This document shows positions 1 through 64,000 of a stretch of 64,000 nt of DNA, piece by piece. The stretch covers positions 1 through 64,000 of the forward strand of contig CALGJV010000003.1 of NCBI GenBank assembly GCA_937928595.1. The letters run 5' to 3'. Below the pieces are notes generated by a model. It did not search any database. It was not told where the DNA came from and worked only from the letters and a program-made list of their open reading frames with translations. The first letter of the stretch is position 1. Each line of letters starts with the position of its first letter. This DNA is from an uncultured Phycisphaerae bacterium. Lineage in GTDB: Bacteria > Planctomycetota > Phycisphaerae > UBA1845 > Fen-1342. The translations under genes were made by a program, and so were the position numbers.

Positions 1-27
1 GTAAGATTTCAGCCGTCTGCAGGGATT
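1..27. repeat. IS66 terminal inverted repeat, left
   Basis: This end matches the reverse complement of 1536-1562 over about 27 bases with roughly six mismatches. Both copies start GTAA and share the core CCGTCTGCA followed by GGATT. Confidence 0.8.
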
Positions 28-1511
28 GGCGCGGGTAGCGGTGGGAGTTGACCGGTTTGCAGGTAGGTTCGCAGCGCCTGGGAGATGGCCCGCAGCGGGT
101 CGTGGCCGCGGAGTTGGAGGGTGCGGTAGACGCTCATCAGCACGGCCTGCGTCAGCGCGCCGCGGTCCGAGCGGTTCGACTGGCTGTTCTTCCGCAGGAT
201 CACGGCCGGCCGAATCTGCCGCTCGGCGAAGTTGTTCTCGAACGGGATCTGCGGGTAGTCCAGGAACGTGAACAGATGGTCACCCGTCCGCCGCAGCCGC
301 TTCAGCAGCCGCCGGGCATCGGCATCGTCGACGTCCGTCGCGATGAGCGCATCCAGCCGCCGGCCGATGCGCAGAATCCGGCCGCGGTACTTCTCCGGCG
401 TGAAGTCGCGCCGCTTGCGCAGCCGGATGCCGTCGCGGAGCAAGCGCTGCAGCGTCTTGGCGAGGGCCCGCCAGGCCGGGGATTCGTTGTGTTGGTTGAC
501 CTTCTCCAGCTCGCGCAGCAGGTGCACCAGGCAGTACTGCCGGTCGGCCACGTCGATGGACTCGTAGGCCGTCCAGAAGTCGTGCAGCAGGATGCCGTCG
601 AAGGCTTCGCCGAAGAAACGCTGCAAGACCGGACTGCCGCGACAACGGTCGATCAGGTAGTAGCACACGCCGCCGTTGGCGAAGCACCACAGCCAGCGGG
701 TCTGCCCCTGCACCCGCCAGCCGGTCTCGTCGGCGTGCAAGCAGGCCGAATCGCGGGCCTCCCGGGCGAGCTGCTCGTACCAGGGCGTGAGGATGTCCGC
801 CAGCCGCTGCCAGGCGGCGATCAGGCCGCCGGCCGAGAGCTTGGTTTGCAGGTGAAATTGCAGGATGTCGATGAGCTGGTCGAGCGTGACGCCCAGGCCG
901 TAGTGGCACCAGCTCGTGAAGCTGATCAGCCGGTGGCCGAAGGTGGCGTTGGGCAGAGCGTCCGGGACGACCGGCTCGACGTGCTTTTTGCAGCTCGGGC
1001 AGTAATCACGGTGGATGGTGTGCTCGGTGGCTTGGGCGCGAAGGTTCTCGAGCAGATCCTCGATGATCCGCGTGCGGTTGCGGTTGCAGCGCTGCAGCGT
1101 GCCGCCGCAGCCCGGGCAGGCCGACAGGCGGTGTTCCTTCCGCTCATCGATCCGCGTCGGCATCGGCCGGCGGGTGCCGGGGTGCCCTTCGCGCGCGCCG
1201 GGCCGTTTGCGGCGGCGGCCGGCGGTGGTCTGGCCGGCGGCGGCGTTGGGCTTGGTGTAGACCGGCCGCATGCCCGAGGGCGTGCCGGGCGAAATGCCGC
1301 CGGGCGCCTGGGCCTGCAGCTCGGCAATCCGCCGCGCCGCGGCCAGCAGCGCGAGCGCGACGGCGTCGGGCCCCATGGCATACAGTTCGTGCGCCGCGGC
1401 GGCATCACAGTCGCCGCTCTGCAAGGCCGCCACCAACTTCTCGAGCGCTTCCGAGCCCGTCGCCGTGCTGCGCATGGCGAGGATATACGCGCGGGCGCGC
1501 TCCCAGCGCAA
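9..1511 (-). CDS. IS66 family transposase (TnpC type)
   Basis: This 500-residue protein has the usual IS66 layout. A basic N-terminal region leads to a zinc-binding segment (CPGCGG near residue 134, paired with CPSC about 38 residues later). The DDE catalytic core follows, with HADETGW (first Asp), HDFWTAYES (second Asp) and NNFAERQIRP (Glu) all present. Length and motifs indicate an intact, potentially active enzyme. The gene nearly fills the element, and its stop lies inside the left inverted repeat. An ATG start at 1511 is used. It lies downstream of, and in the same orientation as, the recombinase remnant and pst genes, so it could have taken part in loss of the gene expected after pstA. 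Confidence 0.93.
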   Translation of the reverse strand: MRWERARAYILAMRSTATGSEALEKLVAALQSGDCDAAAAHELYAMGPDAVALALLAAARRIAELQAQAPGGISPGTPSGMRPVYTKPNAAAGQTTAGRRRKRPGAREGHPGTRRPMPTRIDERKEHRLSACPGCGGTLQRCNRNRTRIIEDLLENLRAQATEHTIHRDYCPSCKKHVEPVVPDALPNATFGHRLISFTSWCHYGLGVTLDQLIDILQFHLQTKLSAGGLIAAWQRLADILTPWYEQLAREARDSACLHADETGWRVQGQTRWLWCFANGGVCYYLIDRCRGSPVLQRFFGEAFDGILLHDFWTAYESIDVADRQYCLVHLLRELEKVNQHNESPAWRALAKTLQRLLRDGIRLRKRRDFTPEKYRGRILRIGRRLDALIATDVDDADARRLLKRLRRTGDHLFTFLDYPQIPFENNFAERQIRPAVILRKNSQSNRSDRGALTQAVLMSVYRTLQLRGHDPLRAISQALRTYLQTGQLPPLPAPIPADG

Positions 1512-1535
1512 GGGGTTCTCGGCAGAAAATCAGAA

Positions 1536-1562
1536 AATCCTTGCAGACGGGTGAAGTGTTAC
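1536..1562. repeat. IS66 terminal inverted repeat, right
   Basis: The reverse complement starts GTAAC and carries the CCGTCTGCA core shared with the left end at 1-27. It lies about 25 nt outside the transposase start codon. Confidence 0.8.
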
Positions 1563-1611
1563 CCTGCGTGCATCATCGGCGAGCGCCGGAAAGTCGCCAT
1601 AACCCCAATGG

Positions 1612-2360
1612 TTACGATCGCTTGACCAGACGAGACATCGAGAAGTCTCCGTTGCGCGCGAGACCCTTGTTCGAGAAGGCTGTCGTTCCCTCTATTGACC
1701 GCTTCACGGCTCCGGCTTCGGCCGGGGCCGTTGGCGTTTCTGCCGGCGGTTCCAGGCTCTTGCGGGCGATGTCCCCGCTCGGTTTGAGCACCATCGGCCC
1801 AACGTACTGCTCGATGAAGTCCCGCATCTCCGTCGGCGTGGCCACCGTCGCCAGCGACTCCTGAGCTTCCGTGAGCGCTTGCCGGACGGCGCCGGCCAGC
1901 CGGCCGAGGTTGTCGTTGGCGTCGCCGGCCAGCTCGGCCACCGCCTGCTGAAGCCGCTCGCGCTGGGCTTCCAACTCCCCGACCTGCCGCGAGACCGCCC
2001 GCTTGGTCGCGGCGTCGATGTCCGAGTCCACCAGAAGCCGGGTCATCGAACCGATCTTCTTGTCGAGCCGGCCGATCTTCGCGCGAACGCGCTGAAGCTC
2101 GCCGCGGTTGGACTGCGTGAGTTTCGGGCCTCTTCGATCGCGTCTTCGATCAGCCAGTCGGTGTCGGCGAAGACCGCTTCGTAGGTCCGCTTGATCCGCT
2201 CCAGCAGCCGGTCTTCGCGGACGCTGCCGGTGTTGCGGCAGGCGGCCGAGCCGCGCAGCGCCCCGCTGCCACCGGGGCAGACATCGACTCCCGCGACCGC
2301 CGCGGGCGATCCCGGACCGTCGCCGCAGGCCGGTCCCGTTGCTGATCCGCGGATGTCCAT
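1612..2360 (-). pseudogene. Serine site-specific recombinase, C-terminal remnant (frameshifted)
   Basis: Two minus-strand frames together read like the C-terminal half of a large serine recombinase. The upstream frame (about 2360-2130) contains RNTGSVREDRLLE, which resembles the end of the zinc-ribbon domain, followed by a helical stretch ending DTDWLIEDAIEEAR. At about 2126-2132 the reading jumps to another frame. That frame continues with a long charged coiled coil (KIGRLDKKIGSMTRLL and on) and the FIEQYVGPMVL segment seen at the ends of such recombinases. The N-terminal resolvase domain with its catalytic serine is absent, so the gene is dead. It lies 59 nt after the pstA stop, where pstB is normally found, and may mark an old integration or deletion. 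Confidence 0.7.
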
Positions 2361-2418
2361 CCCGCAGGTTGTCCGCCATCAGCCGGTGTCCGGGCGGCGG
2401 GCTCGTCTCAGCCCCGGT

Positions 2419-3330
2419 TTACCATTGCAGTCCCCGGCGCAAGCGGTAGCGTAGCGCGATGGCCGTGCCGTTCATGAGCAGCGTGAGCGCCAGAAGCACC
2501 AGGCTGGCGGCGGCCGCGTTTCGGTGAAAGCGCGTGTCCGGCCGCGAGACCCAATTGAAGATCTGGATCGGCAGCACGGTAAATTCCGAGTGCAACCACT
2601 CGAACGACACGAAGGGCGGGCTCGCGGTCACGGGACTGGGAGGCAGGAACGCGATGTACGTCAGGGCGCCGATGGTGACGAGCGGCGCCGTTTCGCCCAG
2701 CGCACGCGACACGGCGATGATGGCCCCGGTCAGAATCCCGCTGAGCGAATAGGGCAGCACGTGGTGGATGACCGTCTGCCAGCGGGAGGCGCCGCAGGCA
2801 TACGAAGCCTCGCGGATGGTCTGCGGCACGGCCCGCACGCTCTCGCGCGTGGCGACGATGACGATCGGGAGCACCAGCAGCCCGAGCGTCAGCCCCGCGG
2901 TCAGGATGCTGCGGCCGAGGTGAAACTGGTAGACGAACAGCCCCAGGGCCATCAGTCCCCAGACGATCGAGGGCACGCCGGCGAGGTTGGCGATGTTGAC
3001 CTCGATGATCGTCGTGAGCCAGTTCCTCCGAGCGTATTCCTCCAGATACAGCCCCGCCGCCACCCCGATCGGCAGTGCCGTGCAGATCGTGACGAGCATC
3101 ACCAGGACGCTCCCGACCAAGGCCGACTTGATCCCGGCCCGTTCCGGATGCCGCGAGGGGAACGAGGTGAAAAAGCCCGGCGCGATCCGCCCCAGCCCGT
3201 CGGCGATCAAGTTGCCCGCCAGCAGGAACAGCACGCCCAGGGCTCCGAACAGGATCAGAGCGCCCCCGACCAGGAACACCAGATCCATCATCCGGGCGCG
3301 CCAGCGCCGCCACGATCCGGACGCGTGCAT
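2419..3330 (-). CDS. pstA: Phosphate ABC transporter permease PstA
   Basis: This 303-residue inner-membrane protein has six predicted membrane segments. It forms the phosphate channel with PstC, driven by the ATPase PstB. The family EAA-like loop is present near residue 180 (TIREASYACGASRWQT), followed by the conserved SRALGETAPL segment. Its ATG overlaps the last base of the pstC stop codon (TGATG), showing translational coupling. It ends with TAA at 2419-2421. No pstB or phoU follows; the next readable sequence is a broken recombinase. The permease itself looks full length. Confidence 0.95.
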   Translation of the reverse strand: MHASGSWRRWRARMMDLVFLVGGALILFGALGVLFLLAGNLIADGLGRIAPGFFTSFPSRHPERAGIKSALVGSVLVMLVTICTALPIGVAAGLYLEEYARRNWLTTIIEVNIANLAGVPSIVWGLMALGLFVYQFHLGRSILTAGLTLGLLVLPIVIVATRESVRAVPQTIREASYACGASRWQTVIHHVLPYSLSGILTGAIIAVSRALGETAPLVTIGALTYIAFLPPSPVTASPPFVSFEWLHSEFTVLPIQIFNWVSRPDTRFHRNAAAASLVLLALTLLMNGTAIALRYRLRRGLQW

Positions 3331-4283
3331 CAGTACGACTCCCGATAGCGACGCTGAATCCAGTGCCCGACCACATTCAGCACCAGCGTGATCAGCAGCA
3401 ACAACAGCCCCACCGCGAAGATCGACTGGTAGCCGATGCTGTCGTGCGGCAGATCGCCCAGGCTCACCTGCACAATGTAGGCCGTCATCGTCGCGGCCGG
3501 CTGGGTCGGATTGAGCGTCAGGTTGGGCTGCATTCCGGCGGCGATGGCCACGATCATGGTCTCACCGACCGCGCGGGATACGGTCAGGATCCCGGCCGCC
3601 AGCACGCCCGACAGCGCCGCCGGCAGCACCACGCGCCAGGCCGTGTGAAACCGCGTCGCCCCCAGGGCGTACGAGGCCTCCCGGATTCCTCGCGGCACGG
3701 CCCGCATGGCGTCCTCGCTCAAGGACGCCACGTAGGGCACGACCATGATCCCGATCACCAGCCCCGCCGAGAGCATGTTGAAACCCGGCAGATCGGGCCA
3801 CACCTTTTGCAACAGCGGCGTGACGAACAACAGCGCGAAGTAGCCGAAGACCACTGTCGGCACCGCGCTCAGCAGCTCCAGCGCCGGTTTGATAGCCTCG
3901 CGGACGTGCACCGAAGCATACTCGCTCAACCACACGGCGGAAACGAGCCCCACCGGCAACGCCACGAGTACTGCGACAACGGTCGTCACGAGCGTTCCGC
4001 AAACCAGTGGCAGCACGCCATAGTGGGCGTCGGCCAGCAGCGGTGTCCACTGCGTGTGCGTCAGGAATTCGACGATCGACACGTGCCGGAAGAACAGGGA
4101 CGCCTCGTAAAGCAGCACGCCCCCGATGCCCCCGGCGATCAGCACCGACGAGGCCGCCGCCAGGAACAGGAACCCCTCGGCCACCCGTTCGTCCCACCGC
4201 CGCCCCCGCCGCCCGCCCGCGCGAAGCGGGACGGCCGGTGGACGGTGCCTCCGGACCTGCTGCGGTTCGGGCGTCACGGTCAT
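3330..4283 (-). CDS. pstC: Phosphate ABC transporter permease PstC
   Basis: This 317-residue permease is the partner of PstA. The N-terminus is unusually Arg- and Pro-rich for about 30 residues before the first membrane helix. The binding-protein-dependent transport domain covers roughly residues 95-310, with the loop GIREASYALGATRFHT that contacts the ATPase and the SRAVGETMIV motif typical of PstC. It starts at an ATG 12 nt after the pstS stop and overlaps pstA by one base, so pstS-pstC-pstA form one transcription unit. Confidence 0.95.
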   Translation of the reverse strand: MTVTPEPQQVRRHRPPAVPLRAGGRRGRRWDERVAEGFLFLAAASSVLIAGGIGGVLLYEASLFFRHVSIVEFLTHTQWTPLLADAHYGVLPLVCGTLVTTVVAVLVALPVGLVSAVWLSEYASVHVREAIKPALELLSAVPTVVFGYFALLFVTPLLQKVWPDLPGFNMLSAGLVIGIMVVPYVASLSEDAMRAVPRGIREASYALGATRFHTAWRVVLPAALSGVLAAGILTVSRAVGETMIVAIAAGMQPNLTLNPTQPAATMTAYIVQVSLGDLPHDSIGYQSIFAVGLLLLLITLVLNVVGHWIQRRYRESY

Positions 4284-4295
4284 GCGCGCCTCGCG

Positions 4296-5357
4296 CTAAC
4301 GCTCCTTGGGCGAGTCCGGCTTCGTCTCCGGCGCCGGCGGCGGAGCCGGTGTCGTCCTCAGAGTCCGATTGAACAGCTCATCGATGTGCAGGCCCGTTTC
4401 GGCGTGCCCGCCGAACGCCGTGCCGACTTCGCCGGCCCGGAGTCGGGCCAGCCCCTTGGCATAAGCGTCTGGCGGCAGCGGAATGTATCTTACCTCGCGC
4501 ACCAGCTCGGAGCCCTTCGTCAGGTAGAACTCCGCGAACCGCCGCACCTCCGGCCTTTTCAGCGAGCTCTTGTTGACATACATGAATATGGGCCGCGACA
4601 ACGGAGCGTACGCGCCGCTCATCACGTTTTCTTCCGTCGGCGCCTGTGGCTTCCCCGCAGGGTCAACGATCGGCACCGCGCGGAGCCGGTTGCGGTTTTC
4701 CGCGAAATAGGCGAAGCCGAAATACCCCAGGGCGTCCCTGTCACCGGCGACCCCCTGGACCAGCACGTTGTCGTCCTCGCTGGCAGTGTAGTCGCCGCGG
4801 CTGCTCTTGGCCTTTCCCATGATCGCCTCAGTGAAGTAATCGAACGTCCCGGAATCGGCGCCGGGCCCGTAAAGCTTCAGCGGCCGGTCCGGCCACGACG
4901 GGCGAACCTGCCGCCACGTCGTGATCTTGGCCTGCGCCTCCGGCGCCCAGATGGTCCTCAGATCGGCGACGGTCATTTCTTTCACCCAGTCGTTGCTGGG
5001 GTGAACGACGACCGTCAACGCATCGAACGCGATCGGCAACTCGATGTACTCGATGCCCGCCGTGCTGCACTGCTCCATCTCCGACGCCAGGATGGGACGC
5101 GACGCGTCGCAGATGTCGATCTCCCCGCGGCAGAACTTCTTGAAACCGCCGCCGGTGCCCGAAATCCCCACCACGACGCGCGTGCCGGGGTTGGCCCGCT
5201 GAAACTCCTCGGCCACCGCCTCGGTTACGGGATAGACCGTGCTGGAGCCATCGACCCGCACGGGGGGGCTCGACTGCGCGACCAGGTCGGGCCCCGTCGC
5301 CGCCAGTGCCCACCATACGAGCGGAAAACCCATCGCCCTCGTGATTCGATTCGTCAT
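4296..5357 (-). CDS. pstS: Phosphate-binding periplasmic protein PstS
   Basis: This 353-residue substrate-binding protein captures phosphate outside the inner membrane and delivers it to PstCA. A signal peptide covers about residues 1-28. The mature part begins with [15 protein letters not shown], the phosphate-binding loop of the SphX-type PstS family, followed by [12 protein letters not shown] and [13 protein letters not shown], which supply further phosphate-contacting residues. The C-terminus has a Pro-rich tail. A GTG immediately precedes the chosen ATG (5357) and could also be used; AGGTG lies just upstream. It is the first gene of the pst unit. I did not find a convincing Pho box upstream. 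Confidence 0.93.
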
Positions 5358-5360
5358 CAC

Positions 5361-6249
5361 CGCACCTGAATCCTCAGATGACCTTCAACCCATGGAACAC
5401 GCCGCACACCCTCCGATCCCGGGCGCGCGCGCCAGCCGCCGGCCGGGTGGGCGCAGCCTAACGATCATCCGTCCGAACTTCCAGCGGCGGCCGGACCCTC
5501 CCGGCCGGCACGCCACGGGCGACGGCTGTTCCTCCGACGAGCCTCATCACCAGGCAACGCTTCGCGGCCTCCGAAAGCCGCTCCCCTGGTCCGGCCGAAT
5601 CGGCCCAGACACCGATCCCGGCCCAGTGCCCCCGAAACTCGCCCGACCCCGGCGCCCCGCGCACACCTCCGGCCGAGATCACTCGGGTCCTCGCCGCTCG
5701 AGCTGTCCTCGAACACGCACTGGACGCGGGCTGTCACCGATCCGCCGGCAAGTCGCCACGAACGGCCGGTCTCCGGAGCATCCAATCCTGAAAAGCCGAG
5801 GCCGGGGATTGGCTGACGAAGGCCTTTGACGCGGGAGCCTCATCAACCGCAGCAAGCGCGGCGTTAGCACTGCGCTTGAACAACGTTAATGCCCTGGTCA
5901 CAAGGCCGCGTGCAACCGCCGCCGTCTGCGAGGGACCGAACCGGCGAGCGGCTCGATCCGCCGCAGCGGCGCGGCGTCGATCTAGGGTCGCGCGGCGCCG
6001 CGCCCGCGCCGCTGGTTGCGCCCGCCGCGGCATGCGCATCTGCGTCTCGTGCTGCGTGAGTGATGCAACCCGGCAACCCGGCGTGGCGTGCGCTTCGCGG
6101 CCCCGCGTGGGCCGAGGGGGTGTGGGGGCGGTCTATCCGCTGGGCGGCCCCGCGGCCTGCTTGCGGGCCAATCCGCCACCAATGTACGCTTCAACGCCCC
6201 GGGCCCGCGCGTGACGCTGGCCGCAGCTTGTTGATGAATAATCCCGCTT
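5361..6249. other. About 890 bp without a recognisable gene
   Basis: Short open frames exist on both strands, but their translations are dominated by Arg, Ala, Pro and Gly and show no family motif, signal peptide or good ribosome-binding site. This is what high-GC DNA gives in shadow frames. The region separates the pst promoter side from the IS1182 element and may include decayed sequence left by rearrangement. The pstS promoter should lie near 5360-5450, but I could not pick out clear -35 and -10 boxes. Confidence 0.5.
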
Positions 6250-6273
6250 AACAGCCCGTTGAAAAACCCCTTG
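6250..6273. repeat. IS1182-type terminal inverted repeat, left
   Basis: It matches the reverse complement of 7685-7708 at most of about 20 positions, with the shared core CAGCCCG, TGAA, AACC. Confidence 0.8.
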
Positions 6274-6312
6274 CCGGGCATGTGATAATGAAAGCGTCAA
6301 GGAGGGCGCGGC

Positions 6313-7680
6313 ATGGCGTTGGGACGGCGTGGCGGCGCGCGGCAGGAAGAGCTGTGGATACCGACGGCGGCGATGGCGCGGGGGCCGGGGCATTTGTTCT
6401 ACGACAAGCTGAATGAGCTGCTGGCGGAAGCGGGCTTTGATCGCTGGGTGGAGGAGCGTTGCCGGCCGTACTACGCGGAGCAGGGCCGGCCGGGGATTCC
6501 GCCGGGGGTGTACTTCCGGATGCTGCTGATCGGGTACTTCGAGGGGCTGGAGAGCCAGCGGGGGATCGCCGGGCGCTGCGCGGACTCGAGTTCGCTGAAG
6601 CGTTTTCTGGGTTTCGGGCTGACGGAGACGACGCCGGACCATTCGTCGCTGACGAACATCCGCAAGCGGCTGCCGCTGGAAGTGCACGAGGAGGTCTTCG
6701 CGTTCGTGCTGGGGATCGCGCAGCTCAAGAAGCTGCTGAAGGGTCAGGTGGTCGGCGTGGACGCGACGCTGCTGGAGGCCAACGCGGCCCTGAAGAGCAT
6801 TGTGCGGAAGGACACGGGCGAGGATTACCGGCAGTATCTGCGGCGGCTGGCGCAAGAGGCGGGGATCGCAGACGCGAGCGACGACGACCTGAAGAAGTTT
6901 GATCAGAAGCGCAGGGGCAAGAAGCTCTCGAACGCCGACTGGGCGTCGCCAACGGAGCCGGATGGCCGGATCGCGAAGCTGAAGGATGGGACCACGCACA
7001 TCGCCTACAAGGCCGAACACGCGGTAGACCTGGACAGCGAGCTGCTGCTGGCGGCGACGGTGCAGCCGGGGGACAGCGGCGATCCGGACAGCCTGCCGCA
7101 GACGCTGGTGGCGGCGCAGACGAGCCTGATCCGGGCGGGCAGCGACGCCGAAGTGCGGGAACTGGCGACGGACAGTGGCTACCACCGCAATGCGACGCTG
7201 GCCCAATGTGCCGCGTGGGGAATTCGCACGTACATCAGCGAGAAGGATGCGTCGCAGAAGCGGGTGTGGACCGACAAGCCGGCGGAGCAGGAGCGGGCCT
7301 TCCGCAACAACCGGTGGCGGATTCGCGGGCGACGCGGCCGGCGACTGCAACGCCGGAGGCGGGTGCTGTGCGAACGCAGCTTCGCGCACACCTGCGAGAC
7401 CGGCGGCGGCCGACGGAGTTGGCTGCGGGGATTGGTGAATGTCGCCAAACGCTACGTGATTCACGCGGCAGCGTACAACCTGGGGGTGATCCTGCGGAAG
7501 CTGTTCGGGATCGGCACGCCGCGGAGCCTCCCGGGCCGGGCCGCAGCGGCCTGCGCGACGCTTCTGGCCACCCTCTGGGCCCTGTATCACCGGCTCACAA
7601 CCCGCACCACGGACCCGCGCGATCGGAACCCGATCCCAACGCCAATCACCCCGAGCCCGTCCCGACTCGCCGCCGCGTAG
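6313..7680 (+). CDS. IS1182-family transposase
   Basis: This 455-residue transposase has the family's N-terminal helix-turn-helix region (residues about 30-110, including VYFRMLLIGYFEGL and the segment DHSSLTNIRKRL). The DDE catalytic domain follows: VGVDATLLEANAA carries the first Asp, LATDSGYH the second, and CERSFAHTCE near residue 360 the Glu. A purine-rich ribosome-binding site (AAGGAGG) precedes the ATG. The stop lies just inside the right inverted repeat. No frameshift is evident, so the copy may be functional. The C-terminal 50 residues are an Arg/Pro/Thr-rich tail. Confidence 0.9.
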   Translation: MALGRRGGARQEELWIPTAAMARGPGHLFYDKLNELLAEAGFDRWVEERCRPYYAEQGRPGIPPGVYFRMLLIGYFEGLESQRGIAGRCADSSSLKRFLGFGLTETTPDHSSLTNIRKRLPLEVHEEVFAFVLGIAQLKKLLKGQVVGVDATLLEANAALKSIVRKDTGEDYRQYLRRLAQEAGIADASDDDLKKFDQKRRGKKLSNADWASPTEPDGRIAKLKDGTTHIAYKAEHAVDLDSELLLAATVQPGDSGDPDSLPQTLVAAQTSLIRAGSDAEVRELATDSGYHRNATLAQCAAWGIRTYISEKDASQKRVWTDKPAEQERAFRNNRWRIRGRRGRRLQRRRRVLCERSFAHTCETGGGRRSWLRGLVNVAKRYVIHAAAYNLGVILRKLFGIGTPRSLPGRAAAACATLLATLWALYHRLTTRTTDPRDRNPIPTPITPSPSRLAAA

Positions 7681-7684
7681 CAAA

Positions 7685-7708
7685 ACGGCGGTTCTTCAGC
7701 GGGCTGCT
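7685..7708. repeat. IS1182-type terminal inverted repeat, right
   Basis: It is the partner of the left end at 6250-6273. It begins 4 nt after the transposase stop codon and ends GGGCTGCT. Confidence 0.8.
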
Positions 7709-9150
7709 ACGGCATCTTGGCCGAGGAGACCGCGCCGGGCGTGGTCGCGCTGACGGCCACCGGCGACCACATCCTGAACAACACGTCGTTCGGCTTCTTC
7801 GCGACGGGCCCGACGATCCAGATGGCCGAGTACAACGACTGGGGTTCGGGCGAAGGGCCGTTCAACGCCGCCGGCACGTACGAGGTCGCGTCCTACGACT
7901 GCGGCGCGCCGACGGTGGATGACATGCTCAACATCGCACCGCTCGGCGGGTTGGGCAACGCGGCCTCGGAGAGCGTGGACTACTGCCCCTGGACCGTCGG
8001 GGCGCTGTGCACGCTGACGACGGCCGACACCTGCTACAAGGCCGGCGACACCGTGACCGTGGACCTCGGCCTGACCGGCGCGACGGAGAACATCACCGGC
8101 GGCCAGTGGTGGATCGAGTTCGACGCCACCTACTTGACTTACGTCGGTGCGGCCGGTCAGGCGCCGTGGGACGGCTACACGGTCGTCAACCCCGGCGCCT
8201 GGGCGTATCCGCCCAACGTCAAGTTCATCCAGGTGGGTGACTTGGTCGCGCCGCTCGGCGCGCTGTCCGGCCCGAGCCGCAGCTTACGTTCACGGCCAAC
8301 GCGGCGGTGGACGCCTGCGACGTCGCGGAGCTGGTGCGCTTCACGAACCCGCTGCCGGACGCGATGCCGACGCGGCTGGCCGGCGAGATCACCGAGGCGA
8401 TTTATCCGGGTCTGCACGATCTCGCGCCGATCACGATCGACAACACGGCCCCGGTGGCGGCGATCAGTGTGGTCGGTGCGGACGTGGGCGGCGCGTGCAC
8501 GGCCCTGGTGACTTTCAGCGGCGCGGTCACCGATAACTGCGGGATCCAGGCCGGCGATGTCGGCGTGGCCGTGGTGCTGACCACCGGCAACGCGGCGCTC
8601 GGCGTGCCCACCATCACCAAGACCCAGACCGACGCGAAGACGGTCACGATCACGGGCAGCGTCGCGGTTTCGGCGCTGACGGGCTGCCCCGCCACGGTCC
8701 AGGTGACCGTGACCGCCACCGATTGCGGCGGAAACGCGGCTGTGTCGGCCATTGACACGGGCGACGTCAACGACGTGACGCCGCCGGTCATCACCGGTTG
8801 CCCGGCGAACATCTCGGTGCCGGCGGACGCGGGCTACTGCTCGGCCGCGGTGACCTGGACGCCGCCGACGGCGAGCGACAACTGCTCGGTGGCGAGCTTC
8901 ACCTCAACGTACAACTCGGGCGACACGTTCCCGATCGGCACGACAACCGTCACGTACACTGCCATGGATCCGTGCGGCAACACGACGCCGTGCACCTTCA
9001 CGGTGGAGGTCCGGGCGGAGACCGAGTTCAAGGTGAACATCGAGCTCCGCGCTGCGGTCTCGTCGTATCCGTTCACGCGGTGCATCACGTTCGAGTTCGA
9101 TCCGGGCAACGTGACCGTCTCGCAGGTGGTCTCGTCCGTCGCCGGTCGGG
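7709..9150 (+). pseudogene. HYR-domain surface/secreted protein, truncated and frameshifted
   Basis: This is a remnant of a large Cys-rich extracellular protein. The first frame starts directly at the IS1182 end with no start codon of its own and runs to about 8280 (aromatic, acidic secreted-protein composition). The homologous reading then continues in another frame from about 8283 (LTFTANAAVDACDVAELV), showing a frameshift. From about 8765 a HYR repeat is clear (PPVITGCPANISVPADAG, then SDNCSVASFTST, and MDPCGNTTPCTFTVEV). After about 9130 the reading loses all resemblance to the protein, so the C-terminal anchor or sorting region also appears lost. With 5' truncation, an internal frameshift and 3' truncation it cannot make the original product. 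Confidence 0.75.
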
Positions 9151-9152
9151 CG

Positions 9153-9194
9153 GGGCCCGGCGGCACTTCCGTGCCTCGCCGGGCCCATTTTTTT
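9153..9194 (+). terminator. Intrinsic transcription terminator
   Basis: A perfect 10-bp GC stem (GGGCCCGGCG at 9153-9162 pairing with 9177-9186) encloses a 14-nt loop. It is followed by A and seven T residues. It ends transcription coming from the surface-protein remnant and isolates the signalling operon that begins at 9481. Confidence 0.85.
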
Positions 9195-9480
9195 CGGCGG
9201 AGTCTGCCGGTCAAACGCCAGAGTGCAAGCGGTTCGCGGCTCCGGCCGGCCGGGCGCTTCGTCCGAAGCGGGTCGCCGCGGCCTCGCGGTGCGGCGTCCC
9301 GGGCGACTCCCGTTTCCGGCAAAGCGGCAGGCCGCTGCGCGCGACGCCGATAATACGCTCCGTGTGACGGCCGGGCGCGCGGCCGGTCGCGGCGGGCCCG
9401 AAACCCTTCTTCAAGTCCGCGGAACCCGTCACCGATGCGCCCCGTGGAGAACTCCGTCCCTGCGGGAGTGCGGTCGTACC

Positions 9481-11013
9481 ATGTCCGCGCAAGAGACGCC
9501 GTCATCGCCGCGCCCGGCCACCGGGCCGCTGCAACGCCTGTGGTCCGGCGCGCTGCCCGAGGTGCTGAGCGCGGGCTGCCTCGCCGTGCTGCTCGCCGCG
9601 GTCGGCGCGCTGTACCTGCTCACGGATGTTGCGTGGGAGGCCGCCGCCCCGGGGCGGGGCCTGCCGGACGCTCTGCGGTGGCGCTGGGGACTCGTGACGG
9701 TCGGGGCCGTGCTCGTGATCGCCTTCCTGTACCGGCGGCTGCGCCGGCAAGCCCGACCGCTGGCCGCCGTGCAGCGGAACCTCGAGCAACTCGCCGCGGG
9801 AGTCGAACGGGACCTCGCGACGCTCGCGCTGAGCGATGCCTTGGGACAGGTGGCCCAGGGGTGGAACCGGCTGATCGGTCAACTGGGCGAGGCGCAGCGG
9901 CAGTTGCGGACGCTGTCGGCCGGGCCGACACCCGAGAACGTGCTCGCGCGGTTCGAAAGCGCCGGGTTCCGGCGGGTGCTCGACCGGCTGCCGTTCGGCG
10001 TGTTGTGCGTGGATGCGCGGCACACGCTGCGGTACGTGAACGGCGCCGCGGCGGTCTGGCTGGGGCGTCCGGCGGCCGAACTCGTCGGGCTGCCGGCGGC
10101 GCAGGTGATCGACAACGAGGCCGTCCGGCAGGCGCTGCTGGCGGTGCGGACGCGGGCCAGCAGCCTGAGCGTCGATCACACGCAGCAGGACGGGCAGCAC
10201 GAGACGACGCTGCGGTTCCGGGTGCTGCCGCCGGCGGACGGGGCGCCGGGCGGCGACGTGCTGGTGACCATCGAGGACATCGGCGCGCTGCGTGAGACGG
10301 AGCGGGCCCGGGACCACTTTCTCTACCACGTCACGCACGAGCTGCGGACGCCGCTCACCAACATCGCCGCGTACGCCGAGACGCTCACGAAACCGGAGTT
10401 CGAGGACGAGCAGACCCGCAAGGAGTGCTACAACGTCATCGTCAGCGAGACCCGCCGCCTGTCGCGGCTGGTGGAGGACATCCTCAGCATCTCGCAGCTC
10501 GAGGTGGGCACCGCGCGGCTGAACCCCGGCGAGGTGGACCTCGCCCGGCTCCTGCGGCAGATGGTGCAGGACAACCTTGGCGCCGCCGACGAGAAGCAGA
10601 TCGACCTGACGCTGACGCTGCCGCCGAAGGTGCCGAAGCTCCGCGGCGACAAGCAGAGGCTCTCGGTGCTGGTCAACAACCTGGTCGGCAACGCGCTCAA
10701 GTACACCCCCCGCGGCGGCCAGGTGCAGGTCGTGCTCGACGTGACGGAGCAGGCCGTCCGGATCGTGGTCCGCGACAACGGCATCGGCATCAGCCCGGCC
10801 GACCAGGCCCGCGTGTTCGAGAAGTTCTACCGGGCCACGGACGACGCCGTGCAGAGCGTCACCGGCACCGGGCTGGGCCTGGCCATCGCGCGCGAGGTGG
10901 CCCGGCTGCACGGCGGTGACATCACCCTCACGAGCATACCGCGGCAGGGGTCGACGTTCACCGTGGAGTTGCCGCTCACCACCGGTGAGTCGGCGGAGGT
11001 GGCGCGCCGATGA
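9481..11013 (+). CDS. Membrane sensor histidine kinase with PAS domain
   Basis: This 510-residue sensor has two membrane segments (about residues 27-50 and 69-85) flanking only a short outside loop. A linker or HAMP-like helix, a PAS domain (about 165-270), the dimerisation and phosphoacceptor box with His286 (VTHELRTPLTNI) and the ATPase domain follow. The ATPase domain has the N box (NNLVGNALKY), G1 (DNGIGIS), F (VFEKFYR) and G2 (GTGLGLAI) motifs. All key residues are present. The ATG at 9481 gives the first N-terminal helix. Its stop overlaps the next gene by 4 nt, so it heads a translationally coupled run with the response regulator. The tiny outside loop suggests it senses the membrane or cytoplasmic signals through the PAS domain. 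Confidence 0.92.
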   Translation: MSAQETPSSPRPATGPLQRLWSGALPEVLSAGCLAVLLAAVGALYLLTDVAWEAAAPGRGLPDALRWRWGLVTVGAVLVIAFLYRRLRRQARPLAAVQRNLEQLAAGVERDLATLALSDALGQVAQGWNRLIGQLGEAQRQLRTLSAGPTPENVLARFESAGFRRVLDRLPFGVLCVDARHTLRYVNGAAAVWLGRPAAELVGLPAAQVIDNEAVRQALLAVRTRASSLSVDHTQQDGQHETTLRFRVLPPADGAPGGDVLVTIEDIGALRETERARDHFLYHVTHELRTPLTNIAAYAETLTKPEFEDEQTRKECYNVIVSETRRLSRLVEDILSISQLEVGTARLNPGEVDLARLLRQMVQDNLGAADEKQIDLTLTLPPKVPKLRGDKQRLSVLVNNLVGNALKYTPRGGQVQVVLDVTEQAVRIVVRDNGIGISPADQARVFEKFYRATDDAVQSVTGTGLGLAIAREVARLHGGDITLTSIPRQGSTFTVELPLTTGESAEVARR

Positions 11014-11411
11014 GCCGAATTCTCGTGGCCGAAGACGATCCGCACATCCTGCGGCTCATCAGCCTGTGGCTGACCCGGCAGGGTCACACCGTCGTGGAGG
11101 CCCGCAACGGGATCGCCGCGCGGGAGCTCGCGCAGGCCGAGCCCGTGGACGTGCTGGTGTGCGATGTGAACATGCCCGGGCTGGACGGCCTGTCGCTGAT
11201 CGAGGCCCTGCGGTCGACCGCGCACGTCCGGCGCGGCGTGGTCGTGCTCACCAATCGCTGGGATCACGGCGATCTGCGCGATCGCCTCGCGGCCGAGGGC
11301 ATTCAGGTGCTGCCCAAGCCGTTCAGTCCGACGCGCCTGTCCGAAGTCGTGGCGGCCTTGCTGGCCGCGGTATCGGTCGAACCGGGGGGCCGGGAGCCCG
11401 GGGCAACATGA
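11010..11411 (+). CDS. Single-domain response regulator
   Basis: This 133-residue protein is only a receiver domain. The acidic pair is Asp9/Asp10, the phosphoacceptor is Asp52 (VCDVNMPGLDG), the switch Thr is Thr81 and the conserved Lys is Lys103 (LPKPF). There is no output domain, so it must act by protein contact. It overlaps the kinase gene upstream and the HD-GYP gene downstream, each by 4 nt (ATGA), which makes the kinase its likely phosphodonor and the HD-GYP protein a candidate partner. Confidence 0.92.
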   Translation: MSRILVAEDDPHILRLISLWLTRQGHTVVEARNGIAARELAQAEPVDVLVCDVNMPGLDGLSLIEALRSTAHVRRGVVVLTNRWDHGDLRDRLAAEGIQVLPKPFSPTRLSEVVAALLAAVSVEPGGREPGAT

Positions 11412-12928
11412 GCAGTTCGATTGCCCCTACCAACGGCGGCCGACTCTTCGGCGACCTGCTGCGCGGGCTGTCGGGCCCGTCCGGGCCGGAAAGCCGCTCG
11501 CTCGGCCTGGTCGGACCGGGCGTGCATCCGCCCCAGCCGCCGGAGCACTGCCTGCGGCTGTGCCTGGGCGGCTCGGTCGACGCCATCCCGCGGCGGGGCT
11601 GTGCGCTCCTGGCCGGCGCCGCCCGGGGCGAAATCCCGGCGGATGCCCTGCGCAACGGCCGTTGCCCGGCCGGCTGCGCCGTGGCCGCTCGATCGGTGCG
11701 GGTGAACGGCGAGCCTGCCGTGCTGTTGACGGTCAACGGGGAACTGCCGGGCCCGGCGGTCGCCGGCGCGGACCTGCTGGGGCAACTGGACCGCGCGCAG
11801 GAGCTCGTCCAGCGTGTTGACGAGCTGCTCGCGGAGAACGCCGGCTTCGCGAACGAGGTGCTCCAGAACTACGAGCAACTCAACCTGATCTTCGACCTGA
11901 CGCGCGAAATCGCCCAGATCACGGAATCGCGCGCGATCGAGCGGCTACTGATGCAGCGACTGGCCCGGTTGCTCGTCGGCCACGGCGCCGGGGTGTGCAG
12001 CGCGGAGGGCGAATGGCGGGCGGCGGTGGCCGACGAGTCGGCCGCGGTCGCGCCGGCCGCGCTGGAGGCCATCGTCGCGCAAGTCAAGGCGCAGCGGCAG
12101 GTGCAGGTGGGCACGGCCGGGAACGCGGCCGTGATTGCGGGGCCGCTGGCGCGGCTGGACGGGCGCGTGGACGTGGCGTGCGTGCTGCGGGCGCCGGGCG
12201 CGGCGCCGTTCGGCGCGGGTGACATGCTTTTGCTGGAATCGCTGCTCACCTTCGGCGGGCAGATCCTGAGCAACAACACCCTGCACGAGCGGCTGCGGCA
12301 GATGTCGCTGGAGGTCGTGCGGGCGCTCGTGGCGGCCATCGACAAGAAGGATCACTACACGAGCGGCCATTCCGAACGCGGCGGGTTCCTCACGCGCCTG
12401 ACGGCGCAGGAACTGGGGTGCAGCCCCGCGGAGCAGCAGACCATGGAGTGGGCCGGGCTGCTGCACGACGTGGGCAAGATCGGGGTGCCGGAGGAGATCC
12501 TCTGCAAGCCGGGCAAGCTCACGCCCGAGGAGTTCGAGGTCATCAAGCAGCACCCGCGCATGGGCTACGAGATTCTGCGTCCCATCGCCAGTTTCGAGCT
12601 CGTGCTCGACGGCGTGCTCTACCACCACGAGTACCCGGACGGCACCGGCTACCCGGCAGGACTGCGCGGCGACGCGATCCCGCTGGTGGCCCGGATCATC
12701 CACGTGGTCGACACGTTCGACGCGCTGACCTCGACGCGCTCGTACCGCCAGGCCTACCCGATCGAGCGGGCGCTGGAGGTCATTCGCGCCGAAATGGGTA
12801 CGCGCATCGACCCCGAGGCCGCGGAGGCGTTCTTCCGGGCCTTCGAGCGTTACCGCCGCGAGCAGCCCGAGGACTTCCACGTCCGGTTCGGCGCACTCCG
12901 CGGCGGCACGGTGGAGGCGTCGCCATGA
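11408..12928 (+). CDS. HD-GYP c-di-GMP phosphodiesterase with Cys-rich sensor and GAF regions
   Basis: This 506-residue soluble protein starts with a Cys-rich module (Cys48, 52, 65, 86, 90; CPAGC then VRVNGEPAVLLTVNG), which resembles a PocR-like sensor. A coiled coil (about 120-165), a GAF-like domain (about 165-290) and a complete HD-GYP domain (about 300-485) follow. Catalytic metal ligands are visible: GHSER (His321), HDVGK (His353, Asp354, Lys357), HPRMG (His382), HHEYPDGTGYP (His406, His407 and the GYP) and VVDTFDALTS (Asp435). It should hydrolyse c-di-GMP to pGpG or GMP. It overlaps both neighbours by 4 nt, linking it to the two-component pair upstream and the degenerate GGDEF protein downstream. 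Confidence 0.9.
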   Translation: MSSSIAPTNGGRLFGDLLRGLSGPSGPESRSLGLVGPGVHPPQPPEHCLRLCLGGSVDAIPRRGCALLAGAARGEIPADALRNGRCPAGCAVAARSVRVNGEPAVLLTVNGELPGPAVAGADLLGQLDRAQELVQRVDELLAENAGFANEVLQNYEQLNLIFDLTREIAQITESRAIERLLMQRLARLLVGHGAGVCSAEGEWRAAVADESAAVAPAALEAIVAQVKAQRQVQVGTAGNAAVIAGPLARLDGRVDVACVLRAPGAAPFGAGDMLLLESLLTFGGQILSNNTLHERLRQMSLEVVRALVAAIDKKDHYTSGHSERGGFLTRLTAQELGCSPAEQQTMEWAGLLHDVGKIGVPEEILCKPGKLTPEEFEVIKQHPRMGYEILRPIASFELVLDGVLYHHEYPDGTGYPAGLRGDAIPLVARIIHVVDTFDALTSTRSYRQAYPIERALEVIRAEMGTRIDPEAAEAFFRAFERYRREQPEDFHVRFGALRGGTVEASP

Positions 12929-14211
12929 CGCTTCCGCCGCTGCGAGCTCCGGTGCTGGCGCAGGGGGCGGAACCGTTCGCGGGCGGCGGCCTCGACGCGG
13001 GGCCGACGGTCGGCCGGTTGCTGAGCGAGCTGGCCTGGAATGCCGCGGGCGATGGGCATGTGTGGGCGGTTTTGGCCCTCGCGGCGCTGACCCTGGTCGC
13101 GATGCACTGGGTCGGGCGACGCCGGGCGGCCCCGCCGCTGGCCGCACCGGCCCCGCCGCGCGGCCGGCCGTTGGCGTCGCCGTTGTCGACCCTGCCCGGC
13201 GTCTTCACGCCGGGCCCGGCCGAACGCCTGATCGCTGGCTTCCGGCAGTGGCTGGCTGAGCAGGACGGGAACGCCGATCTGTGGCGGCCGTTCGAACAGT
13301 TCCTGCGCGAGAATCTCAACAATCTGCTGGGTGCGACGCGCATCCGGTGCTTTCACGTGCGGTCGGACGCTGAGACGCTGACGCCGCTCGTGGGCGGCGC
13401 GGAGGCGGGCGGAGTCCCGCCGCCCAGCGCCCGCGCCGGTCTGCTCGGGCACGTCGTGACCTCCGGGCGCCCCTACGCCGTCGGCGACGTGCGGCAGGGG
13501 CCGCTGGTGGCCCAGCTCGCGGCCCAAACGGAGGACCGCTGGGCGTGGGTCTGGCCGGTGTGCTTCAAGGGCCGCACGCAGGGGGTGATCGCGGTGGGGG
13601 AGGGCGCGGGGGTCGGGGCGTTCTCGGCCGCGGCTCAGGAGGCACTGGGGCCGGCGCTCTCGCTCTGCTGGGAGTGTGTCGCGGCGCGCGTCGCGCTGGC
13701 GGAGGCGGGGCGGAAGGACAAAGCCTCCGGGGTCCTGACGCGGGCCGACTTCTTCGATCAGGCCGGCCGGACGATGGCCGAGTCGCGCGCGTTGGGAGAG
13801 CCGCTCGTCGCGGTGGTGCTGGCGCTGGAGGGGCTGCGGCGACTGGACGACTCCGGGCGGTGGCGGGAGCGCGACGAGCTGGTCGAGCGCACGGGCCGGG
13901 CGTTGGTCGAGCGGGTGCGGCGGGACGACGTGGTGGGTCGGTTTGCCGACGATCGCTTCGTCCTGCTGCTCCGGCGGCTGGACAGCGCGCTCGGGCGGCT
14001 GATCGCCGAAAAGCTCGTTCAAGTGATTCAGGGGCTGGCCGACGCGACCGACGGTGTGCATGTCCGGGCGGGGCTGGCGGGCAGCGGCCTGGCGCGGCCG
14101 GAGCTGGACGCGCTGCTGGCGACCGCGTTCGCGGCCGCGGACCGGGCGCGGCAGAGCGGGGTGGCGCTGGCCGGGGACCTGCCGGTGTCGGATCGGGAGG
14201 ACGCGGCGTGA
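12925..14211 (+). CDS. Membrane GAF plus degenerate GGDEF protein (probable c-di-GMP receptor)
   Basis: This 428-residue protein has one membrane helix (about residues 46-63), a GAF domain (about 120-255) and a GGDEF-fold domain (about 265-420). The active-site signature is ADDRF (341-345) instead of GGDEF, and the catalytic acidic residue is Arg, so cyclase activity is not expected. The RxxD inhibitory-site motif is kept exactly five residues upstream (RRDD, 332-335), which suggests it can still bind c-di-GMP. This order of membrane helix, GAF and degenerate GGDEF with an intact I-site resembles the receptor PelD; that comparison is by architecture only. It overlaps both the HD-GYP gene and the STAS gene by 4 nt. 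Confidence 0.82.
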   Translation: MTLPPLRAPVLAQGAEPFAGGGLDAGPTVGRLLSELAWNAAGDGHVWAVLALAALTLVAMHWVGRRRAAPPLAAPAPPRGRPLASPLSTLPGVFTPGPAERLIAGFRQWLAEQDGNADLWRPFEQFLRENLNNLLGATRIRCFHVRSDAETLTPLVGGAEAGGVPPPSARAGLLGHVVTSGRPYAVGDVRQGPLVAQLAAQTEDRWAWVWPVCFKGRTQGVIAVGEGAGVGAFSAAAQEALGPALSLCWECVAARVALAEAGRKDKASGVLTRADFFDQAGRTMAESRALGEPLVAVVLALEGLRRLDDSGRWRERDELVERTGRALVERVRRDDVVGRFADDRFVLLLRRLDSALGRLIAEKLVQVIQGLADATDGVHVRAGLAGSGLARPELDALLATAFAAADRARQSGVALAGDLPVSDREDAA

Positions 14212-14543
14212 AGATTACGACCGAAAGTCACGGCGCCGTGGCGGTGGTGGTGCCGCACGGCCCACTGGTCGGCGAGGAGACGCTGGATCTGAAGCGGGCA
14301 CTGGCGGAGTCGGCAGTGCTGAAGCGGCGAATCGTTGTGGACATGACGGACGTGCCGTACCTCGACAGCCGCGGCATCGAGCTGCTGCTGGAGCAGTGCG
14401 GCGGGCAGGTGCCGGCGCACCAGCGTCCGCGGCTGGCGAGCCTGGCGGAGACGTGCGCCGAGGCGTTGGAGCTGACGGACGTGCTGCCGCGGCTCGAGGT
14501 GTTCGACACGGTGGACAACGCGCTGCGCGGCTTCCAGCACTGA
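14208..14543 (+). CDS. STAS-domain protein (anti-anti-sigma type)
   Basis: This 111-residue protein is a single STAS domain. The loop MTDVPYLDSRGIELLLEQC carries Asp-Ser at the position phosphorylated in SpoIIAA-type antagonists. A GTG start is chosen because it overlaps the upstream stop (GTGA) and removes any gap. No anti-sigma kinase or sigma factor gene is adjacent. In this setting the protein could instead recruit or regulate the secretion ATPase that starts 4 nt downstream. The partner is therefore unknown. Confidence 0.85.
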   Translation: MKITTESHGAVAVVVPHGPLVGEETLDLKRALAESAVLKRRIVVDMTDVPYLDSRGIELLLEQCGGQVPAHQRPRLASLAETCAEALELTDVLPRLEVFDTVDNALRGFQH

Positions 14544-14546
14544 CGG

Positions 14547-16316
14547 ATGCGTGGAGTACGGACGGTGCAACGGCGGAGCAAGCTCGGGCAACTGCTGCTG
14601 GACGAGGGCCTCGTCAGCGAGGCCGACCTGCGGCGCGCGCTGGAGTCGGCGCAGCGGGACAACCGGCGGCTGGGCGAGGAGCTGATCGCGCTGGGTTTGC
14701 TGTCGCCCAAGGCGATGCTCAGCGCGCTGGCGCGGCAACTGGGCGTGAAGGCCTGCCAGCTGCGGCACGGCCTGATCGACCCCGCGGTCGCGCACCTGCT
14801 GGAGCGCGAGGAGGCGGCGCGGCTGAAAGCGCTGCCGATGTTCAAAGTGGGGGACACGCTGACGGTGGCGATGGCCGAGCCGCAGTCGCTGCCGACGATC
14901 GACCGTCTGGCGGCCCTGACCGGCTGCCGCATCAACCCGGTGCTGGCGCTGGAGTCGAACATCGCGGAGTTCCAGGAGAAGTACCTGGGCGACGCGGTGG
15001 ACATCGACTCGTTCCTCGTCAACCTGACCGAGAGCGAGGTGCACGTCGTCGAGCGCGAGACAGTGGACGAGGACGCGCCCCAGGAAATCGGACGGATGGT
15101 CGAGGGCAGCCCGATCATCAACCTCGTCAACCTCGCGATCATGACGGCCGTGCGCGACGGGGCCAGCGACATCCACATCGAGCCCACCAAGCAGGCGACG
15201 CGGATCCGCTACCGCATCGACGGGAACCTGCGCGAGCTCATGTCGGCGCCCCCGGGCCTGCACGCGGCGATCGTGTCGCGCGTCAAGGTCATCGGCAAGA
15301 TGGACATCGCCGAGCGGCGCCTGCCGCAGGAAGGCCGCGTGCACGTCGTGGCGGAGGGCCGCGAGATCGACTTGCGGGTCTCGTCGATGCCGACGCTGCT
15401 GGGCGAGAAGATCGTGCTGCGGATCCTCGACAAGGCCAATCTGAACGTCGCGCTCGAGAAGCTGGGCCTCACGCCCGCGCAGCTCGCGGCCTTCCGACGC
15501 ATCTTCCAGCGCGCGCACGGCATCGCGCTGGTGACCGGGCCGACCGGCAGCGGCAAGACCACGACGCTGTACTCGGTCCTCGACCTGCTGGCGGCGCCGG
15601 AGCGGAACATCGTGACGATCGAGGATCCGGTCGAGTACCAGCTCACCGGCATCAACCAGGTCCAGGTCAGCGACGTGGTGGGGCTCTCGTTCGCGCGGGC
15701 GCTCCGCTCGATCCTGCGGCAGGACCCGGACGTCATCATGGTGGGCGAGATCCGCGACACGGAGACGGCCCGCGTCGCGATCCAGGCGGCCCTCACCGGC
15801 CACCTGGTCCTTTCGACGCTGCATACGAACAACGCCCCGGGCGCGTTCATCCGCCTGGCCGACATGGGCATCGAGCGCTACCTGCTGGCGTCCGCCTGCA
15901 ACGGCGTGATCGCGCAGCGTTTGGCGCGCACGATCTGCCCGTACTGCCGGATTTCGTACTATCCGCCCGCCAGCGCCCTGGCCGACGCGGGCTGGGCGAG
16001 TCAGCCCGAGCGGGTCTTCTACAAGGGCGAGGGCTGCAAGCAGTGCCACGACAGCGGCTACCGCGGGCGCGCCGGCATCTTCGAGGTGCTCGAGGTGACG
16101 GAGGACGTGCGGGCCGCCGTTCAACTGGCCGACAACGAGGATGGAATCAAGGCGGTCGCGCGGCAGCACGGCTGGCGCCCGCTGCGCGAGGAGGGCCTGC
16201 GCCTCGTGGAGGAAGAACGGTCCACGCTCGAGGAAGTCCTGCGCGTGACCCACGCCGAAACCGAAACCCGGATCCGGGCGGAGCAGCCGGCGCTACCGGC
16301 GGCCGCCCTGGTCTAG
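14547..16316 (+). CDS. gspE: Type II secretion/type IV pilus assembly ATPase (GspE/PilB)
   Basis: This 589-residue cytoplasmic hexameric ATPase powers pseudopilus assembly. Residues 12-66 form a MshEN-like region with two repeats (KLGQLLLDEGLVSEADL and RLGEELIALGLLSPKAM), a fold that binds c-di-GMP in some family members. The catalytic part has Walker A (GPTGSGKTTT, 331-340), an Asp box (TIEDPVEYQ), Walker B (DPDVIMVGEIRD), a His box (STLHTNNAPG) and the zinc tetracysteine (CPYC and CKQC). All appear intact. It begins 3 nt after the STAS stop and is followed at 16 nt by gspF, tying the signalling genes to the machine. Confidence 0.95.
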   Translation: MRGVRTVQRRSKLGQLLLDEGLVSEADLRRALESAQRDNRRLGEELIALGLLSPKAMLSALARQLGVKACQLRHGLIDPAVAHLLEREEAARLKALPMFKVGDTLTVAMAEPQSLPTIDRLAALTGCRINPVLALESNIAEFQEKYLGDAVDIDSFLVNLTESEVHVVERETVDEDAPQEIGRMVEGSPIINLVNLAIMTAVRDGASDIHIEPTKQATRIRYRIDGNLRELMSAPPGLHAAIVSRVKVIGKMDIAERRLPQEGRVHVVAEGREIDLRVSSMPTLLGEKIVLRILDKANLNVALEKLGLTPAQLAAFRRIFQRAHGIALVTGPTGSGKTTTLYSVLDLLAAPERNIVTIEDPVEYQLTGINQVQVSDVVGLSFARALRSILRQDPDVIMVGEIRDTETARVAIQAALTGHLVLSTLHTNNAPGAFIRLADMGIERYLLASACNGVIAQRLARTICPYCRISYYPPASALADAGWASQPERVFYKGEGCKQCHDSGYRGRAGIFEVLEVTEDVRAAVQLADNEDGIKAVARQHGWRPLREEGLRLVEEERSTLEEVLRVTHAETETRIRAEQPALPAAALV

Positions 16317-16332
16317 ACTGGCGGAGCAGCCG

Positions 16333-17547
16333 ATGCTGTTCACGTACGAGGCCCTGCGGACGGACGGAACGGCCGTCGTCGACCGGCTCGAGGCCGGCGA
16401 CCGGCTGGCCGCGGCCGGTGCGCTGCGCGAGCGCGGGCTGGTCGTGCTGCGGCTCGAAGCGACCACGGAGGATGTGCCCGCGGCCGGCCCGGGCTGGAAC
16501 GTGCTGAGCCGCCGCATCACCCACCGCGACCGCATCCTCTTCACGCGCCAGCTCAAGATGCTGCTGGAGGCCGGAGCGCCGCTGGTGCCGGCGCTCGAAG
16601 CGGCCGAGGAGCAGACCCTCAAGCCGGCCATGCGACAACTGCTGCGGCGGCTGCGCGTCCGGGTCGAGCAGGGTGACAGCCTGGCGCACGCGCTCGAGGA
16701 CGAGGCCGAGTTGTTCGACCCCGTTTTTCGCAGCATGGTGGCGACGGGCGAAGCCACGGCGACACTGCCGCAGGTGTTCGGGCGGTTGGCCGCGCTCGCG
16801 CAGCAGCAGGAGCAGGCCCGCAAGCAGGTGCTCGGGGCGCTGCTGTATCCGGCGATCCTGAGCGTCCTGATGCTCGGCGTCATCGCGGTGCTGCTGCTGT
16901 TCGTTGTGCCGCGATTCCGCACGCTGTTTCTGAGCCTGCGGTCCCCGCTGCCGGTGACCACGGAGCTGCTCTTCGCCGCGTCGGAGTTCGCGACGCGGCA
17001 CGGACTGTGGCTCCTCGGGCTGCTGGCGGCCGTGGTGACCGGCGGCGTGCTGGCGCTGCGGCTGCCGGCGACGCGGGCCTGGCTGGATGACCTCCAGTTG
17101 CGGCTGCCGCTGCTCGGTCCGCTGGTCCGACGCCTGCTGTTCGCCCGCATCCTGCGGGTCTGGGCGGCCATGCTCCGTTCCCACGTGCCCGTGTTGGATG
17201 CGCTCCGGCAATCGCGGGCGGCCGTGCGAAACGCGGCGTGTCTCCAGGCGCTGGCCCAGGTCGAGGAGGCGGTGACCTCCGGCGGCCGCCTGGGGCCGTC
17301 CCTGGCCTCCACGCGGCTGGCCGACGCGGTGATCGTGGCTGCGCTGCGGACCGGCGAGGAAAACGGCCGGCTGGCCGAGGCGACGGAATTCGTGTCGGGC
17401 TGGCTGGACGAGGACAACGCGGCGACGATCCACCAGCTCACGCGGCTGGCGGAGCCCCTGCTGCTGGCCGTGATGGGTGTCGTGGTGGGTTTCGTGGCGA
17501 TGTCGTTGTTCGTGCCGTTGTTCGATCTGGCATCGGCGGCCGGCTAG
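16333..17547 (+). CDS. gspF: Type II secretion/type IV pilus inner-membrane platform protein (GspF/PilC)
   Basis: This 404-residue polytopic protein has the two tandem T2SSF domains of the family (about residues 65-190 and 265-390) and three membrane segments (near 170-195, 220-240 and 375-400). The typical RDRILFTRQLKMLLEAG and FARILRVWAAMLRSHVP segments start the two repeats. It forms the inner-membrane platform turned by the GspE ATPase. An N-terminal 60-residue region precedes the first repeat, as in longer family members. Confidence 0.94.
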   Translation: MLFTYEALRTDGTAVVDRLEAGDRLAAAGALRERGLVVLRLEATTEDVPAAGPGWNVLSRRITHRDRILFTRQLKMLLEAGAPLVPALEAAEEQTLKPAMRQLLRRLRVRVEQGDSLAHALEDEAELFDPVFRSMVATGEATATLPQVFGRLAALAQQQEQARKQVLGALLYPAILSVLMLGVIAVLLLFVVPRFRTLFLSLRSPLPVTTELLFAASEFATRHGLWLLGLLAAVVTGGVLALRLPATRAWLDDLQLRLPLLGPLVRRLLFARILRVWAAMLRSHVPVLDALRQSRAAVRNAACLQALAQVEEAVTSGGRLGPSLASTRLADAVIVAALRTGEENGRLAEATEFVSGWLDEDNAATIHQLTRLAEPLLLAVMGVVVGFVAMSLFVPLFDLASAAG

Positions 17548-17577
17548 GGCCGGCGCGGCGGTGCGCGGAGCAGGCGG

Positions 17578-18678
17578 ATGTGGTGGCGTGACCGACACTC
17601 GGCGATCACGTTCGACGTGGGGGCCGCGGGGCTGCGCGCCGTGCAGTTCCGCCGGCGCGGCGCCCGCACGGAGCTCTGCGACGCGTTCCAGTTCGAGCTG
17701 CCGGCCGGGGGCGGAGCCTCGCCGCCCGACGGCGTGGACCTGGCGACGATCGCGCACGCCGTGGAACAGGGGCACTTCAGCGGCCGTGATGTGGCGCTGG
17801 TTCTCTCGCCGCCGGACGTGCAGTTCGTGCCCGTGCGCGTGCCGCCGCAGGTGCTGGCGCAGCCGCCCGAGCGATTCCAGCAGGCCGTGCAGTTCGAGGT
17901 GTCGCAGGCGGCTCGGCGCGGCAGCGAGGAGATGGAGCTGCGCGCCTGGCCGTTGCCCATGGCCGGGCCCCAACAGCCGAACGTGATCGCCGTCACGCTG
18001 GCGGCCGCGCAGGCCGCTGCGTGGTGCGCCGCGGCGGAGCAGCAGCAGTTGACGCTGAGTCGCATCGACGTGGCGCCTTGTGCGCTGGTCGCGCTGGCCG
18101 CGCGGACGTGGCCGCCGGACGACACCGAGTCCTGGGGGGTGCTGGACCTGGGACGACGACACACGACGCTCACGCTCGTGGTCGGCCGTACACCCGCCTA
18201 CATTCGCACGCTGGGCGTGTGCTCGCACGACTGGACGCAGCGGCTGGCCGCGGCGTTCGAGGTGCCGCTCGACGTGGCCGAGGAACTGAAGCGACGCCAC
18301 GGCATCCGGGCCCCCGAGCGGGGCGTGCGGGCCGGCGGCGGCGGAGCGGGCCGGCTCGTGGGCGATGAGCTGGCCGGCGCCTGCGCGAGCGTGTTGCGGG
18401 AGGCACTGCGGGGCCTCTCGGCGGAAGTGGGCCGCTGCTTCGCTTACCTTCAGCAAGCGTTTCCGGAGCACGCCCCGCGGCGGCTCGTGCTGAGCGGCGG
18501 CGGGGCCGGTCTGCCGGGCCTGCCGGAGCTGCTGCAGGGCGAGCTCGAGATTCCCGTCTGTCTGCTGGCGCCGGAGCCGCCCGCGGGCCCCGGGGCGACC
18601 CTCCTCGCGGACCGGCGGATCGGCGTGCGGAACGCCGCGGCCGTGGGGGCGGCGTTGCTCGATCTGGAGGCGGCATGA
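17578..18678 (+). CDS. pilM: PilM-like actin-fold pilus assembly protein
   Basis: This 366-residue cytoplasmic protein has the PilM/FtsA-like actin fold. An N-terminal phosphate-1 motif is visible (ITFDVGAAGLRAVQF, residues 8-22), a second nucleotide motif near residue 185 (WGVLDLGRRHTTLTLV), and an adenosine-type motif near 300 (LVLSGGGAGLPGLPELL). PilM binds the cytoplasmic tail of PilN and links the ATPase to the periplasmic ring. The ATG is 30 nt after gspF, and the stop overlaps pilN by 4 nt. Sequence identity with PilM is visibly low, so the call rests on motifs and gene order. Confidence 0.82.
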   Translation: MWWRDRHSAITFDVGAAGLRAVQFRRRGARTELCDAFQFELPAGGGASPPDGVDLATIAHAVEQGHFSGRDVALVLSPPDVQFVPVRVPPQVLAQPPERFQQAVQFEVSQAARRGSEEMELRAWPLPMAGPQQPNVIAVTLAAAQAAAWCAAAEQQQLTLSRIDVAPCALVALAARTWPPDDTESWGVLDLGRRHTTLTLVVGRTPAYIRTLGVCSHDWTQRLAAAFEVPLDVAEELKRRHGIRAPERGVRAGGGGAGRLVGDELAGACASVLREALRGLSAEVGRCFAYLQQAFPEHAPRRLVLSGGGAGLPGLPELLQGELEIPVCLLAPEPPAGPGATLLADRRIGVRNAAAVGAALLDLEAA

Positions 18679-19292
18679 CCTGCGCGGTGAACCTGGTTCC
18701 GGTCGCCTATCGCCTCAGCCGGGCTCGCGCGCGGCGCCGGCGCGCCTGGACCTTCGTCTGCGCGGCGACGGGCGTGCTCGTGCTGCTCGGTGCCGCGGTA
18801 ACACAGACGGCCCGCACGCTGGTTGTGCAACTGCGCGGGCGTGTGGCCGGGCTCGAGCAGCAACGCCTCGACGTGCAGCGGCAGATCGTCGCGCTCGCTG
18901 CTCAGCGCACCACGCAGTTGGCCGAGCTGGAACGCGTGGCCGCCGCGCGCCGGCCGCAGCCGTGGCCCCGGCGCTTCGTCGCGCTCACCGAGACGCTGCC
19001 GGACGGCGTGTTCCTGACGGAGATCGAGATTCGGCCCGCGGCGGGCGGCGTGCCCACGCCCAACCTCCGCACGGCGGTCCCGCCCGCGACGGACACGGAG
19101 CGTCTCGTGCAGCAGGTCCGCGTGCTCGGGTACGCCCGCGGGCACGACGACCTGCTGCAATTCGTCAACGCGCTGCGCGAGCAGCCGGGTTGGCGGCACG
19201 TGGAGCTGGCCCGGTCTCGCATTGAGCCGTGGCAGGGTGCCGACATCGTGGCGTTTGAGCTGGCCGGTCACGCCGCGGAGGACGAGCCATGA
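18675..19292 (+). CDS. pilN: PilN-like alignment subunit
   Basis: This 205-residue bitopic membrane protein starts with MTCAVNLVPVAYR, the short cytoplasmic tail that in PilN docks into PilM (NLLP-type motif). A basic stretch, one membrane helix (about 30-50), a coiled coil (about 50-85) and a periplasmic ferredoxin-like domain (about 90-200, FLTEIEIRPAAG and so on) follow. It overlaps pilM upstream and pilO downstream by 4 nt each, matching the usual pilM-N-O-P order. Confidence 0.85.
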   Translation: MTCAVNLVPVAYRLSRARARRRRAWTFVCAATGVLVLLGAAVTQTARTLVVQLRGRVAGLEQQRLDVQRQIVALAAQRTTQLAELERVAAARRPQPWPRRFVALTETLPDGVFLTEIEIRPAAGGVPTPNLRTAVPPATDTERLVQQVRVLGYARGHDDLLQFVNALREQPGWRHVELARSRIEPWQGADIVAFELAGHAAEDEP

Positions 19293-19876
19293 TCCTGACC
19301 CGGCGGCCCGTGACGCTGTATGACGTTGACGGCCTGGCCCTGTTGGGGCTGGCCGGCTTGCTCGCCCTGGCGGGCTGGGTGGTCGTCTGGCCGATGCACC
19401 GCTCCTGGAACGAGTATCGAGCGCTGGCGGTGCGACGGGCGGAAGCCGACCGCAACCTTCAGACCGAGCGGCAGTCGCTGGCGGTCTTCACCGAACGGCT
19501 GGCGGAACTGAAGAACTCCGTCAGCGCCGCGGCGGAGGGCGTGCCCGGCACGAGCGAGTTCCCATCGCTGCTGCGGCGTCTGACGACGGCCGCCCAGGCC
19601 GCAGCTCTGACCGTCCAGACCATGACGCCGGCGCCGCTGGCGTACGCGCGGGACTACGCCCTCGCGGACGTGCGGATCGAGGGGCGCGGGCGCGGGCTGG
19701 ACTGTCTCCGATTCCTGGAACGCCTGACCCGGGACAACCCCTACCAGTCGCTGCGCGAGTGCCGGTTGACGCGGCCCGCGACGGCCCCGGACGCCGAGTG
19801 TCACTTCGCGTGGACGCTGCGGTTCTACCTGCTGCCGGAGACGCCCGTCGCGGCGGGTGGGGGAGGGCGACCCTGA
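19289..19876 (+). CDS. pilO: PilO-like alignment subunit
   Basis: This 195-residue bitopic protein has one membrane helix (about 15-36), a coiled coil (about 40-75) and a periplasmic domain. Features such as SEFPSLLRRLTTAAQAAAL and the strand pattern at 100-180 fit the PilO/GspM fold. It should pair with PilN in the periplasmic ring. Its stop overlaps the next start by one base (TGATG). Confidence 0.82.
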   Translation: MILTRRPVTLYDVDGLALLGLAGLLALAGWVVVWPMHRSWNEYRALAVRRAEADRNLQTERQSLAVFTERLAELKNSVSAAAEGVPGTSEFPSLLRRLTTAAQAAALTVQTMTPAPLAYARDYALADVRIEGRGRGLDCLRFLERLTRDNPYQSLRECRLTRPATAPDAECHFAWTLRFYLLPETPVAAGGGGRP

Positions 19877-20412
19877 TGCGCCTTCAACGACGACATCGCC
19901 TCCTGCTCGGCGCGCTGGTACTGGCCGTGACGATCTGGCTGCTCGATCGGCTCTCGGGCCGGACCGGGCCGCAGCCCGCGCAGGCCAAGGGTAACGGAAC
20001 CGCCCCGGCGCCGACGACGTCGCTGGCCTGGGACGACGCCGACGCCCTCCTCCGCCGGCTCGCCGCCCTCCGCGCGGACGGCGACGAGCGCCGGCTGCCC
20101 GAGACGGCCCGGGACCCTTTCCAGCCGTCGGCGCTGCTGGCACAACTGCTCCCGGCGACGGAAGTGCCCATGCCTTCCGGCGCGGAATCGCCACCCGCGG
20201 ACACACCGGGCAATTTCGGCGCTCGGCACCGGCTGGCGGGCGTCGTGCTCGGGGCGGAACCGCTGGCTGTCGTGGACGATGTGGTGGTCGGGCTGGGGGC
20301 GGTTCTGGACGGGCACACGCTGGTGGCCGTCGAACGGGACGCAGTCGTCTTCGAGGAAACCGCCACGGGCGTGCGGGTGCGGCTCACGCTGCCCGGGCCG
20401 GGCGTGCCCTGA
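19876..20412 (+). CDS. PilP/GspC-like periplasmic connector protein
   Basis: This 178-residue protein has one N-terminal membrane segment (about 6-24), a disordered linker, the DPFQPS motif (about residue 76) and a small C-terminal beta domain (about 112-172, HRLAGVVLGAEPLAVVDDVV). This order is shared by PilP and GspC, which link the inner-membrane ring to the secretin. The GspC-like homology domain is the better visual match for the C-terminus, while the operon position is that of pilP. The start at 19876 is set by the TGATG overlap with pilO. Confidence 0.72.
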   Translation: MRLQRRHRLLLGALVLAVTIWLLDRLSGRTGPQPAQAKGNGTAPAPTTSLAWDDADALLRRLAALRADGDERRLPETARDPFQPSALLAQLLPATEVPMPSGAESPPADTPGNFGARHRLAGVVLGAEPLAVVDDVVVGLGAVLDGHTLVAVERDAVVFEETATGVRVRLTLPGPGVP

Positions 20413-20529
20413 GCCGCCCGCGGAAATTATCGGCGGCGCCGTCGCGTTGCGCCCGAGGCGGCAACCGGCGGTTCGCGCGAATCCGACTCAAGCCCCGCTG
20501 GACACAGGACGATGCATTACACGGGCGGC

Positions 20530-20547
20530 GTCGGCCGGGTGGCCGAC
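20530..20547 (+). promoter_or_regulatory. Hairpin upstream of the major pseudopilin
   Basis: A 7-bp perfect stem (GTCGGCC pairing with GGCCGAC) with a 4-nt loop lies 46 nt before the pseudopilin start. No T-run follows, so it is not a terminator. In the 181-nt gap 20413-20593 it is the only clear structure. It could stabilise a separate, abundant pseudopilin transcript or be chance. Confidence 0.3.
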
Positions 20548-20593
20548 CCGCGCAGAACCCTGTGGGGATGTCGAACGTGCAGGAGTATCCGCG

Positions 20594-21097
20594 ATGAAGC
20601 GGCGTAACAACCGGGTTGCGTTCTCGCTCGTTGAGCTCGTGGTCGTCATCGTGATCATCGGGATTCTCGCGGCCATCGCGATCCCGCGGTTGAGTCGCGG
20701 ATCGACCGGCGCGAGCCAGGCGGCCTTGAGCGCCAACCTCGCGACGATCCGGAATGCGATCAATCTGTACGCGACGGAGCACAATGGGGCGTTCCCGGGA
20801 CCGGATGAAGCCGGGTTCGTGAACAAGCTGACCAAGTACACGGACCTCAGCGGCACCGTCTCGGCGACGAAGACGGCGACGGCCAAGTACGGTCCGTACC
20901 TGCAGGCCATCCCGCCGTGCCCGGTGGGCGAGAACGCTGGCAAGACGACCGCGAACAAAATCCTGATTTCGTCCACGAGCCCGCCGACCCCGGACCCGAC
21001 CGGGGGCGAGGGTTGGGTGTACAACCCTACGACCGGCGAGTTCCTGGCCAACACGACGCAGACCGACGACAGCGGCAAGGCGTTCAACACGTACTAA
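20594..21097 (+). CDS. gspG: Major pseudopilin (GspG-like)
   Basis: This 167-residue prepilin has a short basic leader (MKRRNNRVA), cleavage before Phe10 and the hydrophobic helix FSLVELVVVIVIIGILAAIA with the conserved Glu at mature position 5. The soluble domain is of GspG size and contains a short loop with Asp/Thr/Gly-rich sequence near the C-terminus. The residue before the cleavage point is Ala rather than the usual Gly. AGGAG lies 9 nt before the ATG. It is the last plus-strand gene before a strong terminator and the likely main subunit of the pseudopilus. Confidence 0.9.
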   Translation: MKRRNNRVAFSLVELVVVIVIIGILAAIAIPRLSRGSTGASQAALSANLATIRNAINLYATEHNGAFPGPDEAGFVNKLTKYTDLSGTVSATKTATAKYGPYLQAIPPCPVGENAGKTTANKILISSTSPPTPDPTGGEGWVYNPTTGEFLANTTQTDDSGKAFNTY

Positions 21098-21194
21098 CAG
21101 CCTGTCCCGCGGGCCGCACGCCGCGCCGACCGCCGCACGCGGACGCGCCGGTCGCCGCGGTGCGCGGGACATGCCCCAGGCTTCTGAGTACCAG

Positions 21195-21238
21195 CGCGGC
21201 CCGGACGGATGCGGCCATCCGTCCGGGCCGCGTGTTTT
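21195..21238 (+). terminator. Strong intrinsic terminator after the pseudopilin
   Basis: A perfect 17-bp stem (21195-21211 with 21216-21232) closes a 4-nt CGGC loop and is followed by TGTTTT. It separates the plus-strand pseudopilin operon from the convergent minus-strand TPR gene that ends at 21256. On the minus strand no T-run follows, so it acts mainly in the plus direction. Confidence 0.85.
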
Positions 21239-21255
21239 GGCGGCAGGGGGGCGGG

Positions 21256-22356
21256 TCAGCCTGGCCGCGCGGCCGCGGCCAGAAGCCGGGCGGCCACGGC
21301 GTTGTCCGGCTCCAGGGCGCGCAGGCGCGCCGTCCAGAAGCGGACTCGCTCGATGTCGCCGGCGCGGTAGGCCAGAGCGGCCGCGAGTTCGGCGGCCGGC
21401 ACGAGCTGCGGCGCCAACGTCGCCGCCCGGGCGGCCACGTCGGCCCCCGCGGCGTAGTCGTGCTGCGCGGCGCGGCAGCGGGCCAGGAGCAGCAGGGCGG
21501 GCACATGCTCGGGGTGGTTCCGCAGAAGAGTCTGCACCTGCAACTGCGCGGCGGCCGTCCGGCCCACGGCCAGGAGGCACTCCGCCAGCGGCACGCGCAG
21601 CGCCTCGACCTCCGGGTTGTCCGCCGCGACGAGGCTCTCGAGCACGGGAATCGCTTCGTCGCAGGCCCCGGCGCGGAACAGCGCGAGGGCCAGCCGCTCG
21701 CGCAAGCCTGCGTCCGCGTCGGACCGCCCGGCGACGCGCCGCCAGGCCGCGGCCGCCGCGGACCAGTCCCCACACTGCTCGTGGCACTCGGCGAGAGCGG
21801 CCTGGAACGCGTTCGTCCAGCCGAGCTCGGACTGGCGTTGAACCAGGAACGCCAAGGCGCCGGTGGCGTCGCCCAGTTGCAGCCGCACCTGGGCTGCCGC
21901 CACGGCGTAGGTCACGTCGTCAGGCCGGGCGGCCGCGGCCTGTTCGAAGGCCGCCAGCGCCTCCTCCCAGCGGGCCTGCTGCTGCCGGGCGATACCGAGC
22001 AGGTAGGCGGCTTCGGGGCGGTCGGCATCGTCCAGCGGCGCACTCTCGAGCAGCGCGGCCGCCTCGGCCGTCCGGTCCCCTGCCAGCAGCAGCCGCGCCT
22101 CGAGCACCGCCAGGTCCCGCCGCTGCGGGTCCAGGCGGCGGGCCTCCGCCAGCTCCGCGGCGGCGGCCTGAACGTGGCCGGCGTTGAGCTGGTCGGCGGC
22201 CAGCTGCGCCTTCACTTGCGCACGAACCGTGTTCCAGCGGGCACCGGCTTCCTGGCGGGCGATGGCCTGCGGAGACCGGCAGCCGGACAGCCACACGACG
22301 GCGAGGACCGCGACGGTGAGACCGCCGTGCTCGGCGCGGATGCGGAGCGACGTCAT
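21256..22356 (-). CDS. TPR-repeat lipoprotein, possible secretin pilotin
   Basis: This 366-residue protein has a lipoprotein signal (hydrophobic stretch ending WLSGC, Cys26) and about nine tetratricopeptide-like helix pairs through the rest of its length. It should be anchored in a membrane and act by protein contact. Its ATG overlaps the secretin stop by 4 nt, so the two are made together. TPR lipoproteins of the PilF/PilW type pilot secretins to the outer membrane, and that role is inferred here from anchoring, repeats and coupling. The family match itself is not specific. Confidence 0.75.
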   Translation of the reverse strand: MTSLRIRAEHGGLTVAVLAVVWLSGCRSPQAIARQEAGARWNTVRAQVKAQLAADQLNAGHVQAAAAELAEARRLDPQRRDLAVLEARLLLAGDRTAEAAALLESAPLDDADRPEAAYLLGIARQQQARWEEALAAFEQAAAARPDDVTYAVAAAQVRLQLGDATGALAFLVQRQSELGWTNAFQAALAECHEQCGDWSAAAAAWRRVAGRSDADAGLRERLALALFRAGACDEAIPVLESLVAADNPEVEALRVPLAECLLAVGRTAAAQLQVQTLLRNHPEHVPALLLLARCRAAQHDYAAGADVAARAATLAPQLVPAAELAAALAYRAGDIERVRFWTARLRALEPDNAVAARLLAAAARPG

Positions 22357-24146
22357 GGAAGCCCTCCGTTCTCAGCCTCCGGGGGCAGACCCTCGTCCGA
22401 CGGGCGGCCGAAGCGCGGCGGCGTGGGGCCCTGCGCCGGCTCGATCAGGTTCCAGATAAACGTGCGCATCCGCGTGCCGTCCTCGTCCCACACGCGTCGC
22501 GCCAGCAGGTCTTCGCGCAGCTTCAAGGCCGGCACGTGGCGCGGTTGGTTGTGCAGCGACATCCGTGCGTTGAGCAGCGCCGCGTCCAGCTTGCCGCGTT
22601 CGAGTTGTTTGAGCGCCTCGCGGTAGTAGGCCTGGGCGAGACGCTCGCGGCCGGTGCCGACCAGTCCGCGCCGGCTGCCGACGCGGATACGCTCCACGTC
22701 GTCGAGGAGCTGGCGGTATTGCTCCTGCTCGGCGGGGGTGTCCCGGATGATATGGACGGTGAGCAGGATGATGACTTCCTCGCGGATGGTCTGGTCGTTC
22801 CGGCTGCCGAAGAGCAATCCGGCGCCGGGAATGTTGCCGAGCACGGGAATCTGGCTGCGGCTGTTGACGGTGCGCTCGCGGAACAGACCGCCGATCAGCA
22901 CGGTGTCGCCGTCGCGCACGAGGATGTCGGCGCGGGCCTCGGTCGTCTCCTCGAACGGCAGGTTGGCCGCGGTGAGGCCGCCGTTGCTGTCCTTGGGATG
23001 CACGCTGAGCCGCACGGTCCCGTCGTCGTTGATGACCGGGCGGAAGCGGATCTGCGTGCCGGTCTCGAGGAAGTCGACGGTCTGGATTGCGGCCGTCTCG
23101 GTCACCGTGGTCGTGAGGTAGCCGTCGCGACGCCCGACGATGACCTCACCCGGCTGCTTGTTGAGCGCGACGATCTTCGGATTGGCGACGACGGTGACGT
23201 CCGTCACGCCCTCGAGCGCTCGCACAAACATCGCGATGTTGTTCGAGATGATGCCGAACGTGAACCCGCCGGGCGCGACGCTCTGGGTGAACTGCTGGTT
23301 CACGTTTATCGTCGTGTCCTCCAGCCGCGCCGGCGGCAACGGCCCCGTCCGCAGGTTCGTGGTGGCGTCGCTGCGGCTGCCGACGTTGCGGAAATCCACC
23401 CCGCTCAGCACCGTGAAGTCGATGCCGAACTGGTTGCTCTCGTTCAGCGTCGCTCGCAGGATCGTCGCCTCGATCAGTACCTGCTGCGGCCGCCGATCCA
23501 GCTCCTCCAGCAGACGCGCGACGGCGTCGAGCTCGGCGGCCGTGGCGGTGACCACGAGGTAGTCGTTGCTGGCCGGTCCGAGTTCGTCCGCCGCGCCCGG
23601 GCCTCCCTTGCCGGCCACGCCGCCGCTCTCGGTGCCGCCCTCGACCACCCGGGCGTTGTTTCCGAGCACGGCGCGCACCGCCGTGGCCGCCTCCTGGGGA
23701 CGGAGGTACCGCAGGTGAAAGACGCGCGTCGCCGGCGGCGGTTGCAGGGTCGCCAGGTCCTCCGGCATGCCGACGAAGATGGTCGCACCGACCCGCAGGA
23801 ACCCGTACTGGTTCGGCGTCAGAATCGCCGCCAGGGCCTGGTCGAGCGTGACGTTGTAGAGGTTGGCGGACACCCGCCCGGTGACCTTGGTGCTGGTAAC
23901 GATGTTCGCCTGGGCCTTGTAGCTCAGCAGTTCGAGCACCGTGGCAATCTCCAGCTCCCGCACATGGAGGTCGAGCAGTCCGCTGTCGCGCAGCTGGACG
24001 GGGTCGCCGTTCGGGCGCAGCACGCCGGCGGCCGACGCGGCCGGGGGCGAGTCCGTCTGCGCGGCGACCGACGACACCAGCAGGACCAGCGCGAGCGCGA
24101 GGCCCTGGCGCCCCGCGCGACGAACCGTCCGAGCTCGCTGAACCAT
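22353..24146 (-). CDS. Outer-membrane secretin (GspD/PilQ family)
   Basis: This 597-residue secretin begins with a signal peptide (about residues 1-29). An STN/N0-like domain (about 50-120) is followed by an N1-type domain (about 125-240, VFHLRYLRPQEAATAVRAVL) and the secretin core (about 250-490). The core includes VTVVANPKIVALNKQPG, the lip-region VLIGGLFRE and the conserved IPVLGNIPGAGLLFGS. After the core comes a C-terminal helical/TPR-like tail (about 515-580), an unusual position where an S-domain or pilotin contact could sit. The ATG at 24146 is preferred over longer upstream possibilities because it gives the signal peptide and has GGGAG upstream. It is divergent from the minor pseudopilin operon. 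Confidence 0.92.
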   Translation of the reverse strand: MVQRARTVRRAGRQGLALALVLLVSSVAAQTDSPPAASAAGVLRPNGDPVQLRDSGLLDLHVRELEIATVLELLSYKAQANIVTSTKVTGRVSANLYNVTLDQALAAILTPNQYGFLRVGATIFVGMPEDLATLQPPPATRVFHLRYLRPQEAATAVRAVLGNNARVVEGGTESGGVAGKGGPGAADELGPASNDYLVVTATAAELDAVARLLEELDRRPQQVLIEATILRATLNESNQFGIDFTVLSGVDFRNVGSRSDATTNLRTGPLPPARLEDTTINVNQQFTQSVAPGGFTFGIISNNIAMFVRALEGVTDVTVVANPKIVALNKQPGEVIVGRRDGYLTTTVTETAAIQTVDFLETGTQIRFRPVINDDGTVRLSVHPKDSNGGLTAANLPFEETTEARADILVRDGDTVLIGGLFRERTVNSRSQIPVLGNIPGAGLLFGSRNDQTIREEVIILLTVHIIRDTPAEQEQYRQLLDDVERIRVGSRRGLVGTGRERLAQAYYREALKQLERGKLDAALLNARMSLHNQPRHVPALKLREDLLARRVWDEDGTRMRTFIWNLIEPAQGPTPPRFGRPSDEGLPPEAENGGLP

Positions 24147-24476
24147 CAACGCACGCTCCCTGGGCTCGCGGTACGCGGGACCGGCTGGCGGCGCCGCCAC
24201 CGCCCGGCCCGCTTCCCGCCACTCCCATCGGCGCGCGGTTATCGGCGGGTTCACCACAGCCCGCGGGCTTGGGCGGCGGCGCCCGCTTGTTACCGGCCCC
24301 CCGGCAACAATTGCCGCTTGGCCGAACCGCCCGGCGGGCCGTGGCGCCGCGGGGTTATCGCGCCGTCGGACGCGGCCGAAGCGGCGGCAAGGCCGGGCCG
24401 ATGACAGACGGGAGCGCGGCGGCGCGTCGCTCGCGGGAGTGGCCGTGTACGGGTCCGCCGCGCACGGAGTGCCGGG
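24147..24476. other. 330-bp divergent intergenic region between secretin and minor pseudopilins
   Basis: It must hold the promoters for both the secretin pair (minus) and the four-gene pseudopilin operon (plus). I see no convincing -35/-10 pair, sigma-54 motif or palindrome. The open frames across it are Arg/Pro-rich and not believable as protein. Confidence 0.4.
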
Positions 24477-24968
24477 ATGCTTTTCCGACCGGGTACGCCC
24501 CCGCATGCCCCCGAACGGTCACGCCGGGCGTTTTCGCTGGTCGAGCTCGTGGTCGTGGTGGCGATTCTTGCCATTCTGGCGAGCGTGGCCGTACCGCGAT
24601 TCGCGAACTCGCTCCTGCGGCGACGCGTGGAGGCCGCGGCCCGCCGCGTCGTGACCGACCTCGAGCTCGTCCGGCGACGCGCGCGGATTAGCAGCACGAC
24701 GCTGGCGATCGAGTTCGAACTCGAGGCCGCCGCGTACCGCGTGGCGGGCCTGACCGACCCGGACCACCCGCAGCAGGATTACCGCGTGTCGCTGGCCGAT
24801 CCGCCGTACGAGGTGGAGCTGCGCCGGATCGACCTCGACGGCGAGGCTACGCTCCAGTTCGACGGCTACGGTCAACCCGATCGCAGCGGCAGCATCGTCG
24901 TCGGGGCCGGTGACTACGAGATCGAAGTGAACGTGGACGCCGACACCGGGGAGGCCCGCATCCCATGA
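24477..24968 (+). CDS. gspH: Minor pseudopilin, GspH/FimT type
   Basis: This 163-residue prepilin has a basic leader of 18 residues, then the cleavage helix FSLVELVVVVAILAILASVA with Glu5, and a beta-rich soluble domain typical of GspH (RRVVTDLELVRRRARISST, then two beta sheets). The residue before the cleavage site is Ala. GGAGTG lies upstream of the ATG. It overlaps the next gene by 4 nt. Confidence 0.87.
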   Translation: MLFRPGTPPHAPERSRRAFSLVELVVVVAILAILASVAVPRFANSLLRRRVEAAARRVVTDLELVRRRARISSTTLAIEFELEAAAYRVAGLTDPDHPQQDYRVSLADPPYEVELRRIDLDGEATLQFDGYGQPDRSGSIVVGAGDYEIEVNVDADTGEARIP

Positions 24969-26041
24969 GAGGTCATGCGCCGACAGCGTGCCGCCGCGCC
25001 TGGACGCTGGTCGAGCTGGTCGTCAGCGCGGCTGCGGCGACCGTGCTCGTCGCGGGCCTGGCCTCGGCCGTCGTGCTCGCGTCCCGGGCGCTGCCGCCGG
25101 CACCCCACCGCGCGAACGCGGCCGCGGCCGCGGCGCTGGTGGCGGAACAACTGGCCGCCGACCTGACGTGCGCCGTGCAGGTCAGCCAGCTCACGAGCCG
25201 GCGGATCGTGTTCAGCGTGCCGGATCGTACAGGTGACGGGACGCCCGACACGATCGTCTACGACTGGCCTGGCACGGTGGGCGCGGCGCTGCGGATGAGC
25301 CGGAACGGAAGCGGTTACGTCAACGTGCTGCCGAACGTGACGGATTTCACGCTGGTCGGCGGGATCGCGACCGTCACCGAGCAGATCGCGCCCACGGAGC
25401 AATCTGGGCAGGCGCTCTTGGCCATTTGCACGACCGGCGGTGCGACGTACAACGCGCTGGTTCAGGGGAATCTGTGGACCGGGAACGTGGTGCGGCCGCT
25501 GCTGCCCAGCGGAGTGGTCCGCTGGAAGCCTACGTCGGTCTGGCTGATGCTGGCAGCCAGCGGCCCGACGACCGGTACGGCCCGGGTCCGACTCTACGCC
25601 GTGGACTGGAACGGACTGCCCACCCCGACGCCGCTGGGGGAAGCGACCATTCGCGAAAGCGCGCTGAGCACCAGCCTCCAGTGGTATGAATACACTTGGT
25701 CGGACGTGCCCGACTTGCCGCCCGGCGCGGCCATCGCGTTCATCGTCGAGCACGTCAACAACCCGCCGTCGTGCGCGGTCGCCTACCGGTTTTCCAGCGC
25801 GGCCGCTAGCCTTGGATATGCCCGCGTCGCCTCGACTGACGGCGGCAATTCGTGGAACCTGATGCCCACCTACGCGGTGATCTTCGCGTTGTATGGCACA
25901 ATCGTGCGCGAGGTGTCGGGCGGGAGTGTGGACCATGACTACCTGACTACGCTGCGCTTCCGGTTGACAACGGACGGCGCGGCCGACCGCACGCTCGAGA
26001 CGACCGTGCGGCTGCTCAACACCCCGGAGATCGGCGGATGA
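24965..26041 (+). CDS. Large minor pseudopilin (GspJ/PulJ-like) with an inserted beta-sandwich domain
   Basis: This 358-residue protein begins with a prepilin leader (RRA then WTLVELVVSAAAATVLVAG, Glu5 present) and a GspJ-like helix and strand region to about residue 160. Residues about 165-312 form an extra domain with alternating beta strands (SVWLMLAASGPTTGTARVRL, SLQWYEYTWSDVPDL, SFGGNSW-like TDGGNSWNLMP). This part resembles jelly-roll domains seen in adhesins and phage structural proteins. The pilin-like strand LRFRLTTDGAADRTLETTV returns at the C-terminus. Ordinary GspJ proteins are about 200 residues, so the insert accounts for the excess. It overlaps both neighbours by 4 nt. Confidence 0.78.
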   Translation: MRGHAPTACRRAWTLVELVVSAAAATVLVAGLASAVVLASRALPPAPHRANAAAAAALVAEQLAADLTCAVQVSQLTSRRIVFSVPDRTGDGTPDTIVYDWPGTVGAALRMSRNGSGYVNVLPNVTDFTLVGGIATVTEQIAPTEQSGQALLAICTTGGATYNALVQGNLWTGNVVRPLLPSGVVRWKPTSVWLMLAASGPTTGTARVRLYAVDWNGLPTPTPLGEATIRESALSTSLQWYEYTWSDVPDLPPGAAIAFIVEHVNNPPSCAVAYRFSSAAASLGYARVASTDGGNSWNLMPTYAVIFALYGTIVREVSGGSVDHDYLTTLRFRLTTDGAADRTLETTVRLLNTPEIGG

Positions 26042-26619
26042 AGGCCGGCCGCGCGCTGACGTTGGTTGAGGTCGTCATGAGCACGCTGGTGGTGAGCGTG
26101 ACGCTGGTGGCGGCGCTGCACGCGGTGGGCGGGGCGCGCCTGGCCCAGCAGACCTCGGACGACCGGGCCCGGGCGATGACTGTGGCGGAGGGCCTGATGA
26201 ACGAAGTCCTCCAATGCGCCTACGACGACCCGGACGGCACCGGTGTGTTCGGCCCCGATCCCGATGAGGACGCCGACCGGCGCGTGACGTTCGACGACGT
26301 GGATGATTATGACCAGTGGACCGAGTCGCCGCCCGCCGACCGGGCGGGCGCGGCACTACCCGGGCTGGATGGTTGGGAGCGCCGGGTCCGTGTCGTCTAC
26401 GTCGCGCGGGCGGCGCTGCTGCCGGCGTCCATCGTGCTGGCTACCGGAAGCTCAGGCCCGCCGGCGGAAGACACGGGCCTCAAACGCATCCGAGTCACGG
26501 TGCTGCGGGACGGCCGCACAATGGCGGTGCTGGATGCGCTTCGCAGCAGCGCGGCGCCCCAGCCGCTGGCCGCGACGGATTCGGCCCCCGAGCTGGTCGC
26601 CGGGCTGGGAGGAAACTGA
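26038..26619 (+). CDS. Minor pseudopilin, GspI/PilV-like
   Basis: This 193-residue prepilin has a very short leader (MKAGRA), then LTLVEVVMSTLVVSVTLVAA with Glu5, followed by the helix ARAMTVAEGLMNEVLQ typical of GspI. An acidic Asp-rich insert (FGPDPDEDADRRVTFDDVDDYD, near residues 66-90) could bind Ca2+, and a beta region follows. The residue before the cleavage site is again Ala. GspI normally pairs with GspJ and GspK at the pseudopilus tip, which agrees with its position between those genes. Confidence 0.8.
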   Translation: MKAGRALTLVEVVMSTLVVSVTLVAALHAVGGARLAQQTSDDRARAMTVAEGLMNEVLQCAYDDPDGTGVFGPDPDEDADRRVTFDDVDDYDQWTESPPADRAGAALPGLDGWERRVRVVYVARAALLPASIVLATGSSGPPAEDTGLKRIRVTVLRDGRTMAVLDALRSSAAPQPLAATDSAPELVAGLGGN

Positions 26620-27854
26620 TGGGGCGCGCGGTGGCACGGCGACGCGGGGGGGTGTATGTGCTGACGCTGGGCACCGCGCTGCTCGTGACCGTGATCGGCG
26701 TGAGTGCGCTGCTCGCCGCCCGCGGCCAGCGCATGGCGGTGGCGGACACCCAGGACTTCTGCCGCGCGCGCTACGCGGCCCTGGCGGCGATCGACGTCGG
26801 TTTGGAGACGATGCAGGCCCGTCCCGATTGGCGGACCCTGCTGCCGTCGGGCGCGTGGGTCACGAACGCGGCGCTCGGCGATGCGCGGCTGTCGCTGCGG
26901 GGGGTGGACCCCGACGACGGCAGCCTGGCCGACGACAGGGCCGATCCGGTGGTGCTGACGGGCACCGGTTACTGCGGCAACGCCCGCTACCAACTGACCG
27001 TGCGGCTCGAGCCGCCGACCGTGCCGCTGCCCATTCTCTCGCATGGACTGCACGCGCGAACCAGTGCCTTCATCAGGTCGGGGAAAGCTCTCACCCTCAG
27101 TGGCGGCCCGCTCAGCAGCAACGGGCCCGTCACGACGGATGGACCGGTCATCGGCGATGTCATCGCCCAGTCCGTCTCGAACGCAACGCGGGTCACGGGG
27201 ACCATCACCGCCCCCGGACCAGGCTACGAAGCCCCCGCCGCGAACCTGTTCGCCGCTTATGTGGCTCTCGCCACCCCGCTCCCAGCACCCAGCACTCTGG
27301 AGAAAACGGTGCTCTCCCCGGCCTGCAACCCCTGGGGGCGGCCGGCGCTGAACGGGGTCTACCTCCTGAATCTGTCGAGCAACACGAAAATACGCAACCT
27401 GCGCATCGTCGGCACGCTCGTGGTGCGCGGCAATGGCAACAAACTCACGATTGAGGACAACGTCCTCATCGAGCCGGCCCGGAGCGATTACCCGGCCATT
27501 CTCCTGGACGGCGACGGCGAGTTCGACGTCGATTCGGCCGGGCGGCTTTCAGAGCCCGTCAATTCGGTAAACTTCAACCCGCCCGGCACCGCCTGGGAAG
27601 GGCTCGTGGACGACGACCAGACGGACACGTACCCCAGCGAAATTCGCGGTCTGGTCCACGTGCGCGGCGCGCTGACGCTGCGCGGCACCACCCTCATCCG
27701 CGGAGTGGTGATCTGCGAGTCCAGCGCTTCGATCGAAGGCAACACGCGCATCGTCGTCGACCCGACGCTGGCGGCGCAACCGCCCGTGGGCTACACCACG
27801 TACGGGACCCCGGCGATTGTCCCGGGTACTTGGCAGCAAACGCTGCCGCCGTAA
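26619..27854 (+). CDS. PilX/GspK-like membrane protein with beta-helix-like C-terminal region
   Basis: This 411-residue protein has a short basic N-terminus (MGRAVARRRGG), a hydrophobic helix (VYVLTLGTALLVTVIGVSALL) lacking the pilin Glu5, and an N-terminal domain as in PilX/GspK-type proteins. Residues about 150-400 are rich in Gly, Asn, Thr and Val, with repeats such as LTLSGGPLSSNGPVTTDG and LVVRGNGNKLTIEDNVLIE that read like a right-handed beta-helix. GGAGGA precedes the ATG, which overlaps the upstream stop (TGATG). Absence of Glu5 is a hallmark of GspK, the tip subunit. The passenger function is unknown. Confidence 0.65.
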   Translation: MGRAVARRRGGVYVLTLGTALLVTVIGVSALLAARGQRMAVADTQDFCRARYAALAAIDVGLETMQARPDWRTLLPSGAWVTNAALGDARLSLRGVDPDDGSLADDRADPVVLTGTGYCGNARYQLTVRLEPPTVPLPILSHGLHARTSAFIRSGKALTLSGGPLSSNGPVTTDGPVIGDVIAQSVSNATRVTGTITAPGPGYEAPAANLFAAYVALATPLPAPSTLEKTVLSPACNPWGRPALNGVYLLNLSSNTKIRNLRIVGTLVVRGNGNKLTIEDNVLIEPARSDYPAILLDGDGEFDVDSAGRLSEPVNSVNFNPPGTAWEGLVDDDQTDTYPSEIRGLVHVRGALTLRGTTLIRGVVICESSASIEGNTRIVVDPTLAAQPPVGYTTYGTPAIVPGTWQQTLPP

Positions 27855-27981
27855 GCGCCGCTTGAGAAACGGCCGGAGGCGCCGAGCGTAGCGTCCGACC
27901 CCCGTGTCGGACGTCCCCGGGAAGCGCCGCCGCAGTCGCCCAGAGCCCGCACATCCGACGCTCGGGTCCCACCAGTGAGCC

Positions 27982-28797
27982 TTACGGCCGGGCCCCGCCG
28001 GCAAGCGGCCGGATCCGGATATTGCGGTACGACGCGCGGTCGCCGTGGTCTTGCAAGGCGATCCGTCCCCGCGGCGTGCGGCCGTGCGCCGGCAACTGCG
28101 CGAACTTGCTGGCCTTCACCCGCGCTTCCCAATCCGGACTGCCCCGCTCGTACTCGACAATCTTCTCGCCGTTCAGCCAGTGCTCGACGTGCGGGCCGCG
28201 CACAACGATCCGCGCGCGGTTGAACAGCCCGACCGGCTGCGTCACGTCCCGGGCCGGCGCGTACAAGGCGTAACAGGAGCCGGCCGAGGTGCGCGGGTCG
28301 CGTCCGTCCGGGTGCTCGGCGTTGTCGAGCACCTGCATCTCGGGGCCGGTCTCTCACGCCGCGCCGCGCTGGGGATCGACGCGGTAGAAGATGCCGCTAT
28401 TGCCGCCGGCGCAGATCCGCCACTCGAGCTCCAGCTCGAAGTCGTCGAACTCGGCCTCCGTCATGATGTCGCCGCCGGGCCCGACGCGCGTCAGGCACCC
28501 GTCCACCACCTGCCAACCCGCGGGGAACGTCGTCCGGCCGTAGCCCAGCCAGCCGCGCGGCGTCGTGCCGTCGAACAGGAGCCGCCACCCGGCCGCCTGC
28601 TCCTCCGGCGTCAGGACGTTCTGCGGCGGCTCGGCCGGCCGCGGGCGAACGGCGCCGGGACGGTCGGCGGGCTGCGCGTACAACGTGTACCACGCTTCCG
28701 TGCTCCCGGGCTTGTGCCCGTCGGCCGACAGGCAGGGCGGCAGGAGCCGCAGGTACACCACGCGCGGCGTCGGGAGGTCGGGGATCTCCAGGAACAC
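27982..28797 (-). pseudogene. DUF1080 (3-keto-disaccharide hydrolase-like) gene with in-frame TGA
   Basis: The minus-strand reading gives a complete DUF1080 beta-jelly-roll domain (WRLLFDGTTPRGW, then DDFELELEWRICAGGNSGIFYR, and after the stop ETGPEMQVLDN, SAGSCYALYAP, NGEKIVEYERG, GRIALQDHG). The frame is continuous except for one TGA at 28356-28354, immediately before ETGPEMQ, where the family has a Trp. The first 50 residues (EIPDLPTPRVVYLRLLPP and on) do not look like a DUF1080 leader and follow directly on kinase debris. TGA serves as a normal stop throughout the window, so this is probably a nonsense mutation. A sequencing error is possible. Confidence 0.75.
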
Positions 28798-28809
28798 GCG
28801 CCGGCGGTC

Positions 28810-29300
28810 GGGTAGCGCTGCGTGCGGTCCTTCTCGAGCGCGGGTCGCCGGCGTCGACCGTCCCGGCGGCGTAAAGACGCGCGATCCCCGAATGTTGCAG
28901 ACGGCCGAGGATCTGCACTTCGTAGGCGAAGCACTCCGGCAGGGCCGGGCTCGTCAGGCCGGGTCGCACCAGCTTGAGAGCAACCGTTCGTCGCGGGATG
29001 TCCTGTTCTGCGACATAGACCACGCCCATGCCCCCGCGCCCGATGACCTCGCGCAGCGTGTAGGCGGCCACGCGCGTGCCGGGCGGGAGGTCACGTCCCG
29101 CGGGGAGTGCGGGCGGCGGGGGTGCGCCCGCCGGATGAGCCGGCGGCGGGTGGCTCGCCGGAGGGCACGGTCGAGTGCAGCTCGCCGGGGTCGGGCGGGC
29201 GGCTGCGGCCGAAAGAGGGGTCGGATCGCAGCGGCCCGGAACACATGTCGGGAGCTTCTGCGAGCAATTTCCGCAACGGTCCGACCCGGGTTGTCGGGCC
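28810..29300 (-). pseudogene. Serine/threonine protein kinase remnant with internal deletion
   Basis: One frame (about 29110-28855) gives a kinase N-lobe: YTLREVIGRGGMGVVY is the Gly-rich loop, TVALKLV carries the ATP-binding Lys, and VQILGRLQHSGIARLYAAG covers the helix C to beta 4 area. It then passes straight into another frame with ALEKDRTQRYPTA, the end of the C-lobe. The catalytic HRD and DFG region between them is missing, so the gene is inactive. An upstream linker (LLAEAPDMCSGPLRSDPSF) lies in a third frame, showing a further frameshift near 29100-29160. The upstream half of the 367-bp stretch to icd (29301-29667) has no recognisable coding. Confidence 0.72.
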
Positions 29301-29614
29301 GCGCGGCCATGTTTCGTGGGTGTAGCCTGATTCACGACATCCACGCGGCCCGGCAGGGGGGACCGGGCCGCGTTCTTTCTTCCCGTTCCGACCGCCCGGG
29401 ACCACCGGTCCTGTCGGGGTGCATCAGCGCGAGCAGGCTGCGCCGCAACCGCCCGGTACCACCGCCGCCGCAACAGCCCCCAGATGAGCCAGACCCGGTA
29501 TCGTGGTACCGTCGTCCGCCCGGTGAGAACACGCGCGGGACGCCAGTGCCACATGTTCCTCAACGCGCTACTGACGCTGACCGAAGGGTCTCCGGCCCAA
29601 CGGCCCCGCGCAGT

Positions 29615-29620
29615 TATAAT
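29615..29620 (+). promoter_or_regulatory. Probable -10 box for icd
   Basis: An exact TATAAT lies 47 nt upstream of the icd start. I do not see a good -35 at the expected distance, so it may be an extended or activator-dependent promoter. Confidence 0.45.
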
Positions 29621-29667
29621 CACCGGCAACGCCCGCGGCGGACGGCCCGGGCCGGAGGAGACCGCCG

Positions 29668-30945
<1,278 letters not shown>

Positions 30946-31020
30946 CCGGCCGCTTCCGCCCGCCGGTTTTCAACCGCTTCGAAACGCGCCGCGCGTTCTG
31001 GCCGCGCGGCGCGGTCCCGT

Positions 31021-31026
31021 TACAAT
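31021..31026 (+). promoter_or_regulatory. Probable -10 box for sdhA
   Basis: TACAAT lies 100 nt upstream of the sdhA start inside the 181-nt gap after icd. The same hexamer precedes several other starts in this window. No clear -35 box accompanies it. Confidence 0.4.
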
Positions 31027-31126
31027 GTTCGCACAACGCGCGACCGGGCGCGGCCGCCGGTGGGCGGCGCGAGCGCAGTCTGTCGCCCGCGGTCGCCGGT
31101 GAGCACATTCTGGCGAAAGCGACAAC

Positions 31127-33112
31127 ATGTCCAAACAGCGCGTCGTGATCGTCGGTGGCGGTTTGGCGGGCCTGGCGGCCGCCATGCAGCTGGCCGAGGA
31201 CGAAATCGCGGTCGACCTGATCAGCATGGTGCCGGTGAAGCGCAGCCACAGCGTCTGCGCACAGGGCGGGATCAACTGCGTGAACAAGTTCACGCGGGCG
31301 CAGGGCGACACGGAGTGGAACCACTTCGAGGACACGGTGTACGGGGGGGAGTTCCTGAACAACCAGCCGCCCGTGAAGGAGATGTGCTACTGGGCGCCGA
31401 AGGTCGTGGACCTGGCGGACCGGCTGGGGGTGCCGTTCAACCGCTCGCCGGAGGGCAATCTGGCGGTGCGGCGGTTCGGCGGGACGCTGTACAAGCGCAC
31501 GGTCTACGCGGGGGCCTCGACGGGACAGCAGCTCCTGTACGCGCTGGACGAGCAGGTGCGGCGCTGGGAGGCGGAGGGGCGGGTCAAGAAGTACGAGTTC
31601 TGGGAGTTCCTCGGGCCGATTCTGGACGACCGGGGCGTCTGCCGCGGGTGCGTCGCGCAGGACATGTTCTCGCTGGAGATCAAGGCTTTCCCGGCGGACG
31701 CGGTGCTCCTCGCGACCGGCGGGTGCGGGCTGATCTTCGGCAAGTCGACGATGTCGATGGTGTGCACGGGCGGGGCCAGCGCGCGGGCGTACCGGGCCGG
31801 CGCGCTCTACGCGAACCCGGAGTTCGTGCAGGTGCACCCGACGGCGATTCCCGGGGCGGACAAGCTGCGGCTGATCAGCGAGGCCGCCCGCGGCGAATCG
31901 GGCCGCGTGTGGGTGCCGCGGAAGAAGGGCGACCCGCGCCATCCGAACGAGATTCCCGAGGCCGAGCGGTACTACTTTCTGGAGGAGCGCTATCCGAAGT
32001 ACGGCAATCTGGTACCGCGCGACATCGCGACGCGGGAGATCTTCGCCGTCTGCAAGGACGGCTACAGCGTCAATCCGAACACGTACGCGGTTTACCTGGA
32101 CCTGACCGAACGGGCGACCGGTGTGAAGGCCGAGGTGCTGCGCCGCAAGCTCGGCGCGATCCTCGAGACGTATCAGAAGTTCCGCGGCGTCGATCCGCTG
32201 TCGGAGCCGATGCAGATCTTCCCGGCCGTGCACTACAGCATGGGCGGGCTGTGGGTGGACTACGAGCGCGACGGGCACAGCGGCGGGTTGCGGCTGGATT
32301 CGCCCCGCAACCAGCAGACCAACGTGCCGGGGCTGTACGCGATCGGCGAGGCCGACTACCAGTACCACGGCGCGAACCGGCTCGGGGCGAACTCGCTCCT
32401 GTCGTGCATCTTCGCCGGGCTCATCATGGGGCCGGCGATCCGGGCCCTGTTCCGCGACCTTCCGGGCGGCAGCGTGGACAAGCAGCCGGCCCGTCTGTTC
32501 GAGCAGGCGGTCGGGCGCTGCAAGGAGGAGATGGCCGCGCTGCTCCGCAAGGACGGCCCCGAGAACCCGTACCGGCTCCACCGCGAGCTGGGCGAGCTGA
32601 TGACACGCAACGTGACGGTCGTCCGAAACAACGCCGAGCTGAAGCAGACGCTCGTGGAGCTCGACCGGCTCGGCGAACGGTACGAGCGCTGCGGCCTGTC
32701 GGACCGCGGGCCCTGGACGAACCAGACGCTGAGCTTCACGCGGGCCCTGGGCGACATGCTGATGCTGGCGAAAGTCATCGCGCGGGGCGCGCTGCTGCGC
32801 GACGAGTGTCGCGGCGCGCACTACAAGCCCGAGTTCAGCATCGCGCCGCCCACCGCCGAGCAGCCGGACGAGTTGCGCGAGCAGGCCCGGCAGTGGTGCC
32901 GCAAGTACCACGCCCAGAATCAGCAGTGGCTCAAGACCACCCTGGCGAAGTGGACGCCGCAGGGCGCGGAGTTCAGTTACGAGCCGGTGGAGTGCGACTC
33001 CATCGCCCCGCGGCCGCGGACCTACGGCCTCAAGGGCGCCGAAATTATCGACGAGGTCTGGAAGGCGGAAGTGGCCGAGGCGGCCGGACAGAAGGCCGCT
33101 GCCGCGCACTGA
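31127..33112 (+). CDS. sdhA: Succinate dehydrogenase/fumarate reductase flavoprotein subunit
   Basis: This 661-residue subunit carries covalent FAD and oxidises succinate. The N-terminal dinucleotide fold is VVIVGGGLAGLAAAMQ. RSHSVCAQGGIN contains the His that binds FAD. VHPTAIPG and ARGESGRVWVP are active-site segments, and NRLGANSLLSC the FAD-contacting C-terminal motif. The overall pattern (NHFEDTVYGGEFLNNQPPVK) is of the Bacillus subtilis type rather than the E. coli type. That class usually has sdhC directly upstream, but only 181 nt separate it from icd, so the membrane anchor is encoded elsewhere. sdhB follows after 57 nt. Confidence 0.95.
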   Translation: MSKQRVVIVGGGLAGLAAAMQLAEDEIAVDLISMVPVKRSHSVCAQGGINCVNKFTRAQGDTEWNHFEDTVYGGEFLNNQPPVKEMCYWAPKVVDLADRLGVPFNRSPEGNLAVRRFGGTLYKRTVYAGASTGQQLLYALDEQVRRWEAEGRVKKYEFWEFLGPILDDRGVCRGCVAQDMFSLEIKAFPADAVLLATGGCGLIFGKSTMSMVCTGGASARAYRAGALYANPEFVQVHPTAIPGADKLRLISEAARGESGRVWVPRKKGDPRHPNEIPEAERYYFLEERYPKYGNLVPRDIATREIFAVCKDGYSVNPNTYAVYLDLTERATGVKAEVLRRKLGAILETYQKFRGVDPLSEPMQIFPAVHYSMGGLWVDYERDGHSGGLRLDSPRNQQTNVPGLYAIGEADYQYHGANRLGANSLLSCIFAGLIMGPAIRALFRDLPGGSVDKQPARLFEQAVGRCKEEMAALLRKDGPENPYRLHRELGELMTRNVTVVRNNAELKQTLVELDRLGERYERCGLSDRGPWTNQTLSFTRALGDMLMLAKVIARGALLRDECRGAHYKPEFSIAPPTAEQPDELREQARQWCRKYHAQNQQWLKTTLAKWTPQGAEFSYEPVECDSIAPRPRTYGLKGAEIIDEVWKAEVAEAAGQKAAAAH

Positions 33113-33169
33113 CCAGGCCGCGGAGCATCACGCGCCGGGCGCGTCCCCGGCGCTGGAAGGATCGACGGC

Positions 33170-33943
33170 ATGAGCACACCGACGAGCGCGGGAACCATCC
33201 TGACGGTTCGCGTCCGGCGGCAGGACCGCCCGCAGGACCGTCCGTACACGCAAATCTTCGAGGTGCCGTACCAGTCGGACATGAACGTGATCTCCGTCCT
33301 TCAGGCGATCGCGGCCCGGCCGGTCACGGCCGACGGCCAGGCGACCACGCCGGTCGCGTGGGACTGCAACTGCCTGGAGGAGGTCTGCGGGGCCTGCTCG
33401 ATGCTCATCAACGGCCGGGTGCGGCAGGCGTGCAGTTGCCTGGTGGACGAGCTGCTCCGGCAGGGGCCCGAGATCAGCCTGGCGCCGCTGACGAAGTTCC
33501 CGGTGGTGCGGGATCTCGTGGTGGACCGCTCGCGAATGTTCGAGGCTTTGAAGAAGGTGCGGGCGTGGATCCCGGTGGACACGTACGCGGACATCGGGCC
33601 TGGGCCGACGATCTCGACCGAGCAGCAGGAGCAGATGTACCCGCTGTCGCGGTGCATGACCTGCGGCTGCTGCATGGAAGTCTGCCCGCAGTTCAACGAT
33701 GCGAGCGACTTCATCGGGCCGGCGCCGATCGCGCAGGCGGCGCTGTTCAACCTGAACCCCGTCGGCAAGATGACCGCCTCGGAGCGGCTGCGGGCACTGA
33801 TGGGCCCCGGCGGCATCACCGATTGCGGCAACGCGCAGAACTGCGTGAAAGTCTGCCCGAAGGAAGTGCCGCTGACATGGGCCATCGGCAAGATCGGGCG
33901 GGACACGACGATCGAGGCGGTCAAGCGCTGGCTGCTGAAGTAA
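33170..33943 (+). CDS. sdhB: Succinate dehydrogenase/fumarate reductase iron-sulfur subunit
   Basis: This 257-residue electron-transfer subunit shows all three cluster sites. The [2Fe-2S] site is CNCLEEVCGACSML with a later Cys (RQAC). The [4Fe-4S]/[3Fe-4S] sites are CMTCGCCMEVCPQ and CGNAQNCVKVCPKEVPL. It should pass electrons from SdhA to a quinone-reducing anchor. The 134-nt gap to the convergent GH94 gene (33944-34077) has no visible terminator. Confidence 0.95.
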   Translation: MSTPTSAGTILTVRVRRQDRPQDRPYTQIFEVPYQSDMNVISVLQAIAARPVTADGQATTPVAWDCNCLEEVCGACSMLINGRVRQACSCLVDELLRQGPEISLAPLTKFPVVRDLVVDRSRMFEALKKVRAWIPVDTYADIGPGPTISTEQQEQMYPLSRCMTCGCCMEVCPQFNDASDFIGPAPIAQAALFNLNPVGKMTASERLRALMGPGGITDCGNAQNCVKVCPKEVPLTWAIGKIGRDTTIEAVKRWLLK

Positions 33944-34077
33944 ACGTGGAGGCGCACGGCGCCGCCGCTCGCGCCTCGGGTGCCAGGATCCGGTCCGCGG
34001 CCTCGCGCGAACGGGATGGAGCGCAACCGAACCCCGGCACGTCCGCGCTCATTTCCTGGTCTGCTCGGATCGCGCCG

Positions 34078-36501
34078 CTAGTGGTACCGCACGCGTACGT
34101 CGTGTGTCGTGCCGCGCTCGGTCGGCGGCGGAATGAGCGGCGTCGCCAATCGCTGCCCGTCGAGCATCAACTCGACCGTGCCCGCCGGCAGCCCCGATGC
34201 CCGCGTGATCTGCACCCGGTACGTGCTGCCGCGGTACGGCCGCGTCACGTGCGCCCCCGGCCAGCCCGGCGGCAGGCAGGGATCGATTCGCAGGCCGTCC
34301 CATTCCGGACGCACGCCGAGGACCCACTGCGTGACCACGCGGTGCAGCCACTGCGCCGAGCCGGTGTACCACGTCCAGCCCGCCCGCCCGTGATACGGCG
34401 AGTCGGGGCCGTCCACGTTGCCCGGCAGCACGTACGGCTCGGCCGCATACCGCTCGGGGTCCTTCAGCGCCGGGTTGATCGCCCGCAGCAAACGCCCGAC
34501 CAGTTCGGCGTCCCGGGCTTTCGCGGCCGCGGCGATGGCCCAGGTCGCGGCGTGCGTGTAGACGCCGCCATTCTCGCGCAGGCCGGGCGCATAACGCGTG
34601 ATGTAGCCGATCTCGGGCACGGGGCGATCGAAGGCGGGGGCCAGGAGCAGCGCCCCGGCCTCGGTGACGAGGTGGTCACGGATGGCGGCGAGGCACGCGG
34701 CGGCGCGGTCCGGCGGGGCGATGTCGTTCAGGATCGCCCAGGTCTGGGTGTTGAGGTAGACGCGGCACACGCGGTCGGCATGGCTGCCGAGCGGCTCGCC
34801 GTCGTCGCGCGTGGCGGCCAGGTACCAGCGTCCGTCCCAGCCGTACGCGTTGATGGCCGCGACGAGGGCGGCGCGGCGGTCCGCGAAGTCCGCGGCGCGG
34901 GCGGGGTCGCCGATGCGGCGGTAGATCTCGGCCCAGTCGGCCAGCAGCCCGGCGAGGAACTGCGCGAGCCAGAACGACTCGCCCTTCTCCTGGAGCCCGA
35001 CGGCGCTGAAGCCGTCGTTCCAATCGCCCGCTCCGATGTAGGGCAGGCCGCGCGGGCTGGTGCGCCGGAAAACCCGCTCGAACGCGCGGCGCACATGCTC
35101 CGCGAGCGGGGCGGGCTGCGGTTCGTCGAGGAACGGCGTTTCGTCGCGGAGGATGGACAGATCGCCGGTCTCGCGGATGTACTGGGCCGCGACGAACGCG
35201 AGCCACAGCAGGTCGTCGGTCATCTTCGTGACGTGGCCCTGCTCGCTGAGCGGGTGCCACCAGTGGTACACGGAGCCGTCGGCGAACTGGTGGCGCGCGT
35301 GCAAGCTGAGCTGCGCCCGGCACTGCGCCGGGTCGATCGTCAGCCACACCTGCGAATCCTGAAGCTGGTCGCGGAAGCCGTACGCGCCGCTCTGCTGGTA
35401 ATAGCCGGCGCGGCCCCAGATGCGCCCCGAAATCGCCTGGTACCGCACCCAGTCGTTTACCACGTAATTCAGCGCCGGCTCCGGCGTGTCGATGCGGTGC
35501 GCCGCCAGCCGCGCCTCCCAGCCGGCCCGCACTTCGGCCAGCGCCGCGTCCAATCGATCGATGGCCAGGTGCTCGGACAGCAGCCGCTCCGTGTCCGCCC
35601 GCGAGTCGCCGACGGCCAGCGCGTACCCGACGACGTGGGTCTGTCTCGGCCGCAAGGTCACGACCGACCGCAGCGCGGCGATCGGGTCTTCGTGGCGGCC
35701 GAACCGCGGACGCCAGCGCTCCTGGGCGAGCGCCTCGGGCGCGCGGAGGGTGCCGTAGCGGCCGAGGAACGCGGCCTTGTCGCCCTGAGCCGCGACGATG
35801 GGCTCCGTGCAGCCCAACGCGCTGACGTAGGGAAAATCGGTGTTCCAGTGCCCCAGCCGGGCCGACGGAACTTCCCACATGTAGTTGCGGGCGAACACGG
35901 CGTGGCGGTCGGCCGAGAACTCGGTCTCGATGAACAGCTTGTGGAACTCGCGCCGCGGCGACGGCGCGACACCGCAGCACCACTCGAGGAACGCGGTAAG
36001 CTCGATGCGGCGCGAACGATCCGAACGGTTTTCGAGGACGACGCGCCACAGCTCGACCTGCCCGCCCGCGTGCGCGAACAGCGTCCACGCGGCCGCCAGA
36101 CCGTCGATCGCCGTGCGGAACGTCGTGTACCCCAGACCGTGGTGGCACGCGAACTCGTCGTAGGCCGGCCACAGCGGCGCCGGCGAAAGCGACCAGCTCC
36201 GCCCGCTTTCTACGTCGCGGGCGAACAGAAACTTGCCCGAGCAGTCCTGCGCCAGGTCCTGCTCCCAGCGCGTGATCACGGCGAGTTGCGAGTTGTCGAT
36301 CCAGGTAAAACCGCTGCCGGTCTGGCTGACCGCCAGACCGAGGCGCGGCGTCGCGATGAGGTTCGCCCACGGCCGCGGCGTGCGCGGGTCCGTGATGACG
36401 TACTCCCGGCCGTCGGGCGCGAAGTGGCCGTAACGGTTGGCAACGGCCCGCGCGTCCGACATGGTCGGCGACGAGCGAGGCGGGGTGACAAGGGTACTCA
36501 C
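34078..36501 (-). CDS. Glycoside hydrolase family 94 phosphorylase (cellobiose phosphorylase-like)
   Basis: This 807-residue cytoplasmic enzyme should cleave a beta-linked glucosyl disaccharide with phosphate to give glucose 1-phosphate. The N-terminal beta-sandwich (about 1-280) leads to the (alpha/alpha)6 barrel, with HQFADGSVYHWWHP and the general acid Asp in YIGAGDWNDGFSAVG, both typical of GH94. Near the C-terminus are GGVYTHAATWA and the phosphate-site region GRAGWTWYTGSAQW. The size fits cellobiose-type rather than the larger beta-1,2-oligoglucan phosphorylases. The GTG at 36501 is chosen because GAGGG stands 6 nt upstream; an ATG at 36462 lacks a site. A LacI-type operator lies between promoter and start. 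Confidence 0.9.
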   Translation of the reverse strand: MSTLVTPPRSSPTMSDARAVANRYGHFAPDGREYVITDPRTPRPWANLIATPRLGLAVSQTGSGFTWIDNSQLAVITRWEQDLAQDCSGKFLFARDVESGRSWSLSPAPLWPAYDEFACHHGLGYTTFRTAIDGLAAAWTLFAHAGGQVELWRVVLENRSDRSRRIELTAFLEWCCGVAPSPRREFHKLFIETEFSADRHAVFARNYMWEVPSARLGHWNTDFPYVSALGCTEPIVAAQGDKAAFLGRYGTLRAPEALAQERWRPRFGRHEDPIAALRSVVTLRPRQTHVVGYALAVGDSRADTERLLSEHLAIDRLDAALAEVRAGWEARLAAHRIDTPEPALNYVVNDWVRYQAISGRIWGRAGYYQQSGAYGFRDQLQDSQVWLTIDPAQCRAQLSLHARHQFADGSVYHWWHPLSEQGHVTKMTDDLLWLAFVAAQYIRETGDLSILRDETPFLDEPQPAPLAEHVRRAFERVFRRTSPRGLPYIGAGDWNDGFSAVGLQEKGESFWLAQFLAGLLADWAEIYRRIGDPARAADFADRRAALVAAINAYGWDGRWYLAATRDDGEPLGSHADRVCRVYLNTQTWAILNDIAPPDRAAACLAAIRDHLVTEAGALLLAPAFDRPVPEIGYITRYAPGLRENGGVYTHAATWAIAAAAKARDAELVGRLLRAINPALKDPERYAAEPYVLPGNVDGPDSPYHGRAGWTWYTGSAQWLHRVVTQWVLGVRPEWDGLRIDPCLPPGWPGAHVTRPYRGSTYRVQITRASGLPAGTVELMLDGQRLATPLIPPPTERGTTHDVRVRYH

Positions 36502-36559
36502 GCGGCGCCCTCGAAACGCTGTCAAATGCGCGCGCGACGGACGCACGACAAGCCGCCGC

Positions 36560-36573
36560 TGAAAGCGCTTTCA
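36560..36573. promoter_or_regulatory. LacI-family operator, perfect palindrome
   Basis: TGAAAGCGCTTTCA is a perfect 14-bp palindrome with the central CG typical of LacI/GalR-type operators. It begins 3 nt downstream of the GH94 -10 box, so a bound repressor would cover the transcription start. A related site is found at 38115-38130 by the regulator gene. Confidence 0.85.
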
Positions 36574-36576
36574 CGC

Positions 36577-36605
36577 AGCTTAGGCGGAAACAAGGCAGGA
36601 GTCAA
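36577..36605 (-). promoter_or_regulatory. Promoter of the GH94 gene
   Basis: On the minus strand TTGACT (36605-36600) and TAAGCT (36582-36577) are separated by exactly 17 nt. The operator follows directly. The predicted transcription start is near 36570, about 70 nt before the GTG. Confidence 0.65.
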
Positions 36606-36627
36606 CCAAGACCGGGCCGGCGCGCGG

Positions 36628-38094
36628 TTATGGGCCGGCCGGCGCGGTGGTCGCCGGGGCGCTCGCGGGCTGCGACGACGCAGCCCGGGTCCAGCCGAGG
36701 CGCTCGACGGCGCGCTTCGCGGTCGGCGTCTGCATGAACAGCTTCCAGATCAGGCCGGTGCGGGCGTTCTCGATGCCGACCAGCATCGGGCCGTGGTCGA
36801 TGCCGACGTAGTCGTCGCAGACGTAACCCTGGCTCAGGTTGAACGCATCGGCCAGCCCGTAGCCGCCGACGGCGGGGTCGCGCCAGACGAGCGGGCGGCC
36901 CTGGTCGTCTGTCAGGGCGCGGAACGCGCGCAGGGCCGCCAGGCTTTCTGCGGGGGCGAGCATCAGAGCGGTGCCGGCCACGTATGGGGCGACGGTGCCC
37001 TCGTGCCACCGATCATCGTTGCTCAGGTTGGGGCGGACCTCCGGAACGATGTAGCCCTCGCGGCCGACGCAGGCGCTCAGACCCCAGCGGTCAGGACCGA
37101 GGGTGGGGTAGCGGTCGGCGAGCTCGATGCAACGCTGTCGGTGGGTGAGGACGGCGCGGCGGGAGTTTTCGAACCAGTCGACCCGGGGGCCGGTCCCGCC
37201 GAAGCGGGCGGGGTCGTCGGGCCCGAAGGCGGCGTACTCGATCCAGCAGTGGCTGAACAGGTATGTGAAGAGGCAGCCGGGCCACGAGACGATGAACGGC
37301 GGCAGGTCGCGGTGTGCTTTGGCGACGCGCCGCAGGGCGTAATATCTCTCGGGCGGGACGGCAAACTCAGCGCGCGAGGCCCCGACGGCCAGGAAGTACA
37401 CGAGGCGTTCCTCGTCGCTGGCGACATACCAGTGGTGCGTGAGGAACTCGCCGTCGCCGGGGATGTTCTGCACGTCTTTCGCGCGCCAGCCCATCGAGAG
37501 CAGACCTCCCGGCGCCGTGGCGAACGCACGCCAGTCGGAATCGGCTTCCATGCGCTCGGCCAGTTCCCGCACGGGGCCTTCGAAGTACGCGCCCGCGGTG
37601 AGCGCGCCGGCCAGGAGCAGGGCGTGGTCGACGGTGCTGGCGACGATCTCGTAGCCGGAATCGGTCGGGCCGCCGGTGTTGAGATCGGGATAGTGCAGAT
37701 AGATCCCGAAGCGCTTGTTGTCGGTGCGCTCGATGAGCGCGCGGAGGATGGCTCCGGCGCGCTGGGCGCCGGCCTCGCGCGTGATCCAGCGCCGCTCGAC
37801 GCCGATCGGCAGCGCCGAGAGCTGGAAGCCGACCGCGGCGATGCTGGAAACGGGACCTTTGAGGCGGTCGCGCACCAGGGGCACCGGATCGCCCACCTCT
37901 TTCCAGAAGAACTGGAAGCAGGCATGCTGGATCTCATCGAGCAGGGCGGCGTCGGCGGCCTCGAAGCGGTAGGGTGGCGTTGGGGTATCGGCGACACGTA
38001 GAATATCGGGGGCGGGCGGGGTCATGGGCGGCGGGTTGGACTGCGCGAGGGCAGGCGTCGCAACCAGCGTAATGACAAGAAGTTGACATCGCAT
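36628..38094 (-). CDS. Secreted glycoamylase/GH144-like glucan hydrolase
   Basis: This 488-residue protein has a signal peptide (MRCQLLVITLVATPALAQ) and a glycoamylase-type (alpha/alpha)6 barrel. Family features are LDEIQHACFQFFWKEV near the start, DNKRFGIYLHYPDL, EFLTHHWYVASDEERLVYFLAVG, and acidic active-site segments SDWRAFATAP, WFENSR and WHEGTVAPYVAGTAL. Related proteins include GH144 endo-beta-1,2-glucanases. Export plus the neighbouring GH94 phosphorylase suggests it cuts an extracellular beta-glucan into oligosaccharides; the linkage cannot be told from sequence. No ribosome-binding site precedes the ATG and the predicted promoter would start RNA right at it. Confidence 0.78.
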   Translation of the reverse strand: MRCQLLVITLVATPALAQSNPPPMTPPAPDILRVADTPTPPYRFEAADAALLDEIQHACFQFFWKEVGDPVPLVRDRLKGPVSSIAAVGFQLSALPIGVERRWITREAGAQRAGAILRALIERTDNKRFGIYLHYPDLNTGGPTDSGYEIVASTVDHALLLAGALTAGAYFEGPVRELAERMEADSDWRAFATAPGGLLSMGWRAKDVQNIPGDGEFLTHHWYVASDEERLVYFLAVGASRAEFAVPPERYYALRRVAKAHRDLPPFIVSWPGCLFTYLFSHCWIEYAAFGPDDPARFGGTGPRVDWFENSRRAVLTHRQRCIELADRYPTLGPDRWGLSACVGREGYIVPEVRPNLSNDDRWHEGTVAPYVAGTALMLAPAESLAALRAFRALTDDQGRPLVWRDPAVGGYGLADAFNLSQGYVCDDYVGIDHGPMLVGIENARTGLIWKLFMQTPTAKRAVERLGWTRAASSQPASAPATTAPAGP

Positions 38095-38101
38095 GGGCGG
38101 C

Positions 38102-38130
38102 ACGATAGGCTGTGTTGAAAGCGGTGTCAA
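38102..38130 (-). promoter_or_regulatory. Promoter of the glycoamylase-like gene
   Basis: On the minus strand a consensus -35 TTGACA (38130-38125) and TATCGT (38107-38102) are spaced by exactly 17 nt. RNA would start near 38095, about one base from the ATG at 38094, which implies a leaderless message. The LacI-type site overlaps the -35 and spacer. Confidence 0.7.
38115..38130. promoter_or_regulatory. LacI-family operator between divergent genes
   Basis: TTGAAAGCGGTGTCAA is an imperfect palindrome that matches the perfect site at 36560-36573 in its TGAAAGCG half. It lies between the divergent starts of the glycoamylase-like gene and the regulator gene and overlaps the -35 box of the former. 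Confidence 0.75.
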
Positions 38131-38149
38131 ACGGGGGTGGCGCGGAGCG

Positions 38150-39193
38150 ATGGCAGGATCCATGCCGGTTTCGATCGCGGACGTGGCGAAGAAGGCGCGC
38201 GTGTCGATCAGCACCGTTTCGCGCGTGCTGAATCGGCGGCAACTGGTCAATGAAAAGACCCGCGTCCGCGTGGAGCAGGCGATCCGCGATCTGGGGTACC
38301 GCCCGAACGCGTTCGCGCGGGGACTGATGCTCCGCCGGAGCGAGATGATCGGGCTGCTGCTGCCCGACCTGCACGGCGAGTTCTACTCCGAGATCATCCG
38401 CGGCGCGAACGCGCAGGCCCGTGAGCTGGGTTACAACCTCGTCCTCTCCTCGGCCCGGGACGGCGATGACAGCCACGCCCTGCTGCGCGCCATGCAGCAG
38501 CGGACGCTGCTGGACGGCGTCGCGGTGATGGTGTCCGAACTGACCGACCGTATTCAGGAGGCGCTGGCGGGCTTTGCGCTGCCGCTGTGCGTGCTCGATG
38601 CCGAAGTGGACGGCTCCCCGCACGACAGCGTCGTCATCGACCAGCGGCAGGGGGCGGTGGCGCTGATGCGGCATGTCACGCAGCGGGCCGGCTGGCGGCG
38701 GATCATCTTCGTGGGCGGGCACGAGACGAACGTCGACACCATCGCCCGGCTCGAGGCGTACCTCCAGGTGCTGGCCGAACGGGACCTGCCGCTGGTGCCG
38801 GGTGACGTGTACCACCTCGACTACCAGTACGACACGGCGTACGCCCTGGCTGCCGAGCGCGTGCGGTCGTGGGCCGGGCCGGGGCACGGCGTCTTCGCCG
38901 CGAACGACGAGATGGCGGCGGGCATCGTGGCGGCCGCGACGGCCGCGGGCGTGGCGGTGCCGCAGGAGCTGGCGGTGGTGGGGTTCGACGACACGCGCAT
39001 CGCGCGGATGACGCGCCCGCCGCTGACGACCGTGCGGGTGCCGATGGCGAAGATGGGGGCGCGGGCGGTGGAGCTGCTGTGCCAGCGCATCGCCGAGCCG
39101 CAGCGGCCGCCGACGCGCATCTCGCTTCAGCCGGAGCTGATCGCGCGGGAGTCCTGCGGGGCCCCGGGCGTGCGGCTGCGGGCGCAGGCGTAG
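38150..39193 (+). CDS. LacI/GalR-family transcriptional regulator
   Basis: The protein has about 347 residues. The N-terminal helix-turn-helix reads VSIADVAKKARVSISTVSRVLN, followed by the hinge helix region (GYRPNAFARGLMLRRS) and a periplasmic-binding-protein-like sugar-sensing domain (EMIGLLLPDLHGEFYSEIIRG to the end, with FAANDEMAAGIVAA and VVGFDDTRIARMTRPPLTTV). It likely represses the divergent glycoamylase-like gene, the GH94 gene and itself through the two operators, and is released by a sugar ligand. The ATG at 38150 is used; an ATG at 38162 with AGGA before it is an alternative. Confidence 0.93.
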   Translation: MAGSMPVSIADVAKKARVSISTVSRVLNRRQLVNEKTRVRVEQAIRDLGYRPNAFARGLMLRRSEMIGLLLPDLHGEFYSEIIRGANAQARELGYNLVLSSARDGDDSHALLRAMQQRTLLDGVAVMVSELTDRIQEALAGFALPLCVLDAEVDGSPHDSVVIDQRQGAVALMRHVTQRAGWRRIIFVGGHETNVDTIARLEAYLQVLAERDLPLVPGDVYHLDYQYDTAYALAAERVRSWAGPGHGVFAANDEMAAGIVAAATAAGVAVPQELAVVGFDDTRIARMTRPPLTTVRVPMAKMGARAVELLCQRIAEPQRPPTRISLQPELIARESCGAPGVRLRAQA

Positions 39194-39212
39194 GGCCGCC
39201 CGACGGGCCGGT

Positions 39213-39240
39213 TTGACTTTGCCCGTGGGGCGTCAACAAT
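39213..39240 (+). promoter_or_regulatory. Promoter of the glycosyltransferase gene
   Basis: TTGACT (39213-39218) and AACAAT (39235-39240) are spaced by 16 nt, just after the LacI stop codon. RNA would start about 22 nt before the GTG of the next gene. Confidence 0.55.
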
Positions 39241-39268
39241 CCCTCCGCCGGGGTGGAGGCCGCGGGCT

Positions 39269-40021
39269 GTGCGATACCTGGTTGCGATTCCGGTGTTCAA
39301 CGAGCAGGCGTACCTGCCCCGCGTGCTGGCGAGCGTGCGGCGGTACACCCGTGACATTCTCGTGATCGACGACGGCTCGACGGACAACACCCCGCGGCTG
39401 CTGGACCGCGAGCGGGGGCTGCTGCGCATCACGCACCCGGAGAACCGCGGCTACGGGCAGAGCCTGATCGACGCGTTCGCGCTGGCGGACCGGCTGGGCT
39501 ACGACTGGGTCATCACGCTCGACTGCGACGAACAGCACGAGCCGGCGCAGATTCCCGAGTTTGTCGCCCGGGCCGCGTGCGGCGCCGCCGACATCATCAG
39601 CGGCTCGCGCTACCTCGTGCCGCGACCGGACGACGATCCGGCGCCGCCCGACCGGCGGCGCATCAATCTGACGGTGAACAACCTGCTGGGGCAGCTCCTG
39701 GGGCTGTGGCTGACGGATTCGTTCTGCGGCTTCAAGGCGCACCGCGTCGCCGCCCTGCGACGCCTGACGCTGGACGAGCCGGGCTATGCCTTTCCCCTCC
39801 AGTTCTGGGTACAGTGTGTGCGGGCCGGACTGCGGATCGTCGAGATTCCCGTCCGGCGGATCTACCGGGACACCCGCCGCGAGTTCGGCGGCACGCTGGA
39901 TGACCCCGCGGCCCGCCTCCAGCACTACCTGGCTGTGCTGGTGCGGGAGCTGCGACGCGAGCCGTCGGTCGTCGCCGGTCTGCCCCGCCTGGCCCGACAA
40001 GCTTGTTCGCTGACCGATTGA
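39269..40021 (+). CDS. Family 2 glycosyltransferase (dolichol-phosphate-sugar synthase-like)
   Basis: This 250-residue soluble GT-A enzyme has YLVAIPVFNEQAYLPRVL at the N-terminus, the nucleotide-binding ILVIDDGSTDNT, the metal-binding LDCDEQHEP (DxD-like) and SGSRYLV, typical of polyprenyl-phosphate sugar transferases and related enzymes. There is no membrane segment. A GTG start at 39269 has GGTGGAGG upstream. The acceptor and sugar are unknown. The next gene starts inside its last 19 nt. Confidence 0.85.
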   Translation: MRYLVAIPVFNEQAYLPRVLASVRRYTRDILVIDDGSTDNTPRLLDRERGLLRITHPENRGYGQSLIDAFALADRLGYDWVITLDCDEQHEPAQIPEFVARAACGAADIISGSRYLVPRPDDDPAPPDRRRINLTVNNLLGQLLGLWLTDSFCGFKAHRVAALRRLTLDEPGYAFPLQFWVQCVRAGLRIVEIPVRRIYRDTRREFGGTLDDPAARLQHYLAVLVRELRREPSVVAGLPRLARQACSLTD

Positions 40022-41574
40022 TCGCCGCCGAACGTCTCGTCGCCCCACGCACGCACCTCGGTGTGCTGGTCGAACCGGCCGCGTCGGAACTGCATGCGGC
40101 ACTGCGGGCCGCAGGGGGCGACTCGGGCCCCGTGCTGCTGGACACACCCTGCGGGGTACTGCGCGAGCGCCTGCGACGCCGCCTCGAGCTGCGCGCGCCG
40201 GTCGTGCTCACCGGGCACCAGGCCGAGTTCTTCCACGCCGGCGTGCTCGCCAAGACCTTCGCCGCGCACGCCCTTGCCCGCGCGGCCGGCGGCACGGCGG
40301 TGTTCCTGACGGTCGACTCCGACCAGCCGAAAACCGCGCAGCTCCCCGTCCCGCAGATCACTCCCGGCGGGCTGCGACGCATCGCCGTCACGATTCCGGG
40401 CGTCGAGCCGCGTCAGCCGTTCGAGTTACAGCCGCCGGTGCCCCGCGAGCACTGGCTCCAGTTCTTCACGCAGGCGGCCGGGCTCCTGCCGCACTACCGC
40501 GAGTCGCTGCTGCGACCGCTGGCCGAGGCCTGGCTCGAGGGCCCGGACCCACCGGACTACTGTGACGCGTGGGACCGCGGGCGGGTCGCGGCCGAGCAGG
40601 TGCTCGGCATCGAGGGCGTGCGAACGCTGCGGGTGTCGGCGCTGGCGGCCACGCCGGAGTTTCGGTGCTTCGCCGCCGCGCTCGTGCGGGACAGCGCGGC
40701 CGTGGCGGCGCACTACAACGCGGCGCAGGCCGCCTACCGCGCGCGGTACCGCGTGCGGACGCTGGGCCGGCCGGTGCCGCCGCTGACGGTGGACGGGGAG
40801 CTGCGGGAAGTACCGCTGTGGGTGACGCGCGCCGGCGTCGGACGGCGGCGCCTGTTCGTGCGGGACCACGGCGACACCCTCGAGCTATGGGCCGACCGCA
40901 CGTCGCTCGGGCGGGTCGCGCGCGCGGCGCTTGCGTCGGCTGCCGCGCAGGACGCGCCCTGGCCGCCGGAGGCGGAGGGCTGGGGCCTGCGGCCGCGGGC
41001 GCTCACGCTGTCGGGTTTCGCGCGGTTGCTGCTGGCGGACCTGTTCATTCACGGGATCGGCGGGGCGCGGTACGACGAGATCACGGATGAGTTTCTGCGG
41101 GCGTGGCTGGGAGCCCCGCCGGCGCCGCTGGCGTGCGTTTCGGCGACGCTCCTGCTGCCGCTGCCGCGCGCGGAAGCGGGGGCGGCGGCGCTGCGGGCGG
41201 CGCGGCACGCGAGCCGCGACCTGCGCTGGAACCCGCAGCGTCACATCAGCGGTCTGCCGGAGGAACTGGTGCGGCAGCGCGCGGAGCTGGCGCGGCGTTC
41301 GGAGGATCTGCGCCGGCACGAGCCGCACGACCATGAGACGCGCCGCCTGGTGTACCAGGGCCTGCACCGGCTCAACGAGACGCTGTTGGCGTACGATCCC
41401 TGGCGCGCGGCCGAGTACGACCAGCGGGTGGCCGAGCTGGAACACGCGGCGGAGCAGGATCGGATCGCGTGCGACCGCGAGTACTTCTATGGCCTGCACA
41501 CGACGGCGGCGGTCGCGGAACTGGGCGCGCGAATTCGCGCGGCCGTGGAGCCGGTTGGGGAGCGGAAGATCTGA
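40003..41574 (+). CDS. BshC-like protein of unknown function
   Basis: The protein has about 523 residues. The segment APVVLTGHQAEFFHAGVLAK (residues about 65-85) resembles the nucleotide-like fold start of BshC, the cysteine-adding enzyme of bacillithiol synthesis. TLSGFARLLLADLFIHGIGG and YDEITDEFL near residue 330 resemble the matching C-terminal part of the core. A long helical region rich in Arg and Glu follows (about 400-500), as in BshC's coiled coil. The match is partial, so the reaction is not certain. No ATG is near the front; a TTG at 40003, overlapping the glycosyltransferase, or a TTG at 40018 could be used. Confidence 0.55.
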   Translation: MFADRLIAAERLVAPRTHLGVLVEPAASELHAALRAAGGDSGPVLLDTPCGVLRERLRRRLELRAPVVLTGHQAEFFHAGVLAKTFAAHALARAAGGTAVFLTVDSDQPKTAQLPVPQITPGGLRRIAVTIPGVEPRQPFELQPPVPREHWLQFFTQAAGLLPHYRESLLRPLAEAWLEGPDPPDYCDAWDRGRVAAEQVLGIEGVRTLRVSALAATPEFRCFAAALVRDSAAVAAHYNAAQAAYRARYRVRTLGRPVPPLTVDGELREVPLWVTRAGVGRRRLFVRDHGDTLELWADRTSLGRVARAALASAAAQDAPWPPEAEGWGLRPRALTLSGFARLLLADLFIHGIGGARYDEITDEFLRAWLGAPPAPLACVSATLLLPLPRAEAGAAALRAARHASRDLRWNPQRHISGLPEELVRQRAELARRSEDLRRHEPHDHETRRLVYQGLHRLNETLLAYDPWRAAEYDQRVAELEHAAEQDRIACDREYFYGLHTTAAVAELGARIRAAVEPVGERKI

Positions 41575-41586
41575 CCCGGCCGCGTG

Positions 41587-42132
41587 TCAGGGTTTGGCGG
41601 GCGGCGACTCCGCCTGTCGGGCGGCGGTTGCGACGGCGTGGGCCTGAGCGCGGAGGCGCTCGGTCGCGGTGCGGGGACCGCACAGGGCCGGAAGCAGCCA
41701 CGGGACGATGAGCGTGACGATGAGGGACGCCGCGGCGATCCACCCGAGCGCGGTCCGCGCGCCGGGGCGCAGCCAGGCGAATGGCGCGTTGACGGCCCAG
41801 AGTATCCGGTCGATTGTGACGTAGATTCGGCGTCCCCAGCGGGAGGTGGGCAGGACCGGCGCAGCGCTTTCGGTCTCCGCCGCAGGGGAGTCCGGCGCGG
41901 CCACTTCGGGCAGCGGATCGGTGGGCGTCTGGACGACGACAACCCGGGCGTCGGTCGGGGGCCGCGGGGGTGCCCCGCGTGACGGGGCGGCCGCTACCGG
42001 CACGGGGATCGGGACGACCGGAGTGGTGCCCTCGTCAAGACTGGGCAGCTCCGCACCGAGCGCCTCGGCCTCGGCGACGGCGGCCTGGACCTCGGCATCG
42101 CTGACGAGCGGCGGGTCGGCGTGCGTGCTCAT
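41587..42132 (-). CDS. Hypothetical single-pass membrane protein
   Basis: The protein has about 181 residues from the ATG at 42132 (an ATG three codons earlier is also possible). The N-terminal half is acidic, then Pro/Ala-rich and disordered. A hydrophobic stretch at about residues 140-160 (TALGWIAAASLIVTLIVPWLL) is the single membrane anchor, preceded by amphipathic sequence (RIYVTIDRILWAVNAPFAWL). No family recognised. The 227 nt beyond its start (42142-42368) contain no gene I can support. Confidence 0.6.
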   Translation of the reverse strand: MSTHADPPLVSDAEVQAAVAEAEALGAELPSLDEGTTPVVPIPVPVAAAPSRGAPPRPPTDARVVVVQTPTDPLPEVAAPDSPAAETESAAPVLPTSRWGRRIYVTIDRILWAVNAPFAWLRPGARTALGWIAAASLIVTLIVPWLLPALCGPRTATERLRAQAHAVATAARQAESPPAKP

Positions 42133-42368
42133 GCGGCTCACCGGCGCGGCGGAGAGCCCGCCGCGCCGCGCGGCGGGCGGGCTCGCCCACTGTGCACATC
42201 GGCTGGGGCGGCGCGCGGCTGCAACGGCGGCTCGGATCGCCGATAACTTCTCGGCCCGCGGTGTCGGAAGTTGTACGCGCCAATCGACACGAGCCGGAGG
42301 AACGACTTAATTCGAGTCGGGTGGTCCGCGTGGAGGGACGGCGCGCGGCGACCCGCGAGGAGTGACGC

Positions 42369-44117
42369 ATGCACGCCCGTGTTGCGATGACGGTCCTGAT
42401 CGGGCTCGGCGCGGTGCTGGCGACGGCCCAGCCGGCGGCGACGCAGTCGACCTCACAGCCCACGACTCGGGCGGCGGCGTTGCCGGCGGCCGTCGAGCGT
42501 GTGCTCCAAGCCGTGCCGGACGACACGCACCTGCTGGTGGTGGTGCCGAGTGTCGACACGCTGGCGCGGGGAGTCGGATCGTTCTGCAAGGCGGCCAGCC
42601 TGCCGGTGGAGGAGGAGATCTCTGCGGCGGCGCTGCTGAGCGACCTGCTGGAGGGCGCCGGGCGCGCGATCGACGCCGGCGGACCGCTCGTGCTCGCCGT
42701 GTCGGCGGAGCGGGAGGAGCCGCTGGTGATCGCGACGCTCATGAGCGTCGAGCCTCTGGGGGCGACGGCGGCGCCCACGCTCGTCCGCGGCGCAGAGGTG
42801 TACGAGCTGAAGCGCGAGCAGCTCGCGGCCGTGACGCCGGATCGCGTGGTGATCTTCGGGCGGGAGCGTGTCGACATCGAGGCCGCGCTCGGGGCGACCG
42901 GCAAGGCCGTCCGCAAGCTGACGGCGGAGCACGTGGCGCTGCTGGCGCGCCGGCAGGTCCTCCTGTGGGTGGACGTGGCGCCCTGGGAACCGACGATCCA
43001 GCAGGCGCTGAGTCTCTTCGTCCAGATGGTGTCCTTGGGGGCAGCCAGCGCCGGACCCGAGGGTGAAACCGCGATCCAGTTCTACCGCGCCCTGATCGAC
43101 CTGCTCGGCAAGGTCGTGCGCGAGGCGGACCACTACGCGGCGGCGCTCCAGGTCGACGAGCGCGGCGTGTTCTTCGAGGACCGGGCGACGTTCAAGGCGG
43201 ACGGCGCGGCAGACCGGTTTCTGGCGGACATCCGCCCGGGCCGCGGCGACCTGCTGCGGGGCCTGCCGGCCGGGGCCCTGATGACGTTCGGCGCGGAGTG
43301 GGAATCCGTGCCCGGCGCGCCGTCGCTGAACGAGGCGGTGATGCGCGCGATCGTGTCCGGCGGCGTGCTCCGCGAGCGGGTCGACGCCGAGAAGCTCGCG
43401 CGGGCGGTGGAGCGCAGCGCGGCCATGTACCGGAACATGACGGGTTTCAACGGCGCGCTGCTGCCGGGTGAGGGCGGCGGCTTGCTGTACGCCGGGCTGC
43501 ACTTCACGAAAGACGCGGAGGCCCTGTTGCGCGAGATGCGCGTCCTGATGCGGGAATCACCCGAGTTGTTCCAGGCGTGGGGCGCGCTGCCGACCGCGGC
43601 GCTCGCCTTCGAGACGGAGCTGGTGGACGGGACGCCGTTGGACTGTTACACGTTCGACTTCAGCGCCGAGGACCCGGCCATTCAGCCGATGCTGGACGCC
43701 TTGTACGGCAAGGACGCCGGTGTGTACTGTCTCGCCGCCCCGCAGGGCGCGGTGTACGCCATGGGCCCGCGGGCGCAGGCCCGGTCCCTGGCGCTGCGAC
43801 TGAAGAACCCGCCGCCCGCCGCCCTGTCGGAGGACGCCCGCTACGCGACGCTGCTCAAGCGTCTCTCGCCGCACCCGCAGTTCTGCCTCACGATCGATCT
43901 GCCCGCGACGATGCAGGTGCTCTTCCAGTCGCTCGAGAAGGCCGGGATGCCGCTGCCCCCCCTGGATTTCGGCCCGACCGCCGCGCCGCTGGCCGGCGCG
44001 GCGGTCTACGTCGAGCGGCCCGCCGTCCGGCTCGAGGTGTTCGTTCCGGCCGAGACACTCGGAACGCTGGTCAAGGGCCTCGGCGCCCTGGAGACCGCGC
44101 CCCGCGAGCCCTTCTGA
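42369..44117 (+). CDS. Exported protein of unknown function (DUF3352-like)
   Basis: This 582-residue protein has a signal peptide (MHARVAMTVLIGLGAVLATAQPA). The mature part starts by describing a substrate-free alpha/beta pattern (VLQAVPDDTHLLVVVPSVDTLARGV) that resembles DUF3352-type proteins of planctomycetes, with LLVDVAPW-like and GFNGALLPGEGGGLLYAG stretches and no catalytic motif I recognise. GAGGAG precedes the ATG. It may be envelope-associated. The next gene is on the same strand after 113 nt and has its own promoter. Confidence 0.65.
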   Translation: MHARVAMTVLIGLGAVLATAQPAATQSTSQPTTRAAALPAAVERVLQAVPDDTHLLVVVPSVDTLARGVGSFCKAASLPVEEEISAAALLSDLLEGAGRAIDAGGPLVLAVSAEREEPLVIATLMSVEPLGATAAPTLVRGAEVYELKREQLAAVTPDRVVIFGRERVDIEAALGATGKAVRKLTAEHVALLARRQVLLWVDVAPWEPTIQQALSLFVQMVSLGAASAGPEGETAIQFYRALIDLLGKVVREADHYAAALQVDERGVFFEDRATFKADGAADRFLADIRPGRGDLLRGLPAGALMTFGAEWESVPGAPSLNEAVMRAIVSGGVLRERVDAEKLARAVERSAAMYRNMTGFNGALLPGEGGGLLYAGLHFTKDAEALLREMRVLMRESPELFQAWGALPTAALAFETELVDGTPLDCYTFDFSAEDPAIQPMLDALYGKDAGVYCLAAPQGAVYAMGPRAQARSLALRLKNPPPAALSEDARYATLLKRLSPHPQFCLTIDLPATMQVLFQSLEKAGMPLPPLDFGPTAAPLAGAAVYVERPAVRLEVFVPAETLGTLVKGLGALETAPREPF

Positions 44118-44132
44118 ACCGCGGCGAGCCGG

Positions 44133-44161
44133 TTGCGCCGCGTGCGGCCGCCCGGTACAAT
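44133..44161 (+). promoter_or_regulatory. Promoter of the Mce/MlaD-like gene
   Basis: TTGCGC (44133-44138) and TACAAT (44156-44161) are spaced by exactly 17 nt in the short gap after 44117. RNA would start about 60 nt before the ATG. Confidence 0.6.
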
Positions 44162-44230
44162 GCCGGCCCGCGCGGCGCGTGCGTCCCGGTGCGTCGGCCG
44201 GCACGGCGGCCGCGTCGCGGACCGCCACGC

Positions 44231-45583
44231 ATGATGCGCCGCATCAACGACCTCGCGCTCGGGCTCACGACGCTCGGCGTGCTCGCGCTGTTCGTCGGCA
44301 CGATCCTCTTCCTGCGGCCGCTGTTCGAGAGCGGCGGGCGCATCGTCACGATCCACTTCCCGCACGACCGCGGCATGGCGCCGCTGGAGCGCGGCAGCGC
44401 CGTGCTGCTGGGCAGCTCGGTGACGGTCGGCAAGGTGCGGGACATCGCGATCCGCAAGGTGGACGCGCCGCACGGCGCGCCGCGGCCGCGGGAGGTCGTC
44501 TTCGAGGTGACGGCCACGCTGCGCGACGACGTGCGGCTGAACGAAGGCTGCGTGATCACGACGGGACAGCCCGCGGTGGGCGGGGCGGGTTACGTCGACA
44601 TTCTGAACGTCGGGCGCCTGGGCGCTGAGCTGCCGGCGGGACAGCCGGTGCGCGGTGCGCCGCCGCAGAGCCTCGCCGCGGCCATCGGGGAGCTGTCGGC
44701 TCGCGTGTTGGGCCCCGGCGGACTGCTCGAAGACTTGGAGCACGCGCTCGACCCGGCCCGGGAGGGGTCGCTCCTGCGGAAAGTGGCGCTCATCCTGGAC
44801 AACGTCCAGACCGTGACGGTGGCGCTGCGGACGCAGGCGAGCAGCGAGGACCGCGCGGCGCTGCTCGGCAAGGTCCACCAGCTCCTGGATGACCTGGCCG
44901 CGACGACCGGCGCGCTGCGCGGCGAACTGGCCGGCAGCGGCGACGCCACGGCCCTCCGCAAGGTCCACGCGGCGCTCGACCAGCTCAACATCGCGGTCGG
45001 TGAGACCGCGGGGCTGTTGGGCGAGACCCGGCCCCTCGTGCACGATACGTTGACCAGCGTGGCTCATGCGGCGCGGACGGTGGATCGCGAGTTGCTCGCG
45101 GCGCTCCGCGCGGAGTTCGACCGGACGAACCCCGACGCGCTGCTGAGCCAGGTGCATGCGGCCATGGACCGCGTGAATGCCGCGCTGGCGGACGTGCAGG
45201 TGCTCACGGACAGTGCCGGGCGGCTCGTGGCCGTGAACCGGCCGGTGCTGGAGCGCGCCGTCGGCAACGTCGGCGAGATGACGGATAATCTGCGGCGCGC
45301 CAGTCACGAGGTGTTGCTCAACCCCTCGCGGCTGATCTGGGGCCCCGGGGCGCAGCGCGAGCAGCAGCTCCTCGTGTTCGAGGCGGCCCGCAGTTTCGCC
45401 GAGGCCGCCCGCGACCTCGACGTGGCGGCGGCGCGGATGCAGAGCTTGCTGGCGAACCTCCCGCCGAGCGGCGCGCCGGGTACGGGCGCCGCGGAGGAGC
45501 TCGCCGCCATTCAGGCCGCCGTCCGGACGGCGTTCGAGCGGTTCGAGCGGGCCGAGGGGGTGCTGTGGGAGCAGCTCAAGTGA
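44231..45583 (+). CDS. Mce/MlaD-domain membrane protein
   Basis: The protein has 450 residues. One N-terminal membrane helix (about 10-32) precedes an Mce domain (about 35-145, with SAVLLGSSVTVGKVRDIAI and INEGCVITTGQPAVGGAGYVDI-like segments). A long helical region to the end (about 160-445, heptad-like Leu and Ala) could form a periplasmic tunnel or needle. Such proteins carry lipids between the two membranes with an MlaE permease and MlaF ATPase; neither is adjacent here. The first of two ATGs (44231, 44234) is used. Confidence 0.82.
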   Translation: MMRRINDLALGLTTLGVLALFVGTILFLRPLFESGGRIVTIHFPHDRGMAPLERGSAVLLGSSVTVGKVRDIAIRKVDAPHGAPRPREVVFEVTATLRDDVRLNEGCVITTGQPAVGGAGYVDILNVGRLGAELPAGQPVRGAPPQSLAAAIGELSARVLGPGGLLEDLEHALDPAREGSLLRKVALILDNVQTVTVALRTQASSEDRAALLGKVHQLLDDLAATTGALRGELAGSGDATALRKVHAALDQLNIAVGETAGLLGETRPLVHDTLTSVAHAARTVDRELLAALRAEFDRTNPDALLSQVHAAMDRVNAALADVQVLTDSAGRLVAVNRPVLERAVGNVGEMTDNLRRASHEVLLNPSRLIWGPGAQREQQLLVFEAARSFAEAARDLDVAAARMQSLLANLPPSGAPGTGAAEELAAIQAAVRTAFERFERAEGVLWEQLK

Positions 45584-45602
45584 CCGACGGGAGGGGCACC
45601 TT

Positions 45603-46706
45603 GTGAGCACGGCGACGCGGCATGCGCTCCTCGTCATCGGCGGCGGGCCGGCCGGCGCGGCCGCGGCCTGCGCTGCGCGGGCCGCGGGGCTGAGCGTGGC
45701 GGTCCTAGAGCGCGGCGCGACGCCGCAACCGGACGACTGCCCGGGCTGGCTGGGGCCTGCGGCCGTGCGGACGTGCACCTCGTTAGGGGTCGCGGCCGAC
45801 GCGGCGGGGGCGGTGGAGTTCCGCGGGCTGCGGCTGCGCTCCTGGGACCTGAAGCAGTGTGTTGACGTGCACGACCCCGAGCTGCGCGGGTGGATCGTCG
45901 AGCCGGCGCGGCTCTCGGCGGCGTTGCTGGAAGCCGCTCGACGGGCGGGCGCGGAGGTTCGCACCGGGGCCGAGGTGACGGCCCTGCACCTGGGGGAAGA
46001 TGCCGTCGCGGCGGATACGCGCGCGGGCGCGGCCGCGGAGGGGCAGATCGCGCTCCTGGCGGATGGGGCGTCCTCGCAGACGGCGGGCGCGGCGCACCTG
46101 TTGCCGGCGCAGCGGATCGCCGGAACGGGCGGCGGCGTGCTGGCCACCTGGGACGTTGCGACGGACGCGCCCGGCGTGGAAGTGCTGATCGGGGCCGGCC
46201 GGGCGCTGCGCGTGGCCACCATCGTCCGCGGTGCGGGCCGGATTCGGCTCTACGCCCACACGCGCGACACGACGTCGCCGGCAGGCACGCAACTGATGAC
46301 GCTGGTGGCCGCCGCGCAGGCGGCCGGTCTGCTGCCCGACAGCCCGCCCGGGCTGCCGCAGTCGCGGCCGCTGCTGGGCGGCACGGCGCTGGAACTCGAA
46401 TCGCACGTGGGCAAACGGGCGCTGCTGATCGGCAGTGCCGGCGGCTTCGTGGCAGCCCTCAGCCAGGAGGGCATCTACCCGGCGCTGCGTTCGGGGCAGC
46501 TCGCGGTCGAGACCGCGGCCCGGGCCCTGGCGGCCCCGCTGTTACAGGACGAGCTGACGTCGTTCGGCGCGGCCTGGCGGGCGGATCTGGCCGATTACCT
46601 CCGTATGCCGAACACGGACCTGGGTTTGCTGATTCCGCTGGTGTTCGGCAACCCGCAGATGTCGCGGCGCGTGGCCCGGGCGTTTCTGCTAGGTCAGACG
46701 TTCTGA
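45603..46706 (+). CDS. FAD-dependent oxidoreductase (geranylgeranyl reductase-like)
   Basis: The 367-residue flavoprotein starts with a GXGXXG nucleotide fold (LLVIGGGPAGAAAACAA), a C-terminal FAD motif (LLIGSAGGFVAALSQEGIYPALRSG) and a substrate-type domain between, as in geranylgeranyl reductase and related monooxygenase-like flavoproteins. GGGAGGGG stands before the GTG start. It follows the Mce gene by 19 nt. The substrate is unknown; a role in lipid or quinone modification is a guess from the family. Confidence 0.78.
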   Translation: MSTATRHALLVIGGGPAGAAAACAARAAGLSVAVLERGATPQPDDCPGWLGPAAVRTCTSLGVAADAAGAVEFRGLRLRSWDLKQCVDVHDPELRGWIVEPARLSAALLEAARRAGAEVRTGAEVTALHLGEDAVAADTRAGAAAEGQIALLADGASSQTAGAAHLLPAQRIAGTGGGVLATWDVATDAPGVEVLIGAGRALRVATIVRGAGRIRLYAHTRDTTSPAGTQLMTLVAAAQAAGLLPDSPPGLPQSRPLLGGTALELESHVGKRALLIGSAGGFVAALSQEGIYPALRSGQLAVETAARALAAPLLQDELTSFGAAWRADLADYLRMPNTDLGLLIPLVFGNPQMSRRVARAFLLGQTF

Positions 46707-46753
46707 TTTCGGCGGAAGGCCCGCTATCATCGGGAGCGGTGTGGGGACCGCGC

Positions 46754-47305
46754 ATGCGGCCAGAGGACAGGCGCTTGAGCGTGACACAGCAGGACTTGCG
46801 GATCATCCACTACCCCGACCCCCGGCTGCGCAAGGTCTGCGCCCCCGTGACCCGGTTCGACGAGGAGCTGCGCGCGCGGGTCGAGCGCATGTACGAGCTG
46901 ATGGCGGCCGGCAAGGGTGTCGGGCTGGCGGCGCCCCAGGTGGGCGTGCTCGAGCGGCTGTTCGTCATGAACCCGACGGGCGAGCCGCAGGACAACCAGG
47001 TCTTCATCAACCCGGAAATCCGCGAGCCGCACGGCTCGGTTGAAGGGGAGGAGGGGTGCCTGTCGCTGCCGGGCGTGCATGTGCGCGTGCGGCGGGCGCA
47101 GCAGTGCCGGGTGACGGCCCAGGCCCTCGACGGATCGCCGATCGACGTGGTCGTGCAGGATCTCGTGGCGCGCATCTGCCAGCACGAGACCGACCACCTG
47201 AACGGCGTACTGATCCTTGACCGCATGGGGCCCAGCGACCGAATCGCGACCCGCAAGACGCTGCGGGCGCTGGAGGAGACGCACAAGGCGACGCGGGGGG
47301 AGTGA
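46754..47305 (+). CDS. def: Peptide deformylase
   Basis: This 183-residue enzyme removes the formyl group from new proteins. All three motifs are visible: GVGLAAPQVG, EGCLSLPGV (Cys metal ligand) and QHETDHLNGVL, the HExxH metal site. The ATG at 46754 has GGGGA 6 nt upstream. TATCAT at 46725-46730 may be a -10 box. The usual neighbour fmt is not here. Confidence 0.95.
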   Translation: MRPEDRRLSVTQQDLRIIHYPDPRLRKVCAPVTRFDEELRARVERMYELMAAGKGVGLAAPQVGVLERLFVMNPTGEPQDNQVFINPEIREPHGSVEGEEGCLSLPGVHVRVRRAQQCRVTAQALDGSPIDVVVQDLVARICQHETDHLNGVLILDRMGPSDRIATRKTLRALEETHKATRGE

Positions 47306-47399
47306 GGCGGGACGACACGCCCGCCGGCACGTGGGCACGAAGCCCCGAAGGCCCGCAGCGGGGGATCGAGGGACGGAGGGATCGCGGTGTCGGGGCGGG

Positions 47400-47864
47400 T
47401 CACCGCCCGGGCGCGGCCGCCGTCAGCCCGGCGGCGCGCAGGACCTGTTCGAGCCCGGCGGCGTCGGATTCGTCGAACGCGGCCGGGGCGTGGCTGTCGA
47501 GGTCCAGCACTCCCCAGCAGCGGCCCCCGGGCTCCAGCAGCGGCACGACCACCTCGGACCGGTCGCGGGGATCGCAGGCGATGTAGTTCGGACCGAGCTC
47601 CCGCACGTCCCGCACGACGAGCGGGCGGCGCGCCCGCCACGCCGCGCCGCAGGCCCCGTGCAGCCCGATCGGCGAACACGCGGGCTTGTCGCGGTGCGGC
47701 CCCAGCACCAGCTCCTCACCGCTCTCGTGCAGGTAGAAGCCGACCCACGACACGCCGGTTGCGTGGAGCTCGTCCCAGAGCAGGTCCACCACCGCCTGCA
47801 AGCGCGCCGGGCGGTCGCCCGCCCGCGGGACGCGCACGGCGAGGGCGGCGTACGGTCGGTTCAT
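47400..47864 (-). CDS. msrC: Free methionine-(R)-sulfoxide reductase (GAF fold)
   Basis: This 154-residue single GAF-domain protein keeps all three Cys of the fRMsr family: ACSPIG, GACGAAW and YIACDPRDRSE, the last being the catalytic Cys. It should reduce free Met-R-sulfoxide, protecting against oxidation. EVVVPLLEPG and WGVLDLDSHAPAAFDE complete the GAF core. Its ATG overlaps the RNase H-fusion stop by 4 nt (ATGA), and it ends convergently with def. Confidence 0.88.
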   Translation of the reverse strand: MNRPYAALAVRVPRAGDRPARLQAVVDLLWDELHATGVSWVGFYLHESGEELVLGPHRDKPACSPIGLHGACGAAWRARRPLVVRDVRELGPNYIACDPRDRSEVVVPLLEPGGRCWGVLDLDSHAPAAFDESDAAGLEQVLRAAGLTAAAPGR

Positions 47865-48685
47865 GCGCCGTCTCCGCGCGTGCCGTGCCCATTCGAGCCG
47901 CGCACCGGCGTGAGCTGGAACTCCGCGCCGCACCCGGGGCCGCCGCAGCGCACGGTCAGGGTCGGCACGGCGGCCAGCTCGGCCGGCTCGGTGCCGTGGA
48001 TCGCCAGCAGCGTCGGCAGCAGGGCGTGGGCCGCGTGCAGGCACAGGCCCGCGGGCAACACGGCTCCGATCGTCAGACCGTCGTGCGCGGCCGCGAGGGC
48101 GGCGCACGGCCCGCCCGCCGGGCAGGCGTGTGCGGCCGGGGGGCGGCTCAGCGTGACGCGCACGAGCCGTCCGACGGCCGACCGCGGCGCGGTGCTGTCC
48201 GGCACGGCGACGGGCGGGCCCGACGCGGCCCCATCCGCGGGCGCATCGGATGTTGCGGCGGCGTCGATATCGAACACGATGACGTTCGCGCCCCGGTCCA
48301 TCGCGAGGTTCGCGAGCTCGTCGGCGCGGCGGTTGTCCTCGCGCGGCACATGCCGCACGCTCCAGCGCGCGACCTTGATCAGCAGCAGTTGGGCCTGCTC
48401 GTACAACTGCGCCAGCCGGGGGTTGCGCACCTGGTACTGGCCGGTGAGCTGGCGGACGAGGAGCTCGCTGTCGGAGTGGATCGTCAGCGGGTGCGGGCCG
48501 AACCGGGCGGCCCGCTCGAGCGCTCGGAGCAGGGCGAAGTACTCGGCGGCGTTGTTGGTCTGGTGGCCGAGGAACCAGGCGGATTCGTGCAGGAGGCGGC
48601 CGTCGTCGTCGCGGATGACGACGCCGGCGCCGGCCGGCCCGGGATTGCCGCGCGACCCGCCGTCGACGTAGATGCTGATGCCCAA
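47861..48685 (-). CDS. RNase H type I fused to a TIGR04076-like domain
   Basis: The protein has 274 residues with a TTG start (48685). Residues about 1-125 are an RNase HI domain with the four acidic residues: IYVDGGSRGNPG, NNAAEYFALLRAL, IHSDSELLVRQL and EDNRRADELAN. Beyond a linker, residues about 170-260 (HACPAGG, LPAGLCLHAAHALLPTLLAI, VRCGGPGCGAEFQL) resemble the small TIGR04076 family. I know no standard pairing of these two. The start is uncertain since no ATG fits. It lies 14 nt after the zinc-ribbon gene and overlaps msrC. Confidence 0.8.
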   Translation of the reverse strand: MGISIYVDGGSRGNPGPAGAGVVIRDDDGRLLHESAWFLGHQTNNAAEYFALLRALERAARFGPHPLTIHSDSELLVRQLTGQYQVRNPRLAQLYEQAQLLLIKVARWSVRHVPREDNRRADELANLAMDRGANVIVFDIDAAATSDAPADGAASGPPVAVPDSTAPRSAVGRLVRVTLSRPPAAHACPAGGPCAALAAAHDGLTIGAVLPAGLCLHAAHALLPTLLAIHGTEPAELAAVPTLTVRCGGPGCGAEFQLTPVRGSNGHGTRGDGA

Positions 48686-48699
48686 GCGGTGCCCGTCCG

Positions 48700-49428
48700 T
48701 CAGCTGCGCTCGATGTAGAGCACGCGCCCGCAGTTGTCGCAGGTAATGATATCGTCGCGGCTGAGCAGGGCATTGGCCCGCTCGACGGCCAGGGCGACGT
48801 TGCAGCCGTCGCACATGAACTCGTCGCGCCGCGGGTGCGTGCGGACCACGCGGGCCAGGACCTCCCCGTCATAGCGCTCGGAGACGCGCTCGAAGAGCTC
48901 CCGTTCCTTGGGCGGCAGCTTGGCGGCGGCCTCGGCGCGCTGCCGCTCGAGCAGCTCCATGCGTTGTTTGAAGGAGTTCTGGGCCTGGTCGAGCTGTCCG
49001 CGGAGGCTCTGGAGGCGGGCGGCCTCCGCCTCGACGGCGGCCTGCTGCTCGGCGACGGCCTTCTTCTTGGCCTCGACGGTCTCGTAGAGCTGGAAGAGCC
49101 GGGTCTCGAGCCGGGTGGCGTCGGCCTTCTCGTTGTTCAACTGCGAGAGAACGGCCGCGTATTCCTTGTTGGTCTTGACCGAGTTTAGGTGGTCGCGGAG
49201 GCGGCTGACGTGGGCGGTCCGGCCCTTGATCTCGACGTCGAGCGCGTCGAGCTCGACCTGGGTGTGCTTGAGGTCTTCCCGGGCGGTGGCCAGGGCCTCC
49301 TCTGCTTCCTTGAGCCGGACGGCCTGGCGCTTGGCCCCGTTCTGCTTGGCCGCGAGCTGGCGCCGGATGTCTACGATCTGAAGCTCGATGTCTTGGAGGA
49401 CGCGCAAGGCTTCGAGCTTGGCACCCAT
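48700..49428 (-). CDS. Coiled-coil protein with C4-type zinc ribbon (CT398-like)
   Basis: The 242-residue protein is a long coiled coil (about 1-175, Lys/Glu/Gln-rich heptads) ended by a zinc ribbon with CDGC and CDNC. This matches the widespread CT398-like C4 zinc-ribbon family, whose members are often next to RNase H-type genes, as here. It is thought to bind nucleic acid or scaffold a complex. It is the first gene of the three-gene minus-strand set. Confidence 0.87.
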   Translation of the reverse strand: MGAKLEALRVLQDIELQIVDIRRQLAAKQNGAKRQAVRLKEAEEALATAREDLKHTQVELDALDVEIKGRTAHVSRLRDHLNSVKTNKEYAAVLSQLNNEKADATRLETRLFQLYETVEAKKKAVAEQQAAVEAEAARLQSLRGQLDQAQNSFKQRMELLERQRAEAAAKLPPKERELFERVSERYDGEVLARVVRTHPRRDEFMCDGCNVALAVERANALLSRDDIITCDNCGRVLYIERS

Positions 49429-49566
49429 TCAGGTTCTCCGGGGGCGGGCTGGCAGGTCGATCCGCATAAGCCCCGCATTATCGCGCCGCGTGCGGCGCGC
49501 GGCAAGCCTCTTTTGACCACGCGGCGCGCGCGTCTGCCGGCGCTCGGCGGTTTTTCGCCGCGGGCG

Positions 49567-49572
49567 TACAAT
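49567..49572 (+). promoter_or_regulatory. Probable -10 box for htrA-like gene
   Basis: TACAAT lies 47 nt before the ATG of the protease gene. No good -35 stands at the standard distance. Confidence 0.4.
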
Positions 49573-49619
49573 CCGGACCGTCCGTTCCGCCCGGGGACGG
49601 CGACCCGCAAGGAGTTCCT

Positions 49620-50963
49620 ATGTCTCTGCGCCGGTTGACCTTAGTGCTGGCATGCGTGGCGGTGGGAGCCGCCGGGGCCGCGGACGAGGCGTCCCGCGCC
49701 CGGCGGCGGACGCCCGTGGTCGAGGTGTTCGAGAAGTGCCGCGACGCGGTCGTCAACATCAGCACGACCCGCGTCGTGCGGCTCCGCTCCCTGTGGGGCT
49801 CGCCGCTGGAGGAGTTCTTCGATCCCGGCCCCGCCCGCCGCCGCGAACGCCGCGTCCAGAGCATCGGCTCCGGCGTCGTCATCCATCCCGCGGGCTACAT
49901 CGTCACCAACGCGCACGTCGTGTCGCAGGCGTCCGACGTCCGCGTCGCGCTGGCCGACGAGCAGAGCCTGCCGGCCGGCATCATCGCCGTCGATAACGAG
50001 CACGACCTCGCCGTGCTCAAGGTCGACCCGCCGCAGCCGCTGCATGCCGTCACGCTCGGCCGCAGCGACGACCTGATGATCGGCGAGACGGTCGTGGCGA
50101 TCGGCAACCCGCTCGGCCTCCAGCACACGGTCACCGCCGGCATCATTTCGGCGCTGAACCGGGAGCTCCAGTTCAGCGAGGACGTCGTGTACCGCGGGCT
50201 GATCCAGACCGACGCGCCGATCAACCCCGGCAACTCGGGCGGCCCGCTGCTCAACGTGAACGGCGAGCTGATCGGCATCAACTCGGCCATCCGCGGCGAC
50301 GCCCAGAATATCGGTTTCGCCATCGCGGTCGACCGGCTCTGGGAGCTGCTGCCGGACCTGTTCGACGTCGAGCGCCGCGCCCGCGTGCGCTTCGGCTTGC
50401 GGGTCCGCGGCCCCGCGCCCACGGTCGCGGCTGTGCGATCCGGCAGTCCGGCGGCGCAGGCCGGCGTGCGGGTCGGCGACCGCATCACGGCGCTGGCGGG
50501 GCAGCCCGTGGGCGACGCGATCGATTTCTACGCGAACCTGCTGGCGCAGAAGCCGGACCAGACGATCCGGCTGACCGTGCAGCGCGAGGGGCGGTCGCTC
50601 ATGCTCGACGTGCCGCTGGAGAGCGTGCCGATTCCGGACGGGCAGAAGCTCGCGCAGTCGCTGCTCGGTTTGCGATTGGGGGAGATTCCGCCCGACGTGC
50701 GGCGCGAGTTCGACCTGCCGCCGGGGGCTGGGCTGCTGGTCGATGGGGTCATTCCGGGCGGGGCCGGGGACCGGGCGCGGATGCGGCCGGGGGACGTGAT
50801 CCTGCGGCTTGATCGGACGCCGATGACCTCGCTCAGCGACGTCGGCCTGGCGCTGGAGCGCGTGAAGGCGGGCGACGAGGTCCGGGTCGACGGGTTGCGG
50901 CTCGCGGCCGACCCGCCCTTTTTCTGGACGGTGACGCTGCGGGCGCGGGGCAGCGGCGTGTAG
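49620..50963 (+). CDS. HtrA/DegP-type periplasmic serine protease
   Basis: The 447-residue protease has a signal peptide (about 1-20), a trypsin-like domain with the triad His (TNAHVV), Asp (NEHDLAVLKV) and Ser (INPGNSGGPLL), and two PDZ domains (about 240-335 and 345-440, GSPAAQAGVRVGDRI and GGAGDRARMRPGDVI). It should degrade or refold damaged envelope proteins. All catalytic residues are present. It has no membrane anchor beyond the signal. Confidence 0.94.
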   Translation: MSLRRLTLVLACVAVGAAGAADEASRARRRTPVVEVFEKCRDAVVNISTTRVVRLRSLWGSPLEEFFDPGPARRRERRVQSIGSGVVIHPAGYIVTNAHVVSQASDVRVALADEQSLPAGIIAVDNEHDLAVLKVDPPQPLHAVTLGRSDDLMIGETVVAIGNPLGLQHTVTAGIISALNRELQFSEDVVYRGLIQTDAPINPGNSGGPLLNVNGELIGINSAIRGDAQNIGFAIAVDRLWELLPDLFDVERRARVRFGLRVRGPAPTVAAVRSGSPAAQAGVRVGDRITALAGQPVGDAIDFYANLLAQKPDQTIRLTVQREGRSLMLDVPLESVPIPDGQKLAQSLLGLRLGEIPPDVRREFDLPPGAGLLVDGVIPGGAGDRARMRPGDVILRLDRTPMTSLSDVGLALERVKAGDEVRVDGLRLAADPPFFWTVTLRARGSGV

Positions 50964-50976
50964 CCCGGCCCGCGGG

Positions 50977-51525
50977 TCAAGCCCCCGCAAGCGGGGCGTC
51001 CACGGGCAGCCGGGCCGCCAGCTCGCGAAACGCGCTCAGTAACTTGCGATGGCGGCGCTTACGCGCGCCGAAGCCGAGGGCGTCCATCTCGCGTTCGGCC
51101 GCCTCGGGCGAGAGGCCGTCGCAGTGCACGCGGTACAGCGCGCAGAAGAGAAGCGTGCGCTGCTGTCCGAGCCGACAGTGGACGAGCACTGGGCGCCGCT
51201 CGGGCGCGCGACACAGTTCCAGGAACTGGCCCGCCTGCGCGGGGGTCGGCGGGTTCTTGTGATTGAAGGGGAGCAGGACGAACGTGGCGCCGTGCGCCTC
51301 GCACACCGCGCGCTCGGCGGCTTCCCAGGCGTCCGGGTCGTGCGCGGTGCGTGAGCCGCGCAGGCTCACGACGGTGCGGATGCCGTACCGCCGCAGCAGG
51401 CCCGCCAGGTCCTCGGGCGTCGGCTGGCCGCAGCGGTACAACACGCCCTCGGCGACGACGCCGAAGTGGCGCAGACCGTCGTAGGGCGCTCGAAAGAGCC
51501 GGCGCAGCAGGCGCGGAACGTTCAC
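50977..51525 (-). CDS. Dual-specificity/tyrosine phosphatase-like protein
   Basis: The 182-residue protein has the Cys-based phosphatase loop VHCRLGQQRT (HC-x5-R) and the upstream general features IRTVVSLRG and LYRCGQPTPEDL of the DUF442/DSP4-type family. A role in protein or lipid phosphate removal is expected; the substrate is unknown. It is convergent with the protease gene 13 nt away and followed upstream by a lipoprotein gene. Confidence 0.83.
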   Translation of the reverse strand: MNVPRLLRRLFRAPYDGLRHFGVVAEGVLYRCGQPTPEDLAGLLRRYGIRTVVSLRGSRTAHDPDAWEAAERAVCEAHGATFVLLPFNHKNPPTPAQAGQFLELCRAPERRPVLVHCRLGQQRTLLFCALYRVHCDGLSPEAAEREMDALGFGARKRRHRKLLSAFRELAARLPVDAPLAGA

Positions 51526-51571
51526 GCGGCAACGCCTCCGCGGCAGCGGGGCCGGCGTCCGTCGCCGCCGG

Positions 51572-52789
51572 TCACGGCCGCGCGGTCAGCTCGAACGCCG
51601 CGCGGTTTTCCGCCACCTTTTTGCCGAGTTTATCCGCCACGGTGACTTTTGCCACATACCGCCCCGGCGCGAGGGACGCCGGGAGCCGCACCAGCCGGGG
51701 GATGAAGCAGTCCTGCCGCCGGTTGCGGCAGCGGTCGACGATGTCGGTGTCCCGGAGTTCCAGCACGATGTCGCCGGCGCGGTTCAGGATGGTCGTGGTC
51801 AGGTCGAACGTCGTGTGATACAGCCCGTCGCTGCGGAGCTCGCTGACGAAGTCGCGGACCTCGCAGTACAGCACGAACTCCGCGCCGCCGGCGGCGAATC
51901 GCGCGGGCTCGATCACGTCGTACTGCCCGAAGCCCCGCACCGCGCCGCAGATCCTGAGCGTCGGGATCGAGAGGTCGGCGAGCCGGCGCAGACTCTCCTC
52001 CAGCTCTGCCAGCGGTGCGCGGGCGGCCGTGGCGGTGGCCGCCAGGTCGCCCTCGTGCGCCTCGCGCAGCGCGATCCAGGTCTCGACGAAGCGCGCGGCC
52101 AACTGCTGCTGCTCGGCCGTCACGAGGCGCAACGGCTCCCGGGCCTGCTCGAAGTCGCCCGCGATGGCCCACAGCACCCGCCGATCCAGTTGATCGCGGA
52201 AGGGGGCGTCCTCCGGCAGCGGCGACCGCTCGAGGTACTCGCGCAGCGAGGTCAACCCTACGCTCGCCGCCGCGGCCGCGTTGATCGCCGGGGTGTCGGG
52301 ACCGCGTCCGGCCGGAACGGGTGGTGCTGATTCCGCCCGCGCGGTCAGAGCGGTGAGCGTTGGTGCCGGCGGAGGTGCGGGCGGCGGTTCCGCGGCCGGG
52401 GCGGTGCCGCCGACGTCGGGCGGCGGCTCGCTCGGCGGAGCCGGCGGCTCGACGCGGGGCGGGCTGCTCGGAGGATGCTGCAGCACGGTGGCCGGCTCGC
52501 TCAGGACGTCGGCGGCGAGCGCGGGTACCGACGGCGGGCGGACGGTGGGGGCGTTCGCGACGCGCGCGATGTAGCGGTTCACGTCGATCTCGACCGGATC
52601 GCTCGGGTCGGTCGCCGGCTGCGAAGCCGCAGCGCGCACGACTTCCACTTGTCGTTCGGGTGGGTCAGGCCTTTCGCGGCGGGCGGGCTGGGATTGCGGC
52701 CCGAGGTACGGGTCGGTCAGGCAGCCGGTCGTGGTGACGAGGAGCAGCGCGAGCACCTGCCCCGCGCGGGAGAGTCGGTCCGCATCCAT
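51572..52789 (-). CDS. Hypothetical lipoprotein with Pro-rich linker
   Basis: The 405-residue protein has a lipoprotein signal (VLALLLVTTTGC, Cys23). A long Pro/Ala-rich linker (about 25-185) leads to a helical segment and a C-terminal beta domain (about 285-400, FVLYCEVRDFVSELRSDGLYHTTF, IVLELRDTDIVDR, PGRYVAKVTVADKLG), which reads like a filamin or CARDB-type domain. No known family was identified. It starts 20 nt downstream of holA. Confidence 0.68.
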   Translation of the reverse strand: MDADRLSRAGQVLALLLVTTTGCLTDPYLGPQSQPARRERPDPPERQVEVVRAAASQPATDPSDPVEIDVNRYIARVANAPTVRPPSVPALAADVLSEPATVLQHPPSSPPRVEPPAPPSEPPPDVGGTAPAAEPPPAPPPAPTLTALTARAESAPPVPAGRGPDTPAINAAAAASVGLTSLREYLERSPLPEDAPFRDQLDRRVLWAIAGDFEQAREPLRLVTAEQQQLAARFVETWIALREAHEGDLAATATAARAPLAELEESLRRLADLSIPTLRICGAVRGFGQYDVIEPARFAAGGAEFVLYCEVRDFVSELRSDGLYHTTFDLTTTILNRAGDIVLELRDTDIVDRCRNRRQDCFIPRLVRLPASLAPGRYVAKVTVADKLGKKVAENRAAFELTARP

Positions 52790-52809
52790 GCGTGGCTCCG
52801 CGACATCCT

Positions 52810-53820
52810 TCAGGCGGCCGGAGCGGCCAGCCGGACGAGCAGCAGCTCGACCCCTCGTTCTATCGACCGCAGGCCCGTCTTCGCTTGGGTATCGAGGCGG
52901 GCGAGCGCGGCGAGTGCGGCCCGGACGCGCTGCGCGGGGAGGCGTGCGAGAATGGCGGCGAGCTCGGCTTCGCGGCGCCACATCATCACCTTGGGCGCAA
53001 TCTGCGCGGGCGACAATCCTTGCGCGCGCAGTTGATGCGCGGTCAGCCAGCGGCGCAGGACGTACGCGATGCCGCCGACAACTTTGAAGGGGGCCTCGGG
53101 ATCGCTGGCCAGCGTCTGTTCCCAGAGCTGGAGCGCTCGGTCGGTCCGCCCGAGCCCCGCCGCGTCCATCACGGCGAAGATCTTCTCCTCGCGGGTCTGG
53201 CCGACCAGTGCGGCGACGTCGTCCGTGGTGATCTCGCGCCGCTCACCGACGTACAGGGCGAGCTTCTCGACCTCGCGGGTCAGGATCTCGGTGTCATGGC
53301 CGACCAGCTCGATGAGCCGGACGGCAACCTCGGGCGCGATTCGGCAGCCGTGCTCCTGGACGAGCTTGCCAAGAGCGGGCGCCGCCTGATACTCCTTCGG
53401 CTTCTCGAAGCCCTGGATCTGGCCGCCCGCCCCCGCCACGGCCTTGTAGAGCTTCGTGTTGCTCGGGAAGGACCGGCACTCGAGCACGAGCGTCGCGAAC
53501 GGCGACGGCTTCTTCGCGTAGGCTTCGAGCCGCTCGCGGTGCGCGCTGATGAACGAATCGGCGCTGCGGACGATGACGACGCGGCGGCCGCCCAGGAACG
53601 CCGGAGTCATCAGATCCGTGAACGCGCCGCCCAGCGACGCGGCTTCCTCTTCGGCGCCGCGCGGGCCGGTATCGTACGTGCTGAGCGCCATCCCACGATC
53701 CGCTTCGTCGGGCAGAAGGCGGGCAATCCACGCTTCGAGTTCCCTGGCGCGCTGGGCGCCGTCATCGCCGAAGAGCACGACGATCGGGGGCGGGGCGGAG
53801 CTGGTCGTCTTGCGGGCCAT
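52810..53820 (-). CDS. holA: DNA polymerase III delta subunit
   Basis: The 336-residue clamp-loader subunit opens the sliding clamp. It has the family pattern: FGDDGAQRARELEAWI at the N-terminus, a beta region (VVIVRSADSFISAHRERL), the domain II AAA helices (LIELVGHDTEILTREVEKLALYVG) and the C-terminal collar (LWEQTLASDPEAPFKVVGGIAYVLRRWL). Its start lies 59 nt inside the end of the upstream gene. It is usually unlinked, and here it sits among envelope genes. Confidence 0.88.
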   Translation of the reverse strand: MARKTTSSAPPPIVVLFGDDGAQRARELEAWIARLLPDEADRGMALSTYDTGPRGAEEEAASLGGAFTDLMTPAFLGGRRVVIVRSADSFISAHRERLEAYAKKPSPFATLVLECRSFPSNTKLYKAVAGAGGQIQGFEKPKEYQAAPALGKLVQEHGCRIAPEVAVRLIELVGHDTEILTREVEKLALYVGERREITTDDVAALVGQTREEKIFAVMDAAGLGRTDRALQLWEQTLASDPEAPFKVVGGIAYVLRRWLTAHQLRAQGLSPAQIAPKVMMWRREAELAAILARLPAQRVRAALAALARLDTQAKTGLRSIERGVELLLVRLAAPAA

Positions 53821-55258
53821 CGTTCTCGGGGGTCGGGGCCGTCGCGGGCGCCCGACGCGGGTCAAAGTACTCCAACCGGCGCCGGGCCATCGCCTGCACG
53901 GCGGCGTCGGCATCCGGGGCCGCCAGTGCCTGCTCCCACGCTCGGACCGCGGCATCCGTCCGACCCAGCCGATGCTCGACATCGCCCAGCCGCAGCGCGA
54001 GCCGGGCCGTGTCCGGCGTCAGGGTACGGAGTTGCAGAAGCAAGTCGCGGGCCTGAGCGTACCGCCCCTGCGTCGCGGCGACCAGTGCCAGCCCGTCCAG
54101 CGCGCCGGGGTCGTCCGCCCGCAGCCCGCGCGCGGCGTCGAACTGCCGCCCCGCGGCGTCGATCTGTCCCAGCCGGTACAGCAGCCGGCCGAGCTCCACG
54201 CGGGCGGTCGTGTCGGCGGGATCGGCGCTGATCGCGTCCTCGAGCCGGGCGACCGCCAGATCAAGCCGCCCCTCGGCCGCGAACCGCGCCGCGCGGGTCC
54301 GCAGCTCGCGGGCGCGGGCCGGGTCGGGCGGCGGGTCGGCGGGAGCGGTCGTTGGCCGGGGCGTTTCGTCCCAACGCACCGGTGCGACGGGGGCGACCGG
54401 CTCGATCCGGACCGGGGCCGGCGGGCCGACCGGCTGGACCTCGGCGACGAGCTCGGCGGCGCTGGCGGGCGGGGTCGGCTGGTCGGCGGCCACGGCGGGT
54501 GGCGGATCCGGCGCGTCATCCGGCGCGTTGGCCGCCGAGCGGTCGAAGCCGACGATGTCGGCCAGGGCGCGGTTTCCGGCGCGGTCCACCACGAGCAGCC
54601 GCATCTCGTGCGGACGTCCGAGCCCCAGCGGCCACGACCAGCGCAGTGTGTCGCCGTCGCGCTCGAGCGGTCCGCCGTCGCACCAGTCGCCGTTCTCGAA
54701 GCGGTAGAACAGCCGCACGGCGCTGTGGACCGGGTGCTCCTCAATGATCGTCGTGCGAAGTGTCAGCGCTCCGCGGGGCAGACTTGTCGGCGAGCCGGCG
54801 TGCGGGCCGACGCCGTCGGCCGCGGTCGGTCGATCGGGGGGCGTCCCGCGGACCTCGTGCACCTGAACGAGCGGCGGCGTCGTATCGACGATGACGCTGA
54901 GCAGCGGCTCGGTCTCGGTCGTCGGCGGTGGCCCGGATGCGCCGCCCTCGTTGTGCAGGATGACGTAGAAGTCGTACGCGCCGTCTTCCGGTACCCGCAC
55001 ACGCGCGCGGGTCCGGCCGAGCGGCGTATAGGGGCGACGTTCCCACGGCTCGGTCGCCGTCGCCCCGCGACGCATCCAGATCTCGACTTCGTCGACGACG
55101 GCGTCCGCGGCAACCTGGTACTCGAGCACGATCTCGCGCGCGGGCAGGTAGCGCGGCTCCGCGGGCGGTGCGGCCGCGACGGAGGCCGGCACGAGCAGAC
55201 CGGCGACCGCGGCGAGGCGCGGGCCGAGGGTCGAGCTGGCGAGCCGGGTGCGGCGCAT
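53762..55258 (-). CDS. Exported TPR-repeat protein of unknown function
   Basis: The 498-residue protein has a signal peptide (about 1-27), a beta-rich region (about 30-240) with two Ig-like repeats (ILEYQVAADAVVDEVEIWM, VRLFYRFENGDWCDGGPLERDGD), a Pro/Ala linker and a TPR domain (about 335-470, ARLEDAISADPADTTARVELGRLLYRLGQIDAAG). This suits an envelope scaffold. Its end overlaps the holA start by 59 nt, a large overlap, so translation of the two may be coupled. The ATG at 55258 gives the signal peptide. Confidence 0.68.
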   Translation of the reverse strand: MRRTRLASSTLGPRLAAVAGLLVPASVAAAPPAEPRYLPAREIVLEYQVAADAVVDEVEIWMRRGATATEPWERRPYTPLGRTRARVRVPEDGAYDFYVILHNEGGASGPPPTTETEPLLSVIVDTTPPLVQVHEVRGTPPDRPTAADGVGPHAGSPTSLPRGALTLRTTIIEEHPVHSAVRLFYRFENGDWCDGGPLERDGDTLRWSWPLGLGRPHEMRLLVVDRAGNRALADIVGFDRSAANAPDDAPDPPPAVAADQPTPPASAAELVAEVQPVGPPAPVRIEPVAPVAPVRWDETPRPTTAPADPPPDPARARELRTRAARFAAEGRLDLAVARLEDAISADPADTTARVELGRLLYRLGQIDAAGRQFDAARGLRADDPGALDGLALVAATQGRYAQARDLLLQLRTLTPDTARLALRLGDVEHRLGRTDAAVRAWEQALAAPDADAAVQAMARRRLEYFDPRRAPATAPTPENDGPQDDQLRPAPDRRALRR

Positions 55259-55412
55259 GACGGCGTCCTGGATCGGGAGGCGGGCGTTACCACGATCCCG
55301 CTGCTCGCTCGTATCGGGGCGGCGCGGCGGTCGGGCGCACGCGGTGCCGATCCGGGCGCAGGGGCCGCGCTTCGGGGGCGCAGACCCTGCGGGCAACGGC
55401 GCGGCTGCTCGG

Positions 55413-57218
55413 TTACACCGGCAGGGGGCGGCCGAGGCGCTCGTAAACGTCGAGGTAGCTGCGCTCGAGGTACGCCCGGCTGAGACGGTTGGTGATGTGG
55501 TCCCATGGGAACCGCTCGGTGAGCGCGCGGGCGCGGTGGGCGTAGAACGCGGGGTCGAGGCCGGTGGCCTCGAAGGCAGCGTCCCAGAGCTCCGGGCGGA
55601 AGCAGTCGTCCCAACCGTCGAGTCGGGCGCCGCGGCGCCACGCTTCGTACACCACCGCGCCGAGTCGCCGGTCGCCGCGGGCGAGGACGGCCTCGAGCTG
55701 GGCGCGCTCGGTCCTTGAAAGGCTGAAGTGGATCGCGGCCCGGTGCGTCCGCTTCAGTTCCAGCAACCGGCGGCGGACTCCCTGAAAGTATTCCGGTCGC
55801 GGCTGCGGCATCCACTGGAGCGGCGTGTGCGGCTTGGGCACGAGCCAGGCGACCGCCGCGGTCACGGCGGCCGGACTCTGGCCGAGGTCGCACCGGGCGC
55901 GGCTGACCTGCTGCGCGAGGTGCCAGATGCCGTCGATGTCCTCCGGCTGCTCTCCGGGCAGGCCGGCCATGAAGTAGAGCTTGACGTGCCGCCAGCCCGC
56001 GGCGTACGCGGCCCGCACGCCCGCGAGCAGGTCGCCGTCTACGACCTTCTTGCGGAGCGCGGCCCGCATGTCATCGCCGGCCGCCTCGACGGCCATCGTC
56101 AGCCCGGCCTTCCGAACGGAGCTGCCGAGGGCCGGCAGGTCGCGGAGCAGACGGTCCACCCGGAGCGACGGGAAGCTGATGTTGACGTGCCGCGGGGCGA
56201 AGCGCTCGGTCAGGCGCGCCGCCAGCTCGCGCAACTGCGGGTAGTCCGAGGTCGAAAGGGACAGGAGGCCGATTTCGTCGTAGCCGGTGCCCCAGTAGCC
56301 TTCCTCGGCCAGGTGCACAATCCGTTCCACACTGCGCAGCCGCAGCGGGCGCTTCGTGCAGCCGGCGTGGCAGAAGCGGCACAGGTTCGGGCAGCCGCGC
56401 ATGATCTCGATCGCGTAGCGGTCGTGGACCGTCTCGGTCCACGGAACCAGCGGGCGCGTCGGGAACGCGACGTCCTCGAAGTCCGGAGTCTCGCACCGGA
56501 CGATCGTGTTGGGCAGACCCTCGGCCAGCGGCCGCAAACCCGCGAAGGTCCCGTCCGCGTGGTATTCCGCGGCGTAGAGGTTCGGGGCGTAGAGCCACGG
56601 GAACCGGCGGGCGAGGAGCGGGATCATCTCCCGGCGGCGGACACCGTCCCGCTTGAGAGCCCGGATGGCCGTGCAGAGCTCGGCCAGCGCGTGCTCGCCG
56701 TCGCCGATGACCACGAGGTCGAGGAACTCGGCCAGCGGCTCCGAGTTGTCGGCCTGCGGCCCGCCGACGAGCACCAGCGGGTCGTCGTCGCCGCGCTCGG
56801 CCGCGCGGAGCGGCACGCCCGCCAGGTCGAGGAGGTTGAGCACGTTCGTAAACGTGAGCTCGTACTGGAGCGAGACGCCCAGCACGTCCGCCGAGCGGAC
56901 CGGCTGCCGCGTGTCCCAGGTGAAAAGCGGGATGCGCCGGTCGCGCAGGACGGTCTCGGCGTCGGGCTGGGGGCAGTAGACCCGCTCGGCACAGACGCCC
57001 GGGAGCTCGTTGGCCAGCGCGTAGAGGATCTGCGTGCCGAGGTGCGACATGCCGATCGCGTAGGTGTCGGGGAAGGCCAGCGCGACGCGGACCTCAGCCC
57101 GCCCCCAGTCGCCGGACCGCACGCGCTGGTTGACCTCGCCGCCAATGTACTGGGCGGGGTGCCGGACGCGCGGCAGGAGCTCCTCGCTGACGCGGCGGTG
57201 CAGGTCGGACGTGCTCAT
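55413..57218 (-). CDS. Radical SAM protein, TIGR03960 family (B12-binding type)
   Basis: The 601-residue protein has an N-terminal B12-binding-like fold (about 35-240, with VRVALAFPDTYAIGMSHLGTQ and LGVSLQYELTFTNVL), the radical SAM cluster motif MRGCPNLCRFCHAG (about 291) and a TIM-barrel to about 500. TIGR03960 proteins usually carry or adjoin a DUF2344 (TIGR03936) partner and are of unknown reaction, and the partner is absent here. GGAG lies before the ATG at 57218. Confidence 0.86.
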   Translation of the reverse strand: MSTSDLHRRVSEELLPRVRHPAQYIGGEVNQRVRSGDWGRAEVRVALAFPDTYAIGMSHLGTQILYALANELPGVCAERVYCPQPDAETVLRDRRIPLFTWDTRQPVRSADVLGVSLQYELTFTNVLNLLDLAGVPLRAAERGDDDPLVLVGGPQADNSEPLAEFLDLVVIGDGEHALAELCTAIRALKRDGVRRREMIPLLARRFPWLYAPNLYAAEYHADGTFAGLRPLAEGLPNTIVRCETPDFEDVAFPTRPLVPWTETVHDRYAIEIMRGCPNLCRFCHAGCTKRPLRLRSVERIVHLAEEGYWGTGYDEIGLLSLSTSDYPQLRELAARLTERFAPRHVNISFPSLRVDRLLRDLPALGSSVRKAGLTMAVEAAGDDMRAALRKKVVDGDLLAGVRAAYAAGWRHVKLYFMAGLPGEQPEDIDGIWHLAQQVSRARCDLGQSPAAVTAAVAWLVPKPHTPLQWMPQPRPEYFQGVRRRLLELKRTHRAAIHFSLSRTERAQLEAVLARGDRRLGAVVYEAWRRGARLDGWDDCFRPELWDAAFEATGLDPAFYAHRARALTERFPWDHITNRLSRAYLERSYLDVYERLGRPLPV

Positions 57219-57252
57219 CGGCTCCTGTGATGCACGGGGCTCGTGGCGGCGG

Positions 57253-57258
57253 ATTATA
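57253..57258 (-). promoter_or_regulatory. Probable -10 box for the radical SAM gene
   Basis: An exact TATAAT (minus strand) lies 34 nt upstream of the ATG. No good -35 box is visible upstream of it. Confidence 0.45.
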
Positions 57259-57379
57259 CGGCGGCCGCCGGGCCGCCGGCCTGCGCCCGGGTCTTCCCCA
57301 TGCGGCACGACGCGTTTGTTGCGGCCGGGCGGCGCCGCGACACGTTCCGCCTTCCGGCGTCGCCGGGGCCGCCGCCCGC

Positions 57380-58264
57380 CTACCAGTACCGCTCGAAGTG
57401 GATGTTCCCCGGCCGGTCGCGGTCGTCGGTCACGAAGCCCCGGGCTTCGAGCAGCGCCTGCACGGCGACGATCATCTCCGGGTTGCCGCACAGGAACACG
57501 TGGCAGTCGGCCGGGTCGAGGCGCAGACCGGCGACCCGCTCGAGCGTCGCGTCCTCGAGCGCGTTCTGCACGCGGCCGCGCAGGCCCGTCCAGCGGCCGC
57601 CCTTCGGCTCACGGGACGCGATCGGCACGTAGCGGATGTTGGCGTCGGCGCGGGCGACGGCTTCAAGCTCCGCGCGGTAGCCGAGATCGCAGGCGTAGCG
57701 CACGCCATTGATGAGGACGAAGCGACGCCAGCGGCCCTGCCCGCGAAACGTCCGCAGCATCGACACGAACGGTGCGATGCCGGTGCCGGTCGAAACCATG
57801 ATGAGATTCTGACCGGGGGGCGCGAGCTCGATGCGGAACTCGCCCTTGGCCTGCTCGTCCATCCACAGCCGGCCGGGCGGCTCGATTTCCCAAAGCCGGG
57901 GCGTGAGGGCGCCTTCGTCGATGCGAACCACGAAGAACTCGAGGAAGTCCGCTTCAAGAGGCGACGATGCAATCGAGTACGCCCGACGGATCAGCCGTAC
58001 GCGTCCTCCGGGCCCGAGTTCCGGATGCGCCCCACGCGGCACGCCGAGTCGGACGAACTGCCCGGGGACGAACGTGGGGACGCGGCCGGAGTCCGGCCGC
58101 ACGCGCACGATGCTCAGCGTGTCGGTGAGATCCTCGCGCGCGATCAGGGTCGCGTTGGTGGCGTCGGGAGTTCTCTCGCCGGCAGGGGCGGTGGGCCGCA
58201 AAGCGCCGGAAGGGGCCACCCCTGCGGCGGCATCCGAATTCGAGGCAGCGGCGTCCTGGTTCAT
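57380..58264 (-). CDS. fpr: Ferredoxin-NADP reductase
   Basis: The 294-residue flavoenzyme carries electrons between ferredoxin and NADP. After a 35-residue Ala/Pro-rich N-terminus, it has the FAD motif RAYSIASSP, the NADP motif STGTGIAPF and the CGNPEM motif, with the C-terminal NIHFERYW whose aromatic end stacks on FAD in bacterial FNR. Length and order fit subclass I FNR. The 161 nt between its stop and the radical SAM start hold no gene. Confidence 0.9.
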   Translation of the reverse strand: MNQDAAASNSDAAAGVAPSGALRPTAPAGERTPDATNATLIAREDLTDTLSIVRVRPDSGRVPTFVPGQFVRLGVPRGAHPELGPGGRVRLIRRAYSIASSPLEADFLEFFVVRIDEGALTPRLWEIEPPGRLWMDEQAKGEFRIELAPPGQNLIMVSTGTGIAPFVSMLRTFRGQGRWRRFVLINGVRYACDLGYRAELEAVARADANIRYVPIASREPKGGRWTGLRGRVQNALEDATLERVAGLRLDPADCHVFLCGNPEMIVAVQALLEARGFVTDDRDRPGNIHFERYW

Positions 58265-58273
58265 AGGCCCCGA

Positions 58274-58279
58274 TTGTAG
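58274..58279 (-). promoter_or_regulatory. Probable -10 box for fpr
   Basis: TACAAT on the minus strand lies 9 nt before the ATG, leaving a very short or no leader. No matching -35 was found. Confidence 0.35.
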
Positions 58280-58429
58280 TGCGGCGGCGCGCGGTTCGAC
58301 GCGACAACGCGACCGGCGCGGGCACCGAAACGGCGACGCCCCATCCCAGCGCGCCCAAACGGGGCCGTGGGGCGGGGCGTCGTCTATCGAGCCGTCAAGT
58401 CGACGGTCGGTAAGGTGCGGGTCGCGGCC

Positions 58430-59530
58430 TCACTGCCGGGGGGGCTGACCGCGCTCGCCGCGGCCGCCGGGCGGCGGACGGTTGCCGCGGGGGTTGGCGG
58501 CCTGCTCCTTGAGCGCCTGGTCGAACTCGGAGACCTGCTCCGGCTTGAGAAGGTTCTTGATCGCTGCCACGAGCTGCTTCGCGGCCGCCTCGGGGCCGAT
58601 CTTCTTGTCGCGCGCGTTCTTCGCGGCGTCGCGGGCGAGCTGCTTCACATGCTCGCTCTGCTCCGACGTAAGCTTGGCCTTCTGGGCCGCCCGCACAACC
58701 TGCCGGATGTCCAGCGCGTTGCCCGCCCGGGGCGTGTCACCCGCCTCGACTCGCAGGTCAGCCAGTTTCGCCTTCTGCGTGTCGGTCAGGATCGCCTCGA
58801 CCTCGGCGTAGAACGCTTCGCTCGCGGCGGACCGCTTGGCCTGGATTTGCTCCTCGAGCTCGGCGGCTTTGGCGTCGTCGCCGGCCTGCCGGGCCTCCCG
58901 AAGCTGCTGCATCAAGGGCCGGAGCTCTTCGCGCTGCCCCTGCATCTGCCGGCCGTACTTCGCGGCGAGCGGCTCGAACTGGGCCTTCTGTTCCGCGGTC
59001 AGCTCGAGTTTCTCCGGCAGCTCCCGAATGAGCCGCATGAGGCCGCGCGGCCCCTCGCCCTCGGGACCCCGCCCGCCGGGCCCGCGCTGCCGCAACTCGT
59101 CCAGCTTCTGGACCTGCTCGGGGCGCAGGATGGGTTTGACCGCGTCGTAGAACTGGTTCATGAGGGCCCGCCGGGCCTCTCCCAGCTTGCGCATCTCTTC
59201 TTGAAGCTCAGCGACGCGCGCGTCGTCGCCGTTCTGCCGCGCGGTGCGCATCTCGTCCATCAACTCGCGCATCCGCCCGGGCTCCTGCGCGTCCCACTTG
59301 GCGGTGTACTGGGCCACCACCTCGTTGAACTTGGTCTTCTGTGCGGCGTCGAGTTCAAGCCGCTCGGCGAGCCGCTCGACCATCATCCCGAGCGACATGT
59401 CGCCCCGCCCCGGCCCGCCCGGCCGGCCCTCGCCCCCACGCCGCCGCCCGCCGCGTTCGCCGTCCTGGGCCAGCGCGGAAGTGGCCAGCACCACGAGCAC
59501 GACACCGAGAATCCACCTCTGAGTTTGCAT
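58430..59530 (-). CDS. Exported helical protein with Spy/CpxP-like repeats
   Basis: The 366-residue protein has a signal peptide (about 1-22), a Gly/Arg-rich stretch and repeated helical units such as LRPLMQQLREARQAGDD and LRELMDEMRTARQNGDD, in the style of Spy/CpxP periplasmic chaperones. Pairs of such units recur three to four times. A Pro/Gly/Arg tail ends it. No catalytic motif is visible. Function may be metal or protein binding in the periplasm. Confidence 0.7.
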   Translation of the reverse strand: MQTQRWILGVVLVVLATSALAQDGERGGRRRGGEGRPGGPGRGDMSLGMMVERLAERLELDAAQKTKFNEVVAQYTAKWDAQEPGRMRELMDEMRTARQNGDDARVAELQEEMRKLGEARRALMNQFYDAVKPILRPEQVQKLDELRQRGPGGRGPEGEGPRGLMRLIRELPEKLELTAEQKAQFEPLAAKYGRQMQGQREELRPLMQQLREARQAGDDAKAAELEEQIQAKRSAASEAFYAEVEAILTDTQKAKLADLRVEAGDTPRAGNALDIRQVVRAAQKAKLTSEQSEHVKQLARDAAKNARDKKIGPEAAAKQLVAAIKNLLKPEQVSEFDQALKEQAANPRGNRPPPGGRGERGQPPRQ

Positions 59531-59956
59531 GCGCGGCCTCCTTCGTTGTGCCGAATCCGAACATCCTCATCGCCGCCCGGGGACCTGCGGGCGTCCACGG
59601 GTCGCCGCGAGGGGCTCTCTGGCGGCCGTTATGGGCCGCCACGGAAGTTTCGTAATCGCGCACGGCCGTTGCGGTCCGTGCGTTTGACCGGCCAAACGTC
59701 AGCGCCCGCCGATTGTTGCCGAGCGGCGCGCCGGTGAGCGCGATTCGCGGACGTTGGCCACGCCGCGGGCGGGGGTCGCAATCGCTTTTCGGGGAGGACT
59801 TGCACCGCAAGCTGTTTCCGCATAGAAAAGTATGGATTCGACCGCGGCGGCTAGGAAGTGCCGGCGCAGGCGGCGGCCGACGTGTGGTACGGTCGGCTGC
59901 GCGACGTGGAACCGGTCATGGATGACGGCGACGAAGCAGTTATCGGAGTCGCATGC
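59531..59956. other. 426-bp region without a recognisable gene
   Basis: It carries no believable gene on either strand. A weak plus-strand promoter for the STAS gene may be TTGCAC at 59800 and TAGAAA at 59823 (17-nt spacing); this is the only signal I can point to. Confidence 0.4.
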
Positions 59957-60346
59957 ATGTCGGAATCCCTTCACGTAGTGCCCAGCGAGTCGAACGGCGT
60001 GGCGGTTCTTCGGTTCTGCTCGTGTGCGGGGCTGCGGGGGGGCGGAGAAGGGGGGACCGAGCGGGAACTGGAAGAGCTGGTTGACCTGGCCGGCAAACGG
60101 GGGATCGTGCTCGACTTCGAGCGGGCCCGTTTCCTGACGGCGGCGATCGTGGGCGGGCTCTTGCGCCTGCGCCGACGGGCGGAGGCGGCGGGCCTGGCCG
60201 TGGTGGCGGCGCGGCTGCGCCCGGAATGCGACCGCGTGTTCCAGGTGCGCGGGCTGCACCGTGTATTTCCGCGCTACCCGACGGTGGACGCGGCTGTGGC
60301 GGCACTCGAGGCGTCGGCGGCCAATCCGAACTCGTCGGCGGCGTAG
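59957..60346 (+). CDS. STAS-domain protein lacking the phosphorylatable Ser
   Basis: The 129-residue protein matches the STAS/SpoIIAA fold (VDLAGKRGIVLDFERARFLTAAIVGGLLRLRRRAEAAGL). The Asp-Ser pair expected at the phosphorylation loop is replaced by FLTAA. It could therefore be insensitive to phosphorylation, or act as a structural adaptor. CGGAG stands 8 nt before the ATG; longer starts upstream are possible. It has no sigma-factor or kinase neighbour. Confidence 0.72.
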   Translation: MSESLHVVPSESNGVAVLRFCSCAGLRGGGEGGTERELEELVDLAGKRGIVLDFERARFLTAAIVGGLLRLRRRAEAAGLAVVAARLRPECDRVFQVRGLHRVFPRYPTVDAAVAALEASAANPNSSAA

Positions 60347-60410
60347 GTCGTTCCGAGGCGCGCTGCGCGCTGAAGAAAAAACGGGGCACGCCCGGCGGCA
60401 GCCGGGGGGT

Positions 60411-60644
60411 TCATTTCTGGCGGTAGACGATCCGGCCGCGTTTGAGGTCGTACGGAGAGACCTCGACCGTCACGCGATCGCCCGGCAGGATGCGGATGAA
60501 GTTCTTGCGCATGCGGCCGGAGACGTGCGCGAGGACCTCGTGTTTGTTGCCCGTGCCGCCGACCTCGGCCTCCACCAGGAACATGGCGTTGGGGAGGGCC
60601 TTGATGACCACGGCTTCGAGTTGGATCGCGTCGTCTTTGGCCAA
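60411..60644 (-). CDS. infA: Translation initiation factor IF-1
   Basis: The 77-residue S1-like OB-fold protein is standard IF-1: [46 protein letters not shown] and the ending [12 protein letters not shown]. The start codon is TTG, since GGGAA stands 5 nt before it and no ATG or GTG fits. It is apart from the ribosomal-protein operon where infA is often found. Confidence 0.95.
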
Positions 60645-60793
60645 AGTGCTTCCCGCAGGCGGTCACGCCGCGACGGGCGAGGGGCCGCGAAATGGCCCGG
60701 TCCGCCGCGGCGGAAAACCACGAAGCGGGTATGCTATCGCGTCGATTGGTGCCGGTCAACGCGCCGGACAGCAAGGTCCGGGGAGAACGCTGC

Positions 60794-61660
60794 ATGGAAG
60801 CCGACTCGACGGGTAGCGGTGCCACACTCCCGGACGCCATCGTGGCCCGCCCCGTGCTGCGCCAGTTCGCGCCGTCCGGCGCCGGGGGGCTGCCGGCGGA
60901 GCCGCTGCGACTCGAGGGGGTGTCCCGCCGCGACGCCGCGCTGGATCTGGCACTGGTGCTGCTGGTGCTGCTGGTGTTGCCGATGGGCCTGGACCTTGTG
61001 AACGTCGTCAGCCTCGCGGGGGAGGATCCCGGCGAGCTCGGCGGCGGCACGCTCCAGCAACGGTTCCTGACCAACCGCAAGGTGTTCGACGCGCTGCTGG
61101 CGGCGACGCTGACGGGCTACTTCGTCTGGCGTCATCGGATCTCGGCCGCCGCGTTCGGCCTGCACGGGCGGGCGCCGCTGCGGCAGGTGCTGTTGACGGT
61201 GCCGATTCTGCTGGCGACCTACGCCACCTTCATGGTGAGCGTGGTGGTGACGACGCTGCTGGTCACGGGGGGACACGATCTCCAGCAGGAGGTGCAAACG
61301 CGGCGCGAGTTCATGCAACTGATGCCGCTGGACAATCTCTGGTCGGGCATGGCCCTGATGGCGCCCGTGGCGTTCCACGAGGAGCTGCTGTTCCGGGGGC
61401 TGATGCTGCCCTACCTGCGGCGCATCGGGTGTTCGTGGACGTGGGCCGTCGTGCTGTCGAGCGGGCTGTTCGCCGCGCTGCACCTCGCGCAGGGCTGGCT
61501 GGGGGTGGTCCAGCTGCTGCCGGTCGGGATCGTCCTGGCCGTCGCGTTCATCCGGACCCGCAGCCTCGCGGCGGTCGTGCTGGCACACTTCGCGTTCAAC
61601 GTGCTGCAACTGCAGCTCGCGCGGGTGGTGCTGCCCCTCGCGGACCGGCTCGGCGGGTAG
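60794..61660 (+). CDS. CPBP-family intramembrane metalloprotease
   Basis: The 288-residue polytopic protein has six or more membrane helices and the three CPBP motifs: HEELLFRGL (EExxxR), FAALHLAQ (His) and LAHFAFNVL (HxxxN). It may process CAAX-like proteins or bacterial toxins; the substrate is unknown. GGGGAG precedes the ATG at 60794. It lies 150 nt from the divergent infA and converges with the RDD gene. Confidence 0.88.
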   Translation: MEADSTGSGATLPDAIVARPVLRQFAPSGAGGLPAEPLRLEGVSRRDAALDLALVLLVLLVLPMGLDLVNVVSLAGEDPGELGGGTLQQRFLTNRKVFDALLAATLTGYFVWRHRISAAAFGLHGRAPLRQVLLTVPILLATYATFMVSVVVTTLLVTGGHDLQQEVQTRREFMQLMPLDNLWSGMALMAPVAFHEELLFRGLMLPYLRRIGCSWTWAVVLSSGLFAALHLAQGWLGVVQLLPVGIVLAVAFIRTRSLAAVVLAHFAFNVLQLQLARVVLPLADRLGG

Positions 61661-61684
61661 GCCGCGCGGGGCACGGCGGGGGGG

Positions 61685-63301
61685 TCACTGCTCTGCCGGC
61701 GGCACGATGCGGCGCACGACGACCGTGCGCGCCAGGACGTCGCCGACGCGCTGGTGGTTGCGCGTGAGGACGACCAGGAAGGCCAGGACCCACAGCGGGG
61801 GCAGGAGCTCGACCAGCCGCGACACGTTGCGCAGCAGCGTCTGCACGAGGGCCGGCCGCTCGCCCGTCATCGACAGGACGCGCGTGCCGACCAGCCACTT
61901 GCCGTGGGTGCGCCACCCCAGGAGCTCGCACACCAGTGAGTAGGCGGTGTAGGCGCCGAGCACCGCAGCCCACCACGCCAGCGTGCGCGTCGGCGGCAGC
62001 CGCCCCGCGGTGACGTCGCTGCCCAGCGCCCACGCGAACAGCTCCCGCAGCCCCCCGCGCCAGTCGACCCCCATCACCAGCGCGAGGCCCAGCACGAACG
62101 GGGCGAGATCCAGCAGTGCCCCGGCCATGCGCTGGAACGACAGCGCGATGGCGGCATCCGCCGGTAGTGCCGCCGGCTGGGCCAGTGCCGCGCGTCGGAA
62201 CAGGAACAGCAGCACCAGCACGGACAGCATGACGGCGAGCGTCAGCGAATGCACCCACGCCGGTCCGCGCTGCGGCCCCGCGCGACCGGCCAGGACCTCA
62301 CGCACGTCGATCGTGTTCTCGGCCGGTGGGCCTTCGACCCGCGCGAAACGCACGAAGCGCTGGCCGCTCCGGTCGGTCATCAGCAGGGCGAGGTGCTGAT
62401 TGAAGGCGGTCGCGTGCTCGTACCGCGCCACGCCCGTGCCGGGCGGCAGCGGCGACAACTGCACTTCGGCGGTACGCCATTCGCTGCCGCCGGGATCCGC
62501 TCCGCCCAGTCGGCGGTAGACCTTCAACTGCGGGCCGTCGTCCGGCGCCGCCAGGGCCGCGACGAGCATCGGCACGCCGGCCACCTCGGCGAACCAGAAC
62601 CCGTCGAGCCGCGGCAGCGGCGGCGTGATCACGGTGCTGTCCCACGCGGTGCCCGCGCCGGCCTGTGTGTACATCTCCAGCGCCCCACGTTGCGGGCCGT
62701 CCGCTATCAGGCGAAATATCGCGGGACGCCCATGCAGCAGCCCCAGCCGCGGCGGAGTGTCGTTTGCCGCGTCCGACGCGAGCCCGGGCGGGCAGGCCGC
62801 CACCGCGGTCCAGACCCGGCCGTCGTAGCGGGCGATCGACAGCGGCGCCCCGCCGGGGTCGAAGGGTTGTGTGGCCGGGGGGGTGTCGTCCGTCAGGCGA
62901 AGCAGCTCGCCCGGGCCTGGCGAGCGAACCAGCGCGTACAGGTACCGGGCGTCGCCGCACAGGTCGGAGGGCACGCGTTCACGCGGCAGAACGGCGCTGG
63001 CGAGCCAGGCGCCGTCGCCGAACACGTAGAAGCGACCGTGGCCGGTGACGGCGTAGAGACGCTCGCCGACCGGGTTGATTCCGACGATGCGGGCGTTGAG
63101 CGTCGGCACCGGCTCGAAGAACCCGCCGACCTTGCGCCGAAACACCAGCGACGCGTCGGACCGAGCGCTCACGATCCATAGCGCCGTCTCGGTCCCGCTC
63201 GTCAGGATCGTGCCGCTGGGACCGCGGTCCGCCGGCTGGGCCGCCGCGGCGGCGCAGACGCAACCGACCATGAGGGCCGCCGTCCGGCGCCGGGTGCTCA
63301 C
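61685..63301 (-). CDS. Exported beta-propeller-like protein with C-terminal RDD domain
   Basis: The 538-residue protein has a signal peptide (about 1-21), a large beta-rich region (about 25-350) with WIVSARSDASLVFRRKVGG and repeats of LYAVTGHGRFYVFGDGAW type that read like propeller blades, and three or four membrane helices at about 355-520 as the RDD domain (SFQRMAGALLDLAPFVLG, WRTHGKWLVGTRVLS). A GTG start at 63301 overlaps the upstream stop by 4 nt (GTGA). The RDD part may be a transporter or anchor; no function is known. Confidence 0.75.
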   Translation of the reverse strand: MSTRRRTAALMVGCVCAAAAAQPADRGPSGTILTSGTETALWIVSARSDASLVFRRKVGGFFEPVPTLNARIVGINPVGERLYAVTGHGRFYVFGDGAWLASAVLPRERVPSDLCGDARYLYALVRSPGPGELLRLTDDTPPATQPFDPGGAPLSIARYDGRVWTAVAACPPGLASDAANDTPPRLGLLHGRPAIFRLIADGPQRGALEMYTQAGAGTAWDSTVITPPLPRLDGFWFAEVAGVPMLVAALAAPDDGPQLKVYRRLGGADPGGSEWRTAEVQLSPLPPGTGVARYEHATAFNQHLALLMTDRSGQRFVRFARVEGPPAENTIDVREVLAGRAGPQRGPAWVHSLTLAVMLSVLVLLFLFRRAALAQPAALPADAAIALSFQRMAGALLDLAPFVLGLALVMGVDWRGGLRELFAWALGSDVTAGRLPPTRTLAWWAAVLGAYTAYSLVCELLGWRTHGKWLVGTRVLSMTGERPALVQTLLRNVSRLVELLPPLWVLAFLVVLTRNHQRVGDVLARTVVVRRIVPPAEQ

Positions 63302-64000
63302 GACCCGCGTCCTGTGGCCGCGCCGGCCTCGTCCGGCCCGACCGCGTCGACCCGTTCGATCTCGCCCTGCCAGCCGGCCGGGAAGTCGAACACGTCGGCC
63401 GGCAGGTCGTCGCGGAACTTGGCGCTGACGATGTCGAGGCGCATCTCGGCCCGGTTCGCGGGCCAGCGGATCACATAGCGCCGCGCCGTGCGCGGCCCGT
63501 CGCGTCCGATGGCTTCATATTGCCGCAGCTCGGCGTGCATGACGACCTGCCCGTCCGGCAGCCGGTCGATGATCTCCAGCGGCTGATACGGCGGCCGGGG
63601 ATCCAGGCGGATCTCGCGCGCGCCGCGGGGCTGCCGGTCAAGCCCGAAGCGCACGTAGATCAGCCGGTGATCGTCTCCCACCACCCGCAGCAGCGGCAGG
63701 AACCCGTCATCCAGGGTTTCGGAGAGGGGCCGGAGCATGAGCGCGTCAAGGAGCCGGTCCGGCGGCACCGGCAGGCCGCGGCCGACCCGGCCGCGGGCGT
63801 CGGCCCACAGGCCGTACCAGAGCTTGCGCACCTCGGGCTCGATCCAGACCCAGTAATGCTCGTCGTTGGAGCCGATCTGCGCGACGGTCCCGGCGAGCGA
63901 TTGCACGTCGAACAGAAGCGACTGCGGCGGGCGGAACAGCAGCCGGGCGTCGTGGCCGACGTAGGCGCGGGGTCGTCCGTCGGCGTCGGTGAAACGGAAC
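63298..64000 (-). CDS. Hypothetical protein, 5' end cut by the window
   Basis: At least 234 residues are readable. The frame stays open from the window edge (LLFRPPQSLLFDVQSLAGTV then NDEHYWVWIEPEVRKLW) to the stop at 63298, so the true start lies outside. The sequence is rich in beta strands (IYVRFGLDRQPRGAREIRL, DGQVVMHAELRQYEAIG) and looks like an envelope or lipoprotein-type fold; no known family is identified. It is translationally coupled to the downstream RDD gene. Confidence 0.75.
   Translation of the reverse strand, partial: FRFTDADGRPRAYVGHDARLLFRPPQSLLFDVQSLAGTVAQIGSNDEHYWVWIEPEVRKLWYGLWADARGRVGRGLPVPPDRLLDALMLRPLSETLDDGFLPLLRVVGDDHRLIYVRFGLDRQPRGAREIRLDPRPPYQPLEIIDRLPDGQVVMHAELRQYEAIGRDGPRTARRYVIRWPANRAEMRLDIVSAKFRDDLPADVFDFPAGWQGEIERVDAVGPDEAGAATGRGS

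Follow-up and report, generated by a model that had tools for sequence, protein, structure and literature searches.

A pseudo-GGDEF protein with a retained RxxD motif, encoded between an HD-GYP phosphodiesterase and a secretion ATPase in Phycisphaerae

Background

What role is left to a protein with the fold of a diguanylate cyclase when its catalytic site has disappeared and its I-site motif has been kept? The question is raised by a 428-residue protein encoded in a stretch of 64,000 nucleotides from an uncultured Phycisphaerae bacterium (contig CALGJV010000003.1), referred to here as the window. An earlier note on this DNA had described a degenerate GGDEF domain preceded by a membrane helix and a GAF domain, with a secretion ATPase nearby, and had likened the arrangement to the c-di-GMP receptor PelD. 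We present an analysis of this protein, of its relatives and of the genes around it. The features are collected in Table 1.

Table 1. Coordinates of the protein, its sequence features and its gene neighbours in the window
Feature	Position	Strand	Basis
PAS-HisKA-HATPase histidine kinase, operon start	9223..11013	+	HATPase_c 112, HisKA 60, PAS_4 34 bits; exact start codon uncertain
Stand-alone response regulator receiver	11010..11411	+	Pfam Response_reg 77.9 bits
HD-GYP c-di-GMP phosphodiesterase, 506 aa	11408..12928	+	Pfam HD_5 133.7 bits
Membrane-anchored GAF and pseudo-GGDEF protein	12925..14211	+	ATG start, intact ORF, 428 aa
Predicted membrane helix, residues 45-67	13057..13125	+	Hydropathy and AlphaFold2 helix 45-67
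GAF domain, residues 140-250	13342..13674	+	Pfam GAF_2; fold matches to GAF domains
Degenerate GGDEF domain, residues 265-407	13717..14145	+	Pfam GGDEF; fold Z 20-22 against solved GGDEF domains
Family signature ALEGLRRLDDSGRW, residues 300-313	13822..13863	+	Replaces the DxDxFKxxND metal/substrate strand; alignment to solved GGDEF 3icl
I-site RxxD, RRDD, residues 332-335	13918..13929	+	RxxD in 63/68 rows
Former GGDEF signature ADDRF, residues 341-345	13945..13959	+	GG[DE]EF in 0/68 rows; Arg344 in 62/68
STAS protein (anti-sigma-factor-antagonist-like)	14208..14543	+	Pfam STAS 36.5 bits; Ser54 in 64/64 rows
PilB/GspE-type secretion ATPase, MshEN residues 12-64	14547..16316	+	T2SSE 462.7 bits
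GspF/PilC platform protein	16333..17547	+	T2SSF 146.7 bits
PilM-like	17578..18678	+	PilM_2 32.1 bits
PilN-like	18675..19292	+	PilN 26.2 bits
PilO-like	19289..19876	+	PilO 25.0 bits
GspG-like pseudopilin	20567..21097	+	typeII_sec_gspG 42.5 bits, under its cut-off; N_methyl motif
Secretin	22353..24506	-	Pfam Secretin 117.7 bits

Results

The layout given in the earlier note, including the secretion ATPase nearby, is borne out by Pfam, AlphaFold2, hydropathy and the annotation of the neighbours. Pfam recognises GAF_2 (29.4 bits, cut-off 28.6) and GGDEF (PF00990; 31.2 bits, cut-off 23.8) in the 428-residue protein, and AlphaFold2 models both folds confidently. Over 158 residues, the GGDEF part of the model superposes on c-di-GMP-bound GcbC (5euh_A) with Z 22.0 at 1.9 A and on PleD with Z 21.5 at 2.3 A. 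By hydropathy, helix 45-67 is the single hydrophobic segment N-terminal to the domains of the window protein; a simple hydropathy count gives the relatives 0 to 3 such segments in the 110 residues preceding the domain.

The window protein was aligned with 67 fetched loci, giving 68 rows that take in the paralogue rows L099, L100 and L104; the truncated loci L048 and L106 were dropped. Equivalence to active-site residues was read from an alignment of the family profile to the solved GGDEF domain 3icl. The GG[DE]EF motif occurs in none of the 68 aligned members. As the earlier note had stated, the window carries ADDRF with Arg in place of the catalytic acid, and Arg takes the fourth motif position, the catalytic Glu of cyclases, in 62 rows. 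The metal-site Asp is replaced by Ala300 in the window and by Ala, Val, Ser, Gly, Thr or Cys in 61 of the 68 rows; a single locus, L061, has Asp at this position, yet without a GGDEF motif. The strand that has replaced the metal/substrate strand is itself nearly fixed at E302 (66/68), R305, D309 and W313 (67/68 each). Lacking both the GG[DE]EF motif and the metal-site Asp that define an active diguanylate cyclase, the window protein is, by its residues, predicted not to be one. That it might still work as a cyclase through a non-standard motif is barely credible: VCA0965, with the motif AGDEF, is reported to make c-di-GMP (PMC3974145), but the window protein and almost all of its relatives have lost the second Gly and the catalytic Glu as well as the metal-site Asp.

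The former active-site positions now hold four near-invariant arginines, R305 (67/68), R344 (62/68), R381 (66/68) and R409 (65/68); their counterparts in 3icl, by sequence alignment, are Lys for R305, the Ser of SIGIA for R381 and Lys for R409. D317, conserved in 60 of 68 rows, stands at what we take, from its role in PleD, to be the position of the guanine-contact Asp. These residues would fit an active site rebuilt as an Arg-rich, metal-independent pocket sensing a guanine nucleotide such as GTP or (p)ppGpp, and PleD structures with (p)ppGpp are among the fold matches. We nonetheless consider such a pocket unlikely, as the same residues could form internal salt bridges, the metal ligands are gone, and position 413, presumably that of the second phosphate-binding basic residue, is variable across the family. 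A precedent for it is the degenerate GGDEF domain of FimX, which is reported to bind GTP (PMC11656802).

The I-site motif has been retained. RRDD lies exactly five residues ahead of ADDRF, confirming the earlier reading, and RxxD is present in 63 of the 68 family rows. Ordinary GGDEF domains of the same genome set carry it in 41 of 45 cases; this control set was biased, consisting of 46 loci that were matches to the window protein or own-genome matches, one of which, L206, gave no motif with a finder that needed a near-canonical one. RxxD is, on this sequence comparison, ancestral and by itself not unusual, and the striking feature is its survival through the loss of the catalytic site. By parsimony, the I-site Arg changes only three times over a tree with a total length of 43.8 substitutions per site; in a rate ranking of 319 sites D335 is the 8th slowest and R332 the 40th. 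The position of the third I-site ligand falls in the slowest rate class and holds Lys in 31, Gln in 32 and Arg in 2 of the 68 rows. In the window it is Lys363, a position assigned by counting from the PleD Arg. With GG[DE]EF in none of the rows and with Arg344 and RxxD in nearly all, a dead active site with a kept I-site is therefore the rule of the family. However, several GGDEF proteins with RxxD are reported as negative for c-di-GMP binding in a V. cholerae screen (PMC4624772), so that RxxD alone is a poor predictor. The window protein carries the RxxD that marks a CdgA-like I-site receptor, and its binding of c-di-GMP is putative.

The gene lies in a translationally coupled operon that encodes the kinase, the receiver, the HD-GYP phosphodiesterase, the pseudo-GGDEF protein, the STAS protein and the PilB/GspE-type ATPase. 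Four consecutive 4-base ATGA/GTGA overlaps join the first five genes, beginning with the kinase stop, which overlaps the receiver start by ATGA. This order is conserved: an HD-GYP gene is found upstream in 60 of the 63 loci where this can be seen (58 by script, plus L074 and L092), STAS downstream in 62 of 65 and the ATPase in 58 of 61. The upstream phosphodiesterase is, by its motifs, intact; it carries HDVGK and HHEYPDGTGYP, and its GH, HD-GK, HHE and GYP residues are invariant in all 62 aligned rows. The ATPase has a c-di-GMP domain of its own, matching NF053729, the NCBI model of the MshE-type c-di-GMP motif, at 54.1 bits (cut-off 38) over all 53 positions. Motif I of the window ATPase has Ala at a position where 56 of 59 aligned rows have Gln; for MshE, a Q32A substitution is reported to lower c-di-GMP binding by 61% (PMC4624772). 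The earlier note had mentioned neither the MshEN domain of the ATPase nor the intact HD-GYP protein directly upstream.

Another possibility is that the pseudo-GGDEF protein docks on the phosphodiesterase without binding a ligand, as a scaffold or a modulator of its activity. We regard this as possible, though we lean against it. HD-GYP is the most constant neighbour, even in paralogue pairs that lack STAS and the ATPase, and at L099, one of these paralogue loci, a histidine kinase gene lies upstream as well. RxxD is missing from L101 and L103, the two loci of group f2 without HD-GYP, and from 3 of the 60 loci that have HD-GYP. As these two loci are related, the co-loss may be a single event; it could equally signify that control by c-di-GMP was lost. 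On the other side, L048 has no adjoining HD-GYP yet keeps RxxD, and the window protein reads AxE where the strand of GGDEF domains has DxD. There is a precedent in Xanthomonas, where active GGDEF proteins are reported to act with RpfG on pilus motors independently of cyclase activity (PMC3749722). The tendency of HD-GYP and RxxD to be lost together (2/3 against 3/60, Fisher p 0.015; p 0.005 with the counter-example L048 left out) was dropped as an argument, the two f2 loci being related.

The family is conserved within one order of Phycisphaerae. A phylum-wide search of 392 genomes returned 22 with E<=1e-20, the window's own among them, and the next best match scored 91.7 bits against 395.6. 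No member beyond the order was found in this 392-genome sample, which does not by itself establish absence. Eight of nine outside loci (L108-L116) have a canonical GG[DE]EF, and L115 has no motif by the pattern used. A scan of viral contigs with the window protein gave no relatives. Within the gene order, the pseudo-GGDEF gene can be missing: in genomes G012 and G079, and likewise in L162 and L163, f7 loci that are more distant, STAS and the ATPase come immediately after HD-GYP with no pseudo-GGDEF gene between them, and the gene is therefore dispensable. Conversely, the paralogue pairs L099, L100 and L104 consist of HD-GYP and a pseudo-GGDEF protein with the ATPase absent, so that the ATPase may not be the target of the pseudo-GGDEF protein.

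Discussion

The reading that we prefer, and to which we would give about an even chance, is that a pseudo-diguanylate cyclase has turned into a c-di-GMP receptor or adaptor, similar to FimX and CdgA, which is paired with HD-GYP and tunes a secretion or pilus motor. A dead cyclase with a kept binding site, in a conserved operon between an HD-GYP phosphodiesterase and a motor, probably reports the level of the signal to the motor. Against this stand the ancestral nature of RxxD and its poor value as a predictor, the third ligand, with Lys in the window protein and Gln in about half of the family, the dispensability of the gene, the paralogue pairs without ATPase, the metal-site Asp of L061 and the replaced motif I Gln of the window ATPase.

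For ligand binding, partners and direction of regulation we infer the following scheme. A locally encoded control unit would serve a type II secretion or type IV pilus-like machine and respond to c-di-GMP through two of its parts, the pseudo-GGDEF protein being one. The histidine kinase and the receiver would determine how active the HD-GYP phosphodiesterase is, and this enzyme in turn would lower the c-di-GMP level locally. Anchored in the membrane through its helix and modulated via its GAF domain, the pseudo-GGDEF protein would bind c-di-GMP at the kept I-site and thereby alter its dimer state or surface, and this state may be passed to the motor via HD-GYP, STAS or the ATPase. The motor ATPase would also read c-di-GMP through its MshEN domain. 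An extension of this scheme, a lineage-specific dual sensor whose I-site binds c-di-GMP, whose old pocket, now metal-independent and with four arginines (305, 344, 381, 409), binds GTP or (p)ppGpp, and which combines the two inputs for a secretion motor with a c-di-GMP domain of its own, seems to us quite improbable.

If the preferred reading is true, Planctomycetota would possess a compact, naturally linked c-di-GMP circuit made of kinase, receiver, phosphodiesterase, receptor, STAS switch and c-di-GMP-binding motor. No description of such a circuit was found in the open-access literature searched. Each part has been gained or lost in nature, which offers a ready comparison for working out which protein talks to which, a question that also arises for the complexes of FimX, PilB and HD-GYP proteins.

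Comparison with known systems

The likeness to PelD proposed in the earlier note is valid only as an analogy. What stands is the overall layout: membrane anchor, GAF domain adjoining a degenerate GGDEF domain, and RxxD. The third I-site Arg is essential in PelD (R402, P. aeruginosa), whereas the window protein has Lys363 at this presumed position and 32 of 68 relatives have Gln. PelD also has its own Pfam GGDEF model and a pel operon, neither of which applies here: a Pfam scan of the window protein at E<=0.1 gave no match to PelD_GGDEF (PF16963), and no pel gene is among the annotated neighbours, which are signalling and type II secretion/type IV pilus genes, in line with the link to a secretion ATPase and not to exopolysaccharide genes that had been pointed out before. 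A PF16963 search of its own genome also gave no match, but its controls were equally silent and the result carries no weight. The four membrane helices of PelD (PMC2170427) compare with one in the window protein. That a true PelD homologue was relocated to a secretion operon is thus very improbable, even with the shared layout and with PelD chains matching the GAF domain in fold (E about 1e-3, TM-scores near 0.5), as many other GAF domains do too. A search of the PDB with the family profile placed the FimX GGDEF domain among the best matches (E 1.3e-11), with PelD absent among 50 PDB sequences; PelD is likewise not among the best 50 matches listed for the whole model (Foldseek, VIA-align), which we do not count against it.

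The c-di-GMP domain of MshE-type ATPases consists of two 24-residue motifs and a 5-residue spacer, 53 residues in all (PMC5013675). The neighbouring ATPase has such a 53-residue, two-motif domain and differs in the Ala at the motif I Gln.

In Xanthomonas campestris, a complex of the HD-GYP protein RpfG with GGDEF and PilZ proteins is reported to act on PilT/PilU, with cyclase activity not required (PMC3749722). HD-GYP and GGDEF proteins thus jointly steer a pilus motor there, but the reported GGDEF partners are active cyclases and the adaptor is a PilZ protein, whereas the window operon has a STAS protein instead.

Bdellovibrio CdgA (Bd3125) is an inactive GGDEF protein with RxxD that is reported to bind c-di-GMP at about 2 uM (PMC3271064). 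Its motif is GVNEF and the excerpted source mentions no operon with a secretion ATPase, in contrast to the ADDRF and the ATPase operon of the window.

FimX, known from P. aeruginosa and Xanthomonas, is a degenerate GGDEF-EAL protein reported to bind PilB, and is itself bound by PdeK-PdeR, a kinase and a phosphodiesterase response regulator (PMC5595344, PMC11656802). It shares with the window protein the tie of a degenerate GGDEF protein to a PilB-family ATPase, here as a linkage of genes, and, in X. oryzae, the reported kinase/phosphodiesterase response-regulator pair. However, FimX binds c-di-GMP via its EAL domain, for which the Pfam scan of the window protein gave no match, and has a REC-PAS arrangement in place of helix and GAF domain. 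Unlike FimX, the window protein has kept RxxD, and its gene lies beside those for the HD-GYP phosphodiesterase, the STAS protein and the motor ATPase.

Conservation of the pseudo-GGDEF family

The degenerate GGDEF protein is a family and not a one-off. Of 101 related genomes, 99 gave matches to it, although many of these matches are ordinary GGDEFs. From the neighbourhoods of the stronger matches 69 regions were fetched, the pseudo-GGDEF gene was located in each, and an alignment of 68 rows was built, two truncated loci being left out. The named relatives from genome contigs are Phycisphaerae or Planctomycetota MAGs. No match of comparable score was found outside the order in a phylum-wide sample, and some matches in other phyla, weaker at 24-32% identity, were left out of the analysis. 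GG[DE]EF is kept in 0/68 aligned rows, and the fourth motif position is Arg in 62 of them. Aligned to the solved structure 3icl, the strand where active cyclases have DxDxFKxxND usually reads AxEGLRxLxDxGxW, with E302, R305, D309 and W313 each found in at least 66 of the 68 rows; in a single row (L061) the strand begins this motif with Asp. Even a strongly diverged member (locus L225, 3463-4840, genome G023), which has several hydrophobic segments, retains RxxD together with the Arg that replaces the catalytic residue.

The window ORF is intact, and both the ADDRF signature and its five-residue spacing from RRDD, as claimed in the earlier note, were borne out. The predicted model (AlphaFold2, 21 natural sequences) has a mean pLDDT of 84, mostly above 90 in GAF and GGDEF, and the GAF part predicted alone reaches 91.7. 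Structural comparison of its GGDEF domain with solved ones gives Z of about 20-22; the superposition on c-di-GMP-bound GcbC, for example, covers 158 residues at 1.9 A. Fold matches of the GAF part are GAF domains, PelD and an HD-GYP protein among them. The proposed PelD-like reading stands as to GAF, membrane helix and degenerate GGDEF with RxxD, but PelD membership is disfavoured: PF16963 is unmatched, there is one membrane helix, and the third Arg is replaced by Lys or Gln. The protein may work at its I-site in a PelD-like way without being a PelD.

The I-site motif RxxD is present in 63 of 68 aligned rows. In a biased control, 41/45 ordinary GGDEFs from these genomes carry it as well, and its presence in the family is therefore inherited; the telling point is its retention. 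The I-site Arg changes three times on a tree 43.8 substitutions per site long, and D335 and R332 rank 8th and 40th slowest among 319 sites. The 6th slowest, site 363 (Lys or Gln), corresponds to the third Arg of PleD; since about half of the members have Gln there, some of them may bind with a different affinity or not at all. Binding is only weakly predicted by RxxD alone (PMC4624772).

Operon context

Features of the window and of two encoded proteins
Feature	Position	Strand	Remark
Transposase	6313-7680	+	DUF772, DDE_Tnp_1
Cohesin-like fragment	7717-8511		just after transposase
HYR-domain ORF	8307-9353		
PAS-HisKA histidine kinase			upstream of pseudo-GGDEF gene
Lone receiver, HD-GYP protein			upstream of pseudo-GGDEF gene
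Pseudo-GGDEF protein	12925-14211	+	428 residues
GAF_2	residues 140-250		Pfam, just above curated cut-off
GGDEF	residues 265-407		Pfam, clearly above curated cut-off
RRDD	residues 332-335		
ADDRF	residues 341-345		
STAS			downstream
PilB/GspE-type ATPase	14547-16316		downstream
MshE-type c-di-GMP domain	ATPase residues 12-64		curated, all 53 positions matched
GspF/PilC, PilM-, PilN-, PilO-like			downstream
GspG-like pseudopilin			beyond PilO-like gene
TPR protein, secretin	21256-24506	-	opposite strand
Flanking pseudopilins, the first being the GspG-like one	20567-21097, 24477-24968		
Long ORFs	24965-26041, 40003-41574, 42369-44117	+	no Pfam match at thresholds used

Kinase, receiver, HD-GYP, pseudo-GGDEF and STAS genes overlap by 4 bases at each junction, and the kinase-to-motor parts form one apparent transcription unit. 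The claimed linkage to a secretion ATPase holds, and no pel gene is among the annotated neighbours. A nearly complete T2SS/T4P-like set spans about 10 kb. The cohesin-like fragment and HYR-domain ORF are perhaps an interrupted surface protein.

The HD-GYP enzyme is the most constant companion of the pseudo-GGDEF gene, lying upstream in 60/63 loci where visible (58 of them scored by script, L074 and L092 by eye); STAS follows in 62/65 and the ATPase in 58/61. HD-GYP catalytic residues (62/62 rows) and the STAS serine (64/64) are invariant. Motif I Gln of the ATPase is kept in 56/59 rows, with Ala in the window copy alone; motif II Gln is replaced by Arg in 37/59.

HD-GYP, STAS and ATPase occur without the pseudo-GGDEF gene in two genomes (G012, G079) and at distant paralogous loci (L162, L163), and G038, of genome family f2, has only kinase, receiver, STAS and ATPase. 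A second HD-GYP and pseudo-GGDEF pair, without STAS and ATPase, is found in G009, G025 and G005 (L099, L100, L104), with a kinase also upstream of the L099 pair. This pattern of presence and absence makes the pseudo-GGDEF gene an accessory part. HD-GYP is absent at L048, where RxxD is kept. The f2 operons (L101, L103, L227) are without HD-GYP; both copies retaining the pseudo-GGDEF gene (L101, L103) have a degraded I-site, RxxD being lost.

Besides the pseudo-GGDEF protein, the window's own genome encodes six GGDEF proteins, all canonical; it also has nine PilZ domains, four secretins and eleven matches to the T2SSE ATPase family.

Comparison with known systems

We infer both c-di-GMP binding and the partners of the protein. 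CdgA (PMC3271064) and PelD (PMC2170427, PMC7112168) are inactive GGDEFs with RxxD that act as c-di-GMP receptors; degenerate FimX docks on PilB, governed by kinase PdeK and phosphodiesterase PdeR (PMC11656802); and HD-GYP proteins can join GGDEF proteins in a complex on pilus motors without cyclase activity (PMC3749722). Comparable parts stand in one apparent unit of the window. On these analogues we therefore favour a membrane-bound pseudo-GGDEF receptor that would couple the HD-GYP enzyme to the motor, a reading to which we give an even chance. The system is real, well conserved and mechanistically suggestive, and its component parts are already known.
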